DNA from: Phorcus lineatus
Lineage: Eukaryota; Mollusca; Gastropoda; Trochida; Trochidae
DNA: 64,000 nt
Direction: 5' to 3'
Assembly: GCA_921293015.1 (NCBI GenBank)
Contig: OV121083.1
Span: 33,472,908-33,536,907, forward strand
Shown: piece by piece, positions 1 through 64,000 of the stretch
Position numbering within the stretch: position 1 is the first letter of the stretch
Layout of the letters: every line of letters begins with the position of its first letter
Made by a program: the position numbers and the translations under genes
Notes under the pieces: generated by a model
What the model was told of the DNA's origin: nothing
Databases searched by the model: none
The model's input: only the letters and a program-made list of their open reading frames with translations

Positions 1-568
1 AAAAGAGTTGCAAAAGGTTCCCGCGAGCCGGATTCGAACCAGCGACCTAAGGATGGCCAATTGTGATTATTCCACTACAGTCCTCCGCTCTACCAACTGA
101 GCTATCACGGGTCTCGTCTACTCCCGTTCATCTTTTGTAAATCGATACAGGACGACACTTACAGCTATATTGCTTAACGCCTGGCTGAACATCAACTTCC
201 TTAACCCTTAAGCCTTCCCTACAAAACTTATTTATTTTCTCTTTAATGATTACTACATCAACGCCTTCCATTTCCTAAACATTCGACAGTTGTAGACTGT
301 CATTTTTCCTTGAAGGGCAGTTTCCTTCCCTTTCAATTGTGTTGCCAGTGTAACATCCAACACTTCAACATTAAAGATTGAAACAAACAGTGTTTGAGTC
401 GACCTCAACCTGTACCCCACGACCATCTCAATCAAACACAGACATACATCTGAGAAAACAGTGCTGCTTTGGCGGAGGGCTCATGCTTCTGCGTGTGCTT
501 CTGTGTGTCGGTTATATAATCAAATGACATGTGTCCCAGAGCAATTGAAACGCAAGGAAAGAAAACTT
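1..568. repeat. Array block 0: left-truncated Tyr/Leu tRNA unit
   Basis: One incomplete array unit: tRNA-Tyr on the minus strand, then the spacer (112-568) up to the junction with LINE copy A. The spacer matches the other units until the AAAACTT at 562-568, where the normal unit would continue TTATCTTGCC and the tRNA-Leu 5' half. That 5' half is missing here. I see no gene in the spacer. It contains a short hairpin (GACAGT/ACTGTC) and a TATATAA at about 513. Confidence 0.93.
19..111 (-). tRNA. trnY(GTA): tRNA-Tyr(GTA), reference gene
   Basis: A 93-nt gene with a 20-nt intron after G37; the mature tRNA is 73 nt without CCA. On the minus strand acceptor CCCGTGA pairs with TCGCGGG (one T-G wobble), D stem GCTC with GAGC, and anticodon stem GAGGA with TCCTT. 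The anticodon loop is CTGTAGA. A box TAGCTCAGTTGG and B box GGTTCGAATCC are intact. Confidence 0.98.
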
Positions 569-627
569 GAGTGTAGATTTCATCTCTGTTCAGTGGTGTG
601 ATTGAACTTTGATTTGAAACATTCAAA

Positions 628-1764
628 ATGGCGGACCGGAGATACAAGAAAGAGAGTACTGTGGAAGTTCATGTTGGAGATCGAAAGACAATTTCAGGTA
701 CCTTCCTGATTCAAGCTTTGCTACGTGTCGTGTCAGATGTTTATGCGTGTGTGCCGAAGAATGCTGACAGCTATGAGGTGACTCTCCCTAGTGTGGAAGA
801 GGCTCGCACAGTGGTTGAGAATGAGCTATTCGTGAGTGACAACAAAGTGAGGACTAGACTACTTGTAACGGAAACAGTTGTTGTCTCGTTTATGCACCTA
901 CCCGCTTATATCGAAGATAGTGCCATTAAGAACTATTTGGAGTCAAAGGGAATCAAACTGGAAGGAAATATCAACCATCGTATGATAAAGGACACGAAGA
1001 TCTCTGATGGGACTCGGTATGTACGTGTGAAATTTCCAGATCACCTGAAGTCTCTTCCCCACTCTGTTGCTTTCAACACTTGTGACGGGTTTAAGTACTA
1101 CCGCGTGATTCACAACAATCAAGTGAAGGTGTGTTTTAAATGCAACGCAACAGATCATGAAATGAAAGAATGTCCTGAAACAAAGTGTTTTAATTGCAAC
1201 AGCTACGGACACATGGCCAAACACTGTGAAATTGTTGAATGTGACTATTGTGGCAAATTTGACGACAATTGCATTTGCACAGACGAGCGAACGTTTCGGG
1301 AGAACTTCGAGAAGGAGTTTCCGCTGCTGTCGGGAGACAATAACACTGATCAGACTGATGACGACACGGAATCTGAAGCGGAGACAGCCGACCAGTCTAT
1401 CTCCGTTGACAACGAGGGTAAACTATCAGACGTGCACGAGGAGTCTGTGTCAACTTGTACCACAACACAGGATCTTACAGCGGATGCACGTGCAAGTGTA
1501 CTAGCACAAACACACGATAAGAAAGACATCTCTACTCAGAAGAAAGCCACCAAGTCCGACACTAACAACACTAGTAAAACCCAAGGGTGGAATACCGTAA
1601 AACAGAAGAGATCCAGGACAAGACTCAATCCTAAACTTTCTGACTTAGCATTGAAGGAGAATGAACTGAAAAACAAGCTAAGGGAAAACAGGAAAGACGA
1701 ACTGAAAAAGAAGAAAGAAGAAACAGTGAATGTGAAGAGAGATATCCTTGACAATGTGAAGTAA
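628..1764 (+). CDS. ORF1 protein of LINE copy A (CCHC RNA-binding-like)
   Basis: A 378-aa open frame from the first ATG. Its role in this family is to bind element RNA and form the retrotransposition particle. The N-terminal half looks like an RRM-type fold leading into zinc knuckles, with the conserved DGTRYVRVKFP segment. Two classical C-x2-C-x4-H-x4-C knuckles are at residues 169-182 and 187-200. A third, non-classical cluster C-x2-C-x6-C-x-C is at 205-217, followed by EFPLL (230-234). An acidic, low-complexity linker leads to a GWNTV motif near 320 and a very Lys/Glu-rich tail, probably helical. The start agrees with homologous starts in copies B, C and D (MA..YKK.). The stop overlaps the ORF2 start as TAATG. 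RNA binding is inferred from the family. Confidence 0.92.
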   Translation: MADRRYKKESTVEVHVGDRKTISGTFLIQALLRVVSDVYACVPKNADSYEVTLPSVEEARTVVENELFVSDNKVRTRLLVTETVVVSFMHLPAYIEDSAIKNYLESKGIKLEGNINHRMIKDTKISDGTRYVRVKFPDHLKSLPHSVAFNTCDGFKYYRVIHNNQVKVCFKCNATDHEMKECPETKCFNCNSYGHMAKHCEIVECDYCGKFDDNCICTDERTFRENFEKEFPLLSGDNNTDQTDDDTESEAETADQSISVDNEGKLSDVHEESVSTCTTTQDLTADARASVLAQTHDKKDISTQKKATKSDTNNTSKTQGWNTVKQKRSRTRLNPKLSDLALKENELKNKLRENRKDELKKKKEETVNVKRDILDNVK

Positions 1765-1766
1765 TG
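1762..1766 (+). promoter_or_regulatory. TAATG stop-restart overlap, copy A
   Basis: The ORF1 stop TAA shares its last A with the ORF2 start ATG. The silkworm LINE SART1 is known to translate ORF2 by coupling at UAAUG; the same mechanism is inferred here. Confidence 0.7.
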
Positions 1767-4700
1767 GATACATCATTCGTCCTTTTCATAATGTTAATTT
1801 GTGCATGGAACGTTAACGGACTAAGAGACATTGCTAAGATGGACTGTGTTTTTCAAAAGGCAATAAGTTCTCATGCGGATATCATATTTCTACAAGAAAC
1901 TTTCTGGGACAATTCATTTATAGAGCAATATCATTGGCCCGGTAAGATTTTTTATAATAATTGTTCTGATGAAAAACGTAAAGGTGTAGCTATTCTATTT
2001 ACTTCTACTTTTCCATATACTCCAACCTTTGCAAAGTGTGATAATAAGGGCAGATTGCTCAAAGTTACTTTTGATGTTGATGATGAAACATACTCTTGCA
2101 TTAATGTATATGCACCAAATGTGGTTGCTAACAGAATTGATTTTTATGATGAATTTATGTCATATTTATCAGGAGATCGTATTATTGCTCCTGGAGATTT
2201 CAACGATGTATTGGATGCCTTTCTTGATAAGAATGTTAACATTAAAACTTTCAATGTACATAGTAGTAACAAATTATGTAAAATTATCAGTGATTATAAT
2301 CTATGTGATATTTGGAGATACAGAAATCCTGACAGGAAGGAATTTACTCGTAAACAAATTGTAAATGGAGTATGCAAACAAAGTCGCATTGATTTCACTT
2401 TGATATCAAAATCTTTAATTTCATTTGCTTCACATGCATATATTCAGTATTCAAAGCTAAGCGATCACTCCATCAATTTTGTCAAATTTGATTTTTCTAA
2501 AGTAGAACGTGGACCTGGCATGTGGGTCATAAACAATCAAATCCTGTCGGATCCTGTATATTCAAATATCATCAAAGATTTAATCAATGACAGTATATCA
2601 TGCCCATTGTATTTATCTGAACCACTTTTGTGGTGGGATAACTTAAAATATAAACTAAAAAAATCTAGTATTTATTTCTCGTGCAAAAAGAGAAAAGCAG
2701 AAAAAGCACAACACTTTGATTTACAGCGTAGGTTAAGATTAGAATATGATAAACTTTCCAAAATTCCATCACGAGATATATCCCTCATTAAAAATTTGGA
2801 AGCTGAATTAGAAATTTTTGAAAAAAGCAGATGTGATGGTGCAATCTTAAGATCTAAAGCTCAATGGGCTCTAGAATCAGATAAGCATACTTTCTTCTTT
2901 TTGAATTTAGAAAAGGCGAAACAAGAATCAAATTGTATTAAAGAACTTATCACAGATAAAGGAATTACAAATAAAACTGAAGATATTTTAGATCACGCCT
3001 TCAAATTTTATTCCGATTTATATAAAGCAGAAGATTTAGACATCAATAAGCAAAATGAATTATTACTTTTATTACAAGATGTCCTCTCAGAGGAAGATAA
3101 GACTGGGCTAGATAATAACATCAGTGAAGACGAGCTTACAACAGCTCTGCACGCAATGAAGCGTCGTAAAAGTCCAGGTAATGACGGACTCACTGTCGAA
3201 TTTTATGTACATTTTTGGGACGTTTTAAAACCTATTTTTATTCATATTATTGATAACGTTTTTGTTGAGCAGCAATTATCACGTTCAATGAAAAAGGGTG
3301 TAATCAGCTTATTTTATAAAAAGAGAGGAGACAGAAAGGACATAAAAAACTTTAGACCCATTTCCCTTTTAAATGTTGACTGCAAATTAATTTCAAAAGT
3401 CCTCGCTTCACGTTTGAAGCATGTTATGGAAACAATCATCTCCTCTGATCAAACTTGTGGCATTCCTGGACGTGATATTGCTGACAATATTCATTCTTTA
3501 AGAGATGTCATTGAATTGTCTGATGATTTGGATGAAGCTTATATAATATCAATTGATCAAGAAAAGGCCTTTGATCGAGTTTCTCAACCCTTTATTATAA
3601 AAGTCCTTGAGAAATTGAATTTTGGTGATTATTTTATCTCATGGATTAAAATATTATATTCAGGTCTACTTAGCAGTGTTAAAATTAATGGACATCTCAC
3701 GCCGTATTTCCCTGTAACTAGGTCAGTCCGTCAAGGCGACCCACTCAGCAGCCTACTTTTTGTTATTGTAAGCCAATCACTTAATCAGCTTATCAAAGCT
3801 AATCCAGCCATTACTCCAATCACCATTGATGTTAATCACAAATCATTATTATATCAACATGCTGATGATGCCACGGTGACTGTCAGCAATAAACAATCAG
3901 TTACTGCCACCTTTGATTCATTAGATTATTATTGCTCAGTCACCGGAGCTAAAGTTAACTTAACAAAGTCTGAAGTGTTGGTCTTGGGAAGATCTAATCA
4001 AAACTCTGTTTCTAATTTTGACTTTCCGATAGCAATCAAACATGATTGTTTAAAAATTCTTGGGATTTATCTGGGTCCTGATAAAGTTGCTTGTGAAAGC
4101 AAAAATTGGAAATGTAAATTAAGTAAAATTAAATCTTTGCTTGGTTTATGGTCGCAAAGACAACTGACACTTCAAGGCAAATCAATTGTTGTAAATACTT
4201 TCATGTTATCAAAATTGTGGTATAGTGTATATGTTTTACCTGTTCTAGAATAGTTTATAAAGGATTTAGAGGCATGTATTTCCAATTTTATCTGGTCAGG
4301 TAAAACAGTACTTATAAAACGCACAACAACAATAGGACACTTCCTAGAAGGCGGTTTATCTCTTCCTAGTTTTAAATTCAAAATACATTCTTTTCGCTTA
4401 AAAGTTGTAAATAAACTGTTTGATTCTAATTATGCAGCATTATGGAAACATTCTGCGGTGTTATTTTTCCAAAAATATTTAAATATGGGACTCAGAGAGA
4501 ATATTTTCTCCATTGTTTATAATGAGGTCAACCTCAAAGAGATAAACCCTTTCTATGCAGAAGTTCTACGTGCATGGGAGGAAATCACGTGCTCTCAGCG
4601 CGAACTCGTGACGAATCCCGAGCTCATCATGTATCAACCTTTGTTCCATAATCCACACGTGCAGTATCAAGGGAAGGTGCTTTATTTCAAATTTTTCATT

Positions 4701-5597
4701 GATAGTGGTATCAACACATCTGATATTTGTTATGAAGTTGTACCCGGATTTTTAAAGGCTTCTGCCATTACAGAAATTATTTACAATCATGAATTTGATG
4801 TTTCTCCTTCCTACATTATGAGCGCATATTTCATTATTTTAAAATCGCTCCCATGCGACTGGTTTCAATATATTTGCTCACATTCAATAATTACTAAAAC
4901 TTTACAAGAAGTTTCCTTCAGCATAAATAATGATATTATACCTTCCCAAAAATTTAATGTAAAATTCTGCTATTCAATTTTCGTCTCCAAAAACTTTATT
5001 CAACCAACTGCAACTGCATTTTGGGATAATTATGCTCTAGACATTATTTGGTCTAAAGTTTGGAAATCTGTTTTCCTTAATGACAAATCAGCTGAACAGA
5101 GAAATCTTGATTTTAGAATTTGCCATAACATTGTTTATACCAATCAGAAAATGTACAAATATGGTAAATCTGACACTGATTTGTGTCCAGTTTGTACAGC
5201 TGAAGCAGAAGATATGTTTCACATGTTGGTGTTTTGTGATGAATTGTATGACACCATCAATATTTTTAGGGATATTTTCACGAATATATTTCGTGACAAA
5301 GGATACTCTTTAAACAGTTTAGTATCATGGCTTATGTTTGGATTTCAATCCACCGAAGCTCCTGAAAGCTATGATTGTATAAATATTCTTTTATCAACCT
5401 ACAGGTGGTGTGTTTATAAAAGAAGAGCTATTTCCTCATTACAAAATAAATCACTTAATTTGCTTAATTTTTTCAAAAACAGCGTAAAACATCATTTCAA
5501 ATTGCTTTGGTTTCATTATTGCAAAAACAATCAATCTACGTTATTCATTTATAAATATGTAATTCCTTTAAACATCATCTCAATTGGCAACAATTAG
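1764..5597 (+). pseudogene. ORF2 of LINE copy A (endonuclease-RT), one in-frame stop
   Basis: A 1,278-codon frame interrupted by one TAG at 4251-4253 (codon 830), where copy C has TGG (Trp). The endonuclease domain (residues about 10-240) shows WNVNG (15-19), QET (44-46), GDFND (144-148) and SDH (233-235), so its catalytic set looks complete. The RT has SPGNDG, the NFRPISLLN block, motif A with Asp598, VRQGDP, and motif C as HADD (699-702). Beyond the stop lies a C-terminal C-x2-C-x8-H-x4-C motif (1141-1158). The stop leaves endonuclease and RT but removes the C-terminal region. Relative to B there is a 6-bp deletion near 1931 and a 3-bp deletion near 4717, both in frame. Copies A and B also end about 10 codons before copy C. 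Probably inactive alone. Confidence 0.9.
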
Positions 5598-5758
5598 GAA
5601 ATTGTTCTTAAATATCCACTTTGTTAAAAATATGTAAATAGCAATTCAATTTGATATTGTGTATGTCCAAGGACACATATTTTAAAACTGTATATATCTC
5701 ACATATGTCTCAACCTGTATATACTTCTGTGAATAAATCATTATGAAAGAAAAAAAAA
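5598..5758 (+). other. 3' UTR and A-tail of LINE copy A
   Basis: An AT-rich tail with AATAAA at 5732-5737 and a terminal A8 abutting the target GGCGCC. The TGTCCAAGGACA segment (5668-5679) is a short palindrome also present, diverged, in copy C, and could be part of the RT-recognised 3' end. Confidence 0.8.
5732..5737 (+). promoter_or_regulatory. Polyadenylation signal, LINE copy A
   Basis: AATAAA about 13 bp before the terminal A run; equivalents at 34835-34840 (B) and 47771-47776 (C). Confidence 0.7.
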
Positions 5759-5857
5759 GGCGCCAGACTCAAGGACTGAGCTATTCCTTCTCACAAATCG
5801 AGATACGGGTGCTCTGGTCCACGTATGTGGGCGTGGGTTCAAATCCCACTCCTGACA
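5759..5857 (+). pseudogene. tRNA-Leu(CAA) 3' fragment after LINE copy A
   Basis: The last 99 nt of the 122-nt tRNA-Leu gene (GGCGCC to discriminator A). B box and terminator are kept; the A box is absent. The intron has CAAGGACTG where nearly all other copies have CAAGGATTG; copy B shares this variant. Loop position 38 is C. Confidence 0.95.
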
Positions 5858-5996
5858 CATTTTGCATTTCCTTTTTATCGCCACCGGATTACATGAAACT
5901 TAAAGTTTAAGGACTTCCAGTTTTCTAGGCAGCACTGAAGCAAAGAGCTGGGCTTCTTTTTTGTTCTTTTCATTTGTCAAAAGAGTTGCAAAAGGT

Positions 5997-6088
5997 TCCC
6001 GCGAGCCGGATTCGAACCAGCGACCTAAGGATGGCCATTGTGATTATTCCACTACAGTCCTCCGCTTTACCAACTGAGCTTTTACGGG
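5997..6088 (-). tRNA. trnY(GTA): tRNA-Tyr(GTA), degenerate, probably a pseudogene
   Basis: Changes G6A (acceptor mismatch), T8A (invariant U8 lost) and G22A (D-stem mismatch); 19-nt intron. First unit after LINE copy A. Confidence 0.75.
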
Positions 6089-6592
6089 TCTCGACTACTC
6101 CCGTTCATCTTTTGTAAATCGATACAGGACGACACTTACAGCTATATTGCTTAACGCCTGGCTGAACATCAACTTTCTTAACCCTTAAGCCTTCCCTACA
6201 AAACTTATTTATTTTCTCTTTACTGATTACTACATCAACGTCTTCCATTTCCTAAACATTCGACAGTTGTAGACTGTCATTTTTCCTTGAAGGGCAGTTT
6301 CCTTCCCTTTCAATTGTGTTGCCAGTGTAACATCCAACACTTCAACATTAAAGATTGAAACAAACAGTGTTTGAGTCGACCTCAACCTGTACCCCACGAC
6401 CATCTCAATCAAACACAGACATACATCTGAGAAAACAGTGCTGCTTTGGCGGAAGGCTCTTGCTTCTGCGTGTGCTTCTGTGTGTCGGTTATATAATCAA
6501 ATGACATGTGTCCCAGAGCAATTGAAACGCAAGGAAAGAAATTTTTTATCTTGCCGATTGTGACATCAGTATTTAACCCTTTTGTTTCACAA

Positions 6593-6714
6593 GTCAGGAT
6601 GGCCGAGCGGTCTAAGGCGCCAGACTCAAGGATTGAGCTATTCCTTCTCACAAATCGAGATACGGGTGCTCTGGTCCACGTATGTGGGCGTGGGTTCAAA
6701 TCCCACTCCTGACA
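6593..6714 (+). tRNA. trnL(CAA): tRNA-Leu(CAA), reference gene
   Basis: A 122-nt gene: 38-nt 5' exon, 38-nt intron after G37, 46-nt 3' exon; the mature tRNA is 84 nt without CCA. Acceptor GTCAGGA pairs with TCCTGAC, anticodon stem CCAGA with TCTGG, and the anticodon is CAA. A long variable arm (CCAC/GTGG) marks it as a type II leucine tRNA. A box TGGCCGAGCGG and B box GGTTCAAATCC are present. Loop position 38 is C in this gene and T in many others. Confidence 0.98.
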
Positions 6715-6716
6715 CA

Positions 6717-6720
6717 TTTT
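6717..6720 (+). terminator. Pol III terminator of tRNA-Leu (representative unit)
   Basis: TTTT begins 3 nt after the discriminator base of tRNA-Leu; a back-up TTTTT follows about 10 nt later. The same arrangement follows each uninterrupted tRNA-Leu gene. Confidence 0.8.
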
Positions 6721-6846
6721 GCATTTCCTTTTTATCGCCACCGGATTACATGAAACTTAAAGCTTAAGGACTTCCAGTTTTCTAGGCAGCACTGAAGCAA
6801 AGAGCTGGGCTTCTTTTTTGTTCTTTTCATTTGTCAAAAGAGTTGC

Positions 6847-6850
6847 AAAA
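6847..6850 (-). terminator. Pol III terminator of tRNA-Tyr (representative unit)
   Basis: AAAA on the plus strand reads TTTT 3 nt beyond the tRNA-Tyr 3' end; a second TTTT lies 7 nt further. The second run is lost in units whose tRNA-Tyr genes start at 25700, 26549 and 27398. Confidence 0.8.
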
Positions 6851-6853
6851 GGT

Positions 6854-6946
6854 TCCCGCGAGCCGGATTCGAACCAGCGACCTAAGGATGGCCAATTGTG
6901 TTTATTCCACTACAGTCCTCCGCTCTACCAACTGAGCTATCACGGG
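6854..6946 (-). tRNA. trnY(GTA): tRNA-Tyr(GTA)
   Basis: Exons canonical; 20-nt intron with plus-strand GTGTTTA variant. Confidence 0.97.
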
Positions 6947-7450
6947 TCTCGACTACTCTTGTTCATCTTTTGTAAATCGATACAGGACGACACTTACAGC
7001 TATATTGCTTAACGCCTGGCTGAACATCAACTTCCTTAACCCTCAAGCCTTCCCTACAAAACTTATTTATTTTCTCTTTACTGATTACTACATCAACGTC
7101 TTCCATTTCCTAAACATTCGACAGTTGTAGACTGTCATTTTTCCTTGAAGGGCAGTTTCCTTCCCTTTCAATTGTGTTGCCAGTGTAACATCCAACACTT
7201 CAACATTAAAGATTGAAACAAACAGTGTTTGAGTCGACCTCAACCTGTACCCCACGACCATCTCAATCAAACACAGACATACACCTGAGAAAACAGTGCT
7301 GCTTTGGCGGAGGGCTCTTGCTTCTGCGTGTGCTTCTGTGTGTCGGTTATATAATCAAATGACATGTGTCCCAGAGCAATTGAAACGCAAGGAAAGAAAA
7401 CTTTTATCTTGCCGATTGTGACATCAGTATTTAACCCTTTTGTTTCACAA
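6947..7450. other. Representative gene-free spacer of the array unit
   Basis: About 504 bp between the 5' end of the tRNA-Tyr gene (minus strand) and the 5' end of the next tRNA-Leu gene (plus strand), so it is the shared upstream region of two divergent Pol III genes. Contents seen: a GACAGT/ACTGTC hairpin, a CTTCTGCGTGTGCTTCTGTGTG direct repeat, TATATAA about 100 bp upstream of tRNA-Leu, and AGTATTTAACCC about 25 bp upstream. Weak ORFs on either strand end inside the tRNA genes and have no coding support. The same spacer recurs in every unit. Confidence 0.8.
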
Positions 7451-7572
7451 GTCAGGATGGCCGAGCGGTCTAAGGCGCCAGACTCAAGGATTGAGCTATT
7501 CCTTCTCACAAATCGAGATACGGGTGCTCTGGTCCACGTATGTGGGCGTGGGTTCAAATCCCACTCCTGACA
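7451..7572 (+). tRNA. trnL(CAA): tRNA-Leu(CAA)
   Basis: Identical to the gene at 6593 (C38, intron GATACGGG). Confidence 0.97.
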
Positions 7573-7711
7573 CATTTTGCATTTCCTTTTTATCGCCACC
7601 GGATTACATGAAACTTAAAGCTTAAGGACTTCCAGTTTTCTAGGCAGCACTGAAGCAAAGAGCTGGGCTTCTTTTTTGTTCTTTTCATTTGTCAAAAGAG
7701 TTGCAAAAGGT

Positions 7712-7804
7712 TCCCGCGAGCCGGATTCGAACCAGCGACCTAAGGATGGCCAATTGTGATTATGCCACTACAGTCCTCCGCTCTACCAACTGAGCTATCA
7801 CGGG
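7712..7804 (-). tRNA. trnY(GTA): tRNA-Tyr(GTA)
   Basis: Exons canonical; 20-nt intron with plus-strand ATTATGCC variant. Confidence 0.97.
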
Positions 7805-8308
7805 TCTCGACTACTCCCGTTCATCTTTTGTAAATCGATACAGGACGACACTTACAGCTATATTGCTTAACGCCTGGCTGAACATCAACTTCCTTAACCC
7901 TCAAGCCTTCCCTACAAAACTTATTTATTTTCTCTTTACTGATTACTACATCAACGTCTTCCATTTCCTAAACATTCGACAGTTGTAGACTGTCATTTTT
8001 CCTTGAAGGGCAGTTTCCTTCCCTTTCAATTGTGTTGCCAGTGTAACATCCAACACTTCAACATTAAAGATTGAAACAAACAGTGTTTGAGTCGACCTCA
8101 ACCTGTACCCCACGACCATCTCAATCAAACACAGACATACACCTGAGAAAACAGTGCTGCTTTGGCGGAGGGCTCTTGCTTCTGCGTGTGCTTCTGTGTG
8201 TCGGTTATATAATCAAATGACATGTGTCCCAGAGCAATTGAAACGCAAGGAAAGAAAACTTTTATCTTGCCGATTGTGACATCAGTATTTAACCCTTTTG
8301 TTTCACAA

Positions 8309-8430
8309 GTCAGGATGGCCGAGCGGTCTAAGGCGCCAGACTCAAGGATTGAGCTATTCCTTCTCACAAATCGAGATACGGGTGCTCTGGTCCACGTATG
8401 TGGGCGTGGGTTCAAATCCCACTCCTGACA
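8309..8430 (+). tRNA. trnL(CAA): tRNA-Leu(CAA)
   Basis: C38 type, intron GATACGGG. Confidence 0.97.
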
Positions 8431-8569
8431 CATTTTGCATTTCCTTTTTATCGCCACCGGATTACATGAAACTTAAAGCTTAAGGACTTCCAGTTTTCTA
8501 GGCAGCACTGAAGCAAAGAGCTGGGCTTCTTTTTTGTTCTTTTCATTTGTCAAAAGAGTTGCAAAAGGT

Positions 8570-8661
8570 TCCCGCGAGCCGGATTCGAACCAGCGACCTA
8601 AGGATGGCCATTGTGATTATTCCACTACAGTCCTCCGCTTTACCAACTGAGCTATCACGGG
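8570..8661 (-). tRNA. trnY(GTA): tRNA-Tyr(GTA), G22A
   Basis: 19-nt intron; G22A makes a C13-A22 mismatch in the D stem. Confidence 0.88.
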
Positions 8662-9165
8662 TCTCGACTACTCCCGTTCATCTTTTGTAAATCGATACAG
8701 GACGACACTTACAGCTATATTGCTTAACGCCTGGCTGAACATCAACTTCCTTAACCCTCAAGCCTTCCCTACAAAACTTATTTATTTTCTCTTTACTGAT
8801 TACTACATCAACGTCTTCCATTTCCTAAACATTCGACAGTTGTAGACTGTCATTTTTCCTTGAAGGGCAGTTTCCTTCCCTTTCAATTGTGTTGCCAGTG
8901 TAACATCCAACACTTCAACATTAAAGATTGAAACAAACAGTGTTTGAGTCGACCTCAACCTGTACCCCACGACCATCTCAATCAAACACAGACATACACC
9001 TGAGAAAACAGTGCTGCTTTGGCGGAGGGCTCTTGCTTCTGCGTGTGCTTCTGTGTGTCGGTTATATAATCAAATGACATGTGTCCCAGAGCAATTGAAA
9101 CGCAAGGAAAGAAAACTTTTATCTTGCCGATTGTGACATCAGTATTTAACCCTTTTGTTTCACAA

Positions 9166-9287
9166 GTCAGGATGGCCGAGCGGTCTAAGGCGCCAGACTC
9201 AAGGATTGAGCTATTCCTTCTCACAAATCGAGATACGGGTGTTCTGGTCCACGTATGTGGGCGTGGGTTCAAATCCCACTCCTGACA
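9166..9287 (+). tRNA. trnL(CAA): tRNA-Leu(CAA)
   Basis: T38 type (TTCTGG after the intron), intron GATACGGG. Confidence 0.97.
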
Positions 9288-9426
9288 CATTTTGCATTTC
9301 CTTTTTATCGCCACCGGATTACATGAAACTTAAAGCTTAAGGACTTCCAGTTTTCTAGGCAGCACTGAAGCAAAGAGCTGGGCTTCTTTTTTGTTCTTTT
9401 CATTTGTCAAAAGAGTTGCAAAAGGT

Positions 9427-9518
9427 TCCCGCGAGCCGGATTCGAACCAGCGACCTAAGGATGGCCATTGTGATTATTCCACTACAGTCCTCCGCTCTAC
9501 CAACTGAGCTATCACGGG
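9427..9518 (-). tRNA. trnY(GTA): tRNA-Tyr(GTA)
   Basis: Exons canonical; 19-nt intron. Confidence 0.97.
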
Positions 9519-10022
9519 TCTCGACTACTCCCGTTCATCTTTTGTAAATCGATACAGGACGACACTTACAGCTATATTGCTTAACGCCTGGCTGAACATC
9601 AACTTCCTTAACCCTTAAGCCTTCCCTACAAAACTTATTTATTTTCTCTTTACTGATTACTACATCAACGTCTTCCATTTCCTAAACATTCGACAGTTGT
9701 AGACTGTCATTTTTCCTTGAAGGGCAGTTTCCTTCCCTTTCAATTGTGTTGCCAGTGTAACATCCAACACTTCAACATTAAAGATTGAAACAAACAGTGT
9801 TTGAGTCGACCTCAACCTGTACCCCACGACCATCTCAATCAAACACAGACATACATCTGAGAAAACAGTGCTGCTTTGGCGGAGGGCTCTTGCTTCTGCG
9901 TGTGCTTCTGTGTGTCGGTTATATAATCAAATGACATGTGTCCCAGAGCAATTGAAACGCAAGGAAAGAAAACTTTTATCTTGCCGATTGTGACACCAGT
10001 ATTTAACCCTTTTGTTTCACAA

Positions 10023-10144
10023 GTCAGGATGGCCGAGCGGTCTAAGGCGCCAGACTCAAGGATTGAGCTATTCCTTCTCACAAATCGAGATAAGGGTGTT
10101 CTGGTCCACGTATGTGGGCGTGGGTTCAAATCCCACTCCTGACA
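10023..10144 (+). tRNA. trnL(CAA): tRNA-Leu(CAA)
   Basis: T38, intron variant GATAAGGG. Confidence 0.97.
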
Positions 10145-10283
10145 CATTTTGCATTTCCTTTTTATCGCCACCGGATAACATGAAACTTAAAGCTTAAGGA
10201 CTTCCAGTTTTCTAGGCAGCACTGAAGCAAAGAGCTGGGCTTCATTTTTGTTCTTTTCATTTGTCAAAAGAGTTGCAAAAGGT

Positions 10284-10376
10284 TCCTGCGAGCCGGATTC
10301 GAACCAGCGACCTAAGGATGGCCAATTGTGATTATTCCACTACAGTCCTCCGCTCTACCAACTGAGCTATCACGGG
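10284..10376 (-). tRNA. trnY(GTA): tRNA-Tyr(GTA), acceptor G70A
   Basis: Plus strand TCCTGCG; G70A mispairs with C3. 20-nt intron. Confidence 0.88.
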
Positions 10377-10880
10377 TCTCGACTACTCCCGTTCATCTTT
10401 TGTAAATCGATACAGGACGACACTTACAGCTATATTGCTTAACGCCTGGCTGAACATCAACTTCCTTAACCCTTAAGCCTTCCCTACAAAACTTATTTAT
10501 TTTCTCTTTACTGATTACTACATCAACGTCTTCCATTTCCTAAACATTCGACAGTTGTAGACTGTCATTTTTCCTTGAAGGGCAGTTTCCTTCCCTTTCA
10601 ATTGTGTTGCCAGTGTAACATCCAACACTTCAACATTAAAGATTAAAACAAACAGTGTTTGAGTCGACCTCAACCTGTACCCCACGACCATCTCAATCAA
10701 ACACAGACATACATCTGAGAAAACAGTGCTGCTTTGGCGGAGGGCTTTTGCTTCTGCGTGTGCTTCTGTGTGTCGGTTATATAATCAAATGACATGTGTC
10801 CCAGAGCAATTGAAACGCAAGGAAAGAAAACTTTTATCTTGCCGATTGTGACATCAGTATTTAACCCTTTTGTTTCACAA

Positions 10881-11002
10881 GTCAGGATGGCCGAGCGGTC
10901 TAAGGCGCCAGACTCAAGGATTGAGCTATTCCTTCTCACAAATCGAGATACGGGTGTTCTGGTCCACGTATGTGGGCGTGGGTTCAAATCCCACTCCTGA
11001 CA
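10881..11002 (+). tRNA. trnL(CAA): tRNA-Leu(CAA)
   Basis: T38, intron GATACGGG. Confidence 0.97.
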
Positions 11003-11141
11003 CATTTTGCATTTCCTTTTTATCGCCACCGGATAACATGAAACTTAAAGCTTAAGGACTTCCAGTTTTCTAGGCAGCACTGAAGCAAAGAGCTGGGCTT
11101 CTTTTTTGTTCTTTTCATTTGTCAAAAGAGTTGCAAAAGGT

Positions 11142-11234
11142 TCCCGCGAGCCGGATTCGAACCAGCGACCTAAGGATGGCCAATTGTGATTATTCCACTA
11201 CAGTCCTCCGCTTTACCAACTGAGCTTTTACGGG
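11142..11234 (-). tRNA. trnY(GTA): tRNA-Tyr(GTA), degenerate, probably a pseudogene
   Basis: Same G6A, T8A, G22A set as the gene at 5997 but with a 20-nt intron. Confidence 0.75.
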
Positions 11235-11738
11235 TCTCGACTACTCCCGTTCATCTTTTGTAAATCGATACAGGACGACACTTACAGCTATATTGCTTAA
11301 CGCCTGGCTGAACATCAACTTTCTTAACCCTTAAGCCTTCCCTACAAAACTTATTTATTTTCTCTTTACTGATTACTACATCAACGTCTTCCATTTCCTA
11401 AACATTCGACAGTTGTAGACTGTCATTTTTCCTTGAAGGGCAGTTTCCTTCCCTTTCAATTGTGTTGCCAGTGTAACATCCAACACTTCAACATTAAAGA
11501 TTGAAACAAACAGTGTTTGAGTCGACCTCAACCTGTACCCCACGACCATCTCAATCAAACACAGACATACATCTGAGAAAACAGTGCTGCTTTGGCGGAG
11601 GGCTCTTGCTTCTGCGTGTGCTTCTGTGTGTCGGTTATATAATCAAATGACATGTGTCCCAGAGCAATTGAAACGCAAGGAAAGAAATTTTTTATCTTGC
11701 CGATTGTGACATCAGTATTTAACCCTTTTGTTTCACAA

Positions 11739-11860
11739 GTCAGGATGGCCGAACGGTCTAAGGCGCCAGACTCAAGGATTGAGCTATTCCTTCTCACAAA
11801 TCGAGATACGGGTGCTCTGGTCCACGTATGTGGGCGTGGGTTCAAATCCCACTCCTGACA
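11739..11860 (+). tRNA. trnL(CAA): tRNA-Leu(CAA), G15A
   Basis: C38. CCGAACGG replaces CCGAGCGG, changing position 15 from G to A; the A box still fits the consensus. Upstream leader GAAATTTTTT is shared with the gene at 6593. Confidence 0.95.
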
Positions 11861-11999
11861 CATTTTGCATTTCCTTTTTATCGCCACCGGATTACATGAA
11901 ACTTAAAGCTTAAGGACTTCCAGTTTTCTAGGCAGCACTGAAGCAAAGAGCTGGGCTTCTTTTTTGTTCTTTTCATTTGTCAAAAGAGTTGCAAAAGGT

Positions 12000-12092
12000 T
12001 CCCGCGAGCCGGATTCGAACCAGCGACCTAAGGATGGCCAATTGTGTTTATTCCACTACAGTCCTCCGCTCTACCAACTGAGCTATCACGGG
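12000..12092 (-). tRNA. trnY(GTA): tRNA-Tyr(GTA)
   Basis: Canonical exons, GTGTTTA intron marker. Confidence 0.97.
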
Positions 12093-12596
12093 TCTCGACT
12101 ACTCTTGTTCATCTTTTGTAAATCGATACAGGACGACACTTACAGCTATATTGCTTAACGCCTGGCTGAACATCAACTTCCTTAACCCTCAAGCCTTCCC
12201 TACAAAACTTATTTATTTTCTCTTTACTGATTACTACATCAACGTCTTCCATTTCCTAAACATTCGACAGTTGTAGACTGTCATTTTTCCTTGAAGGGCA
12301 GTTTCCTTCCCTTTCAATTGTGTTGCCAGTGTAACATCCAACACTTCAACATTAAAGATTGAAACAAACAGTGTTTGAGTCGACCTCAACCTGTACCCCA
12401 CGACCATCTCAATCAAACACAGACATACACCTGAGAAAACAGTGCTGCTTTGGCGGAGGGCTCTTGCTTCTGCGTGTGCTTCTGTGTGTCGGTTATATAA
12501 TCAAATGACATGTGTCCCAGAGCAATTGAAACGCAAGGAAAGAAAACTTTTATCTTGCCGATTGTGACATCAGTATTTAACCCTTTTGTTTCACAA

Positions 12597-12718
12597 GTCA
12601 GGATGGCCGAGCGGTCTAAGGCGCCAGACTCAAGGATTGAGCTATTCCTTCTCACAAATCGAGATACGGGTGCTCTGGTCCACGTATGTGGGCGTGGGTT
12701 CAAATCCCACTCCTGACA
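12597..12718 (+). tRNA. trnL(CAA): tRNA-Leu(CAA)
   Basis: C38, intron GATACGGG. Confidence 0.97.
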
Positions 12719-12857
12719 CATTTTGCATTTCCTTTTTATCGCCACCGGATTACATGAAACTTAAAGCTTAAGGACTTCCAGTTTTCTAGGCAGCACTGAA
12801 GCAAAGAGCTGGGCTTCTTTTTTGTTCTTTTCATTTGTCAAAAGAGTTGCAAAAGGT

Positions 12858-12950
12858 TCCCGCGAGCCGGATTCGAACCAGCGACCTAAGGATGGCCAAT
12901 TGTGATTATGCCACTACAGTCCTCCGCTCTACCAACTGAGCTATCACGGG
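12858..12950 (-). tRNA. trnY(GTA): tRNA-Tyr(GTA)
   Basis: Canonical exons, ATTATGCC intron marker. Confidence 0.97.
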
Positions 12951-13454
12951 TCTCGACTACTCCCGTTCATCTTTTGTAAATCGATACAGGACGACACTTA
13001 CAGCTATATTGCTTAACGCCTGGCTGAACATCAACTTCCTTAACCATCAAGCCTTCCCTACAAAACTTATTTATTTTCTCTTTACTGATTACTACATCAA
13101 CGTCTTCCATTTCCTAAACATTCGACAGTTGTAGACTGTCATTTTTCCTTGAAGGGCAGTTTCCTTCCCTTTCAATTGTGTTGCCAGTGTAACATCCAAC
13201 ACTTCAACATTAAAGATTGAAACAAACAGTGTTTGAGTCGACCTCAACCTGTACCCCACGACCATCTCAATCAAACACAGACATACATCTGAGAAAACAG
13301 TGCTGCTTTGGCGGAGGGCTCTTGCTTCTGCGTGTGCTTCTGTGTGTCGGTTATATAATCAAATGACATGTGTCCCAGAGCAATTGAAACGCAAGGAAAG
13401 AAAACTTTTATCTTGCCGATTGTGACATCAGTATTTAACCCTTTTGTTTCACAA

Positions 13455-13576
13455 GTCAGGATGGCCGAGCGGTCTAAGGCGCCAGACTCAAGGATTGAGC
13501 TATTCCTTCTCACAAATCGAGATACGGGTGCTCTGGTCCACGTATGTGGGCGTGGGTTCAAATCCCACTCCTGACA
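13455..13576 (+). tRNA. trnL(CAA): tRNA-Leu(CAA)
   Basis: C38, intron GATACGGG. Confidence 0.97.
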
Positions 13577-13715
13577 CATTTTGCATTTCCTTTTTATCGC
13601 CACCGGATTACATGAAACTTAAAGCTTAAGGACTTCCAGTTTTCTAGGCAGCACTGAAGCAAAGAGCTGGGCTTCTTTTTTGTTCTTTTCATTTGTCAAA
13701 AGAGTTGCAAAAGGT

Positions 13716-13808
13716 TCCCGCGAGCCGGATTCGAACCAGCGACCTAAGGATGGCCAATTGTGTTTATTCCACTACAGTCCTCCGCTCTACCAACTGAGCT
13801 ATCACGGG
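13716..13808 (-). tRNA. trnY(GTA): tRNA-Tyr(GTA)
   Basis: Canonical exons, GTGTTTA intron marker. Confidence 0.97.
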
Positions 13809-14312
13809 TCTCGACTACTCTTGTTCATCTTTTGTAAATCGATACAGGACGACACTTACAGCTATATTGCTTAACGCCTGGCTGAACATCAACTTCCTTA
13901 ACCCTCAAGCCTTCCCTACAAAACTTATTTATTTTCTCTTTACTGATTACTACATCAACGTCTTCCATTTCCTAAACATTCGACAGTTGTAGACTGTCAT
14001 TTTTCCTTGAAGGGCAGTTTCCTTCCCTTTCAATTGTGTTGCCAGTGTAACATCCAACACTTCAACATTAAAGATTGAAACAAACAGTGTTTGAGTCGAC
14101 CTCAACCTGTACCCCACGACCATCTCAATCAAACACAGACATACACCTGAGAAAACAGTGCTGCTTTGGCGGAGGGCTCTTGCTTCTGCGTGTGCTTCTG
14201 TGTGTCGGTTATATAATCAAATGACATGTGTCCCAGAGCAATTGAAACGCAAGGAAAGAAAACTTTTATCTTGCCGATTGTGACATCAGTATTTAACCCT
14301 TTTGTTTCACAA

Positions 14313-14434
14313 GTCAGGATGGCCGAGCGGTCTAAGGCGCCAGACTCAAGGATTGAGCTATTCCTTCTCACAAATCGAGATACGGGTGCTCTGGTCCACG
14401 TATGTGGGCGTGGGTTCAAATCCCACTCCTGACA
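14313..14434 (+). tRNA. trnL(CAA): tRNA-Leu(CAA)
   Basis: C38, intron GATACGGG; counterpart of 7451 in the higher-order repeat. Confidence 0.97.
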
Positions 14435-14573
14435 CATTTTGCATTTCCTTTTTATCGCCACCGGATTACATGAAACTTAAAGCTTAAGGACTTCCAGTTT
14501 TCTAGGCAGCACTGAAGCAAAGAGCTGGGCTTCTTTTTTGTTCTTTTCATTTGTCAAAAGAGTTGCAAAAGGT

Positions 14574-14666
14574 TCCCGCGAGCCGGATTCGAACCAGCGA
14601 CCTAAGGATGGCCAATTGTGATTATGCCACTACAGTCCTCCGCTCTACCAACTGAGCTATCACGGG
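14574..14666 (-). tRNA. trnY(GTA): tRNA-Tyr(GTA)
   Basis: Canonical exons, ATTATGCC intron marker. Confidence 0.97.
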
Positions 14667-15170
14667 TCTCGACTACTCCCGTTCATCTTTTGTAAATCGA
14701 TACAGGACGACACTTACAGCTATATTGCTTAACGCCTGGCTGAACATCAACTTCCTTAACCCTCAAGCCTTCCCTACAAAACTTATTTATTTTCTCTTTA
14801 CTGATTACTACATCAACGTCTTCCATTTCCTAAACATTCGACAGTTGTAGACTGTCATTTTTCCTTGAAGGGCAGTTTCCTTCCCTTTCAATTGTGTTGC
14901 CAGTGTAACATCCAACACTTCAACATTAAAGATTGAAACAAACAGTGTTTGAGTCGACCTCAACCTGTACCCCACGACCATCTCAATCAAACACAGACAT
15001 ACACCTGAGAAAACAGTGCTGCTTTGGCGGAGGGCTTTTGCTTCTGCGTGTGCTTCTGTGTGTCGGTTATATAATCAAATGACATGTGTCCCAGAGCAAT
15101 TGAAACGCAAGGAAAGAAAACTTTTATCTTGCCGATTGTGACATCAGTATTTAACCCTTTTGTTTCACAA

Positions 15171-15292
15171 GTCAGGATGGCCGAGCGGTCTAAGGCGCCA
15201 GACTCAAGGATTGAGCTATTCCTTCTCACAAATCGAGATACGGGTGCTCTGGTCCACGTATGTGGGCGTGGGTTCAAATCCCACTCCTGACA
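15171..15292 (+). tRNA. trnL(CAA): tRNA-Leu(CAA)
   Basis: C38; counterpart of 8309. Confidence 0.97.
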
Positions 15293-15431
15293 CATTTTGC
15301 ATTTCCTTTTTATCGCCACCGGATTACATGAAACTTAAAGCTTAAGGACTTCCAGTTTTCTAGGCAGCACTGAAGCAAAGAGCTGGGCTTCTTTTTTGTT
15401 CTTTTCATTTGTCAAAAGAGTTGCAAAAGGT

Positions 15432-15523
15432 TCCCGCGAGCCGGATTCGAACCAGCGACCTAAGGATGGCCATTGTGATTATTCCACTACAGTCCTCCGC
15501 TTTACCAACTGAGCTATCACGGG
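15432..15523 (-). tRNA. trnY(GTA): tRNA-Tyr(GTA), G22A
   Basis: 19-nt intron and D-stem G22A, as at 8570. Confidence 0.88.
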
Positions 15524-16027
15524 TCTCGACTACTCCCGTTCATCTTTTGTAAATCGATACAGGACGACACTTACAGCTATATTGCTTAACGCCTGGCTGA
15601 ACATCAACTTCCTTAACCCTCAAGCCTTCCCTACAAAACTTATTTATTTTCTCTTTACTGATTACTACATCAACGTCTTCCATTTCCTAAACATTCGACA
15701 GTTGTAGACTGTCATTTTTCCTTGAAGGGCAGTTTCCTTCCCTTTCAATTGTGTTGCCAGTGTAACATCCAACACTTCAACATTAAAGATTGAAACAAAC
15801 AGTGTTTGAGTCGACCTCAACCTGTACCCCACGACCATCTCAATCAAACACAGACATACACCTGAGAAAACAGTGCTGCTTTGGCGGAGGGCTCTTGCTT
15901 CTGCGTGTGCTTCTGTGTGTCGGTTATATAATCAAATGACATGTGTCCCAGAGCAATTGAAACGCAAGGAAAGAAAACTTTTATCTTGCCGATTGTGACA
16001 TCAGTATTTAACCCTTTTGTTTCACAA

Positions 16028-16149
16028 GTCAGGATGGCCGAGCGGTCTAAGGCGCCAGACTCAAGGATTGAGCTATTCCTTCTCACAAATCGAGATACGG
16101 GTGTTCTGGTCCACGTATGTGGGCGTGGGTTCAAATCCCACTCCTGACA
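16028..16149 (+). tRNA. trnL(CAA): tRNA-Leu(CAA)
   Basis: T38; counterpart of 9166. Confidence 0.97.
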
Positions 16150-16288
16150 CATTTTGCATTTCCTTTTTATCGCCACCGGATTACATGAAACTTAAAGCTT
16201 AAGGACTTCCAGTTTTCTAGGCAGCACTGAAGCAAAGAGCTGGGCTTCTTTTTTGTTCTTTTCATTTGTCAAAAGAGTTGCAAAAGGT

Positions 16289-16380
16289 TCCCGCGAGCCG
16301 GATTCGAACCAGCGACCTAAGGATGGCCATTGTGATTATTCCACTACAGTCCTCCGCTCTACCAACTGAGCTATCACGGG
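16289..16380 (-). tRNA. trnY(GTA): tRNA-Tyr(GTA)
   Basis: Canonical exons, 19-nt intron. Confidence 0.97.
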
Positions 16381-16884
16381 TCTCGACTACTCCCGTTCAT
16401 CTTTTGTAAATCGATACAGGACGACACTTACAGCTATATTGCTTAACGCCTGGCTGAACATCAACTTCCTTAACCCTTAAGCCTTCCCTACAAAACTTAT
16501 TTATTTTCTCTTTACTGATTACTACATCAACGTCTTCCATTTCCTAAACATTCGACAGTTGTAGACTGTCATTTTTCCTTGAAGGGCAGTTTCCTTCCCT
16601 TTCAATTGTGTTGCCAGTGTAACATCCAACACTTCAACATTAAAGATTGAAACAAACAGTGTTTGAGTCGACCTCAACCTGTACCCCACGACCATCTCAA
16701 TCAAACACAGACATACATCTGAGAAAACAGTGCTGCTTTGGCGGAGGGCTCTTGCTTCTGCGTGTGCTTCTGTGTGTCGGTTATATAATCAAATGACATG
16801 TGTCCCAGAGCAATTGAAACGCAAGGAAAGAAAACTTTTATCTTGCCGATTGTGACACCAGTATTTAACCCTTTTGTTTCACAA

Positions 16885-17006
16885 GTCAGGATGGCCGAGC
16901 GGTCTAAGGCGCCAGACTCAAGGATTGAGCTATTCCTTCTCACAAATCGAGATAAGGGTGTTCTGGTCCACGTATGTGGGCGTGGGTTCAAATCCCACTC
17001 CTGACA
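16885..17006 (+). tRNA. trnL(CAA): tRNA-Leu(CAA)
   Basis: T38, intron GATAAGGG; counterpart of 10023. Confidence 0.97.
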
Positions 17007-17145
17007 CATTTTGCATTTCCTTTTTATCGCCACCGGATAACATGAAACTTAAAGCTTAAGGACTTCCAGTTTTCTAGGCAGCACTGAAGCAAAGAGCTGG
17101 GCTTCATTTTTGTTCTTTTCATTTGTCAAAAGAGTTGCAAAAGGT

Positions 17146-17238
17146 TCCTGCGAGCCGGATTCGAACCAGCGACCTAAGGATGGCCAATTGTGATTATTCC
17201 ACTACAGTCCTCCGCTCTACCAACTGAGCTATCACGGG
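17146..17238 (-). tRNA. trnY(GTA): tRNA-Tyr(GTA), acceptor G70A
   Basis: G70A as at 10284; 20-nt intron. Confidence 0.88.
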
Positions 17239-17742
17239 TCTCGACTACCCCCGTTCATCTTTTGTAAATCGATACAGGACGACACTTACAGCTATATTGC
17301 TTAACGCCTGGCTGAACATCAACTTCCTTAACCCTTAAGCCTTCCCTACAAAACTTATTTATTTTCTCTTTAATAATTACTACATCAACGCCTTCCATTT
17401 CCAAAACATTCGATAGTTGTAGACTGTCATTTTTCCTTGAAGGGCAGTTTCCTTCCCTTTCAATTGTGTTGCCAGTGTAACATCCAACACTTCAACATTA
17501 AAGATTGAAACAAACAGTGTTTGAGTCGACCTCAACCTGTACCCCACGACCATCTCAATCAAACACAGACATACATCTGAGAAAACAGTGCTGCTTTGGC
17601 GGAGGGCTCATGCTTCTGCGTGTGCTTCTGTGTGTCGGTTATATAATCAAATGACATGTGTCCCAGAGCAATTGAAACGCAAGGAAAGAAAACTTTTATC
17701 TTGCCGATTGTGACATCAGTATTTAACCCTTTTGTTTCACAA

Positions 17743-17864
17743 GTCAGGATGGCCGAGCGGTCTAAGGCGCCAGACTCAAGGATTGAGCTATTCCTTCTCA
17801 CAAATCGAGATATGGGTGTTCTGGTCCACGTATGTGGGCGTGGGTTGAAATCCCACTCCTGACA
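17743..17864 (+). tRNA. trnL(CAA): tRNA-Leu(CAA) with B-box C56G, probably silent
   Basis: The T loop reads TTGAAAT instead of TTCAAAT (C56 to G), hitting the invariant C of the B box and the G19-C56 tertiary pair. Intron GATATGGG. Confidence 0.85.
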
Positions 17865-18003
17865 CATTTTGCATTTCCTTTTTATCGCCACCGGATTACA
17901 TGAAACTTAAAGCTTAAGGACTTCCAGTTTTCTAGGCAGCACTGAAGCAAAGAGCTGGGCTTCTTTTTTGTTCTTTTCATTTGTCAAAAGAGTTGCAAAA
18001 GGT

Positions 18004-18096
18004 TCCCGCGAGCCGGATTCGAACCAGCGACCTAAGGATGGCCAATTGTGATTATTCCACTACAGTCCTCCGCTCTACCAACTGAGCTATCACGGG
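18004..18096 (-). tRNA. trnY(GTA): tRNA-Tyr(GTA)
   Basis: Canonical, 20-nt intron. Confidence 0.97.
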
Positions 18097-18600
18097 TCTC
18101 GACTACTCCCGTTCATCTTTTGTAAATCGATACAGGACGACACTTACAGCTATATTGCTTAACGCCTGGCTGAACATCAACTTCCTTAACCCTTAAGCCT
18201 TCCCTACAAAACTTATTTATTTTCTCTTTAATGATTACTACATCAACGTCTTCCATTTCCTAAACATTCGACAGTTGTAGACTGTCATTTTTCCTTGAAG
18301 GGCAGTTTCCTTCCCTTTCAATTGTGTTGCCAGTGTAACATCCAACACTTCAACATTAAAGATTGAAACAAACAGTGTTTGAGTCGACCTCAACCTGTAC
18401 CCCACGACCATCTCAATCAAACACAGACATACATCTGAGAAAACAGTGCTGCTTTGGCGGAGGGCTCTTGCTTCTGCGTGTGCTTCTGTGTGTCGGTTAT
18501 ATAATCAAATGACATGTGTCCCAGAGCAATTGAAACGCAAGGAAAGAAAACTTTTATCTTGCCGATTGTGACACCAGTATTTAACCCTTTTGTTTCACAA

Positions 18601-18722
18601 GTCAGGATGGCCGAGCGGTCTAAGGCGCCAGACTCAAGGATTGAGCTATTCCTTCTCACAAATCGAGATACGGGTGTTCTGGTCCACGTATGTGGGCGTG
18701 GGTTCAAATCCCACTCCTGACA
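18601..18722 (+). tRNA. trnL(CAA): tRNA-Leu(CAA)
   Basis: T38, intron GATACGGG. The downstream flank has GACCTGGG, shared with the units at 21173 and 22888. Confidence 0.97.
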
Positions 18723-18861
18723 CATTTTGCATTTCCTTTTTATCGCCACCGGATTACATGAAACTTAAAGCTTAAGGACTTCCAGTTTTCTAGGCAGCAC
18801 TGAAGCAAAGACCTGGGCTTCTTTTTTGTTCTTTTCATTTGTCAAAAGAGTTGCAAAAGGT

Positions 18862-18953
18862 TCCCGCGAGCCGGATTCGAACCAGCGACCTAAGGATGGC
18901 CATTGTGATTATTCCACTACAGTCCTCCGCTCTACCAACTGAGCTATCACGGG
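18862..18953 (-). tRNA. trnY(GTA): tRNA-Tyr(GTA)
   Basis: Canonical exons, 19-nt intron. Confidence 0.97.
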
Positions 18954-19457
18954 TCTCGACTACTCCCGTTCATCTTTTGTAAATCGATACAGGACGACAC
19001 TTACAGCTATATTGCTTAACGCCTGGCTGAACATCAACTTCCTTAACCCTTAAGCCTTCCCTACAAAACTTATTTATTTTCTCTTTACTGATTACTACAT
19101 CAACGTCTTCCATTTCCTAAACATTCGACAGTTGTAGACTGTCATTTTTCCTTGAAGGGCAGTTTCCTTCCCTTTCAATTGTGTTGCCAGTGTAACATCC
19201 AACACTTCAACATTAAAGATTGAAACAAACAGTGTTTGAGTCGACCTCAACCTGTACCCCACGACCATCTCAATCAAACACAGACATACATCTGAGAAAA
19301 CAGTGCTGCTTTGGCGGAGGGCTCATGCTTCTGCGTGTGCTTCTGTGTGTCGGTTATATAATCAAATGACATGTGTCCCAGAGCAATTGAAACGCAAGGA
19401 AAGAAAACTTTTATCTTGCCGATTGTGACATCAGTATTTAACCCTTTTGTTTCACAA

Positions 19458-19579
19458 GTCAGGATGGCCGAGCGGTCTAAGGCGCCAGACTCAAGGATTG
19501 AGCTATTCCTTCTTACAAATCGAGATATGGGTGTTCTGGTCCACGTATGTGGGCGTGGGTTCAAATCCCACTCCTGACA
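19458..19579 (+). tRNA. trnL(CAA): tRNA-Leu(CAA)
   Basis: T38, intron with CTTCTTAC and GATATGGG variants; exons intact. Confidence 0.97.
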
Positions 19580-19718
19580 CATTTTGCATTTCCTTTTTAT
19601 CGCCACCGGATAACATGAAACTTAAAGCTTAAGGACTTCCAGTTTTCTAGGCAGCACTGAAGCAAAGAGCTGGGCTTCTTTTTTGTTCTTTTCATTTGTC
19701 AAAAGAGTTGCAAAAGGT

Positions 19719-19811
19719 TCCCGCGAGCCGGATTCGAACCAGCGACCTAAGGATGGCCAATTGTGATTATTCCACTACAGTCCTCCGCTCTACCAACTGA
19801 GCTATCACGGG
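19719..19811 (-). tRNA. trnY(GTA): tRNA-Tyr(GTA)
   Basis: Canonical, 20-nt intron. Confidence 0.97.
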
Positions 19812-20315
19812 TCTCGACTACTCCCGTTCATCTTTTGTAAATCGATACAGGACGACACTTACAGCTATATTGCTTAACGCCTGGCTGAACATCAACTTCC
19901 TTAACCCTTAAGCCTTCCCTACAAAACTTATTTATTTTCTCTTTAATGATTACTACATCAACGTCTTCCATTTCCTAAACATTCGACAGTTGTAGACTGT
20001 CATTTTTCCTTGAAGGGCAGTTTCCTTCCCTTTCAATTGTGTTGCCAGTGTAACATCCAACACTTCAACATTAAAGATTGAAACAAACAGTGTTTGAGTC
20101 GACCTCAACCTGTACCCCACGACCATCTCAATCAAACACAGACATACATCTGAGAAAACAGTGCTGCTTTGGCGGAGGGCTCTTGCTTCTGCGTGTGCTT
20201 CTGTGTGTCGGTTATATAATCAAATGACATGTGTCCCAGAGCAATTGAAACGCAAGGAAAGAAAACTTTTATCTTGCCGATTGTGACACCAGTATTTAAC
20301 CCTTTTGTTTCACAA

Positions 20316-20437
20316 GTCAGGATGGCCGAGCGGTCTAAGGCGCCAGACTCAAGGATTGAGCTATTCCTTCTCACAAATCGAGATATGGGTGTTCTGGTCC
20401 ACGTATGTGGGCGTGGGTTGAAATCCCACTCCTGACA
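20316..20437 (+). tRNA. trnL(CAA): tRNA-Leu(CAA) with B-box C56G, probably silent
   Basis: Same C56G as the gene at 17743; intron GATATGGG. Confidence 0.85.
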
Positions 20438-20576
20438 CATTTTGCATTTCCTTTTTATCGCCACCGGATTACATGAAACTTAAAGCTTAAGGACTTCCAG
20501 TTTTCTAGGCAGCACTGAAGCAAAGAGCTGGGCTTCTTTTTTGTTCTTTTCATTTGTCAAAAGAGTTGCAAAAGGT

Positions 20577-20668
20577 TCCCGCGAGCCGGATTCGAACCAG
20601 CGACCTAAGGATGGCCATTGTGATTATTCCACTACAGTCCTCCGCTCTACCAACTGAGCTATCACGGG
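20577..20668 (-). tRNA. trnY(GTA): tRNA-Tyr(GTA)
   Basis: Canonical exons, 19-nt intron. Confidence 0.97.
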
Positions 20669-21172
20669 TCTCGACTACTCCCGTTCATCTTTTGTAAATC
20701 GATACAGGACGACACTTACAGCTATATTGCTTAACGCCTGGCTGAACATCAACTTCCTTAACCCTTAAGCCTTCCCTACAAAACTTATTTATTTTCTCTT
20801 TAATGATTACTACATCAACGTCTTCCATTTCCTAAACATTCGACAGTTGTAGACTGTCATTTTTCCTTGAAGGGCAGTTTCCTTCCCTTTCAATTGTGTT
20901 GCCAGTGTAACATCCAACACTTCAACATTAAAGATTGAAACAAACAGTGTTTGAGTCGACCTCAACCTGTACCCCACGACCATCTCAATCAAACACAGAC
21001 ATACATCTGAGAAAACAGTGCTGCTTTGGCGGAGGGCTCTTGCTTCTGCGTGTGCTTCTGTGTGTCGGTTATATAATCAAATGACATGTGTCCCAGAGCA
21101 ATTGAAACGCAAGGAAAGAAAACTTTTATCTTGCCGATTGTGACACCAGTATTTAACCCTTTTGTTTCACAA

Positions 21173-21294
21173 GTCAGGATGGCCGAGCGGTCTAAGGCGC
21201 CAGACTCAAGGATTGAGCTATTCCTTCTCACAAATCGAGATACGGGTGTTCTGGTCCACGTATGTGGGCGTGGGTTCAAATCCCACTCCTGACA
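21173..21294 (+). tRNA. trnL(CAA): tRNA-Leu(CAA)
   Basis: T38, intron GATACGGG. Confidence 0.97.
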
Positions 21295-21433
21295 CATTTT
21301 GCATTTCCTTTTTATCGCCACCGGATTACATGAAACTTAAAGCTTAAGGACTTCCAGTTTTCTAGGCAGCACTGAAGCAAAGACCTGGGCTTCTTTTTTG
21401 TTCTTTTCATTTGTCAAAAGAGTTGCAAAAGGT

Positions 21434-21525
21434 TCCCGCGAGCCGGATTCGAACCAGCGACCTAAGGATGGCCATTGTGATTATTCCACTACAGTCCTCC
21501 GCTCTACCAACTGAGCTATCACGGG
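21434..21525 (-). tRNA. trnY(GTA): tRNA-Tyr(GTA)
   Basis: Canonical exons, 19-nt intron. Confidence 0.97.
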
Positions 21526-22029
21526 TCTCGTCTACTCCCGTTCATCTTTTGTAAATCGATACAGGACGACACTTACAGCTATATTGCTTAACGCCTGGCT
21601 GAACATCAACTTCCTTAACCCTTAAGCCTTCCCTACAAAACTTATTTATTTTCTCTTTAATGATTACTACATCAACGCCTTCCATTTCCAAAACATTCGA
21701 TAGTTGTAGACTGTCATTTTTCCTTGAAGGGCAGTTTCCTTCCCTTTCAATTGTGTTGCCAGTGTAACATCCAACACTTCAACATTAAAGATTGAAACAA
21801 ACAGTGTTTGAGTCGACCTCAACCTGTACCCCACGACCATCTCAATCAAACACAGACATACATCTGAGAAAACAGTGCTGCTTTGGCGGAGGGCTCATGC
21901 TTCTGCGTGTGCTTCTGTGTGTCGGTTATATAATCAAATGACATGTGTCCCAGAGCAATTGAAACGCAAGGAAAGAAAACTTTTATCTTGCCGATTGTGA
22001 CATCAGTATTTAACCCTTTTGTTTCACAA

Positions 22030-22151
22030 GTCAGGATGGCCGAGCGGTCTAAGGCGCCAGACTCAAGGATTGAGCTATTCCTTCTTACAAATCGAGATAT
22101 GGGTGTTCTGGTCCACGTATGTGGGCGTGGGTTGAAATCCCACTCCTGACA
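22030..22151 (+). tRNA. trnL(CAA): tRNA-Leu(CAA) with B-box C56G, probably silent
   Basis: C56G combined with the CTTCTTAC intron variant otherwise seen at 19458, a mosaic of two variants. Confidence 0.85.
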
Positions 22152-22290
22152 CATTTTGCATTTCCTTTTTATCGCCACCGGATTACATGAAACTTAAAGC
22201 TTAAGGACTTCCAGTTTTCTAGGCAGCACTGAAGCAAAGAGCTGGGCTTCTTTTTTGTTCTTTTCATTTGTCAAAAGAGTTGCAAAAGGT

Positions 22291-22383
22291 TCCCGCGAGC
22301 CGGATTCGAACCAGCGACCTAAGGATGGCCAATTGTGATTATTCCACTACAGTCCTCCGCTCTACCAACTGAGCTATCACGGG
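22291..22383 (-). tRNA. trnY(GTA): tRNA-Tyr(GTA)
   Basis: Canonical, 20-nt intron. Confidence 0.97.
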
Positions 22384-22887
22384 TCTCGACTACTCCCGTT
22401 CATCTTTTGTAAATCGATACAGGACGACACTTACAGCTATATTGCTTAACGCCTGGCTGAACATCAACTTCCTTAACCCTTAAGCCTTCCCTACAAAACT
22501 TATTTATTTTCTCTTTAATGATTACTACATCAACGTCTTCCATTTCCTAAACATTCGACAGTTGTAGACTGTCATTTTTCCTTGAAGGGCAGTTTCCTTC
22601 CCTTTCAATTGTGTTGCCAGTGTAACATCCAACACTTCAACATTAAAGATTGAAACAAACAGTGTTTGAGTCGACCTCAACCTGTACCCCACGACCATCT
22701 CAATCAAACACAGACATACATCTGAGAAAACAGTGCTGCTTTGGCGGAGGGCTCTTGCTTCTGCGTGTGCTTCTGTGTGTCGGTTATATAATCAAATGAC
22801 ATGTGTCCCAGAGCAATTGAAACGCAAGGAAAGAAAACTTTTATCTTGCCGATTGTGACACCAGTATTTAACCCTTTTGTTTCACAA

Positions 22888-23009
22888 GTCAGGATGGCCG
22901 AGCGGTCTAAGGCGCCAGACTCAAGGATTGAGCTATTCCTTCTCACAAATCGAGATGCGGGTGTTCTGGTCCACGTATGTGGGCGTGGGTTCAAATCCCA
23001 CTCCTGACA
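22888..23009 (+). tRNA. trnL(CAA): tRNA-Leu(CAA)
   Basis: T38, private intron variant GATGCGGG. Confidence 0.97.
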
Positions 23010-23148
23010 CATTTTGCATTTCCTTTTTATCGCCACCGGATTACATGAAACTTAAAGCTTAAGGACTTCCAGTTTTCTAGGCAGCACTGAAGCAAAGACC
23101 TGGGCTTCTTTTTTGTTCTTTTCATTTGTCAAAAGAGTTGCAAAAGGT

Positions 23149-23240
23149 TCCCGCGAGCCGGATTCGAACCAGCGACCTAAGGATGGCCATTGTGATTATT
23201 CCACTACAGTCCTCCGCTCTACCAACTGAGCTATCACGGG
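23149..23240 (-). tRNA. trnY(GTA): tRNA-Tyr(GTA)
   Basis: Canonical exons, 19-nt intron. Confidence 0.97.
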
Positions 23241-23744
23241 TCTCGTCTACTCCCGTTCATCTTTTGTAAATCGATACAGGACGACACTTACAGCTATATT
23301 GCTTAACGCCTGGCTGAACATCAACTTCCTTAACCCTTAAGCCTTCCCTACAAAACTTATTTATTTTCTCTTTACTGATTACTACATCAACGTCTTCCAT
23401 TTCCTAAACATTCGACAGTTGTAGACTGTCATTTTTCCTTGAAGGGCAGTTTCCTTCCCTTTCAATTGTGTTGCCAGTGTAACATCCAACACTTCAACAT
23501 TAAAGATTGAAACAAACAGTGTTTGAGTCGACCTCAACCTGTACCCCACGACCATCTCAATCAAACACAGACATACATCTGAGAAAACAGTGCTGCTTTG
23601 GCGGAGGGCTCTTGCTTCTGCGTGTGCTTCTGTGTGTCGGTTATATAATCAAATGACATGTGTCCCAGAGCAATTGAAACGCAAGGAAAGAAAACTTTTA
23701 TCTTGCCGATTGTGACATCAGTATTTAACCCTTTTGTTTCACAA

Positions 23745-23866
23745 GTCAGGATGGCCGAGCGGTCTAAGGCGCCAGACTCAAGGATTGAGCTATTCCTTCT
23801 CACAAATCGAGATACGGGTGTTCTGGTCCACGTATGTGGGCGTGGGTTCAAATCCCACTCCTGACA
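23745..23866 (+). tRNA. trnL(CAA): tRNA-Leu(CAA)
   Basis: T38, intron GATACGGG. Confidence 0.97.
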
Positions 23867-24005
23867 CATTTTGCATTTCCTTTTTATCGCCACCGGATAA
23901 CATGAAACTTAAAGCTTAAGGACTTCCAGTTTTCTAGGCAGCACTGAAGCAAAGAGCTGGGCTTCTTTTTTGTTCTTTTCATTTGTCAAAAGAGTTGCAA
24001 AAGGT

Positions 24006-24098
24006 TCCTGCGAGCCGGATTCGAACCAGCGACCTAAGGATGGCCAATTGTGATTATTCCACTACAGTCCTCCGCTCTACCAACTGAGCTATCACGGG
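24006..24098 (-). tRNA. trnY(GTA): tRNA-Tyr(GTA), acceptor G70A
   Basis: G70A; 20-nt intron. Confidence 0.88.
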
Positions 24099-24602
24099 TC
24101 TCGTCTACTCCCGTTCATCTTTTGTAAATCGATACAGGACGACACTTACAGCTATATTGCTTAACGCCTGGCTGAACATCAACTTCCTTAACCCTTAAGC
24201 CTTCCCTACAAAACTTATTTATTTTCTCTTTAATGATTACTACATCAACGCCTTCCATTTCCTAAACATTCGACAGTTGTAGACTGTCATTTTTCCTTGA
24301 AGGGCAGTTTCCTTCCCTTTCAATTGTGTTGCCAGTGTAACATCCAACACTTCAACATTAAAGATTGAAACAAACAGTGTTTGAGTCGACCTCAACCTGT
24401 ACCCCACGACCATCTCAATCAAACACAGACATACATCTGAGAAAACAGTGCTGCTTTGGCGGAGGGCTCATGCTTCTGCGTGTGCTTCTGTGTGTCGGTT
24501 ATATAATCAAATGACATGTGTCCCAGAGCAATTGAAACGCAAGGAAAGAAAACTTTTATCTTGCCGATTGTGACATCAGTATTTAACCCTTTTGTTTCAC
24601 AA

Positions 24603-24724
24603 GTCAGGATGGCCGAGCGGTCTAAGGCGCCAGACTCAAGGATTGAGCTATTCCTTCTCACAAATCGAGATACGGGTGTTCTGGTCCACGTATGTGGGCG
24701 TGGGTTCAAATCCCACTCCTGACA
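24603..24724 (+). tRNA. trnL(CAA): tRNA-Leu(CAA)
   Basis: T38, intron GATACGGG. Confidence 0.97.
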
Positions 24725-24863
24725 CATTTTGCATTTCCTTTTTATCGCCACCGGATTACATGAAACTTAAAGCTTAAGGACTTCCAGTTTTCTAGGCAGC
24801 ACTGAAGCAAAGAGCTGGGCTTCTTTTTTGTTCTTTTCATTTGTCAAAAGAGTTGCAAAAGGT

Positions 24864-24955
24864 TCCCGCGAGCCGGATTCGAACCAGCGACCTAAGGATG
24901 GCCATTGTGATTATTCCACTACAGTCCTCCGCTCTACCAACTGAGCTATCACGGG
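24864..24955 (-). tRNA. trnY(GTA): tRNA-Tyr(GTA)
   Basis: Canonical exons, 19-nt intron. Confidence 0.97.
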
Positions 24956-25447
24956 TCTCGTCTACTCCCGTTCATCTTTTGTAAATCGATACAGGACGAC
25001 ACTTACAGCTATATTGCTTAACGCCTGGCTGAACATCAACTTCCTTAACCCTTAAGCCTTCCCTACAAAACTTATTTATTTTCTCTTTAATGATTACTAC
25101 ATCAACGCCTTCCATTTCCTAAACATTCGACAGTTGTAGACTGTCATTTTTCCTTGAAGGGCAGATTCCTTCCCTTTCAATTGTGTTGCCAGTGTAACAT
25201 CCAACACTTCAACATTAAAGATTGAAACAAACAGTGTTTGAGTCGACCTCAACCTGTACCCCACGACCATCTCAATCAAACACAGACATACATCTGAGAA
25301 AACAGTGCTGCTTTGGCGGAGGGCTCATGCTTCTGTGTGTCGGTTATATAATCAAATGACATGTGTCCCAGAGCAATTGAAACGCAAGGAAAGAAAACTT
25401 TTATCTTGCCGATTGTGACATCAGTATTTAACCCTTTTGTTTCACAA

Positions 25448-25569
25448 GTCAGGATGGCCGAGCGGTCTAAGGCGCCAGACTCAAGGATTGAGCTATTCCT
25501 TCTCACAAATCGAGATATGGGTGTTCTGGTCCACGTATGTGGGCGTGGGTTCAAATCCCACTCCTGACA
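25448..25569 (+). tRNA. trnL(CAA): tRNA-Leu(CAA)
   Basis: T38, intron GATATGGG. The upstream spacer lacks one 12-bp CTTCTGCGTGTG repeat. Confidence 0.97.
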
Positions 25570-25699
25570 CATTTTGCATTTCCTTTTTATCGCCACCGGA
25601 TTACATGAAACTTAAAGCTTAAGGACTTCCAGTTTTCTAGGCAGCACTGAAGCAAAGAGCTGGGCTTCTTTTTTGTTCTTTTCATTTGTTGCAAAAGGT

Positions 25700-25792
25700 T
25701 CCCGCGAGCCGGATTCGAACCAGCGACCTAAGGATGGCCAATTGTGATTATTCCACTACAGTCCTCCGCTCTACCAACTGAGCTATCACGGG
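25700..25792 (-). tRNA. trnY(GTA): tRNA-Tyr(GTA)
   Basis: Canonical; the back-up terminator T-run is deleted in this unit. Confidence 0.97.
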
Positions 25793-26296
25793 TCTCGACT
25801 ACTCCCGTTCATCTTTTGTAAATCGATACAGGACGACACTTACAGCTATATTGCTTAACGCCTGGCTGAACATCAACTTTCTTAACCCTTAAGCCTTCCC
25901 TACAAAACTTATTTATTTTCTCTTTACTGATTACTACATCAACGCCTTCCATTTCCTAAACATTCGACAGTTGTAGACTGTCATTTTTCCTTGAAGGGCA
26001 GTTTCCTTCCCTTTCAATTATGTTGCCAGTGTAACATCCAACACTTCAACATTAAAGATTGAAACAAACAGTGTTTGAGTCGACCTCAACCTGTACCCCA
26101 CGACCATCTCAATCAAACACAGACATACATCTGAGAAAACAGTGCTGCTTTGGCGGAGGGCTCATGCTTCTGCGTGTGCTTCTGTGTGTCGGTTATATAA
26201 TCAAATGACATGTGTCCCAGAGCAATTGAAACGCAAGGAAAGAAAACTTTTATCTTGCCGATTGTGACATCAGTATTTAACCCTTTTGTTTCACAA

Positions 26297-26418
26297 GTCA
26301 GGATGGCCGAGCGGTCTAAGGCGCCAGACTCAAGGATTGAGCTATTCCTTCTCACAAATCGAGATATGGGTGTTCTGGTCCACGTATGTGGGCGTGGGTT
26401 GAAATCCCACTCCTGACA
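26297..26418 (+). tRNA. trnL(CAA): tRNA-Leu(CAA) with B-box C56G, probably silent
   Basis: Fourth gene with C56G; intron GATATGGG. Confidence 0.85.
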
Positions 26419-26548
26419 CATTTTGCATTTCCTTTTTATCGCCACCGGATTACATGAAACTTAAAGCTTAAGGACTTCCAGTTTTCTAGGCAGCACTGAA
26501 GCAAAGAGCTGGGCTTCTTTTTTGTTCTTTTCATTTGTTGCAAAAGGT

Positions 26549-26641
26549 TCCCGCGAGCCGGATTCGAACCAGCGACCTAAGGATGGCCAATTGTGATTAT
26601 TCCACTACAGTCCTCCGCTCTACCAACTGAGCTATCACGGG
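26549..26641 (-). tRNA. trnY(GTA): tRNA-Tyr(GTA)
   Basis: Canonical; same shortened 3' flank as at 25700. Confidence 0.97.
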
Positions 26642-27145
26642 TCTCGACTACTCCCGTTCATCTTTTGTAAATCGATACAGGACGACACTTACAGCTATAT
26701 TGCTTAACGCCTGGCTGAACATCAACTTTCTTAACCCTTAAGCCTTCCCTACAAAACTTATTTATTTTCTCTTTACTGATTACTACATCAACGCCTTCCA
26801 TTTCCTAAACATTCGACAGTTGTAGACTGTCATTTTTCCTTGAAGGGCAGTTTCCTTCCCTTTCAATTGTGTTGCCAGTGTAACATCCAACACTTCAACA
26901 TTAAAGATTGAAACAAACAGTGTTTGAGTCGACCTCAACCTGTACCCCACGACCATCTCAATCAAACACAGACATACATCTGAGAAAACAGTGCTGCTTT
27001 GGCGGAGGGCTCATGCTTCTGCGTGTGCTTCTGTGTGTCGGTTATATAATCAAATGACATGTGTCCCAGAGCAATTGAAACGCAAGGAAAGAAAACTTTT
27101 ATCTTGCCGATTGTGACATCAGTATTTAACCCTTTTGTTTCACAA

Positions 27146-27267
27146 GTCAGGATGGCCGAGCGGTCTAAGGCGCCAGACTCAAGGATTGAGCTATTCCTTC
27201 TCACAAATCGAGATATGGGTGTTCTGGTCCACGTATGTGGGCGTGGGTTCAAATCCCACTCCTGACA
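27146..27267 (+). tRNA. trnL(CAA): tRNA-Leu(CAA)
   Basis: T38, intron GATATGGG. Confidence 0.97.
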
Positions 27268-27397
27268 CATTTTGCATTTCCTTTTTATCGCCACCGGATT
27301 ACATGAAACTTAAAGCTTAAGGACTTCCAGTTTTCTAGGCAGCACTGAAGCAAAGAGCTGGGCTTCTTTTTTTTTCTTTTCATTTGTTGCAAAAGGT

Positions 27398-27490
27398 TCC
27401 CGCGAGCCGGATTCGAACCAGCGACCTAAGGATGGCCAATTGTGATTATTCCACTACAGTCCTCCGCTCTACCAACTGAGCTATCACGGG
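27398..27490 (-). tRNA. trnY(GTA): tRNA-Tyr(GTA)
   Basis: Canonical; shortened 3' flank as at 25700. Confidence 0.97.
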
Positions 27491-27994
27491 TCTCGACTAC
27501 TCCCGTTCATCTTTTGTAAATCGATACAGGACGACACTTACAGCTATATTGCTTAACGCCTGGCTGAACATCAACTTCCTTAACCCTTAAGCCTTCCCTA
27601 CAAAACTTATTTATTTTCTCTTTACTGATTACTACATCAACGTCTTCCATTTCCTAAACATTCGACAGTTGTAGACTGTCATTTTTCCTTGAAGGGCAGT
27701 TTCCTTCCCTTTCAATTGTGTTGCCAGTGTAACATCCAACACTTCAACATTAAAGATTGAAACAAACAGTGTTTGAGTCGACCTCAACCTGTACCCCACG
27801 ACCATCTCAATCAAACACAGACATACATCTGAGAAAACAGTGCTGCTTTGGCGGAGGGCTCATGCTTCTGCGTGTGCTTCTGTGTGTCGGTTATATAATC
27901 AAATGACATGTGTCCCAGAGCAATTGAAACGCAAGGAAAGAAAACTTTTATCTTGCCGATTGTGACATCAGTATTTAACCCTTTTGTTTCTCAA

Positions 27995-28116
27995 GTCAGG
28001 ATGGCCGAGCGGTCTAAGGCGCCAGACTCAAGGATTGAGCTATTCCTTCTCACAAATCGAGATATGGGTGTTCTGGTCCACGTATGTGGGCGTGGGTTCA
28101 AATCCCACTCCTGACA
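27995..28116 (+). tRNA. trnL(CAA): tRNA-Leu(CAA)
   Basis: T38, intron GATATGGG. Leader TTTCTCAA replaces TTTCACAA just before the gene. Confidence 0.97.
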
Positions 28117-28255
28117 CATTTTGCATTTCCTTTTTATCGCCACCAGATTACATGAAACTTAAAGCTTAAGGTCTTCCAGTTTTCTAGGCAGCACTGAAGC
28201 AAAGAGCTGGGCTTCTTTTTTGTTCTTTTCATTTGTCAAAAGAGTTGCAAAATGT

Positions 28256-28347
28256 TCCCGCGAGCCGGATTCGAACCAGCGACCTAAGGATGGCCATTGT
28301 GATTATTCCACTACAGTCCTCCGCTCTACCAACTGAGCTATCACGGG
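28256..28347 (-). tRNA. trnY(GTA): tRNA-Tyr(GTA)
   Basis: Canonical exons, 19-nt intron. The plus-strand flank AAAATGTTCCC changes the sequence between gene and terminator. Confidence 0.96.
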
Positions 28348-28851
28348 TCTCGACTACTCCCGTTCATCTTTTGTAAATCGATACAGGACGACACTTACAG
28401 CTATATTGCTTAACGCCTGGCTGAACATCAACTTCCTTAACCCTTAAGCCTTCCCTACAAAACTTATTTATTTTCTCTTTACTGATTACTACATCAACGT
28501 CTTCCATTTCCTAAACATTCGACAGTTGTAGACTGTCATTTTTCCTTGAAGGGCAGTTTCCTTCCCTTTCAGTTGTGTTGCCAGTGTAACATCCAACACT
28601 TCAACATTAAAGATTGAAACAAACAGTGTTTGAGTCGACCTCAACCTGTACCCCACGACCATCTCAATCAAACACAGACATACATCTGAGAAAACAGTGC
28701 TGCTTTGGCGGAGGGCTCATGCTTCTGCGTGTGCTTCTGTGTGTCGGTTATATAATCAAATGACATGTGTCCCAGAGCAATTGAAACGCAAGGAAAGAAA
28801 ACTTTTATCTTGCCGATTGTGACATCAGTATTTAACCTTTTTGTTTCACAA

Positions 28852-28973
28852 GTCAGGATGGCCGAGCGGTCTAAGGCGCCAGACTCAAGGATTGAGCTAT
28901 TCCTTCTCACAAATCGAGATACGGGTGTTCTGGTCCACGTATGTGGGCGTGGGTTCAAATCCCACTCCTGACA
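28852..28973 (+). tRNA. trnL(CAA): tRNA-Leu(CAA)
   Basis: T38, intron GATACGGG; last uninterrupted gene before LINE copy B. Confidence 0.97.
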
Positions 28974-29112
28974 CATTTTGCATTTCCTTTTTATCGCCAC
29001 CGGATAACATGAAACTTAAAGCTTAAGGACTTCCAGTTTTCTAGGCAGCACTGAAGCAAAGAGCTGGGCTTCTTTTTTGTTCTTTTCATTTGTCAAAAGA
29101 GTTGCAAAAGGT

Positions 29113-29205
29113 TCCTGCGAGCCGGATTCGAACCAGCGACCTAAGGATGGCCAATTGTGATTATTCCACTACAGTCCTCCGCTATACGAACTGAGCTATC
29201 ACGGG
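29113..29205 (-). tRNA. trnY(GTA): tRNA-Tyr(GTA), degenerate, probably a pseudogene
   Basis: G70A (acceptor), G18C (invariant D-loop G) and G22T (D stem). Lies in the unit into which LINE copy B is inserted. Confidence 0.75.
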
Positions 29206-29721
29206 TCTCGTCTACTCCCGTTCATCTTTTGTAAATCGATACAGGACGACACTTACAGCTATATTGCTTAACGCCTGGCTGAACATCAACTTCCTTAACC
29301 CTTAAGCCTTCCCTACAAAACTTATTTATTTTCTCTTTACTGATTACTACATCAACGCCTTCCATTTCCTAAACATTCGACAGTTGTAGACTGTCATTTT
29401 TCCTTGAAGGGCAGTTTCCTTCCCTTTCAATTGTGTTGCCAGTGTAACATCCAACACTTCAACATTAAAGATTGAAACAAACAGTGTTTGAGTCGACCTC
29501 AACCTGTACCCCACGACCATCTCAATCAAACACAGACATACATCTGAGAAAACAGTGCTGCTTTGGCGGAGGGCTCATGCTTCTGCGTGTGCTTCTGTGT
29601 GTCGGTTATATAATCAAATGACATGTGTCCCAGAGCAATTGAAACGCAAGGAAAGAAAACTTGAGTGTAGATTTCATCTCTGTTCAGTGGTGTGATTGAA
29701 CTTTGATTTGAAACATTCAAA

Positions 29722-30858
29722 ATGGCGGACCGGAGATACAAGAAAGAGAGTACTGTGGAAGTTCATGTTGGAGATCGAAAGACAATTTCAGGTACCTTCC
29801 TGATTCAAGCTTTGCTACGTGTCGTGTCAGCTGTTTATGCGTGTGTGCCGAAGAATGCTGACAGCTATGAGGTGACTCTCCCTAGTGTGGAATAGGCTCG
29901 CACAGTGGTTGAGAATGAGCTATTCGTGAGTGACAACAAAGTGAGGACTAGACTACTTGTAACGGAAACAGTTGTTGTCTCGTTTATGCACCTACCCGCT
30001 TATATCGAAGATAGTGCCATTAAGAACTATTTGGAGTCAAAGGGAATCAAACTGGAAGGAAATATCAACCATCGTATGATAAAGGACACGAAGATCTCTG
30101 ATGGGACTCGGTATGTACGTGTGAAATTTCCAGATCACCTGAAGTCTCTTCCCCACTCTGTTGCTTTCAACACTTGTGACGGGTTTAAGTACTACCGCGT
30201 GATTCACAACAATCAAGTGAAGGTGTGTTTTAAATGCAACGCAACAGATCATGAAATGAAAGAATGTCCTGAAACAAAGTGTTTTAATTGCAACAGCTAC
30301 GGACACATGGCCAAACACTGTGAAATTGTTGAATGTGACTATTGTGGCAAATTTGACGACAATTGCATTTGCACAGACGAGCGAACGTTTCGGGAGAACT
30401 TCGAGAAGGAGTTTCCGCTGCTGTCGGGAGACAATAACACTGATCAGACTGATGACGACACGGAATCTGAAGCGGAGACAGCCGACCAGTCTATCTCCGT
30501 TGACAACGAGGGTAAACTATCAGACGTGCACGAGGAGTCTGTGTCAACTTGTACCACAACACAGGATCTTACAGCGGATGCACGTGCAAGTGTACTAGCA
30601 CAAACACACGATAAGAAAGACATCTCTACTCAGAAGAAAGCCACCAAGTCCGACACTAACAACACTAGTAAAACCCAAGGGTGGAATACCGTAAAACAGA
30701 AGAGATCCAGGACAAGACTCAATCCTAAACTTTCTGACTTAGCATTGAAGGAGAATGAACTGAAAAACAAGCTAAGGGAAAACAGGAAAGACGAACTGAA
30801 AAAGAAGAAAGAAGAAACAGTGAATGTGAAGAGAGATATCCTTGACAATGTGAAGTAA
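29722..30858 (+). pseudogene. ORF1 of LINE copy B, nonsense codon at 58
   Basis: Same length and start as the copy A frame, but codon 58 is TAG (29893-29895) where A has GAG (Glu). A Asp-to-Ala change lies shortly upstream (GTCAGCTGTT versus GTCAGATGTT). The downstream 317 codons stay open and keep both CCHC knuckles, the third Cys cluster, the FPLL and GWNTV motifs and the basic tail. A protein restarted internally would lack part of the N-terminal domain. Confidence 0.9.
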
Positions 30859-30860
30859 TG
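30856..30860 (+). promoter_or_regulatory. TAATG stop-restart overlap, copy B
   Basis: Same five-base ORF1 stop/ORF2 start overlap as in copy A. Confidence 0.7.
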
Positions 30861-33800
30861 GATACATCATTCGTCCTTTTCATAATGTTAATTTGTGCAT
30901 GGAACGTTAACGGACTAAGAGACATTGCTAAGATGGATTGTGTTTTTCAAAAGGCAATAAGTTCTCATGCGGATATCATATTTCTACAAGAAACTTTCTG
31001 GGACAATTCATTTATAGAGCAATATCAGCATAAGTGGCCCGGTAAGATTTTTTATAATAATTGTTCTGATGAAAAACGTAAAGGTGTAGCTATTCTATTT
31101 ACTTCTACTTTTCCATATACTCCAACCTTTGCAAAGTGTGATAATAAGGGCAGATTGCTCAAAGTTACTTTTGATGTTGATGATGAAACATACTCTTGCA
31201 TTAATGTATATGCACCAAATGTGGTTGCTAACAGAATTGATTTTTATGATGAATTTATGTCATATTTATCAGGAGATCGTATTATTGCTCCTGGAGATTT
31301 CAACGATGTATTGGATGCCTTTCTTGATAAGAATGTTAACATTAAAACTTTCAATGTACATAGTAGTAACAAATTATGTAAAATTATCAGTGATTATAAT
31401 CTATGTGATATTTGGAGATACAGAAATCCTGACAGGAAGGAATTTACTCGTAAACAAATTGTAAATGGAGTATGCAAACAAAGTCGCATTGATTTCACTT
31501 TGATATCAAAATCTTTAATTCCATTTGCTTCACATGCATATATTCAGTATTCAAAGCTAAGCGATCACTCCATCAATTTTGTCAAATTTGATTTTTCTAA
31601 AGTAGAACGTGGACCTGGCATGTGGGTCATAAACAATCAAATCCTGTCGGATCCTGTATATTCAAATATCATCAAAGATTTAATCAATGACAGTATATCA
31701 TGCCCATTGTATTTATCTGAACCACTTTTGTGGTGGGATAACTTAAAATATAAACTAAAAAAATCTAGTATTTATTTCTCGTGCAAAAAGAGAAAAGCAG
31801 AAAAAGCACAACACTTTGATTTACAGCGTAGGTTAAGATTAGAATATGATAAACTTTCCAAAATTCCATCACGAGATATATCCCTCATTAAAAATTTGGA
31901 AGCTGAATTAGAAATTTTTGAAAAAAGCAGATGTGATGGTGCAATCTTAAGATCTAAAGCTCAATGGGCTCTAGAATCAGATAAGCATACTTCCTTCTTT
32001 TTGAATTTAGAAAAGGCGAAACAAGAATCAAATTGTATTAAAGAACTTATCACAGATAAAGGAATTACAAATAAAACTGAAGATATTTTAGATCACGCCT
32101 TCAAATTTTATTCCGATTTATATAAAGCAGAAGATTTAGATATCAATAAGCAAAATGAATTATTACTTTTATTACAAGATGTCCTCTCAGAGGAAGATAA
32201 GACTGGGCTAGATAATAACATCAGTGAAGACGAGCTTACAACAGCTCTGCACGCAATGAAGCGTCGTAAAAGTCCAGGTAATGACGGACTCACTGTCGAA
32301 TTTTATGTACATTTTTGGGACGTTTTAAAACCTATTTTTATTCATATTATTGATAACGTTTTTGTTGAGCAGCAATTATCACGTTCAATGAAAAAGGGTG
32401 TAATCAGCTTATTTTATAAAAAGAGAGGAGACAGAAAGGACATAAAAAACTTTAGACCCATTTCCCTTTTAAATGTTGACTGCAAATTAATTTCAAAAGT
32501 CCTCGCTTCACGTTTGAAGCATGTTATGGAAACAATCATCTCCTCTGATCAAACTTGTGGCATTCCTGGACGTGATATTGCTGACAATATTCATTCTTTA
32601 AGAGATGTCATTGAATTGTCTGATGATTTGGATGAAGCTTATATAATATCAATTGATCAAGAAAAGGCCTTTGATCGAGTTTCTCAACCCTTTATTATAA
32701 AAGTCCTTGAGAAATTGAATTTTGGTGATTATTTTATCTCATGGATTAAAATATTATATTCAGGTCTACTTAGCAGTGTTAAAATTAATGGACATCTCAC
32801 GCCGTATTTCCCTGTAACTAGGTCAGTCCGTCAAGGCGACCCACTCAGCAGCCTACTTTTTGTTATTGTAAGCCAATCACTTAATCAGCTTATCAAAGCT
32901 AATCCAGCCATTACTCCAATCACCATTGATGTTAATCACAAATCATTATTATATCAACATGCTGATGATGCCACGGTGACTGTCAGCAATAAACAATCAG
33001 TTACTGCCACCTTTGATTCATTAGATTATTATTGCTCAGTCACCGGAGCTAAAGTTAACTTAACAAAGTCTGAAGTGTTGGTCTTGGGAAGATCTAATCA
33101 AAACTCTGTTTCTAATTTTGACTTTCCGATAGCAATCAAACATGATTGTTTAAAAATTCTTGGGATTTATCTGGGTCCTGATAAAGTTGCTTGTGAAAGC
33201 AAAAATTGGAAATGTAAATTAAGTAAAATTAAATCTTTGCTTGGTTTATGGTCGCAAAGACAACTGACACTTCAAGGCAAATCAATTGTTGTAAATACTT
33301 TCATGTTATCAAAATTGTGGTATAGTGTATATGTTTTACCTGTTCTAGAATAGTTTATAAAGGATTTAGAGGCATGTATTTCCAATTTTATCTGGTCAGG
33401 TAAAACAGTACTTATAAAACGCACAACAACAATAGGACACTTCCTAGAAGGCGGTTTATCTCTTCCTAGTTTTAAATTCAAAATACATTCTTTTCGCTTA
33501 AAAGTTGTAAATAAACTGTTTGATTCTAATTATGCAGCATTATGGAAACATTCTGCGGTGTTATTTTTCCAAAAATATTTAAATATGGGACTCAGAGAGA
33601 ATATTTTCTCCATTGTTTATAATGAGGTCAACCTCAAAGAGATAAACCCTTTCTATGCAGAAGTTCTACGTGCATGGGAGGAAATCACGTGCTCTCAGCG
33701 CGAACTCGTGACGAATCCCGAGCTCATCATGTATCAACCTTTGTTCCATAATCCACACGTGCAGTATCAAGGGAAGGTGCTTTATTTCAAATTTTTCATT

Positions 33801-34700
33801 GATAGTGGTATCAACACATTGTCTGATATTTGTTATGAAGTTGTACCCGGATTTTTAAAGGCTTCTGCCATTACAGAAATTATTTACAATCATGAATTTG
33901 ATGTTTCTCCTTCCTACATTATGAGCGCATATTTCATTATTTTAAAATCGCTCCCATGCGACTGGTTTCAATATATTTGCTCACATTCAATAATTACTAA
34001 AACTTTACAAGAAGTTTCCTTCAGCATAAATAATGATATTATACCTTCCCAAAAATTTAATGTAAAATTCTGCTATTCAATTTTCGTCTCCAAAAACTTT
34101 ATTCAACCAACTGCAACTGCATTTTGGGATAATTATGCTCTAGACATTATTTGGTCTAAAGTTTGGAAATCTGTTTTCCTTAATGACAAATCAGCTGAAC
34201 AGAGAAATCTTGATTTTAGAATTTGCCATAACATTGTTTATACCAATCAGAAAATGTACAAATATGGTAAATCTGACACTGATTTGTGTCCAGTTTGTAC
34301 AGCTGAAGCAGAAGATATGTTTCACATGTTGGTGTTTTGTGATGAATTGTATGACACCATCAATATTTTTAGGGATATTTTCACGAATATATTTCGTGAC
34401 AAAGGATACTCTTTAAACAGTTTAGTATCATGGCTTATGTTTGGATTTCAATCCACCGAAGCTCCTGAAAGCTATGATTGTATAAATATTCTTTTATCAA
34501 CCTACAGGTGGTGTGTTTATAAAAGAAGAGCTATTTCCTCATTACAGAATAAATCACTTAATCTGCTTAATTTTTTCAAAAACAGCGTAAAACATCATTT
34601 CAAATTGCTTTGGTTTCATTATTGCAAAAACAATCAATCTACGTTATTCATTTATAAATATGTAATTCCTTTAAACATCATCTCAATTGGCAACAATTAG
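30858..34700 (+). pseudogene. ORF2 of LINE copy B (endonuclease-RT), one in-frame stop
   Basis: A 1,281-codon frame with TAG at 33351-33353, the same nonsense site as copy A. It retains the EQYQHKWPG and INTLSD segments that A has lost, matching copy C, so B is closer to the ancestral length. Endonuclease residues (WNVNG, QET, GDFND, SDH) and RT motifs (FDRV with motif A, VRQGDP, HADD) are present before the stop. The C-terminal CPVC...H...C motif follows it. At the RT segment where A reads KHTFFF, B and C read Ser for the middle residue, so A carries the derived change. Confidence 0.9.
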
Positions 34701-34861
34701 GAAATTGTTCTTAAATATACACTTTGTTGAAAATATGTAAATAGCAATTCAATTTGATATTGTGTATGTCCAAGGACACATATTTTAAAACTGTATATAT
34801 CTCACATATGTCTCAACCTGTATATACTTCTGTGAATAAATCATTATGAAAGAAAAAAAAA
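34701..34861 (+). other. 3' UTR and A-tail of LINE copy B
   Basis: Matches copy A apart from two substitutions near 34720. AATAAA at 34835-34840; a terminal A9 run joins GGCGCCAGACT. Confidence 0.8.
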
Positions 34862-34960
34862 GGCGCCAGACTCAAGGACTGAGCTATTCCTTCTCACAAA
34901 TCGAGATACGGGTGTTCTGGTCCACGTATGTGGGCGTGGGTTCAAATCCCACTCCTGACA
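34862..34960 (+). pseudogene. tRNA-Leu(CAA) 3' fragment after LINE copy B
   Basis: A 99-nt 3' part with B box. Carries CAAGGACTG like the fragment after copy A, but T at loop position 38 where that fragment has C, so part of the flank has since been converted. Confidence 0.95.
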
Positions 34961-35099
34961 CATTTTGCATTTCCTTTTTATCGCCACCGGATTACATGAA
35001 ACTTAAAGCTTAAGGACTTCCAGTTTTCTAGGCAGCACTGAAGCAAAGAGCTGGGCTTCTTTTTTGTTCTTTTCATTTGTCAAAAGAGTTGCAAAAGGT

Positions 35100-35192
35100 T
35101 CCCGCGAGCCGGATTCGAACCAGCGACCTAAGGATGGCCAATTGTGATTATTCCACTACAGTCCTCCGCTCTATTAACTGAGCTATCACGGG
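35100..35192 (-). tRNA. trnY(GTA): tRNA-Tyr(GTA), degenerate, probably a pseudogene
   Basis: Both invariant D-loop guanines changed (G18A, G19A), which also hits the A box. First unit after LINE copy B. Confidence 0.75.
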
Positions 35193-35695
35193 TCTCGACT
35201 ACTCCGTTCATCTTTTGTAAATCGATACAGGACGACACTTACAGCTATATTGCTTAACGCCTGGCTGAACATCAACTTCCTTAACCCTCAAGCCTTCCCT
35301 ACAAAACTTATTTATTTTCTCTTTACTGATTACTACATCAACGTCTTCCATTTCCTAAACATTCGACAGTTGTAGACTGTCATTTTTCCTTGAAGGGCAG
35401 TTTCCTTCCCTTTCAATTGTGTTGCCAGTGTAACATCCAACACTTCAACATTAAAGATTGAAACAAACAGGGTTTGAGTCGACCTCAACCTGTACCCCAC
35501 GACCATCTCAATCAAACACAGACATACATCTGAGAAAACAGTGCTGCTTTGGCGGAGGGCTCTTGCTTCTGCGTGTGCTTCTGTGTGTCGGTTATATAAT
35601 CAAATGACATGTGTCCCAGAGCAATTGAAACGCAAGGAAAGAAAACTTTTATCTTGCCGATTGTGACACCAGTATTTAACCCTTTTGTTTCACAA

Positions 35696-35817
35696 GTCAG
35701 GATGGCCGAGCGGTCTAAGGCGCCAGCCTCAAGGATTGAGCTATTCCTTCTCACAAATCGAGATACGGGTGTTCTGGTCCACGTATGTGGGCGTGGGTTC
35801 AAATCCCACTCCTGACA
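35696..35817 (+). tRNA. trnL(CAA): tRNA-Leu(CAA), anticodon-stem A31C
   Basis: CCAGC replaces CCAGA, losing the A31-U39 pair at the base of the anticodon loop. First uninterrupted copy after LINE B. Confidence 0.88.
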
Positions 35818-35956
35818 CATTTTGCATTTCCTTTTTATCGCCACCGGATTACATGAAACTTAAAGCTTAAGGACTTCCAGTTTTCTAGGCAGCACTGAAG
35901 CAAAGAGCTGGGCTTCTTTTTTGTTCTTTTCATTTGTCAAAAGAGTTGCAAAAGGT

Positions 35957-36049
35957 TCCCGCGAGCCGGATTCGAACCAGCGACCTAAGGATGGCCAATT
36001 GTGATTATTCCACTACAGTCCTCCGCTCTACCAACTGAGCTATCACGGG
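35957..36049 (-). tRNA. trnY(GTA): tRNA-Tyr(GTA)
   Basis: Canonical, 20-nt intron. Confidence 0.97.
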
Positions 36050-36551
36050 TCTCGACTATTCCGTTCATCTTTTGTAAATCGATACAGGACGACACTTACA
36101 GCTATATTGCTTAACGCCTGGCTGAACATCAACTTCCTTAACCCTCAAGCCTTCCCTACAAAACTTATTTATTTTCTCTTTACTGATTACTACATCAACA
36201 TCTTCCATTTCCTAAACATTCGACAGTTGTAGACTGTCATTTATCCTTGAAGGCAGTTTCCTTCCCTTTCACTTGTGTTGCCAGTGTAACATCCAACACT
36301 TCAACATTAAAGATTGAAACAAACAGTGTTTGAGTCGACCTCAACCTGTACCCCACGACCATCTCAATCAAACACAGACATACATCTGAGAAAACAGTGC
36401 TGCTTTGGCGGAGGGCTCATGCTTCTGCGTGTGCTTCTGTGTGTCGGTTATATAATCAAATGACATGTGTCCCAGAGCAATTGAAACGCAAGGAAAGAAA
36501 ACTTTTATCTTGCCGATTGTGACATCAGTATTTAACCCTTTTGTTTCACAA

Positions 36552-36673
36552 GTCAGGATGGCCGAGCGGTCTAAGGCGCCAGACTCAAGGATTGAGCTAT
36601 TCCTTCTCACAAATCGAGATACGGGTGTTCTGGTCCACGTATGTGGGCGTGGGTTCAAATCCCACTCCTGACA
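36552..36673 (+). tRNA. trnL(CAA): tRNA-Leu(CAA)
   Basis: T38, intron GATACGGG. Confidence 0.97.
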
Positions 36674-36812
36674 CATTTTGCATTTCCTTTTTATCGCCAC
36701 CGGATTACATGAAACTTAAAGCTTAAGGACTTCCAGTTTTCTAGGCAGCACTGAAGCAAAGAGCTGGGCTTCTTTTTTGTTCTTTTCATTTGTCAAAAGA
36801 GTTGCAAAAGGT

Positions 36813-36905
36813 TCCCGCGAGCCGGATTCGAACCAGCGACCTAAGGATGGCCAATTGTGATTATTCCACTACAGTCCTCCGCTCTACCAACTGAGCTATC
36901 ACGGG
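36813..36905 (-). tRNA. trnY(GTA): tRNA-Tyr(GTA)
   Basis: Canonical, 20-nt intron. Confidence 0.97.
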
Positions 36906-37409
36906 TCTCGACTACTCCCGTTCATCTTTTGTAAATCGATACAGGACGACACTTACAGCTATATTGCTTAACGCCTGGCTGAACATCAACTTCCTTAACC
37001 CTTAAGCCTTCCCTACAAAACTTATTTATTTTCTCTTTACTGATTACTACATCAACGTCTTCCATTTCCTAAACATTCGACAGTTGTAGACTGTCATTTT
37101 TCCTTGAAGGGCAGTTTCCTTCCCTTTCAATTGTGTTGCCAGTGTAACATCCAACACTTCAACATTAAAGATTGAAACAAACAGTGTTTGAGTCGACCTC
37201 AACCTGTACCCCACGACCATCTCAATCAAACACAGACATACATCTGAGAAAACAGTGCTGCTTTGGCGGAGGGCTCTTGCTTCTGCGTGTGCTTCTGTGT
37301 GTCGGTTATATAATCAAATGACATGTGTCCCAGAGCAATTGAAACGCAAGGAAAGAAAACTTTTATCTTGCCGATTGTGACATCAGTATTTAACCCTTTT
37401 GTTTCACAA

Positions 37410-37531
37410 GTCAGGATGGCCGAGCGGTCTAAGGCGCCAGACTCAAGGATTGAGCTATTCCTTCTCACAAATCGAGATACGGGTGTTCTGGTCCACGTAT
37501 GTGGGCGTGGGTTCAAATCCCACTCCTGACA
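37410..37531 (+). tRNA. trnL(CAA): tRNA-Leu(CAA)
   Basis: T38, intron GATACGGG. Confidence 0.97.
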
Positions 37532-37670
37532 CATTTTGCATTTCCTTTTTATCGCCACCGGATTACATGAAACTTAAAGCTTAAGGACTTCCAGTTTTCT
37601 AGGCAGCACTGAAGCAAAGAGCTGGGCTTCTTTTTTGTTCTTTTCATTTGTCAAAAGAGTTGCAAAAGGT

Positions 37671-37763
37671 TCCCGCGAGCCGGATTCGAACCAGCGACCT
37701 AAGGATGGCCAATTGTGATTATTCCACTACAGTCCTCCGCTCTACCAACTGAGCTATCACGGG
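37671..37763 (-). tRNA. trnY(GTA): tRNA-Tyr(GTA)
   Basis: Canonical, 20-nt intron. Confidence 0.97.
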
Positions 37764-38265
37764 TCTCGACTACTCCGTTCATCTTTTGTAAATCGATACA
37801 GGACGACACTTACAGCTATATTGCTTAACGCCTGGCTGAACATCAACTTCCTTAACCCTCAAGCCTTCCCTACAAAACTTATTTATTTTCTCTTTACTGA
37901 TTACTACATCAACATCTTCCATTTCCTAAACATTCGACAGTTGTAGACTGTCATTTATCCTTGAAGGCAGTTTCCTTCCCTTTCACTTGTGTTGCCAGTG
38001 TAACATCCAACACTTCAACATTAAAGATTGAAACAAACAGTGTTTGAGTCGACCTCAACCTGTACCCCACGACCATCTCAATCAAACACAGACATACATC
38101 TGAGAAAACAGTGCTGCTTTGGCGGAGGGCTCTTGCTTCTGCGTGTGCTTCTGTGTGTCGGTTATATAATCAAATGACATGTGTCCCAGAGCAATTGAAA
38201 CGCAAGGAAAGAAAACTTTTATCTTGCCGATTGTGACATCAGTATTTAACCCTTTTGTTTCACAA

Positions 38266-38387
38266 GTCAGGATGGCCGAGCGGTCTAAGGCGCCAGACTC
38301 AAGGATTGAGCTATTCCTTCTCACAAATCGAGATACGGGTGTTCTGGTCCACGTATGTGGGCGTGGGTTCAAATCCCACTCCTGACA
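38266..38387 (+). tRNA. trnL(CAA): tRNA-Leu(CAA)
   Basis: T38, intron GATACGGG. Confidence 0.97.
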
Positions 38388-38526
38388 CATTTTGCATTTC
38401 CTTTTTATCGCCACCGGATTACATGAAACTTAAAGCTTAAGGACTTCCAGTTTTCTAGGCAGCACTGAAGCAAAGAGCTGGGCTTCTTTTTTGTTCTTTT
38501 CATTTGTCAAAAGAGTTGCAAAAGGT

Positions 38527-38619
38527 TCCCGCGAGCCGGATTCGAACTAGCGACCTAAGGATGGCCAATTGTGATTATTCCACTACAGTCCTCCGCTCTA
38601 CCAACTGAGCTATCACGGG
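38527..38619 (-). tRNA. trnY(GTA): tRNA-Tyr(GTA), T-stem G52A
   Basis: G52A weakens the T stem and changes the first base of the B box. The last unit before LINE copy C. Confidence 0.85.
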
Positions 38620-39123
38620 TCTCGACTACTCCCGTTCATCTTTTGTAAATCGATACAGGACGACACTTACAGCTATATTGCTTAACGCCTGGCTGAACAT
38701 CAACTTCCTTAACCCTTAAGCCTTCCCTACAAAACTTATTTATTTTCTCTTTACTGATTACTACATCAACGTCTTCCATTTCCTAAACATTCGACAGTTG
38801 TAGACTGTCATTTTTCCTTGAAGGGCAGTTTCCTTCCCTTTCAATTGTGTTGCCAGTGTAACATCCAACACTTCAACATTAAAGATTGAAACAAACAGTG
38901 TTTGAGTCGACCTCAACCTGTACCCCACGACCATCTCAATCAAACACAGACATACATCTGAGAAAACAGTGCTGCTTTGGCGGAGGGCTCTTGCTTCTGC
39001 GTGTGCTTCTGTGTGTCGGTTATATAATCAAATGACATGTGTCCCAGAGCAATTGAAACGCAAGGAAAGAAAACTTTTATCTTGCCGATTGTGACATCAG
39101 TATTTAACCCTTTTGTTTCACAA

Positions 39124-39157
39124 GTCAGGATGGCCGAGCGGTCTAAGGCGCCAGACT
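39124..39157 (+). pseudogene. tRNA-Leu(CAA) 5' half upstream of LINE copy C
   Basis: The first 34 nt of tRNA-Leu, ending at U33 directly before the anticodon. Contains the A box. The last 11 nt (39147-39157, GGCGCCAGACT) form the 5' target-site duplication of copy C. Confidence 0.95.
39147..39157 (+). repeat. Target-site duplication, left, LINE copy C
   Basis: GGCGCCAGACT, identical to 47800-47810. It corresponds to the 3' side of the D arm through U33 of tRNA-Leu(CAA). Confidence 0.93.
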
Positions 39158-39160
39158 ATA

Positions 39161-39174
39161 GCGCCACCTAGTGG
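39161..39174 (-). promoter_or_regulatory. CTCF-like motif at the 5' end of LINE copy C
   Basis: The minus strand reads CCACTAGGTGGCGC, matching every position of the CTCF core consensus CCASYAGRKGGCRS. It lies 4 nt inside the element and is nearly conserved in copy D. Binding is inference. Confidence 0.5.
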
Positions 39175-39376
39175 ATTGCCGAGATAAGATTTCTGTATCA
39201 GCTCTCTCTATATTTCGGATTGCTTTCGGATTTTTACTTTGATTACATCTTAATGGACGTTTAGAATCAACAATCAAGAATGTGATTCATTTTACAAGAA
39301 GGAGTTTTTGTGAATCTGCTTGTTTTGGCAGATTTTGGTGTTGATTTGTGTGTTCATATATTCGAGATCTCGATTC

Positions 39377-39387
39377 AAGATGGCGGC
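39377..39387 (+). promoter_or_regulatory. YY1-like motif over the ORF1 start, copy C
   Basis: AAGATGGCGGC spans the ORF1 ATG and matches the YY1 core. Human L1 is known to use a YY1 site to position transcription starts. Here the motif lies at the start codon, so it may equally be just a good initiation context plus codons for Met-Ala-Ala. Confidence 0.35.
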
Positions 39388-40432
39388 CATGAGGACGTAC
39401 AAGAAAGACTGCACAGTTGAAGTAAATGTCGGGAACAGAAAAACAGTCACAGGTACTTTGCTAATCCAAACTCTTTTAGGATTCGTGTCCGATGTTTTTG
39501 CGTGTGTACCGAAAAACCAAGAGTTTTTTGATGTTACTCTGCCGAACGTTGAGGAGGCACGAAAACTAGTGGAGAGTGAGATTTTTATTGGGAATAACAA
39601 ACTGCATACAAGATTGTTAGTTTCAGAGACTGTCGTTGTGTCATTCATGCACTTGCCCGCGTACATAGAAGATGGAGAAATAAAGAAATTTCTTGAAGGT
39701 AAAGGTGTTAAACTTGAAGGAGATATTAAACACCGTATGATCAAGGGGACAAACATATCAGATGGAACCAGATATGTCAGAGTTAAATTCCCAGAAGGTC
39801 TTAAATCTCTCCCATTTTCAGTTGGATTTAACACATGTGACGGATTTAAATACTTTAGGGTTATCCATAATAACCAGATCAAAGTATGCTTCCGGTGTAA
39901 CGCTACCGATCATGAAATGAAAGACTGTCCCAAGTGCTTTCAGTGCAAAGAGTACGGACACATTGCAAAAGACTGTGATAGGGTGGCCTGCGAAATATGT
40001 GGTCTTTACGGAGACAACTGTGATTGTTTTGACGATGTCACTGAAACAGACGATAAAGAATACACGAAACAATGGGACAATAATTTTCCACCGCTTTCAC
40101 GAGAACTACAATCTGAGACAATAAAACATACCAGTGATTCGCGCTCGGCTGAGCAAAAAGAAACTGACACCGACAAGTCCGATCAAGGCGAGGAGTCGGA
40201 AGATATCACGGAGTGCACGGAAGCGACTGGTCCACAATTGAACAAGTCTCTCGGGTGGAATGTTATAAAACGCAAATGGAGTCGGAAACGACAGAACACA
40301 AAGATATCAGAGACTGTTTTGCGCGAAAATGAACTCAAAAATAAAATCAGAGAAACAAGAAAAGATGAACTTAAAAAGAAAAAAGAAGTTATAGTGAACG
40401 AGAAACGGGACATCGTAGAAATTGGAGAATAA
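39380..40432 (+). CDS. ORF1 protein of LINE copy C (CCHC RNA-binding-like)
   Basis: A 350-aa open frame. The ATG at 39380 (MAAMRTYKK) is chosen because copies A, B and D start at the equivalent place; the frame is open further upstream but has no homologous extension. Same architecture as copy A: RRM-like N-terminal half with DGTRYVRVKFP, knuckle 1 C-x2-C-x4-H-x4-C, knuckle 2 of the same form with a shorter linker (CPKC), then a third C-x2-C-x6-C-x-C cluster, NFPPL, acidic linker, GWNVIKRKW and a Lys-rich tail. No disabling change seen. The stop overlaps ORF2 as TAATG. Confidence 0.92.
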   Translation: MAAMRTYKKDCTVEVNVGNRKTVTGTLLIQTLLGFVSDVFACVPKNQEFFDVTLPNVEEARKLVESEIFIGNNKLHTRLLVSETVVVSFMHLPAYIEDGEIKKFLEGKGVKLEGDIKHRMIKGTNISDGTRYVRVKFPEGLKSLPFSVGFNTCDGFKYFRVIHNNQIKVCFRCNATDHEMKDCPKCFQCKEYGHIAKDCDRVACEICGLYGDNCDCFDDVTETDDKEYTKQWDNNFPPLSRELQSETIKHTSDSRSAEQKETDTDKSDQGEESEDITECTEATGPQLNKSLGWNVIKRKWSRKRQNTKISETVLRENELKNKIRETRKDELKKKKEVIVNEKRDIVEIGE

Positions 40433-40434
40433 TG
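40430..40434 (+). promoter_or_regulatory. TAATG stop-restart overlap, copy C
   Basis: The ORF1 TAA and ORF2 ATG share one A, as in copies A and B despite the divergence between subfamilies. Confidence 0.7.
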
Positions 40435-40779
40435 GACACTTTAACCATATTAACTTTTGTTATGCTTGTATGTTCTTGGAACGTTAATGGACTGAGAGAC
40501 ATTCATAAAATGGAAAGTGTTTTCCAAAAAGTTCTAGATTGTCATGCTGACATGATATTTTTACAAGAGACATTCTGGGACAATAATTTCATCGAGACGT
40601 ATAAACATAAATGGCCGGGTAAGATCTTTTATAATAATTGTCCTGTTCAAAATAGAAAAGGTGTAGCTATATTATTTTCTCCCTCTTTTCCATACCAGCC
40701 ATATTTTGACATGTGTGACGGGTATGGTCGTTTACTACGAGTCAATTTTAGCAGTGATGAACAAATATATATGTATCAT

Positions 40780-40816
40780 CCCAACTTGGGAAAAATAGAA
40801 AAATTTCCAAGTTGGG
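40780..40816. repeat. Left terminal hairpin of the nested element
   Basis: Arms CCCAACTTGG (40780-40789) and CCAAGTTGGG (40807-40816), a perfect 10-bp stem around a 17-bp A/T loop. A CGATCTTGAGATGGGACGG segment follows, related to the right-end palindromes. Confidence 0.85.
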
Positions 40817-41458
40817 ACGTCCGATCTTGAGATGGGACGGCAGATACTTTAACATGTTTATAATATCCTTATTCTAATGTTGAATTTAGTAATAACATGA
40901 TAACATGTATCATTTAGATAAGTGCTTCAAGGACATCGAAAGATATTTTGATTTTATGTTAATTTTCATGACTTATTGGCTATATATATCTCTCATCGCA
41001 AAGGAGTCTTTCATCATAGCCCAATACGATTTCAAAAGTAATTCTTACACAAAGTCTTATAAATTATTTCATTATATTCTTAATTATTATTAATTATGAA
41101 AGCATGTTAAGCAAATAAAAAAAGGATTTATATTCAATTATACACTCAAAACCTACTCTAAGCGAATACCAAGAATGCTAATCTAATGCCTTGTAATCAG
41201 TTCAATTTCTGACACATAAACCGTTCCGTTAAGCAAGATTCCAATGTACTTATATATTGTGTTTGATAGTCGAATCTAAAAGTGTATGTATGTATGTAAC
41301 ATAATTCACAAACACTAACCTGTAAGTGGTGTTCCCTCAATGCTTATAAGATGTCCAGTAAATAAATCCAGTTATGTCTCCTCATATTTCCGATCGAACC
41401 TGATCTGATCAGTGTCGTGATGCAAATGGCAAACATACCTGCTTGGTAGTTCAGAGAT

Positions 41459-41494
41459 GGGTGTGGGTTGGGTGGGAAGGGGGGGGGGGGGGGG
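41459..41494 (+). other. G-quadruplex-forming tract in the nested element
   Basis: Four GGG runs separated by TGT, TT and T, then AA and a run of 16 G. This fits the G3+N1-7 quadruplex pattern on the plus strand and stands out in an AT-rich element. The G16 length may not be exact. Confidence 0.7.
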
Positions 41495-41499
41495 TGTCC

Positions 41500-44030
41500 G
41501 AAAGAAGGGATTTTGGTAAACATCCGGTTCGGTTATGACACTAATACCTGTGTGTCACCTTCCAATTAGTGACAAGAATGGGTACCAATTGCACATGAGC
41601 ATGCTTGTAACACTACAAAGGTACACGCCGAGCGTTTGTTGTTTTAGTCAATGTTCATCATTCATTTTTATCAAGGCATTTGCCCCTATCGGCAATATCT
41701 CTGATAGGTGGAAGCAGACGTGATCAAACCCTAACCAAAAACAACAACAAATATAATGTTTAGTGTTATTGTATTGTTATTCGATGAAAGTTGTTTTGCC
41801 ACACTAAATATATTCAAAATATGTTTTTCATTAACAGAAAGATTATCATGTCACGTAACCAAAATGAAATCTAACATCATCCATTGATTATTTATGGGGA
41901 AATAGCACGCTTTTCAATAGATTTTTTAAAACAAGATAACTTAGTTTCCAAGATTTGCGAAAGAAGATTATGGTTTCAACAAATTTTTTTCATTTCTATA
42001 AAAAGAAATTAGATTTGGAGGCAAGCTGGAAGCTTATATTTATATTAATGCCGCTCCAATAAAAATCATATTTTGAAACCATCCAACATGCAACACAAAG
42101 TCAAACAAATACAATGTACAGTTGCAGCACAATACGTTAAGATATTCAATATTGCAAAGGCGATTTCTTCATGCTAATTTAGAAATGCAATATTTCAACT
42201 CATTTCTTATCAATATTACAAGAAGATTTTAAACGGATCACTAGATTTTTTGACACAAACCCTTGTTGAGAAAAATTATTCTACTGTTTTCTACATAGCC
42301 CGAGGTAACATATGATTTTGATCAGTATTAAAAGGTTGCTTTTTCATATGTACAAGCGTCTATCTAGGCTTGTTAAAAGCGTTGAAATGAGAGAATTGTT
42401 GTGTGTTGTTACTGCTAATACGTTAATCAACTGATCCGTACATAAGTCAAATAAGATGAGTAGGTGAGAGGAAAGAATTACATTTCAGTGTAATATTGTT
42501 ATTTTACAGCTGAAAGTTTACTTAACTAATCGTTTTGTTATCTTTTAATTAGCTACTTAACATGTCCCCCCGAAAAAAGGCATTAGGTTTGTAAATACAC
42601 ATCAATGAAGTTTATTGATATACTAAGACTTATCGAGTTATTTTGTGCTGACATACATGTACTAGTGTAATATCTTCAGAGGACTAAGTGATTCATATTG
42701 TTATTGCTTACACAAATCTGATATAGAAACTGTCATTGCTTATTGTAAAATATTCGATATTTCATTGTATGAAAAAATGCAATATGTGTAATCATATAAT
42801 GGTTAGTAAGTATATTTCTATGATTTAAATGGTATTCTATTTCAATAAAACATGTGTTACACAAAATTCAGAATTTATATACAAAAAGAAAAAAGGATTG
42901 GCAAACAGGCAGCAAATGCTTATATAAATTCTTTTCCTGAACCAAACATAAAACTATTTAGATATCAAGTACATTGGTGGAAATATACATTTGCAATTAT
43001 TCTTACTAAACTCAAATTCATATTATGCTTTGTCTACCTTACATTTTTTGTACAAATTGTAGGAAAGAGCTTTAAAAAATGATAAATATATATTATTAGG
43101 AGTTCGTTAACACTCTGTGACAAAGATTTGTCGCCGTTAAGATAGATTTTAGTATATTGTTATGAGTTACGAGGGAATATTCAAACCCAAAGTTTGGCAC
43201 TATTTGAAAATATCTAAAATGTTGGGGAACCAGACTTCGATAATAGGAACTTTTAATTATTTTTATATTTGATACAATCAACCAAGTCGCCAATTTGATG
43301 AACAAGATAGTACTCTGTTAAAACAACATGGGGTTTTGGTGTCTCCATATGTTGTTTTAGCCTAACAGTTCCTACGGTGGGCAAATTGGTGTCCAATCAT
43401 CCGTTCTCTGTCACGCCAAGCTGACACATTAACAAATTCAGTCTAGTCAGTGCTGCATTGTAACGATGGAGAGTACCTTAATTTCTGTTTATACATATAT
43501 AATTTTAATATATATTTTGCATGGATTATTCATTTCTCTGTATCAGGTACGTTTTTTAATTATATATTTTTGAAAAAGCAATTTATCACTAGTATTGTAA
43601 AACTTGGATCTGTATTAGAATAACTTCATATATGTGATTGTTAATAGTTTATACCACCTTTTTGTAAAGAAACTAAGATACAAAGATGTCTCTGTGATGT
43701 CAGCTGTTCGATCTACGCATGTATTGTTCGTTTGAAAAATGCTGAAAACTACTATCTAAATATAAATCTATACATTGATCTGATTTTGTTATGTCTCTTA
43801 ACAAATGTGATTCAATCAGTAATCAAATGTGACTTTATATAAATGTTTGAGGTGTGTTGAATCGTTCGTACTCGATAACATATGAAACCGAGTGAAAAAG
43901 TGAAGTAAATGAACATCAAATCAAATTTTCTTCTTAGGTGTGAAAAGAATATAACAAAACTATCTAAAAACATGTTTTACTAACACAAATTATTATAAAA
44001 TATGAATATTATTAACATGTTTAAGTATCC
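41500..44030. other. AT-rich interior of the nested element, no recognised gene
   Basis: About 2.5 kb with only short unsupported ORFs on either strand (for example 42852-43082, 76 codons, Lys/Ile/Phe-rich). I see no tRNA, no tandem array and no homology to the LINEs. Confidence 0.6.
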
Positions 44031-44033
44031 TCC

Positions 44034-44101
44034 GTCCCATCTCAAGATGGGACGTCCCAACTTGGAATCCCAAGTTGGGACGCGTCCCATCTTAAGATGG
44101 G
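44034..44101. repeat. Right terminal hairpin cluster of the nested element
   Basis: Three adjacent palindromes: 44034-44053 (9-bp arms GTCCCATCT/AGATGGGAC), 44054-44081 (12-bp arms GTCCCAACTTGG/CCAAGTTGGGAC with a 4-base loop), and 44086-44101 (CCCATCTTAAGATGGG, perfect). The first two correspond to the left-end motifs; the third has no left counterpart. Confidence 0.88.
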
Positions 44102-47100
44102 GCGGATCCGCAGTTGGGATGATACATATACATGTATAAATGTTTATGCACCAAATGTCGCCACAGAGCGAATTATTTTTTATGATGATTTTAAAACATA
44201 TTTGTGTGGGCAACATATTATTGCCCCAGGCGACTACAATGAATTGTTAGATGTTTATCTTGACAAAAATGTAAATGTTAAATATTATAATTTGAACAGC
44301 AGTAATGCTCTGTGTAAAGTTATGGCTGATCATAATATGTGTGATATTTGGAGATACAGAAATCCTGACAGAAGAGAATTCACTCGTAAACAAATCGTAA
44401 ATGGAGTGTGCAAGCAAAGTCGTATTGACTTCACCCTAATTTTAAAATCTTTAATTCCGTATGCAACACATGCCTATATACAATATATACCTTTAAGCGA
44501 TCACTCCATTAATTTCGTCAAATTTGATTTTACTAAAGTTGAACGTGGACCTGGCATGTGGGTCATCAACAATGAAATTCTGTCAGATTCTGTATTTTCA
44601 AATACCATCAAGGATTTGATTAATGAAAACTTATCATGCCCTCTGTATTCATCTGAACCACTGTTATGGTGGGATAATTTAAAATACAAAATGAAAAAGT
44701 GTAGTATTTATTTCTCATGTAAAAAAAAAAAAGAAGAGAAAGCAAAGCATTTTGATTTACAACGTAGGTTAAGATTAGAATATGATAAACTTTCTAAAAA
44801 CCCATCGCGAGATATTACTTTTATACAGAATTTAGAAAAAGAATTACAAATTTTTGAAAAGAGTAAATGTGATGGTGCTATTTTAAGGTCTAAAGCACAA
44901 TGGGCTTTAGAATCAGATAAGAATACCTCATTCTTTTTAAATCTGGAAAAAACTAGGCAAGAATCAAATTGCATAAAAGAGCTATTAACTGATAAAGGTG
45001 TTACAAAGAAAACTGAAGACATATTAGATCATGCTTTTAATTTTTATTCTAGCTTGTATAAAGCCGAAGATGTTAATATCAATAATCAAAATGATTTATT
45101 GTATTTAATCAAAGATGTCCTCTCAGAGGAAGATAAGACTGTGCTTGATAATAATGTCAATGATGACGAGCTAACATCAGCTCTAAACGCAATGAAGCGT
45201 CATAAAAGTCCAGGCAATGATGGACTAACTGTTGAATTTTATGTACATTTTTGGAATGTTTTAAAACCTATATTTATGCATATTGTTAACAATATTTTCA
45301 GTGAAAAGCAATTATCACGTTCAATGAAAAAAGGAGTAATCAGCTTATTTTATAAAAAACGAGGAGACAAAAGAGACATTAAAAATTTTAGGCCTATATC
45401 ACTTTTAAATGTTGATTGTAAACTAATTTCCAAAGTTCTCGCTTCACGGTTGAAACATGTTCTTGAAACTGTCATCTCCTCTGAACAAACTTGCGGCATA
45501 CCCGGACGTGATATTGCTGACAATATTCATTCCTTAAGAGATGTAATTGATTTGTCTAATGACTTAGAGGAAGCTTATGTAATCTCTATCGATCAAGAGA
45601 AGGCTTTCGATCGTGTTTCCCAACCATTTATTATAAAAGTTCTTGAAAAAATGAATTTTGGTGAAAACTTTATTTCATGGATTAGAATACTATATTCAGG
45701 CTTAGAAAGCAGTGTTAAAATCAACGGACATCTAACGCCATACTTCCCTGTTACTAGGTCAGTCCGCCAGGGTGACCCACTTAGCAGTTTATTGTTTGTC
45801 ATTGTCAGCCAATCACTCAATCAGCTTATAAAAGCTAACACCGATATTAAACCAATTGTTATTGATGCTCACCATAAGTCTTTATTGTATCAACATGCTG
45901 ATGATGCCACTGTCACTGTTTGTGACAAGCAATCTGTAATCGCCACTTTTACATCCTTTGATTATTATTGCTCAGCTGCAGGAGCTAAGATTAATTTAAC
46001 AAAGTCTGAAGTGTTAGCTTTGGGGAGATTAAATCACAATAGTATTTCTAAATTTGATCTTCCAATAACAGTCAAATGTGACTGTCTAAAAATTTTGGGA
46101 ATTCATTTGGGGACCGATAAAGCAGCGTGTGAAAACAAAAATTGGAAATGTAAATTAAATAAAATTAAATCCTTGCTTGGTCTGTGGTCGCAAAGACAGC
46201 TAACACTTCAGGGCAAATCAATTGTTGTAAATACTTTTATGCTATCAAAATTGTGGTATAGCGTTTATGTTTTACCTGTTCCAGATTGGTTTATTAAGGA
46301 CCTAGAAACATGTATTTTCAATTTTTTATGGTCTGGTAAAACAGCACTTGTAAAGCGCACGACAACAATAGGGCACTTCATACAAGGTGGTTTATCTCTC
46401 CCTAGTTTAAAATTCAAAGTTCATTCATTTCGCTTAAAATTGGTAAAGAAACTTTTTGATTGCAATTACACATCATTATGGAAATATTCAGCTATGTTAT
46501 TTTTCCAAAAATACCTTAATATGGGACTCCGGGGAAATATTTTCAATATTGTTTACAATGAGGGTGATCTTAAGGAGATAAACCCCTTTTATGCTGAAGT
46601 TCTGCGTGCGTGGGATGAAATCACGTGCTCTCAACGAGAGCTCGTGACTAATCCCGAGCAAATCATGCATCAACCACTGTTCCATAATCCACACGTGCGT
46701 TTCAATGAGAAGTTGTTGTGCTTTAAGTTTTTCATTGACAGTGGCATTTGCACACTGTCTGATATTTGTTATGAGGTTGTGCCAGGATTTTAAAGGTCTC
46801 AGCCATTGTAGAAATGGTGCGTAACTGTCATATTGATGTACCTGTTTCACACATTCGATGTGCATATTTTATTATTGTCAAATCTCTACCAAGAGAATGG
46901 TTCCAACACATTTGTTCATATCCTACCATAAGTAAACCACTTCAACAAGATGTATGTATTGTTTCAGACAATGGTAATATTATATCCAATCAGCTGAATG
47001 TTAAATTTTGCTATGCATATTTTGTTGAAAAAAACTTTGTAAAAGCAACCTCAATCACCTTTTGGGAACAATATATATTAGACATTAAGTGGCCTCAAGT

Positions 47101-47668
47101 TTGGAAATCAGTATTTCATAATGACAAATCTTCCCAGCAAAAGGATCTTGATTTTAGAATATGTCATAATATTGTTTTTACTAATGAAAAAATGTATAAA
47201 TATGGCAAATCTGACACAAATTTGTGTCCAGTGTGTCAGGATACTATTGAAGATATGTTTCATATGTTTGTATTCTGTGATGAGCTCTATGAAACTATAA
47301 TGTTATTCAAAAATATATTTACAAATATATTTCATGATAGGGGTTACTCTCTCGATGATTTAATTTCATGGTTATTGTTTGGGATTCACTCTTCTGTGAC
47401 GAGTGAATACAATGATTGTTTAAATATATTTTTAGCAATCTTCCGAATGTGCGTTTACAAAAGACGATCAATTTCATTACTACAAAACAAAAAACTCAAA
47501 TTAGACACATTTTTCAAATACTGTATTAAACACCATTTTAAACTACTCTGGTTCCATTATCGCTGTAGAAATCAAACTTCAGTTTTCATTAACAGATATG
47601 TTTTGCCCCTAAATATCACCACTGTAGGTGATAATGATGAGATTGTTCTAAACTATCCATTTTACTAG

Positions 47669-47799
47669 GTATATTCTGATTAATTCTTAGATAAGATTAT
47701 GTATGTCCATGGACGCAACTTTTAAATTGTATATATAGTCCACTCATTTTAATATGTACATACTTCTGTGAATAAAACATTGTCAAAGAAAAAAAAAAA
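47669..47799 (+). other. 3' UTR and A-tail of LINE copy C
   Basis: AATAAA at 47771-47776 and a terminal A run joining the target duplication. The segment TATGTCCATGGACGC corresponds to TATGTCCAAGGACAC in A/B, so a small palindrome is kept in an otherwise diverged 3' UTR. Confidence 0.8.
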
Positions 47800-47810
47800 G
47801 GCGCCAGACT
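47800..47810 (+). repeat. Target-site duplication, right, LINE copy C
   Basis: GGCGCCAGACT directly after the A-tail. The preceding AA of the target may be hidden in the tail, so the duplication could be up to 13 bp. Confidence 0.93.
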
Positions 47811-47898
47811 CAAGGATTGAGCTATTCCTTCTCACAAATCGAGATACGGGTGTTCTGGTCCACGTATGTGGGCGTGGGTTCAAATCCCACTCCTGACA
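47800..47898 (+). pseudogene. tRNA-Leu(CAA) 3' fragment after LINE copy C
   Basis: A 99-nt 3' part, including the 11-bp target duplication, with B box and the normal CAAGGATTG intron start. Confidence 0.95.
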
Positions 47899-48037
47899 CA
47901 TTTTGCATTTCCTTTTTATCGCCACCGGATTACATGAAACTTAAAGCTTAAGGACTTCCAGTTTTCTAGGCAGCACTGAAGCAAAGAGCTGGGCTTCTTT
48001 TTTGTTCTTTTCATTTGTCAAAAGAGTTGCAAAAGGT

Positions 48038-48129
48038 TCCCGCGAGCCGGATTCGAACCAGCGACCTAAGGATGGCCATTGTAATTATTCCACTACAGTC
48101 CTCCGCTCTACCAACTGAGCTATCAGGGG
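48038..48129 (-). tRNA. trnY(GTA): tRNA-Tyr(GTA), acceptor G4C
   Basis: G4C gives a C-C mismatch in the acceptor stem; 19-nt intron with an extra change. First unit after LINE copy C. Confidence 0.8.
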
Positions 48130-48633
48130 TCTCGACTACTCCCGTTCATCTTTTGTAAATCGATACAGGACGACACTTACAGCTATATTGCTTAACGCCT
48201 GGCTGAACATCAACTTCCTTAACCCTTAAGCCTTCCCTACAAAACTTATTTATTTTCTCTTTACTGATTACTACATCAACGTCTTCCATTTCCTAAACAT
48301 TCGACAGTTGTAGATTGTCATTTTTCCTTGAAGGGCAGTTTCCTTCCCTTTCAATTGTGTTGCCAGTGTAACATCCAACACTTCAACATTAAAGATTGAA
48401 ACAAACAGTGTTTGAGTCGACCTCAACCTGTACCCCACGACCATCTCAATCAAACACAGACATACATCTGAGAAAACAGTGCTGCTTTGGCGGAGGGCTC
48501 ATGCTTCTGCGTGTGCTTCTGTGTGTCGGTTATATAATCAAATGACATGTGTCCCAGAGCAATTGAAACGCAAGGAAAGAAAACTTTTATCTTGCCGATT
48601 GTGACATCAGTATTTAACCCTTTTGTTTCACAA

Positions 48634-48755
48634 GTCAGGATGGCCGAGCGGTCTAAGGCGCCAGACTCAAGGATTGAGCTATTCATTCTCACAAATCGAG
48701 ATAAGGGTGTTCTGGTCCACGTATGTAGGCGTGGGTTCAAATCCCACTCCTGACA
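48634..48755 (+). tRNA. trnL(CAA): tRNA-Leu(CAA), variable-arm mismatch
   Basis: GTATGTAGGC replaces GTATGTGGGC, breaking one pair of the long variable arm. Intron has ATTCATTC and GATAAGGG. Confidence 0.9.
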
Positions 48756-48894
48756 CATTTTGCATTTCCTTTTTATCGCCACCGGATTACATGAAACTTA
48801 AAGCTTAAGGACTTCCAGTTTTCTAGGCAGCACTGAAGCAAAGAGCTGGGCTTCTTTTTTGTTCTTTTCATTTGTCAAAAGAGTTGCAAAAGGT

Positions 48895-48987
48895 TCCCGC
48901 GAGCCGGATTCGAACCAGCGACCTAAGGATGGCCAATTGTGATTATTCCACTACAGTCCTCCGCTCTACCAACTGAGCTATCACGGG
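48895..48987 (-). tRNA. trnY(GTA): tRNA-Tyr(GTA)
   Basis: Canonical, 20-nt intron. Confidence 0.97.
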
Positions 48988-49491
48988 TCTCGACTACTCC
49001 CGTTCATCTTTTGTAAATCGATACAGGACGACACTTACAGCTATATTGCTTAACGCCTGGCTGAACATCAACTTCCTTAACCCTTAAGCCTTCCCTACAA
49101 AACTTATTTATTTTCTCTTTACTGATTACTACATCAACGCCTTCCATTTCCTAAACATTCGACAGTTGTAGACTGTCATTTTTCCTTGAAGGGCAGTTTC
49201 CTTCCCTTTCAATTGTGTTGCCAGTGTAACATCCAACACTTCAACATTAAAGATTGAAACAAACAGTGTTTGAGTCGACCTTAACCTGTACCCCACGACC
49301 ATCTCAATCAAACACAGACATACATCTGAGAAAACAGTGCTGCTTTGGCGGAGGGCTCATGCTTCTGCGTGTGCTTCTGTGTGTCGGTTATATAATCAAA
49401 TGACATGTGTCCCAGAGCAATTGAAACGCAAGGAAAGAAAACTTTTATCTTGCCGATTGTGACATCAGTATTTAACCCTTTTGTTTCACAA

Positions 49492-49613
49492 GTCAGGATG
49501 GCCGAGCGGTCTAAGGCGCCAGACTCAAGGATTGAGCTATTCCTTCTCACAAATCGAGATAAGGGTGTTCTGGTCCACGTATGTAGGCGTGGGTTCAAAT
49601 CCCACTCCTGACA
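49492..49613 (+). tRNA. trnL(CAA): tRNA-Leu(CAA), variable-arm mismatch
   Basis: Same GTAGGC variable-arm change as the gene at 48634; intron GATAAGGG. Confidence 0.9.
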
Positions 49614-49752
49614 CATTTTGCATTTCCTTTTTATCGCCACCGGATTACATGAAACTTAAAGCTTAAGGACTTCCAGTTTTCTAGGCAGCACTGAAGCAAA
49701 GAGCTGGGCTTCTTTTTTGTTCTTTTCATTTGTCAAAAGAGTTGCAAAAGGT

Positions 49753-49845
49753 TCCCGCGAGCCGGATTCGAACCAGCGACCTAAGGATGGCCAATTGTGA
49801 TTATTCCACTACAGTCCTCCGCTCTACCAACTGAGCTATCACGGG
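49753..49845 (-). tRNA. trnY(GTA): tRNA-Tyr(GTA)
   Basis: Canonical, 20-nt intron. Confidence 0.97.
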
Positions 49846-50349
49846 TCTCGACTACTCCCGTTCATCTTTTGTAAATCGATACAGGACGACACTTACAGCT
49901 ATATTGCTTAACGCCTGGCTGAACATCAACTTCCTTAACCCTTAAGCCTTCCCTACAAAACTTATTTATTTTCTCTTTACTGATTACTACATCAACGTCT
50001 TCCATTTCCTAAACATTCGACAGTTGTAGACTGTCATTTTTCCTTGAAGGGCAGTTTCCTTCCCTTTCAATTGTGTTGCCAGTGTAACATCCAACACTTC
50101 AACATTAAAGATTGAAACAAACAGTGTTTGAGTCGACCTTAACCTGTACCCCACGACCATCTCAATCAAACACAGACATACATCTGAGAAAACAGTGCTG
50201 CTTTGGCGGAGGGCTCATGCTTCTGCGTGTGCTTCTGTGTGTCGGTTATATAATCAAATGACATGTGTCCCAGAGCAATTGAAACGCAAGGAAAGAAAAC
50301 TTTTATCTTGCCGATTGTGACATCAGTATTTAACCCTTTTGTTTCACAA

Positions 50350-50471
50350 GTCAGGATGGCCGAGCGGTCTAAGGCGCCAGACTCAAGGATTGAGCTATTC
50401 CTTCTCACAAATCGAGATACGGGTGTTCTGGTCCACGTATGTGGGCGTGGGTTCAAATCCCACTCCTGACA
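50350..50471 (+). tRNA. trnL(CAA): tRNA-Leu(CAA)
   Basis: T38, intron GATACGGG. Confidence 0.97.
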
Positions 50472-50610
50472 CATTTTGCATTTCCTTTTTATCGCCACCG
50501 GATTACATGAAACTTAAAGCTTAAGGACTTCCAGTTTTCTAGGCAGCACTGAAGCAAAGAGCTGGGCTTCTTTTTTGTTCTTTTCATTTGTCAAAAGAGT
50601 TGCAAAAGGT

Positions 50611-50702
50611 TCCCGCGAGCCGGATTCGAACCAGCGACCTAAGGATGGCCATTGTGATTATTCCACTACAGTCCTCCGCTCTACCAACTGAGCTATCACG
50701 GG
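50611..50702 (-). tRNA. trnY(GTA): tRNA-Tyr(GTA)
   Basis: Canonical exons, 19-nt intron. Confidence 0.97.
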
Positions 50703-51206
50703 TCTCGACTACTCCCGTTCATCTTTTGTAAATCGATACAGGACGACACTTACAGCTATATTGCTTAACGCCTGGCTGAACATCAACTTCCTTAACCCTT
50801 AAGCCTTCCCTACAAAACTTATTTATTTTCTCTTTACTGATTACTACATCAACGTCTTCCATTTCCTAAACATTCGACAGTTGTAGATTGTCATTTTTCC
50901 TTGAAGGGCAGTTTCCTTCCCTTTCAATTGTGTTGCCAGTGTAACATCCAACACTTCAACATTAAAGATTGAAACAAACAGTGTTTGAGTCGACCTCAAC
51001 CTGTACCCCACGACCATCTCAATCAAACACAGACATACATCTGAGAAAACAGTGCTGCTTTGGCGGAGGGCTCATGCTTCTGCGTGTGCTTCTGTGTGTC
51101 GGTTATATAATCAAATGACATGTGTCCCAGAGCAATTGAAACGCAAGGAAAGAAAACTTTTATCTTGCCGATTGTGACATCAGTATTTAACCCTTTTGTT
51201 TCACAA

Positions 51207-51328
51207 GTCAGGATGGCCGAGCGGTCTAAGGCGCCAGACTCAAGGATTGAGCTATTCCTTCTCACAAATCGAGATAAGGGTGTTCTGGTCCACGTATGTG
51301 GGCGTGGGTTCAAATCCCACTCCTGACA
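51207..51328 (+). tRNA. trnL(CAA): tRNA-Leu(CAA)
   Basis: T38, intron GATAAGGG. Confidence 0.97.
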
Positions 51329-51467
51329 CATTTTGCATTTCCTTTTTATCGCCACCGGATTACATGAAACTTAAAGCTTAAGGACTTCCAGTTTTCTAGG
51401 CAGCACTGAAGCAAAGAGCTGGGCTTCTTTTTTGTTCTTTTCATTTGTCAAAAGAGTTGCAAAAGGT

Positions 51468-51560
51468 TCCCGCGAGCCGGATTCGAACCAGCGACCTAAG
51501 GATGGCCAATTGTGATTATTCCACTACAGTCCTCCGCTCTACCAACTGAGCTATCACGGG
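51468..51560 (-). tRNA. trnY(GTA): tRNA-Tyr(GTA)
   Basis: Canonical, 20-nt intron. Confidence 0.97.
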
Positions 51561-52064
51561 TCTCGACTACTCCCGTTCATCTTTTGTAAATCGATACAGG
51601 ACGACACTTACAGCTATATTGCTTAACGCCTGGCTGAACATCAACTTCCTTAACCCTTAAGCCTTCCCTACAAAACTTATTTATTTTCTCTTTACTGATT
51701 ACTACATCAACGTCTTCCATTTCCTAAACATTCGACAGTTGTACATTGTCATTTTTCCTTGAAGGGCAGTTTCCTTCCCTTTCAATTGTGTTGCCAGTGT
51801 AACATCCAACACTTCAACATTAAAGATTGAAACAAACAGTGTTTGAGTCGACCTCAACCTGTACCCCACGACCATCTCAATCAAACACAGACATACATCT
51901 GAGAAAACAGTGCTGCTTTGGCGGAGGGCTCATGCTTCTGCGTGTGCTTCTGTGTGTCGGTTATATAATCAAATGACATGTGTCCCAGAGCAATTGAAAC
52001 GCAAGGAAAGAAAACTTTTATCTTGCCGATTGTGACATCAGTATTTAACCCTTTTGTTTCACAA

Positions 52065-52186
52065 GTCAGGATGGCCGAGCGGTCTAAGGCGCCAGACTCA
52101 AGGATTGAGCTATTCCTTCTCACAAATCGAGATAAGGGTGTTCTGGTCCACGTATGTGGGCGTGGGTTCAAATCCCACTCCTGACA
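52065..52186 (+). tRNA. trnL(CAA): tRNA-Leu(CAA)
   Basis: T38, intron GATAAGGG. Confidence 0.97.
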
Positions 52187-52324
52187 CATTTTGCATTTCC
52201 TTTTTATCGCCACCGGATTACATGAAACTTAAAGCTTAAGGACTTCCAGTTTTCTAGGCAGCACTGAAGCAAAGAGCTGGGCTTCTTTTTTGTTCTTTTC
52301 ATTGTCAAAAGAGTTGTAAAAGGT

Positions 52325-52417
52325 TCCCGCGAGCCGGATTCGAACCAGCGACCTAAGGATGGCCAATTGTGATTATTCCACTACAGTCCTCCGCTCTATC
52401 AACTGAGCTATCACGGG
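52325..52417 (-). tRNA. trnY(GTA): tRNA-Tyr(GTA), G19A
   Basis: G19A removes an invariant D-loop guanine (G19-C56 pair and A-box end); 20-nt intron. Confidence 0.85.
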
Positions 52418-52921
52418 TCTCGTCTACTCCCGTTCATCTTTTGTAAATCGATACAGGACGACACTTACAGCTATATTGCTTAACGCCTGGCTGAACATCA
52501 ACTTCCTTAACCCTTAAGCCTTCCCTACAAAACTTATTTATTTTCTCTTTACTGATTACTACATCAACGTCTTCCATTTCCTAAACATTCGACAGTTGTA
52601 GATTGTCATTTTTCCTTGAAGGGCAGTTTCCTTCCCTTTCAATTGTGTTGCCAGTGTAACATCCAACACTTCAACATTAAAGATTGAAACAAACAGTGTT
52701 TGAGTCGACCTCAACCTGTACCCCACGACCATCTCAATCAAACACAGACATACATCTGAGAAAACAGTACTGCTTTGGCGGAGGGCTCATGCTTCTGCGT
52801 GTGCTTCTGTGTGTCGGTTATATAATCAAATGACATGTGTCCCAGAGCAATTGAAACGCAAGAAAAGAAAACTTTTATCCTACCGATTGTGACATCAGTA
52901 TTTAACCCTTTTGTTTCACAA

Positions 52922-53043
52922 GTCAGGATGGCCGAGCGGTCTAAGGCGCCAGACTCAAGGATTGAGCTATTCCTTCTCACAAATCGAGATAAGGGTGTTC
53001 TGGTCCACGTATGTGGGCGTGGGTTCAAATCCCACTCCTGACA
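52922..53043 (+). tRNA. trnL(CAA): tRNA-Leu(CAA)
   Basis: T38, intron GATAAGGG. The leader carries AAGAAAAG and ATCCTACCG changes. Confidence 0.97.
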
Positions 53044-53182
53044 CATTTTGCATTTCCTTTTTATCGCCACCGGATTACATGAAACTTAAAGCTTAAGGAC
53101 TTCCAGTTTTCTAGGCAGCACTGAAGCAAAGAGCTGGGCTTCTTTTTTGTTCTTTTCATTTGTCAAAAGAGTTGCAAAAGGT

Positions 53183-53275
53183 TCCCGCGAGCCGGATTCG
53201 AACCAGCGACCTAAGGATGGCCAATTGTGATTATTCCACTACAGTCCTCCGCTCTACCAACTGAGCTATCACGGG
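53183..53275 (-). tRNA. trnY(GTA): tRNA-Tyr(GTA)
   Basis: Canonical, 20-nt intron. Confidence 0.97.
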
Positions 53276-53779
53276 TCTCGACTACTCCCGTTCATCTTTT
53301 GTAAATCGATACAGGACGACACTTACAGCTATATTGCTTAACGCCTGGCTGAACATCAACTTCCTTAACCCTTAAGCCTTCCCTACAAAACTTATTTATT
53401 TTCTCTTTACTGATTACTACATCAACGTCTTCCATTTCCTAAACATTCGACAGCTGTAGACTGTCATTTATCCTTGAAGGGCAGTTTCCTTCCCTTTCAA
53501 TTGTGTTGCCAGTGTAACATCCAACACTTCAACATTAAAGATTGAAACAAACAGTGTTTGAGTCGACCTCAACCTGTACCCCACGACCATCTCAATCAAA
53601 CACAGACATACATCTGAGAAAACAGTGCTGCTTTGGCGGAGGGCTCATGCTTCTGCGTGTGCTTCTGTGTGTCGGTTATATAATCAAATGACATGTGTCC
53701 CAGAGCAATTGAAACGCAAGGAAAGAAAACTTTTATCTTGCCGATTGTGACATCAGTATTTAACCCTTTTGTTTCACAA

Positions 53780-53901
53780 GTCAGGATGGCCGAGCGGTCT
53801 AAGGCGCCAGACTCAAGGATTGAGCTATTCCTTCTCACAAATCGAGATAAGGGTGTTCTGGTCCACGTATGTGGGCGTGGGTTCAAATCCCACTCCTGAC
53901 A
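53780..53901 (+). tRNA. trnL(CAA): tRNA-Leu(CAA)
   Basis: T38, intron GATAAGGG; downstream CATTTTATTTTT. Confidence 0.97.
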
Positions 53902-54040
53902 CATTTTGCATTTTATTTTTATCGCCACCGGATTACATGAAACTTAAAGCTTAAGGACTTCCAGTTTTCTAGGCAGCACTGAAGCAAAGAGCTGGGCTTC
54001 TTTTTTGTTCTTTTCATTTGTCAAAAGAGTTGCAAAAGGT

Positions 54041-54132
54041 TCCCGCGAGCCGGATTCGAACCAGCGACCTAAGGATGGCCATTGTGATTATTCCACTACA
54101 GTCCTCCGCTCTACCAACTGAGCTATCACGGG
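54041..54132 (-). tRNA. trnY(GTA): tRNA-Tyr(GTA)
   Basis: Canonical exons, 19-nt intron. Confidence 0.97.
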
Positions 54133-54636
54133 TCTTGTCTACTCCCGTTCATCTTTTGTAAATCGATACAGGACGACACTTACAGCTATATTGCTTAACG
54201 CCTGGCTGAACATCAACTTCCTTAACCCTTAAGCCTTCCCTACAAAACTTATTTATTTTCTCTTTACTGATTACTACATCAACGTCTTCCATTTCCTAAA
54301 CATTCGACAGTTGTAGACTGTCATTTTTCCTTGAAGGGCAGTTTCCTTCCCTTTCAATTGTGTTGCCAGTGTAACATCCAACACTTCAACATTAAAGATT
54401 GAAACAAACAGTGTTTGAGTCGACCTCAACCTGTACCCCACGACCATCTCAATCAAACACAGACATACATCTGAGAAAACAGTGCTGCTTTGGCAGAGGG
54501 CTCATGCTTCTGCGTGTGCTTCTGTGTGTCGGTTATATAATCAAATGACATGTGTCCCAGAGCAATTGAAACGCAAGGAAAGAAAACTTTTATCTTGCCG
54601 ATTGTGACATCAGTATTTAACCCTTTTGTTTCACAA

Positions 54637-54758
54637 GTCAGGATGGCCGAGCGGTCTAAGGCGCCAGACTCAAGGATTGAGCTATTCCTTCTCACAAATC
54701 GAGATAAGGGTGTTCTGGTCCACGTATGTGGGCGTGGGTTCAAATCCCACTCCTGACA
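54637..54758 (+). tRNA. trnL(CAA): tRNA-Leu(CAA)
   Basis: T38, intron GATAAGGG. Confidence 0.97.
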
Positions 54759-54897
54759 CATTTTGCATTTCCTTTTTATCGCCACCGGATTACATGAAAC
54801 TTAAAGCTTAAGGACTTCCAGTTTTCTAGGCAGCACTGAAGCAAAGAGGTGGGCTTCTTTTTTGTTCTTTTCATTTGTCAAAAGAGTTGCAAAAGGT

Positions 54898-54989
54898 TCC
54901 CGCGAGCCGGATTCGAACCAGCGACCTAAGGATGGCCATTGTGATTATTCCACTACAGTCCTCCGCTCCACCAACTGAGCTATCACGGG
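54898..54989 (-). tRNA. trnY(GTA): tRNA-Tyr(GTA), A21G
   Basis: A21G at the end of the D loop; 19-nt intron. Confidence 0.92.
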
Positions 54990-55493
54990 TCTCGACTACT
55001 CCCGTTCATCTTTTGTAAATCGATACAGGACGACACTTACAGCTATATTACTTAACGCCTGGCTGAACATCAACTTCCTTAACCCTTAAGCCTTCCCTAC
55101 AAAACTTATTTATTTTCTCTTTACTGATTACTACATCAACGCCTTCCATTTCCTAAACATTCGACAGTTGTAGATTGTCATTTTTCCTTGAAGGGCAGTT
55201 TCCTTCCCTTTCAATTGTGTTTCCAGTGTAACATCCAACACTTCAACATTAAAGATTGAAACAAACAGTGTTTGAGTCGACCTCAACCTGTACCCCACGA
55301 CCATCTCAATCAAACACAGACATACATCTGAGAAAACAGTGCTGCTTTGGCGGAGGGCTCATGCTTCTGCGTGTGCTTCTGTGTGTCGGTTATATAATCA
55401 AATGACATGTGTCCCAGAGCAATTGAAACGCAAGGAAAGAAAACTTTTATCTTGCCGATTGTGACATCAGTATTTAACCCTTTTGTTTCACAA

Positions 55494-55615
55494 GTCAGGA
55501 TGGCCGAGCGGTCTAAGGCGCCAGACTCAAGGATTGAGCTATTCCTTCTCACAAATCGAGATAAGGGTGTTCTGGTCCACGTATGTGGGCGTGGGTTCAA
55601 ATCCCACTCCTGACA
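55494..55615 (+). tRNA. trnL(CAA): tRNA-Leu(CAA)
   Basis: T38, intron GATAAGGG. Confidence 0.97.
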
Positions 55616-55754
55616 CATTTTGCATTTCCTTTTTATCGCCACCGGATAACATGAAACTTAAAGCTTAAGGACTTCCAGTTTTCTAGGCAGCACTGAAGCA
55701 AAGAGCTGGGCTTCTTTTTTGTTCTTTTCATTTGTCAAAAGAGTTGCAAAAGGT

Positions 55755-55847
55755 TCCCGCGAGCCGGATTCGAACCAGCGACCTAAGGATGGCCAATTGT
55801 GATTATTCCACTACAGTCCTCCGCTCTACCAACTGAGCTATCACGGG
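55755..55847 (-). tRNA. trnY(GTA): tRNA-Tyr(GTA)
   Basis: Canonical, 20-nt intron. Confidence 0.97.
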
Positions 55848-56351
55848 TCTCGACTACTCCCGTTCATCTTTTGTAAATCGATACAGGACGACACTTACAG
55901 ATATATTGCTTAACGCCTGGCTGAACATCAACTTCCTTAACCCTTAAGCCTTCCCTACAAAACTTATTTATTTTCTCTTTACTGATTACTACATCAACGT
56001 CTTCCATTTCCTAAACATTCGACAGTTGTACATTGTCATTTTTCCTTGAAGGGCAGTTTCCTTCCCTTTCAATTGTGTTGCCAGTGTAACATCCAACACT
56101 TCAACATTAAAGATTGAAACAAACAGTGTTTGAGTCGACCTCAACCTGTACCCCACGACCATCTCAATCAAACACAGACATACATCTGAGAAAACAGTGC
56201 TGCTTTGGCGGAGGGCTCATGCTTCTGCGTGTGCTTCTGTGTGTCGGTTATATAATCAAATGACATGTGTCCCAGAGCAATTGAAACGCAAGGAAAGAAA
56301 ACTTTTATCTTGCCGATTGTGACATCAGTATTTAACCCTTTTGTTTCACAA

Positions 56352-56473
56352 GTCAGGATGGCCGAGCGGTCTAAGGCGCCAGACTCAAGGATTGAGCTAT
56401 TCCTTCTCACAAATCGAGATAAGGGTGTTCTGGTCCACGTATGTGGGCGTGGGTTCAAATCCCACTCCTGACA
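56352..56473 (+). tRNA. trnL(CAA): tRNA-Leu(CAA)
   Basis: T38, intron GATAAGGG; downstream CATTTTATTTTT as at 53780. Confidence 0.97.
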
Positions 56474-56612
56474 CATTTTGCATTTTATTTTTATCGCCAC
56501 CGGATTACATGAAACTTAAAGCTTAAGGACTTCCAGTTTTCTAGGCAGCACTGAAGCAAAGAGCTGGGCTTCTTTTTTGTTCTTTTCATTTGTCAAAAGA
56601 GTTGCAAAAGGT

Positions 56613-56704
56613 TCCCGCGAGCCGGATTCGAACCAGCGACCTAAGGATGGCCATTGTGATTATTCCACTACAGTCCTCCGCTCTACCAACTGAGCTATCA
56701 CGGG
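56613..56704 (-). tRNA. trnY(GTA): tRNA-Tyr(GTA)
   Basis: Canonical exons, 19-nt intron. Confidence 0.97.
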
Positions 56705-57208
56705 TCTCGACTACTCCCGTTCATCTTTTGTAAATCGATACAGGACGACACTTACAGCTATATTGCTTAACGCCTGGCTGAACATCAACTTCCTTAACCC
56801 TTAAGCCTTCCCTACAAAACTTATTTATTTTCTCTTTACTGATTACTACATCAACGTCTTCCATTTCCTAAACATTCGACAGTTGTAGACTGTCATTTTT
56901 CCTTGAAGGGCAGTTTCCTTCCCTTTCAATTGTGTTGCCAGTGTAACATCCAACACTTCAACATTAAAGATTGAAACAAACAGTGTTTGAGTCGACCTCA
57001 ACCTGTACCCCACGACCATCTCAATCAAACACAGACATACATCTGAGAAAACAGTGCTGCTTTGGCGGAGGGCTCATGCTTCTGCGTGTGCTTCTGTGTG
57101 TCGGTTATATAATCAAATGACATGTGTCCCAGAGCAATTGAAACGCAAGGAAAGAAAACTTTTATCTTGCCGATTGTGACATCAGTATTTAACCCTTTTG
57201 TTTCACAA

Positions 57209-57330
57209 GTCAGGATGGCCGAGCGGTCTAAGGCGCCAGACTCAAGGATTGAGCTATTCCTTCTCACAAATCGAGATAAGGGTGTTCTGGTCCACGTATG
57301 TGGGCGTGGGTTCAAATCCCACTCCTGACA
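57209..57330 (+). tRNA. trnL(CAA): tRNA-Leu(CAA)
   Basis: T38, intron GATAAGGG. Confidence 0.97.
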
Positions 57331-57468
57331 CATTTTGCATTTCCTTTTTATCGCCACCGGATTACATGAAACTTAAAGCTTAAGGACTTCCAGTTTTCTA
57401 GGCAGCACTGAAGCAAAGAGCTGGGCTTCTTTTTTGTTCTTTTCATTGTCAAAAGAGTTGCAAAAGGT

Positions 57469-57561
57469 TCCCGCGAGCCGGATTCGAACCAGCGACCTAA
57501 GGATGGCCAATTGTGATTATTCCACTACAGTCCTCCGCTCTATCAACTGAGCTATCACGGG
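57469..57561 (-). tRNA. trnY(GTA): tRNA-Tyr(GTA), G19A
   Basis: G19A as at 52325; 20-nt intron. Confidence 0.85.
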
Positions 57562-58065
57562 TCTCGTCTACTCCCGTTCATCTTTTGTAAATCGATACAG
57601 GACGACACTTACAGCTATATTGCTTAACGCCTGGCTGAACATCAACTTCCTTAACCCTTAAGCCTTCCCTACAAAACTTATTTATTTTCTCTTTACTGAT
57701 TACTACATCAACGTCTTCCATTTCCTAAACATTCGACAGTTGTAGATTGTCATTTTTCCTTGAAGGGCAGTTTCCTTCCCTTTCAATTGTGTTTCCAGTG
57801 TAACATCCAACACTTCAACATTAAAGATTGAAACAAACAGTGTTTGAGTCGACCTCAACCTGTACCCCACGACCATCTCAATCAAACACAGACATACATC
57901 TGAGAAAACAGTGCTGCTTTGGCGGAGGGCTCATGCTTCTGCGTGTGCTTCTGTGTGTCGGTTATATAATCAAATGACATGTGTCCCAGAGCAATTGAAA
58001 CGCAAGGAAAGAAAACTTTTATCTTGCCGATTGTGACATCAGTATTTAACCCTTTTGTTTCACAA

Positions 58066-58187
58066 GTCAGGATGGCCGAGCGGTCTAAGGCGCCAGACTC
58101 AAGGATTGAGCTATTCCTTCTCACAAATCGAGATAAGGGTGTTCTGGTCCACGTATGTGGGCGTGGGTTCAAATCCCACTCCTGACA
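58066..58187 (+). tRNA. trnL(CAA): tRNA-Leu(CAA)
   Basis: T38, intron GATAAGGG. Confidence 0.97.
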
Positions 58188-58326
58188 CATTTTGCATTTC
58201 CTTTTTATCGCCACCGGATTACATGAAACTTAAAGCTTAAGGACTTCCAGTTTTCTAGGCAGCACTGAAGCAAAGAGGTGGGCTTCTTTTTTGTTCTTTT
58301 CATTTGTCAAAAGAGTTGCAAAAGGT

Positions 58327-58418
58327 TCCCGCGAGCCGGATTCGAACCAGCGACCTAAGGATGGCCATTGTGATTATTCCACTACAGTCCTCCGCTCTAC
58401 CAACTGAGCTATCACGGG
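58327..58418 (-). tRNA. trnY(GTA): tRNA-Tyr(GTA)
   Basis: Canonical exons, 19-nt intron. Confidence 0.97.
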
Positions 58419-58922
58419 TCTCGACTACTCCCGTTCATCTTTTGTAAATCGATACAGGACGACACTTACAGCTATATTACTTAACGCCTGGCTGAACATC
58501 AACTTCCTTAACCCTTAAGCCTTCCCTACAAAAATTATTTATTTTCTCTTTACTGATTACTACATCAACGTCTTCCATTTCCTAAACATTCGACAGTTGT
58601 AGACTGTCATTTTTCCTTGAAGGGCAGTTTCCTTCCCTTTCAATTGTGTTGCCAGTGTAACATCCAACACTTCAACATTAAAGATTGAAACAAACAGTGT
58701 TTGAGTCGACCTCAACCTGTACCCCACGACCATCTCAATCAAACACAGACATACATCTGAGAAAACAGTGCTGCTTTGGCGGAGGGCTCATGCTTCTGCG
58801 TGTGCTTCTGTGTGTCGGTTATATAATCAAATGACATGTGTCCCAGAGCAATTGAAACGCAAGGAAAGAAAACTTTTATCTTGCCGATTGTGACATCAGT
58901 ATTTAACCCTTTTGTTTCACAA

Positions 58923-59044
58923 GTCAGGATGGCCGAGCGGTCTAAGGCGCCAGACTCAAGGATTGAGCTATTCCTTCTCACAAATCGAGATAAGGGTGTT
59001 CTGGTCCACGTATGTGGGCGTGGGTTCAAATCCCACTCCTGACA
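58923..59044 (+). tRNA. trnL(CAA): tRNA-Leu(CAA)
   Basis: T38, intron GATAAGGG. Confidence 0.97.
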
Positions 59045-59182
59045 CATTTTGCATTTCCTTTTTATCGCCACCGGATTACATGAAACTTAAAGCTTAAGGA
59101 CTTCCAGTTTTCTAGGCAGCACTGAAGCAAAGAGCTGGGCTTCTTTTTTGTTCTTTTCATTGTCAAAAGAGTTGCAAAAGGT

Positions 59183-59275
59183 TCCCGCGAGCCGGATTCG
59201 AACCAGCGACCTAAGGATGGCCAATTGTGATTATTCCACTACAGTCCTCCGCTCTATCAACTGAGCTATCACGGG
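59183..59275 (-). tRNA. trnY(GTA): tRNA-Tyr(GTA), G19A
   Basis: G19A; 20-nt intron. Confidence 0.85.
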
Positions 59276-59779
59276 TCTCGTCTACTCCCGTTCATCTTTT
59301 GTAAATCGATACAGGACGACACTTACAGCTATATTGCTTAATGCCTGGCTGAACATCAACTTCCTTAACCCTTAAGCCTTCCCTACAAAACTTATTTATT
59401 TTCTCTTTACTGATTACTACATCAACGTCTTCCATTTCCTAAATATTCGACAGTTGTAGACTGTCATTTTTCCTTGAAGGGCAGTTTCCTTCCCTTTCAA
59501 TTGTGTTTCCAGTGTAACATCCAACACTTCAACATTAAAGATTGAAACAAACAGTGTTTGAGTCGACCTCAACCTGTACCCCACGACCATCTCAATCAAA
59601 CACAGACATACATCTGAGAAAACAGTGCTGCTTTGGCGGAGGGCTCATGCTTCTGCGTGTGCTTCTGTGTGTCGGTTATATAATCAAATGACATGTGTCC
59701 CAGAGCAATTGAAACGCAAGGAAAGAAAACTTTTATCTTGCCGATTGTGACATCAGTATTTAACCCTTTTGTTTCACAA

Positions 59780-59901
59780 GTCAGGATGGCCGAGCGGTCT
59801 AAGGCGCCAGACTCAAGGATTGAGCTATTCCTTCTCACAAATCGAGATAAGGGTGTTCTGGTCCACGTATGTGGGCGTGGGTTCAAATCCCACTCCTGAC
59901 A
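59780..59901 (+). tRNA. trnL(CAA): tRNA-Leu(CAA)
   Basis: T38, intron GATAAGGG. Confidence 0.97.
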
Positions 59902-60040
59902 CATTTTGCATTTCCTTTTTATCGCCACCGGATTACATGAAACTTAAAGCTTAAGGACTTCCAGTTTTCTAGGCAGCACTGAAGCAAAGAGGTGGGCTTC
60001 TTTTTTGTTCTTTTCATTTGTCAAAAGAGTTGCAAAAGGT

Positions 60041-60132
60041 TCCCGCGAGCCGGATTCGAACCAGCGACCTAAGGATGGCCATTGTGATTATTCCACTACA
60101 GTCCTCCGCTCTACCAACTGAGCTATCACGGG
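60041..60132 (-). tRNA. trnY(GTA): tRNA-Tyr(GTA)
   Basis: Canonical exons, 19-nt intron. Confidence 0.97.
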
Positions 60133-60636
60133 TCTCGACTACTCCCGTTCATCTTTTGTAAATCGATACAGGACGACACTTACAGCTATATTACTTAACG
60201 CCTGGCTGAACATCAACTTCCTTAACCCTTAAGCCTTCCCTACAAAAATTATTTATTTTCTCTTTACTGATTACTACATCAACGTCTTCCATTTCCTAAA
60301 CATTCGACAGTTGTAGACTGTCATTTTTCCTTGAAGGGCAGTTTCCTTCCCTTTCAATTGTGTTGCCAGTGTAACATCCAACACTTCAACATTAAAGATT
60401 GAAACAAACAGTGTTTGAGTCGACCTCAACCTGTACCCCACGACCATCTCAATCAAACACAGACATACATCTGAGAAAACAGTGCTGCTTTGGCGGAGGG
60501 CTCATGCTTCTGCGTGTGCTTCTGTGTGTCGGTTATATAATCAAATGACATGTGTCCCAGAGCAATTGAAACGCAAGGAAAGAAAACTTTTATCTTGCCG
60601 ATTGTGACATCAGTATTTAACCCTTTTGTTTCACAA

Positions 60637-60758
60637 GTCAGGATGGCCGAGCGGTCTAAGGCGCCAGACTCAAGGATTGAGCTATTCCTTCTCACAAATC
60701 GAGATACGGGTGTTCTGGTCCACGTATGTGGGCGTGGGTTCAAATCCCACTCCTGACA
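60637..60758 (+). tRNA. trnL(CAA): tRNA-Leu(CAA)
   Basis: T38, intron GATACGGG; last uninterrupted copy before LINE D. Confidence 0.97.
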
Positions 60759-60895
60759 CATTTTGCATTTCCTTTTTATCGCCACCGGATAACATGAAAC
60801 TTAAAGCTTAGGACTTCCAGTTTTCTAGGCAGCACTGAAGCAAAGAGCTGGGCTTCTTTTTTGTTCTTTTCATTGTCAAAAGAGTTGCAAAAGGT

Positions 60896-60988
60896 TCCCG
60901 CGAGCCGGATTCGAACCAGCGACCTAAGGATGGCCAATTGTGATTATTCCACTACAGTCCTCCGCTCTACCAACTGAGCTATCACGGG
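60896..60988 (-). tRNA. trnY(GTA): tRNA-Tyr(GTA)
   Basis: Canonical, 20-nt intron; in the unit into which LINE copy D is inserted. Confidence 0.97.
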
Positions 60989-61492
60989 TCTCGTCTACTC
61001 CCGTTCATCTTTTGTAAATCGATACAGGACGACACTTACAGCTATATTGCTTAACGCCTGGCTGAACATCAACTTCCTTAACCCTTAAGTTTTCCCTACA
61101 AAACTTATTTATTTTCTCTTTACTGATTACTACATCAACGCCTTCCATTTCCTAAACAATCGACAGTTGTAGACTGTCATTTTTCCTTGAAGGGCAGTTT
61201 CCTTCCCTTTCAATTGTGTTGCCAGTGTAACATCCAACACTTGAACATTAAAGATTGAAACAAACAGTGTTTGAGTCGACCTCAACCTGTACCCCACGAC
61301 CATCTCAATCAAACACAGACATACATCTGAGAAAACAGTGCTGCTTTGGCGGAGGGCTCTTGCTTCTGCGTGTGCTTCTGTGTGTCGGTTATATAATCAA
61401 ATGACATGTGTCCCAGAGCAATTGAAACGCAAGGAAAGAAAACTTTTATCTTGCCGATTGTGACATCAGTATTTAACCCTTTTGTTTCACAA

Positions 61493-61517
61493 GTCAGGAT
61501 GGCCGAGCGGTCTAAGG
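61493..61517 (+). pseudogene. tRNA-Leu(CAA) 5' fragment upstream of LINE copy D
   Basis: The first 25 nt of tRNA-Leu (through CTAAGG) with the A box, then LINE sequence. It ends 9 nt earlier than the fragment upstream of copy C, so 5' junctions vary while the 3' target side is fixed in the copies where it can be seen. Confidence 0.93.
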
Positions 61518-61519
61518 GG

Positions 61520-61533
61520 GCGCCACCTGGTGT
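61520..61533 (-). promoter_or_regulatory. CTCF-like motif at the 5' end of LINE copy D
   Basis: The minus strand reads ACACCAGGTGGCGC, matching the CTCF core consensus CCASYAGRKGGCRS at 13 of 14 positions. It sits at the same place as the perfect match in copy C. Confidence 0.45.
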
Positions 61534-61725
61534 TTTGAGGAGTGAAGACGTGTTTGTTTGAGCTCTCTCAGCGTTTTGTGATTTTCCATTCCCTACTTGG
61601 ATTTATGAACGGATTTTCATCTTTAGGATGTGATCCCTACCGTCGGAAGGATATACTGTACTGCATAACACTGCAGACATTGTGAGAGAATTTTCTTGAC
61701 TGTGAGTTTGTGTGATTCGATAACC

Positions 61726-61736
61726 AAGATGGCGAC
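61726..61736 (+). promoter_or_regulatory. YY1-like motif over the ORF1 start, copy D
   Basis: AAGATGGCGAC, one mismatch from the AAGATGGCGGC in copy C; copy A has AAAATGGCGGA at 625-635. Confidence 0.3.
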
Positions 61737-62832
61737 AAGGCGGGAATACAAGAAAGAGTGCACGGTAGAGGTGAATGTGGAGGACAGGAAACTTGTTACA
61801 GGTACATTACTGATTAACGCGTTGCTTCGTGTTGTGTCGGATGTTTTTGCAGTGGTTCCAAAAGGATCTGATTCTTATGATGTTACTGTCCCGAGTGTGG
61901 AAGAGGCGAGAGTGCTAGTCGAGACTAATGACATTGTAATTGAGAAGCAGAAAGTCAGGGCACGTTTGCTCGTATCTGACACTGTGGTGGTATCATTCAT
62001 GCACTTACCTCCTTACATTCAAGACTCGGAGATACAGGATTATCTAACGTCCAAGGGGATAAAACTGGAGAGCGAGATAAAACACAAAATGATTAAAGGG
62101 ACAGATGTATCAGACGGCACTAGGTATGTCAGGGTCACATTCCCTGAAAATATTTCATCTCTACCATACACAGTTGGATTTCATACCTGTGATGGTTTTA
62201 AGTACTTTCGAGTGATACACAACAATCAGGTCAAAGTGTGTTTCAAATGCAACGGAACAGATCACGAGGTAAAGAACTGCCCCCAAACGAAATGCTACAA
62301 ATGTAAAGGCTATGGCCATATGGCTAAGGATTGTGAAAACCTTCTGTGTGGCGATTGTGGTATGTTTGAGGGGAATTGTGACTGTGATATAGTGGAGTCA
62401 AGGGAGGAGGATTATCAAAAGGCGTGGTCGGAATTCGAAAAGGACTTTCCTTCGTTAAAGTCGACTAGAGACAGACAAGTCACATGTGAGGATGCTATCG
62501 CACAGAGTGCTAACACAAGTGAACCTGATGAAAACGAGAAAGAGATGAAAGATTTTGAGGAAAGTGTGAAAGACTGTGAGGACACTGAGGTGAGCGAACT
62601 CATACAGCCCGAGCTACAGGAGGACTCAGTGATGTCGGAACAACAGTCACCACCTGTCCACGGGTGGAGCGTGGCCAAAAGAAAGTGGGCCAAGAGGAAA
62701 CAGCCAAAAGTAACAGAATCCGTGTTGAAGGAGAACCTACTAAAGAACAAGCTAAGAGAAAGTCGGAAAAACCAAATAAAGAAGAAAAAGGAGGAAAAGG
62801 TGAATGTGAAAAGAGACATCAATGAAAACTAA
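61729..62832 (+). CDS. ORF1 protein of LINE copy D (CCHC RNA-binding-like)
   Basis: A 367-aa open frame starting MATRREYKK at the conserved start site; in-frame codons upstream lack homology. It has the same domain order: RRM-like region with SDGTRYVRV, knuckles CFKCNGTDHEVKNC and CYKCKGYGHMAKDC, a third cluster C-x2-C-x6-C-x-C, DFPSL, a long acidic linker, GWSVAKRKW and a Lys-rich tail ending VNVKRDI. No disabling change. Unlike the other copies, the stop does not overlap ORF2 as TAATG. Confidence 0.92.
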   Translation: MATRREYKKECTVEVNVEDRKLVTGTLLINALLRVVSDVFAVVPKGSDSYDVTVPSVEEARVLVETNDIVIEKQKVRARLLVSDTVVVSFMHLPPYIQDSEIQDYLTSKGIKLESEIKHKMIKGTDVSDGTRYVRVTFPENISSLPYTVGFHTCDGFKYFRVIHNNQVKVCFKCNGTDHEVKNCPQTKCYKCKGYGHMAKDCENLLCGDCGMFEGNCDCDIVESREEDYQKAWSEFEKDFPSLKSTRDRQVTCEDAIAQSANTSEPDENEKEMKDFEESVKDCEDTEVSELIQPELQEDSVMSEQQSPPVHGWSVAKRKWAKRKQPKVTESVLKENLLKNKLRESRKNQIKKKKEEKVNVKRDINEN

Positions 62833-62836
62833 CATA

Positions 62837-64000
62837 ATGTGTAAAGTCATATCTTTTTATATCTTCATATACATGTATTTCTTTTCATGGAATGTGAACG
62901 GTTTGAGAGACATCAACAAACTAGACAGTGTTTTTCAAAAGGCAAAGGATTCATACGCGCAAATTGTCTTTCTTCAAGAAACATTTTGGGATGATAAATT
63001 TATTGAAAACTTCAGACATAAATGGCCGGGTAAGATATTTTACAATAATTGTTCTTACGAAAATAGAAAGGGTGTAGCAATATTATTTTCTCCAAATTTT
63101 CAATATGAACCTAAATTCGAAATGTGTGATGATAATGGCAGATTACTTAAAGTAACTTTCAATGTTGAAGATGAAATATATTCATGTATTAATGTATATG
63201 CGCCTAATGTTGTTTCAGAAAGAATTGATTTTTATGATGAGTTTTTATCATACCTATCAGGAGATCGCATCATTGCGCCAGGAGATTATAATGAAATGTT
63301 AGATGTATTTCTCGATAAAAATGTTAATGTTAAAACTTTCAATTCAAAGAGCAGTAATAAGTTATCTAAAATAATCAATGATTACAATCTATGTGATATT
63401 TGGAGGTACAGAAATCCTGACAGAAAGGAATTTACTCGAAAACAAATGGTAGAAGGAGTGTGTAAACAAAGTCGAATTGACTTCACTCTTATTTCAAAAT
63501 CTCTAATTCCGTTTGCTACGCATGCTTATATTCAATATTCATCACTAAGTGACCACTCCATTAATTTTGTGAAATTTGATTTTTCGAAAGTAGAACGAGG
63601 ACCTGGCATGTGGGTCATTAATAATCAAATTCTGTCAGATTCTGTATATTCAAATATCATCATTGATTTGGTCAATGAAAATTTATTATGTCCAATGTAT
63701 GCATCAGAGCCATCGTTATGGTGGGATAATTTAAAATATAAAATTAAAAAGTGTAGTATTTATTTTTCTTGTAAAAAGAGAAAACGAGAAAAATCAAAAC
63801 ATTTCGATTTACAACGCAGTTTAAGGTTGGAGTATGATAAGCTTTCTAAAAATCCGTCACGTGATATTTCTCTTATTCAAAATTTAGAAAAAGAATTGGA
63901 AACTTTTGAAAAAACAAAATGTGATGGGGCAGTTTTAAGATCTAAAGCACAATGGGCTCTAGAATCAGATAGAAATACTTCATTCTTTTTAAATTTGGAA
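62837..64000 (+). CDS. ORF2 of LINE copy D, N-terminal part (endonuclease), open to window end
   Basis: Reads open for 388 codons to the window edge. It contains the full endonuclease set: SWNVNG, QETFWD, CINVYAPN, GDYN, RIDF and LSDHS. The conserved linker toward the RT (AQWALESDRNTSFFLNLE) is reached at the edge. The ATG at 62837, 4 nt after the ORF1 stop, puts WNVNG at about residue 18, close to 15-16 in the other copies. An in-frame ATG at 62822 would overlap ORF1 by 11 nt and is an alternative start. Either way, coupling differs from the TAATG of the other subfamilies. RT and C-terminal CCHC must lie beyond the window. Confidence 0.9.
   Translation, partial: MCKVISFYIFIYMYFFSWNVNGLRDINKLDSVFQKAKDSYAQIVFLQETFWDDKFIENFRHKWPGKIFYNNCSYENRKGVAILFSPNFQYEPKFEMCDDNGRLLKVTFNVEDEIYSCINVYAPNVVSERIDFYDEFLSYLSGDRIIAPGDYNEMLDVFLDKNVNVKTFNSKSSNKLSKIINDYNLCDIWRYRNPDRKEFTRKQMVEGVCKQSRIDFTLISKSLIPFATHAYIQYSSLSDHSINFVKFDFSKVERGPGMWVINNQILSDSVYSNIIIDLVNENLLCPMYASEPSLWWDNLKYKIKKCSIYFSCKKRKREKSKHFDLQRSLRLEYDKLSKNPSRDISLIQNLEKELETFEKTKCDGAVLRSKAQWALESDRNTSFFLNLE

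Follow-up and report, generated by a model that had tools for sequence, protein, structure and literature searches.

The two-ORF LINE present in the window, the 64,000-nt stretch of DNA analysed here, very probably takes tRNA genes in general as its insertion target, a reading of sequence patterns to which a probability of about 0.88 is assigned. The 11-mer GGCGCCAGACT found at the window junctions has 868 matches in the genome (its reversed control has 40), and the single dispersed copy inspected (L003) belongs to a short element, within whose terminal inverted repeat it lies; as this 11-mer is not diagnostic by itself, the genome was searched with a degenerate 23-mer taken from the 3' end of the LINE. 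All 52 genome occurrences of this pattern were inspected, and all 52 are flanked on the 3' side by tRNA genes in sense orientation, belonging to 19 isoacceptor types (assigned from anticodon-arm motifs, not by a tRNA caller) in 17 chromosomal regions. The flanks of the types other than Leu differ in sequence (e.g. GAGCGCTCG, GCGTGCTGG, GGATTTCGG). The 3' flanks are thus not random, as the original prediction held, and the term 'site-specific' is correct for a target class wider than the one proposed. This count covers the 52 pattern matches; ten further diverged 3' ends, at C5:17530400, C12:36732234, C13:9287482, C15:38446293, C15:38451091, C25:7855501, C29:34577170, C37:13281578, C37:13349472 and C37:17115001, stand outside it, and more may exist, as the searches for diverged ends scored 40 candidates out of 58 and 40 out of 66. 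Both inspected 3' ends of a subfamily with 59% identity lie in tRNA-Lys and tRNA-Asn, which adds two types to the 19, and two ends missed by the 23-mer lie in tRNA-Trp and (by eye) tRNA-Ile. Each of the 8 ORF2 clusters formed at ≥98.5% nucleotide identity (39 copies) spans two to seven tRNA types.

In 48 of the 52 3' ends, 4 of which were counted by allowing G-interrupted A-tails, the flank starts at tRNA position 22 or 23, directly after A21. Three other ends lie upstream within the A box (tRNA-His at ~10 and ~15, tRNA-Glu-CUC at ~16), so the junction register is not absolute. The 21/22 junction falls between the D-loop and the 3' strand of the D-stem, just past the A box, and the anticodon stem is reached by the target duplication that starts at this junction; the anticodon arm originally proposed thus describes the site incompletely. 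Where the 5' end is visible (22 copies), the most frequent arrangement is a duplication of 8-11 bp over positions ~22-31, seen in 13 copies that represent 10 distinct junctions and include window copy C; long duplications with most of the tRNA occur in 5 of the 22 and no duplication was detected by exact match in 4 of the 22. The A-tails comprise 3 to 23 A, and one more tail (L049) is broken by G. Of the 12 types measured, ten lack an intron and have the B box 30-31 nt from the nick, and the two with an intron have it at 68 and 78 nt; the gene start is 20-23 nt from the nick. Despite the variable B-box distance, the junction is within one base of A21 in all 12.

A-tails at the junctions and target-site duplications are hallmarks of target-primed reverse transcription, in which ORF2p would nick the bottom strand opposite 21/22 and the A-tailed RNA would be reverse-transcribed from this nick, while the top strand would usually be cut ~9-11 nt further downstream, close to where the 5' strand of the anticodon stem ends. 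The site may be recognized through DNA reading of the Pol III A box at its conserved 3' end (consensus GG(T)TA|G), and such direct recognition is held with slightly more than even confidence, less firmly than the nick steps. The joint proposition, that the element's own endonuclease/ORF2p reads the universal A-box 3' end, that any tRNA gene could be targeted at 21/22, and that this pan-tRNA specificity was retained while ORF2 diverged to 59% identity, stands at about even odds. The damage would be buffered by the redundancy of tandemly arrayed tRNA genes, as 174 exact intact Leu sites on the genome plus strand (100 of them listed, every one on C5) compare with 6 LINE 3' ends in Leu.

It is possible, though rather doubtful, that the Pol III machinery (TFIIIC/TFIIIB or the open A-box bubble) tethers ORF1p/ORF2p and that the endonuclease is little sequence-specific, which would alter the recognition step only and leave the pan-tRNA target unaffected. 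An internal promoter defines the target class, the three outlier 3' ends are still within the A box, and GGTTAG alone is expected very often in 958 Mb (an uncounted estimate), so more than this hexamer must be read; according to the excerpts of PMC5911963, ORF1p of TRE5-A binds TFIIIB subunits and TRE5-A targeting needs the B box. The exact junction, however, follows A21 and neither the B-box distance (30-31 versus 68-78 nt) nor the gene start, and the amoeba elements use windows outside the gene, for example 40-54 bp upstream and 40-150 bp downstream (excerpts of PMC5911963).

The window contains 45 intact and 4 LINE-interrupted tRNA-Leu(CAA) genes (Table 1), and 37 of the 44 intervals between intact genes measure 857 or 858 bp. 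ARAGORN with the bacterial code found no tRNA in the window, probably because of the tRNA introns, but Rfam does find tRNAs in the 4 kb scanned; the tRNA family search of the genome scored 63 of 82,836 candidates. The second gene of the array unit, reading as Tyr(GUA), holds none of the four window LINE copies, and its A box matches, yet 0 of 3 independent window insertions are there.

All four LINE copies are in sense orientation in tRNA-Leu(CAA) genes, and the three visible A-tails (A, B and C) adjoin GGCGCCAGACT exactly, both as predicted; the 3' end of copy D, which lies beyond the window (L014, assigned by position), adjoins GGCGCCAGACT too. The perfect 11-bp duplication foreseen for copy C was found, its second copy following the A-tail. 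Copies A and B share 99.6% identity over 5,261 bp, a common 5' junction in the spacer, where the 5' half of the tRNA is absent, and a common ORF2 stop (residues 830/832), and are thus, judged by sequence, array duplicates of one insertion. The window therefore holds three independent insertion events (A/B, C and D), in line with the at least three proposed for one position, and its junctions bear out insertion within the tRNA-Leu(CAA) exon.

Table 1. Features of the tRNA-Leu(CAA) array and its LINE copies in the window
Feature	Coordinates	Strand	Details
Tandem array	1..64000	+	~857-bp units, each with an intron-bearing tRNA-Leu(CAA) gene (+)
LINE copy A	569..5758	+	5' part missing, fused to spacer; ORF1 628-1764; ORF2 from 1764, stop at residue 830; A-tail 5750-5758, directly before GGCGCCAGACT
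tRNA-Leu(CAA) 3' part	5759..5857	+	From position 23; adjoins A-tail of copy A
LINE copy B	29663..34861	+	5' junction identical to that of copy A; ORF1 from 29722, stop at residue 58; ORF2 from 30858, stop at residue 832; A-tail 34853-34861, directly before GGCGCCAGACT
tRNA-Leu(CAA) 3' part	34862..34960	+	Follows copy B
tRNA-Leu(CAA) 5' part	39124..39157	+	Ends in first duplication copy GGCGCCAGACT (39147-39157)
LINE copy C	39158..47799	+	5' end carries ATAGCGCCACCTAGTGG; ORF1 39380-40432; ORF2 broken by ~3.3-kb insert; A-tail 47789-47799
Insert in copy C ORF2	40772..44126	.	DNA-transposon-like; inverted terminal repeats TGTATCATCCCAACTTGG / CAGTTGGGATGATACA
tRNA-Leu(CAA) 3' part	47800..47898	+	Starts with second duplication copy (47800-47810)
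Rfam RF00005 matches	48634-48755, 49492-49613, 50350-50471, 51207-51328		4 kb scanned
Second tRNA gene of array unit	48895..48987	-	Apparent intron-bearing Tyr(GUA); single example
tRNA-Leu(CAA) head	61493..61517	+	GTCAGGATGGCCGAGCGGTCTAAGG; upstream of copy D
LINE copy D	61518..64000	+	Cut by window end; start 61518-61520; ORF1 to 62832; ORF2 from 62822

Passive spread, in which a single insertion is copied via array expansion, unequal exchange or gene conversion, holds inside arrays, as indicated by the common 5' truncation and ORF2 stop of A and B and by the 5' junctions common within L025/L026 (Ala-AGC) and within L028-L030 (Thr-AGU). As the source of the whole distribution it is very improbable, since it cannot carry copies from one tRNA type to an unrelated one with duplications specific to each type and tails from 3 to 23 A, and the 19 types lie in 17 chromosomal regions. 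The proposed lineage specific for tRNA-Leu(CAA) and guided by GGCGCCAGACT would agree with all window copies and 6 of the 52 3' ends, but the remaining 46 occupy the homologous position in 18 other types, copy C has a near-identical sibling in initiator tRNA-Met and near-identical siblings of A/B are located in other tRNA types; most copies end outside tRNA-Leu, the outcome set beforehand as refuting for the genome-wide tabulation of 3' flanks, and this specificity is extremely unlikely. Random LINE insertion with survival solely in redundant tRNA arrays suits the highly redundant Leu array (174 exact intact sites) but is scarcely credible, as selection cannot account for 48 of 52 junctions falling on just two nucleotide positions, with every end in sense orientation, and none of the 52 ends is in spacer, though spacer forms most of the Leu unit.

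ORF2 of this element encodes an APE-type endonuclease and a reverse transcriptase (Pfam Exo_endo_phos and RVT_1 in copy A), with a weak match to a zinc-binding domain at the C terminus. Its best PDB match is human L1 ORF2p (E 4.2e-80, residues 12-875), while R2 proteins match a shorter stretch at 1e-13 or weaker. The endonuclease domain scores best with PDB chain LTX (70.8 bits), which presumably carries a Tx1L hairpin, followed by LR1 (61.3 bits) and L1 EN (at most 58.5 bits). ORF1 of copies A, C and D contains zinc knuckles (zf-CCHC; in A at 20.5 bits, just below the 20.8 cut-off), and a structure model with fold search gave two RRM-like folds in ORF1, the model being of low confidence (overall pLDDT 59) and used for its N-terminal part only. 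An APE-type endonuclease and a non-LTR reverse transcriptase in a single ORF2 characterize L1-group LINEs, and the ORF1 zinc knuckles and target-specific insertion are traits of the Tx1 type. The element is an L1-group LINE, probably Tx1-like. Zinc knuckles, RRM-like folds and site specificity suit the Tx1 clade, to which Mutsu, Keno and Dewa all belong, but are not unique to it.

To our knowledge, known site-specific LINEs use one gene sequence, and LINEs that target tRNA genes as a group insert next to them. No pan-tRNA LINE was found in the literature searched, the excerpts of which deal with LINEs adjacent to tRNA genes or restricted to a single tRNA gene. The non-LTR retrotransposons NeSL-1_TV and planarian LIN15_SM and LIN25_SM, specific for tRNA-Pro, tRNA-Arg and tRNA-Glu genes, likewise target tRNA genes, but are reported for one gene type each and belong to lineages placed with RLE-endonuclease clades, unlike the APE-type element with at least 19 tRNA types described here (excerpts of PMC4640811); an element of this kind is ruled out by the APE-type domain and the 8 near-identical clusters of 2-7 tRNA types. 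The target-specific LINEs Mutsu (5S rRNA), Keno (U2 snRNA; APE-type endonuclease, excerpts of PMC4640811) and Dewa (tRNA-Leu spacer) also use multicopy small-RNA genes, but one target gene each, and Dewa is reported in the spacer rather than inside the tRNA gene (excerpts of PMC3706591). The dictyostelid non-LTR elements TRE5, TRE3, NLTR-A and NLTR-B choose tRNA genes as a class, but by an upstream or downstream distance window which leaves the gene intact, whereas the present element splits it at one position (excerpts of PMC5911963); the TRE type is ruled out, as 52 of 52 ends are inside tRNA genes. Dada DNA transposons also occur inside tRNA and snRNA genes, but differ from a LINE in their DDE transposase, 6-7-bp duplications and one main target gene per family, and in Dada-tL one side often differs in sequence (excerpts of PMC3706591). 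R1/R2 in 28S rDNA arrays are, like the present element, site-specific LINEs of a redundant multicopy gene, but have a single gene target instead of a whole gene class (excerpts of PMC3706591).

The new feature would be a lineage both class-general and nucleotide-exact, an unusually broad yet precise target choice which offers a direct test of a nuclease accepting ~20 sequences with one structural cut position. The A box is present in every eukaryote, and the target would thus exist in any host. Arrays of tRNA genes would be a retrotransposon home, as rDNA is for R1/R2, and the lineage bears on the turnover of tRNA arrays.

Relatives were found at 8 loci in prokaryote assemblies and at none in viral contigs. 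Five of the 8 loci were examined (L097-L101) and no tRNA was seen; L097 (51% in ORF2), which lacks the 3' end and shows no tRNA at its 5' end, is the nearest relative from outside this genome whose 5' end can be read, and L098-L101 are just 27-30% identical. Very long open frames beside L032, L033 and L048 were taken as gaps, since the adjacent sequence consists of runs of N. Among the 54 scored ORF2 matches, 18 are free of stops over the matched stretch, with an open frame of 1,286-1,303 codons.

A degenerate 23-mer lying wholly within the LINE 3' end, chosen so that the target does not bias selection, occurs at 52 places in the Phorcus lineatus genome (0 for the reversed control), and all 52 3' flanks, each of which was classified, are tRNA genes in the sense direction. 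These ends fall into 19 tRNA types, labelled from anticodon-arm motifs (with base changes in the arm of a few genes, e.g. loci L093 and L096), namely Leu-CAA (6), Thr-AGU (5), Glu-CUC, iMet, Thr-UGU and Pro-AGG (4 each), Ala-AGC, Arg-ACG and Gln-UUG (3 each), Arg-UCG, Trp-CCA, Phe-GAA, His-GUG, Thr-CGU and Ile-UAU (2 each), and Glu-UUC, Gly-GCC, Val-UAC and Ala-UGC (1 each). The original prediction of a lineage specific to tRNA-Leu(CAA) was thus too narrow, while the 3'-flank tabulation that it proposed does yield non-random flanks. The 19 types occupy 17 chromosomal regions, as Thr-CGU, Thr-UGU and Ile-UAU are intermixed at C37:13.34-13.48 Mb. When all 82,836 first-look tRNA candidates are taken as 75-bp tRNAs (0.65% of the genome), the chance probability is ~10^-41.6 for 19 hits and ~10^-37 for 17. 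DNA searches with two LINE 3' ends (58 and 66 candidates, respectively, 40 scored in each) gave 12 further ends outside the 23-mer pattern among the candidates scored, including L055 in Trp and the first end of L047 in Ile (identified by eye, left unlabelled by the script); the flank tallies leave out the other ten (table). The match at C5:17535860 stops at query base 140, without the 3' end.

The insertion register was counted back from the anticodon to the base that immediately follows the A-tail. This base is position 22 in 30 of the 52 ends, and in four more (L049, L085, L086 and L093; script positions 2, 15, 13 and 19, respectively) when G-interrupted A-tails are allowed. Position 23 comes first in 14 ends: three from Pro, plus 11 from Leu and Arg, where an A at position 22 is read as part of the tail. 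Position 21 comes first in one (L071). Three ends are further upstream, two in His (~10 and ~15) and one in Glu-CUC (~16). The junction therefore follows A21 directly, where the A box ends on its 3' side. Among 12 types with both halves readable, it lies 20-23 nt from the gene start and 30-31 nt from the B box (68 and 78 nt in two intron-bearing types), and is constant to one base despite these distances.

Duplications were analysed in 29 loci and window copy C, the 5' end being recognisable in 22 copies (21 loci, including window copy D as L038, plus copy C), while the 5' motif was not found in eight loci. Duplications of 8-11 bp from position 22/23 are present in 13/22 copies, in Trp, Arg, Ala, Thr, Glu, iMet and Leu; these represent 10 distinct cases, since L025 shares its junction with L026 and L028-L030 are alike. 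The perfect 11-bp duplication originally described for copy C, which has both ends, is confirmed as GGCGCCAGACT. Long duplications containing most of the tRNA occur in five copies (Thr-AGU L022, Val, two iMet, Lys), and the exact-match search found none in four, among which L020 (Ile) has a long duplication with a mismatch, as seen by eye. With short, long or no duplication, the 5' side is variable, as is usual for LINEs, whereas the 3' side is near-exact.

At the sequence level, the A-tailed 3' ends at 21/22, their sense orientation and the frequent 8-11-bp duplications suggest that a bottom-strand nick opposite 21/22 would prime reverse transcription. That the A-box end is read directly is somewhat more probable, given the fixed register; tethering by Pol III factors would suit the class-wide target and the three A-box outliers, but is less favoured because of that register. 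Pairing of tail to primer does not explain the precision, as position 22 is G in most types and the primer would end in C.

In ORF2 DNA clustering of 39 copies (at least 98.5% identity), none of the eight clusters is confined to a single tRNA type; the largest comprises nine copies in seven types, and the nearest sibling of copy C (L053) lies in initiator tRNA-Met. Two copies with 59% ORF2 protein identity, L050 and L051, end in Lys (first flank base 24) and Asn (first flank base 22), respectively. Together these data argue that target breadth is a property of single subfamilies, and that the insertion position has been retained through deep divergence within this lineage.

Within the window, the 5' end is visible in copy D and the 3' end in copies A and B. 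The latter two share 99.6% identity across 5,261 bp, a 5' junction in the spacer and the ORF2 stop, and so are a single insertion duplicated within the array. ORF1 contains zinc knuckles (above the Pfam cut-off in C and D, slightly under it in A) and, in the predicted model (overall pLDDT 59), two putative RRM-like units at its N-terminus. ORF2 contains an APE-type endonuclease and a reverse transcriptase (Pfam), with a C-terminal zinc-binding match under the cut-off. Its best PDB relative is human L1 ORF2p (E 4.2e-80), while the endonuclease scores highest with a chain named LTX (70.8 bits), followed by LR1 (61.3) and L1 EN (58.5). Of 8,527 candidates in the genome ORF2 search, 54 were scored; 18 of these are free of stops across the match, in an open frame 1,286-1,303 codons long. 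In all of the ORF2 clusters examined, the 5' ends start with (GA)GCGCCACCTRGTG, although the remaining 5' UTR is divergent; this start matches the CTCF core consensus and is perhaps a promoter or insulator element.

Coordinates of window features, 5' ends and pattern-missing 3' ends
Feature	Position	Strand	Remark
Tyr(GUA)-like tRNA gene with intron	48895-48987 and repeats	-	Rfam, four units scanned
DNA-transposon-like insert with inverted terminal repeats	40772-44126		splits copy C ORF2
(GA)GCGCCACCTRGTG 5' ends	39161, 61520		elsewhere e.g. L018, L023, L025, L050
Six untallied 3' ends	C5:17.53, C12:36.73, C13:9.29, C37:13.28, 13.35, 17.11 Mb		at most ~60 kb from a copy in the 52-end/ORF2 set
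Four untallied 3' ends	C15:38.45 (two), C25:7.86, C29:34.58 Mb		elsewhere

ORF2 has 703 relatives, the named ones including molluscs and sea cucumbers; among the 120 listed, identity reaches 59% over the full length and 77% over 70%. Of the foreign contigs in which an end can be read, L097 is the closest; its 5' end carries no tRNA and its 3' end is missing. L097-L101 are LINE-encoding contigs inside bacterial assemblies (a Flavobacteriaceae MAG, Bathymodiolus symbionts) and are probably animal contamination. In the parts of the literature covered, TRE5, TRE3, NLTR-A and NLTR-B of social amoebae are non-LTR elements at tRNA genes but outside the gene (PMC5911963), in contrast to the Phorcus LINE, which lies inside; the targets given in PMC4640811 are tRNA-Pro for NeSL-1_TV and tRNA-Arg and tRNA-Glu for LIN15/LIN25, and PMC3706591 places Dewa in the tRNA-Leu spacer and Dada transposons within tRNA genes. 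The portion of PMC8869645 seen names tRNA genes as non-LTR targets without detail, and those of PMC10886601 and PMC10294476 contain no such element. No LINE inside many tRNA types was found in this literature, which comprised few subscription papers and neither Repbase Reports nor bioRxiv.

The window (C5:33472908-33536907 of a 958-Mb assembly) is spanned entirely by a tandem array with 45 intact intron-bearing tRNA-Leu(CAA) genes on the + strand, spaced 857 or 858 bp apart in 37/44 intervals. Exact intact Leu sites number 174 genome-wide, every one forward, and the 100 listed are all on C5. Rfam recognised four Leu genes in the 4 kb scanned, plus four intron-containing tRNAs on the minus strand, read as Tyr(GUA). 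The A box of this gene has 40 exact matches in the window, and none of the four window LINE copies lies in it despite its fit to the target pattern. Further tRNA types may be in tandem arrays too. At C32:44.64-44.67 Mb there is a minus-strand array of high-scoring tRNA genes (best-scoring matches only), with spacings of 273, 361 and 634 bp or sums thereof. GGCGCCAGACT has 868 genome sites, mostly other than intact Leu genes; several listed sites form opposite-strand pairs with ~170-263 bp between them, and at the one site read (L003, ~1490-1780) the sequence belongs to the inverted repeats at the ends of a ~290-bp element.
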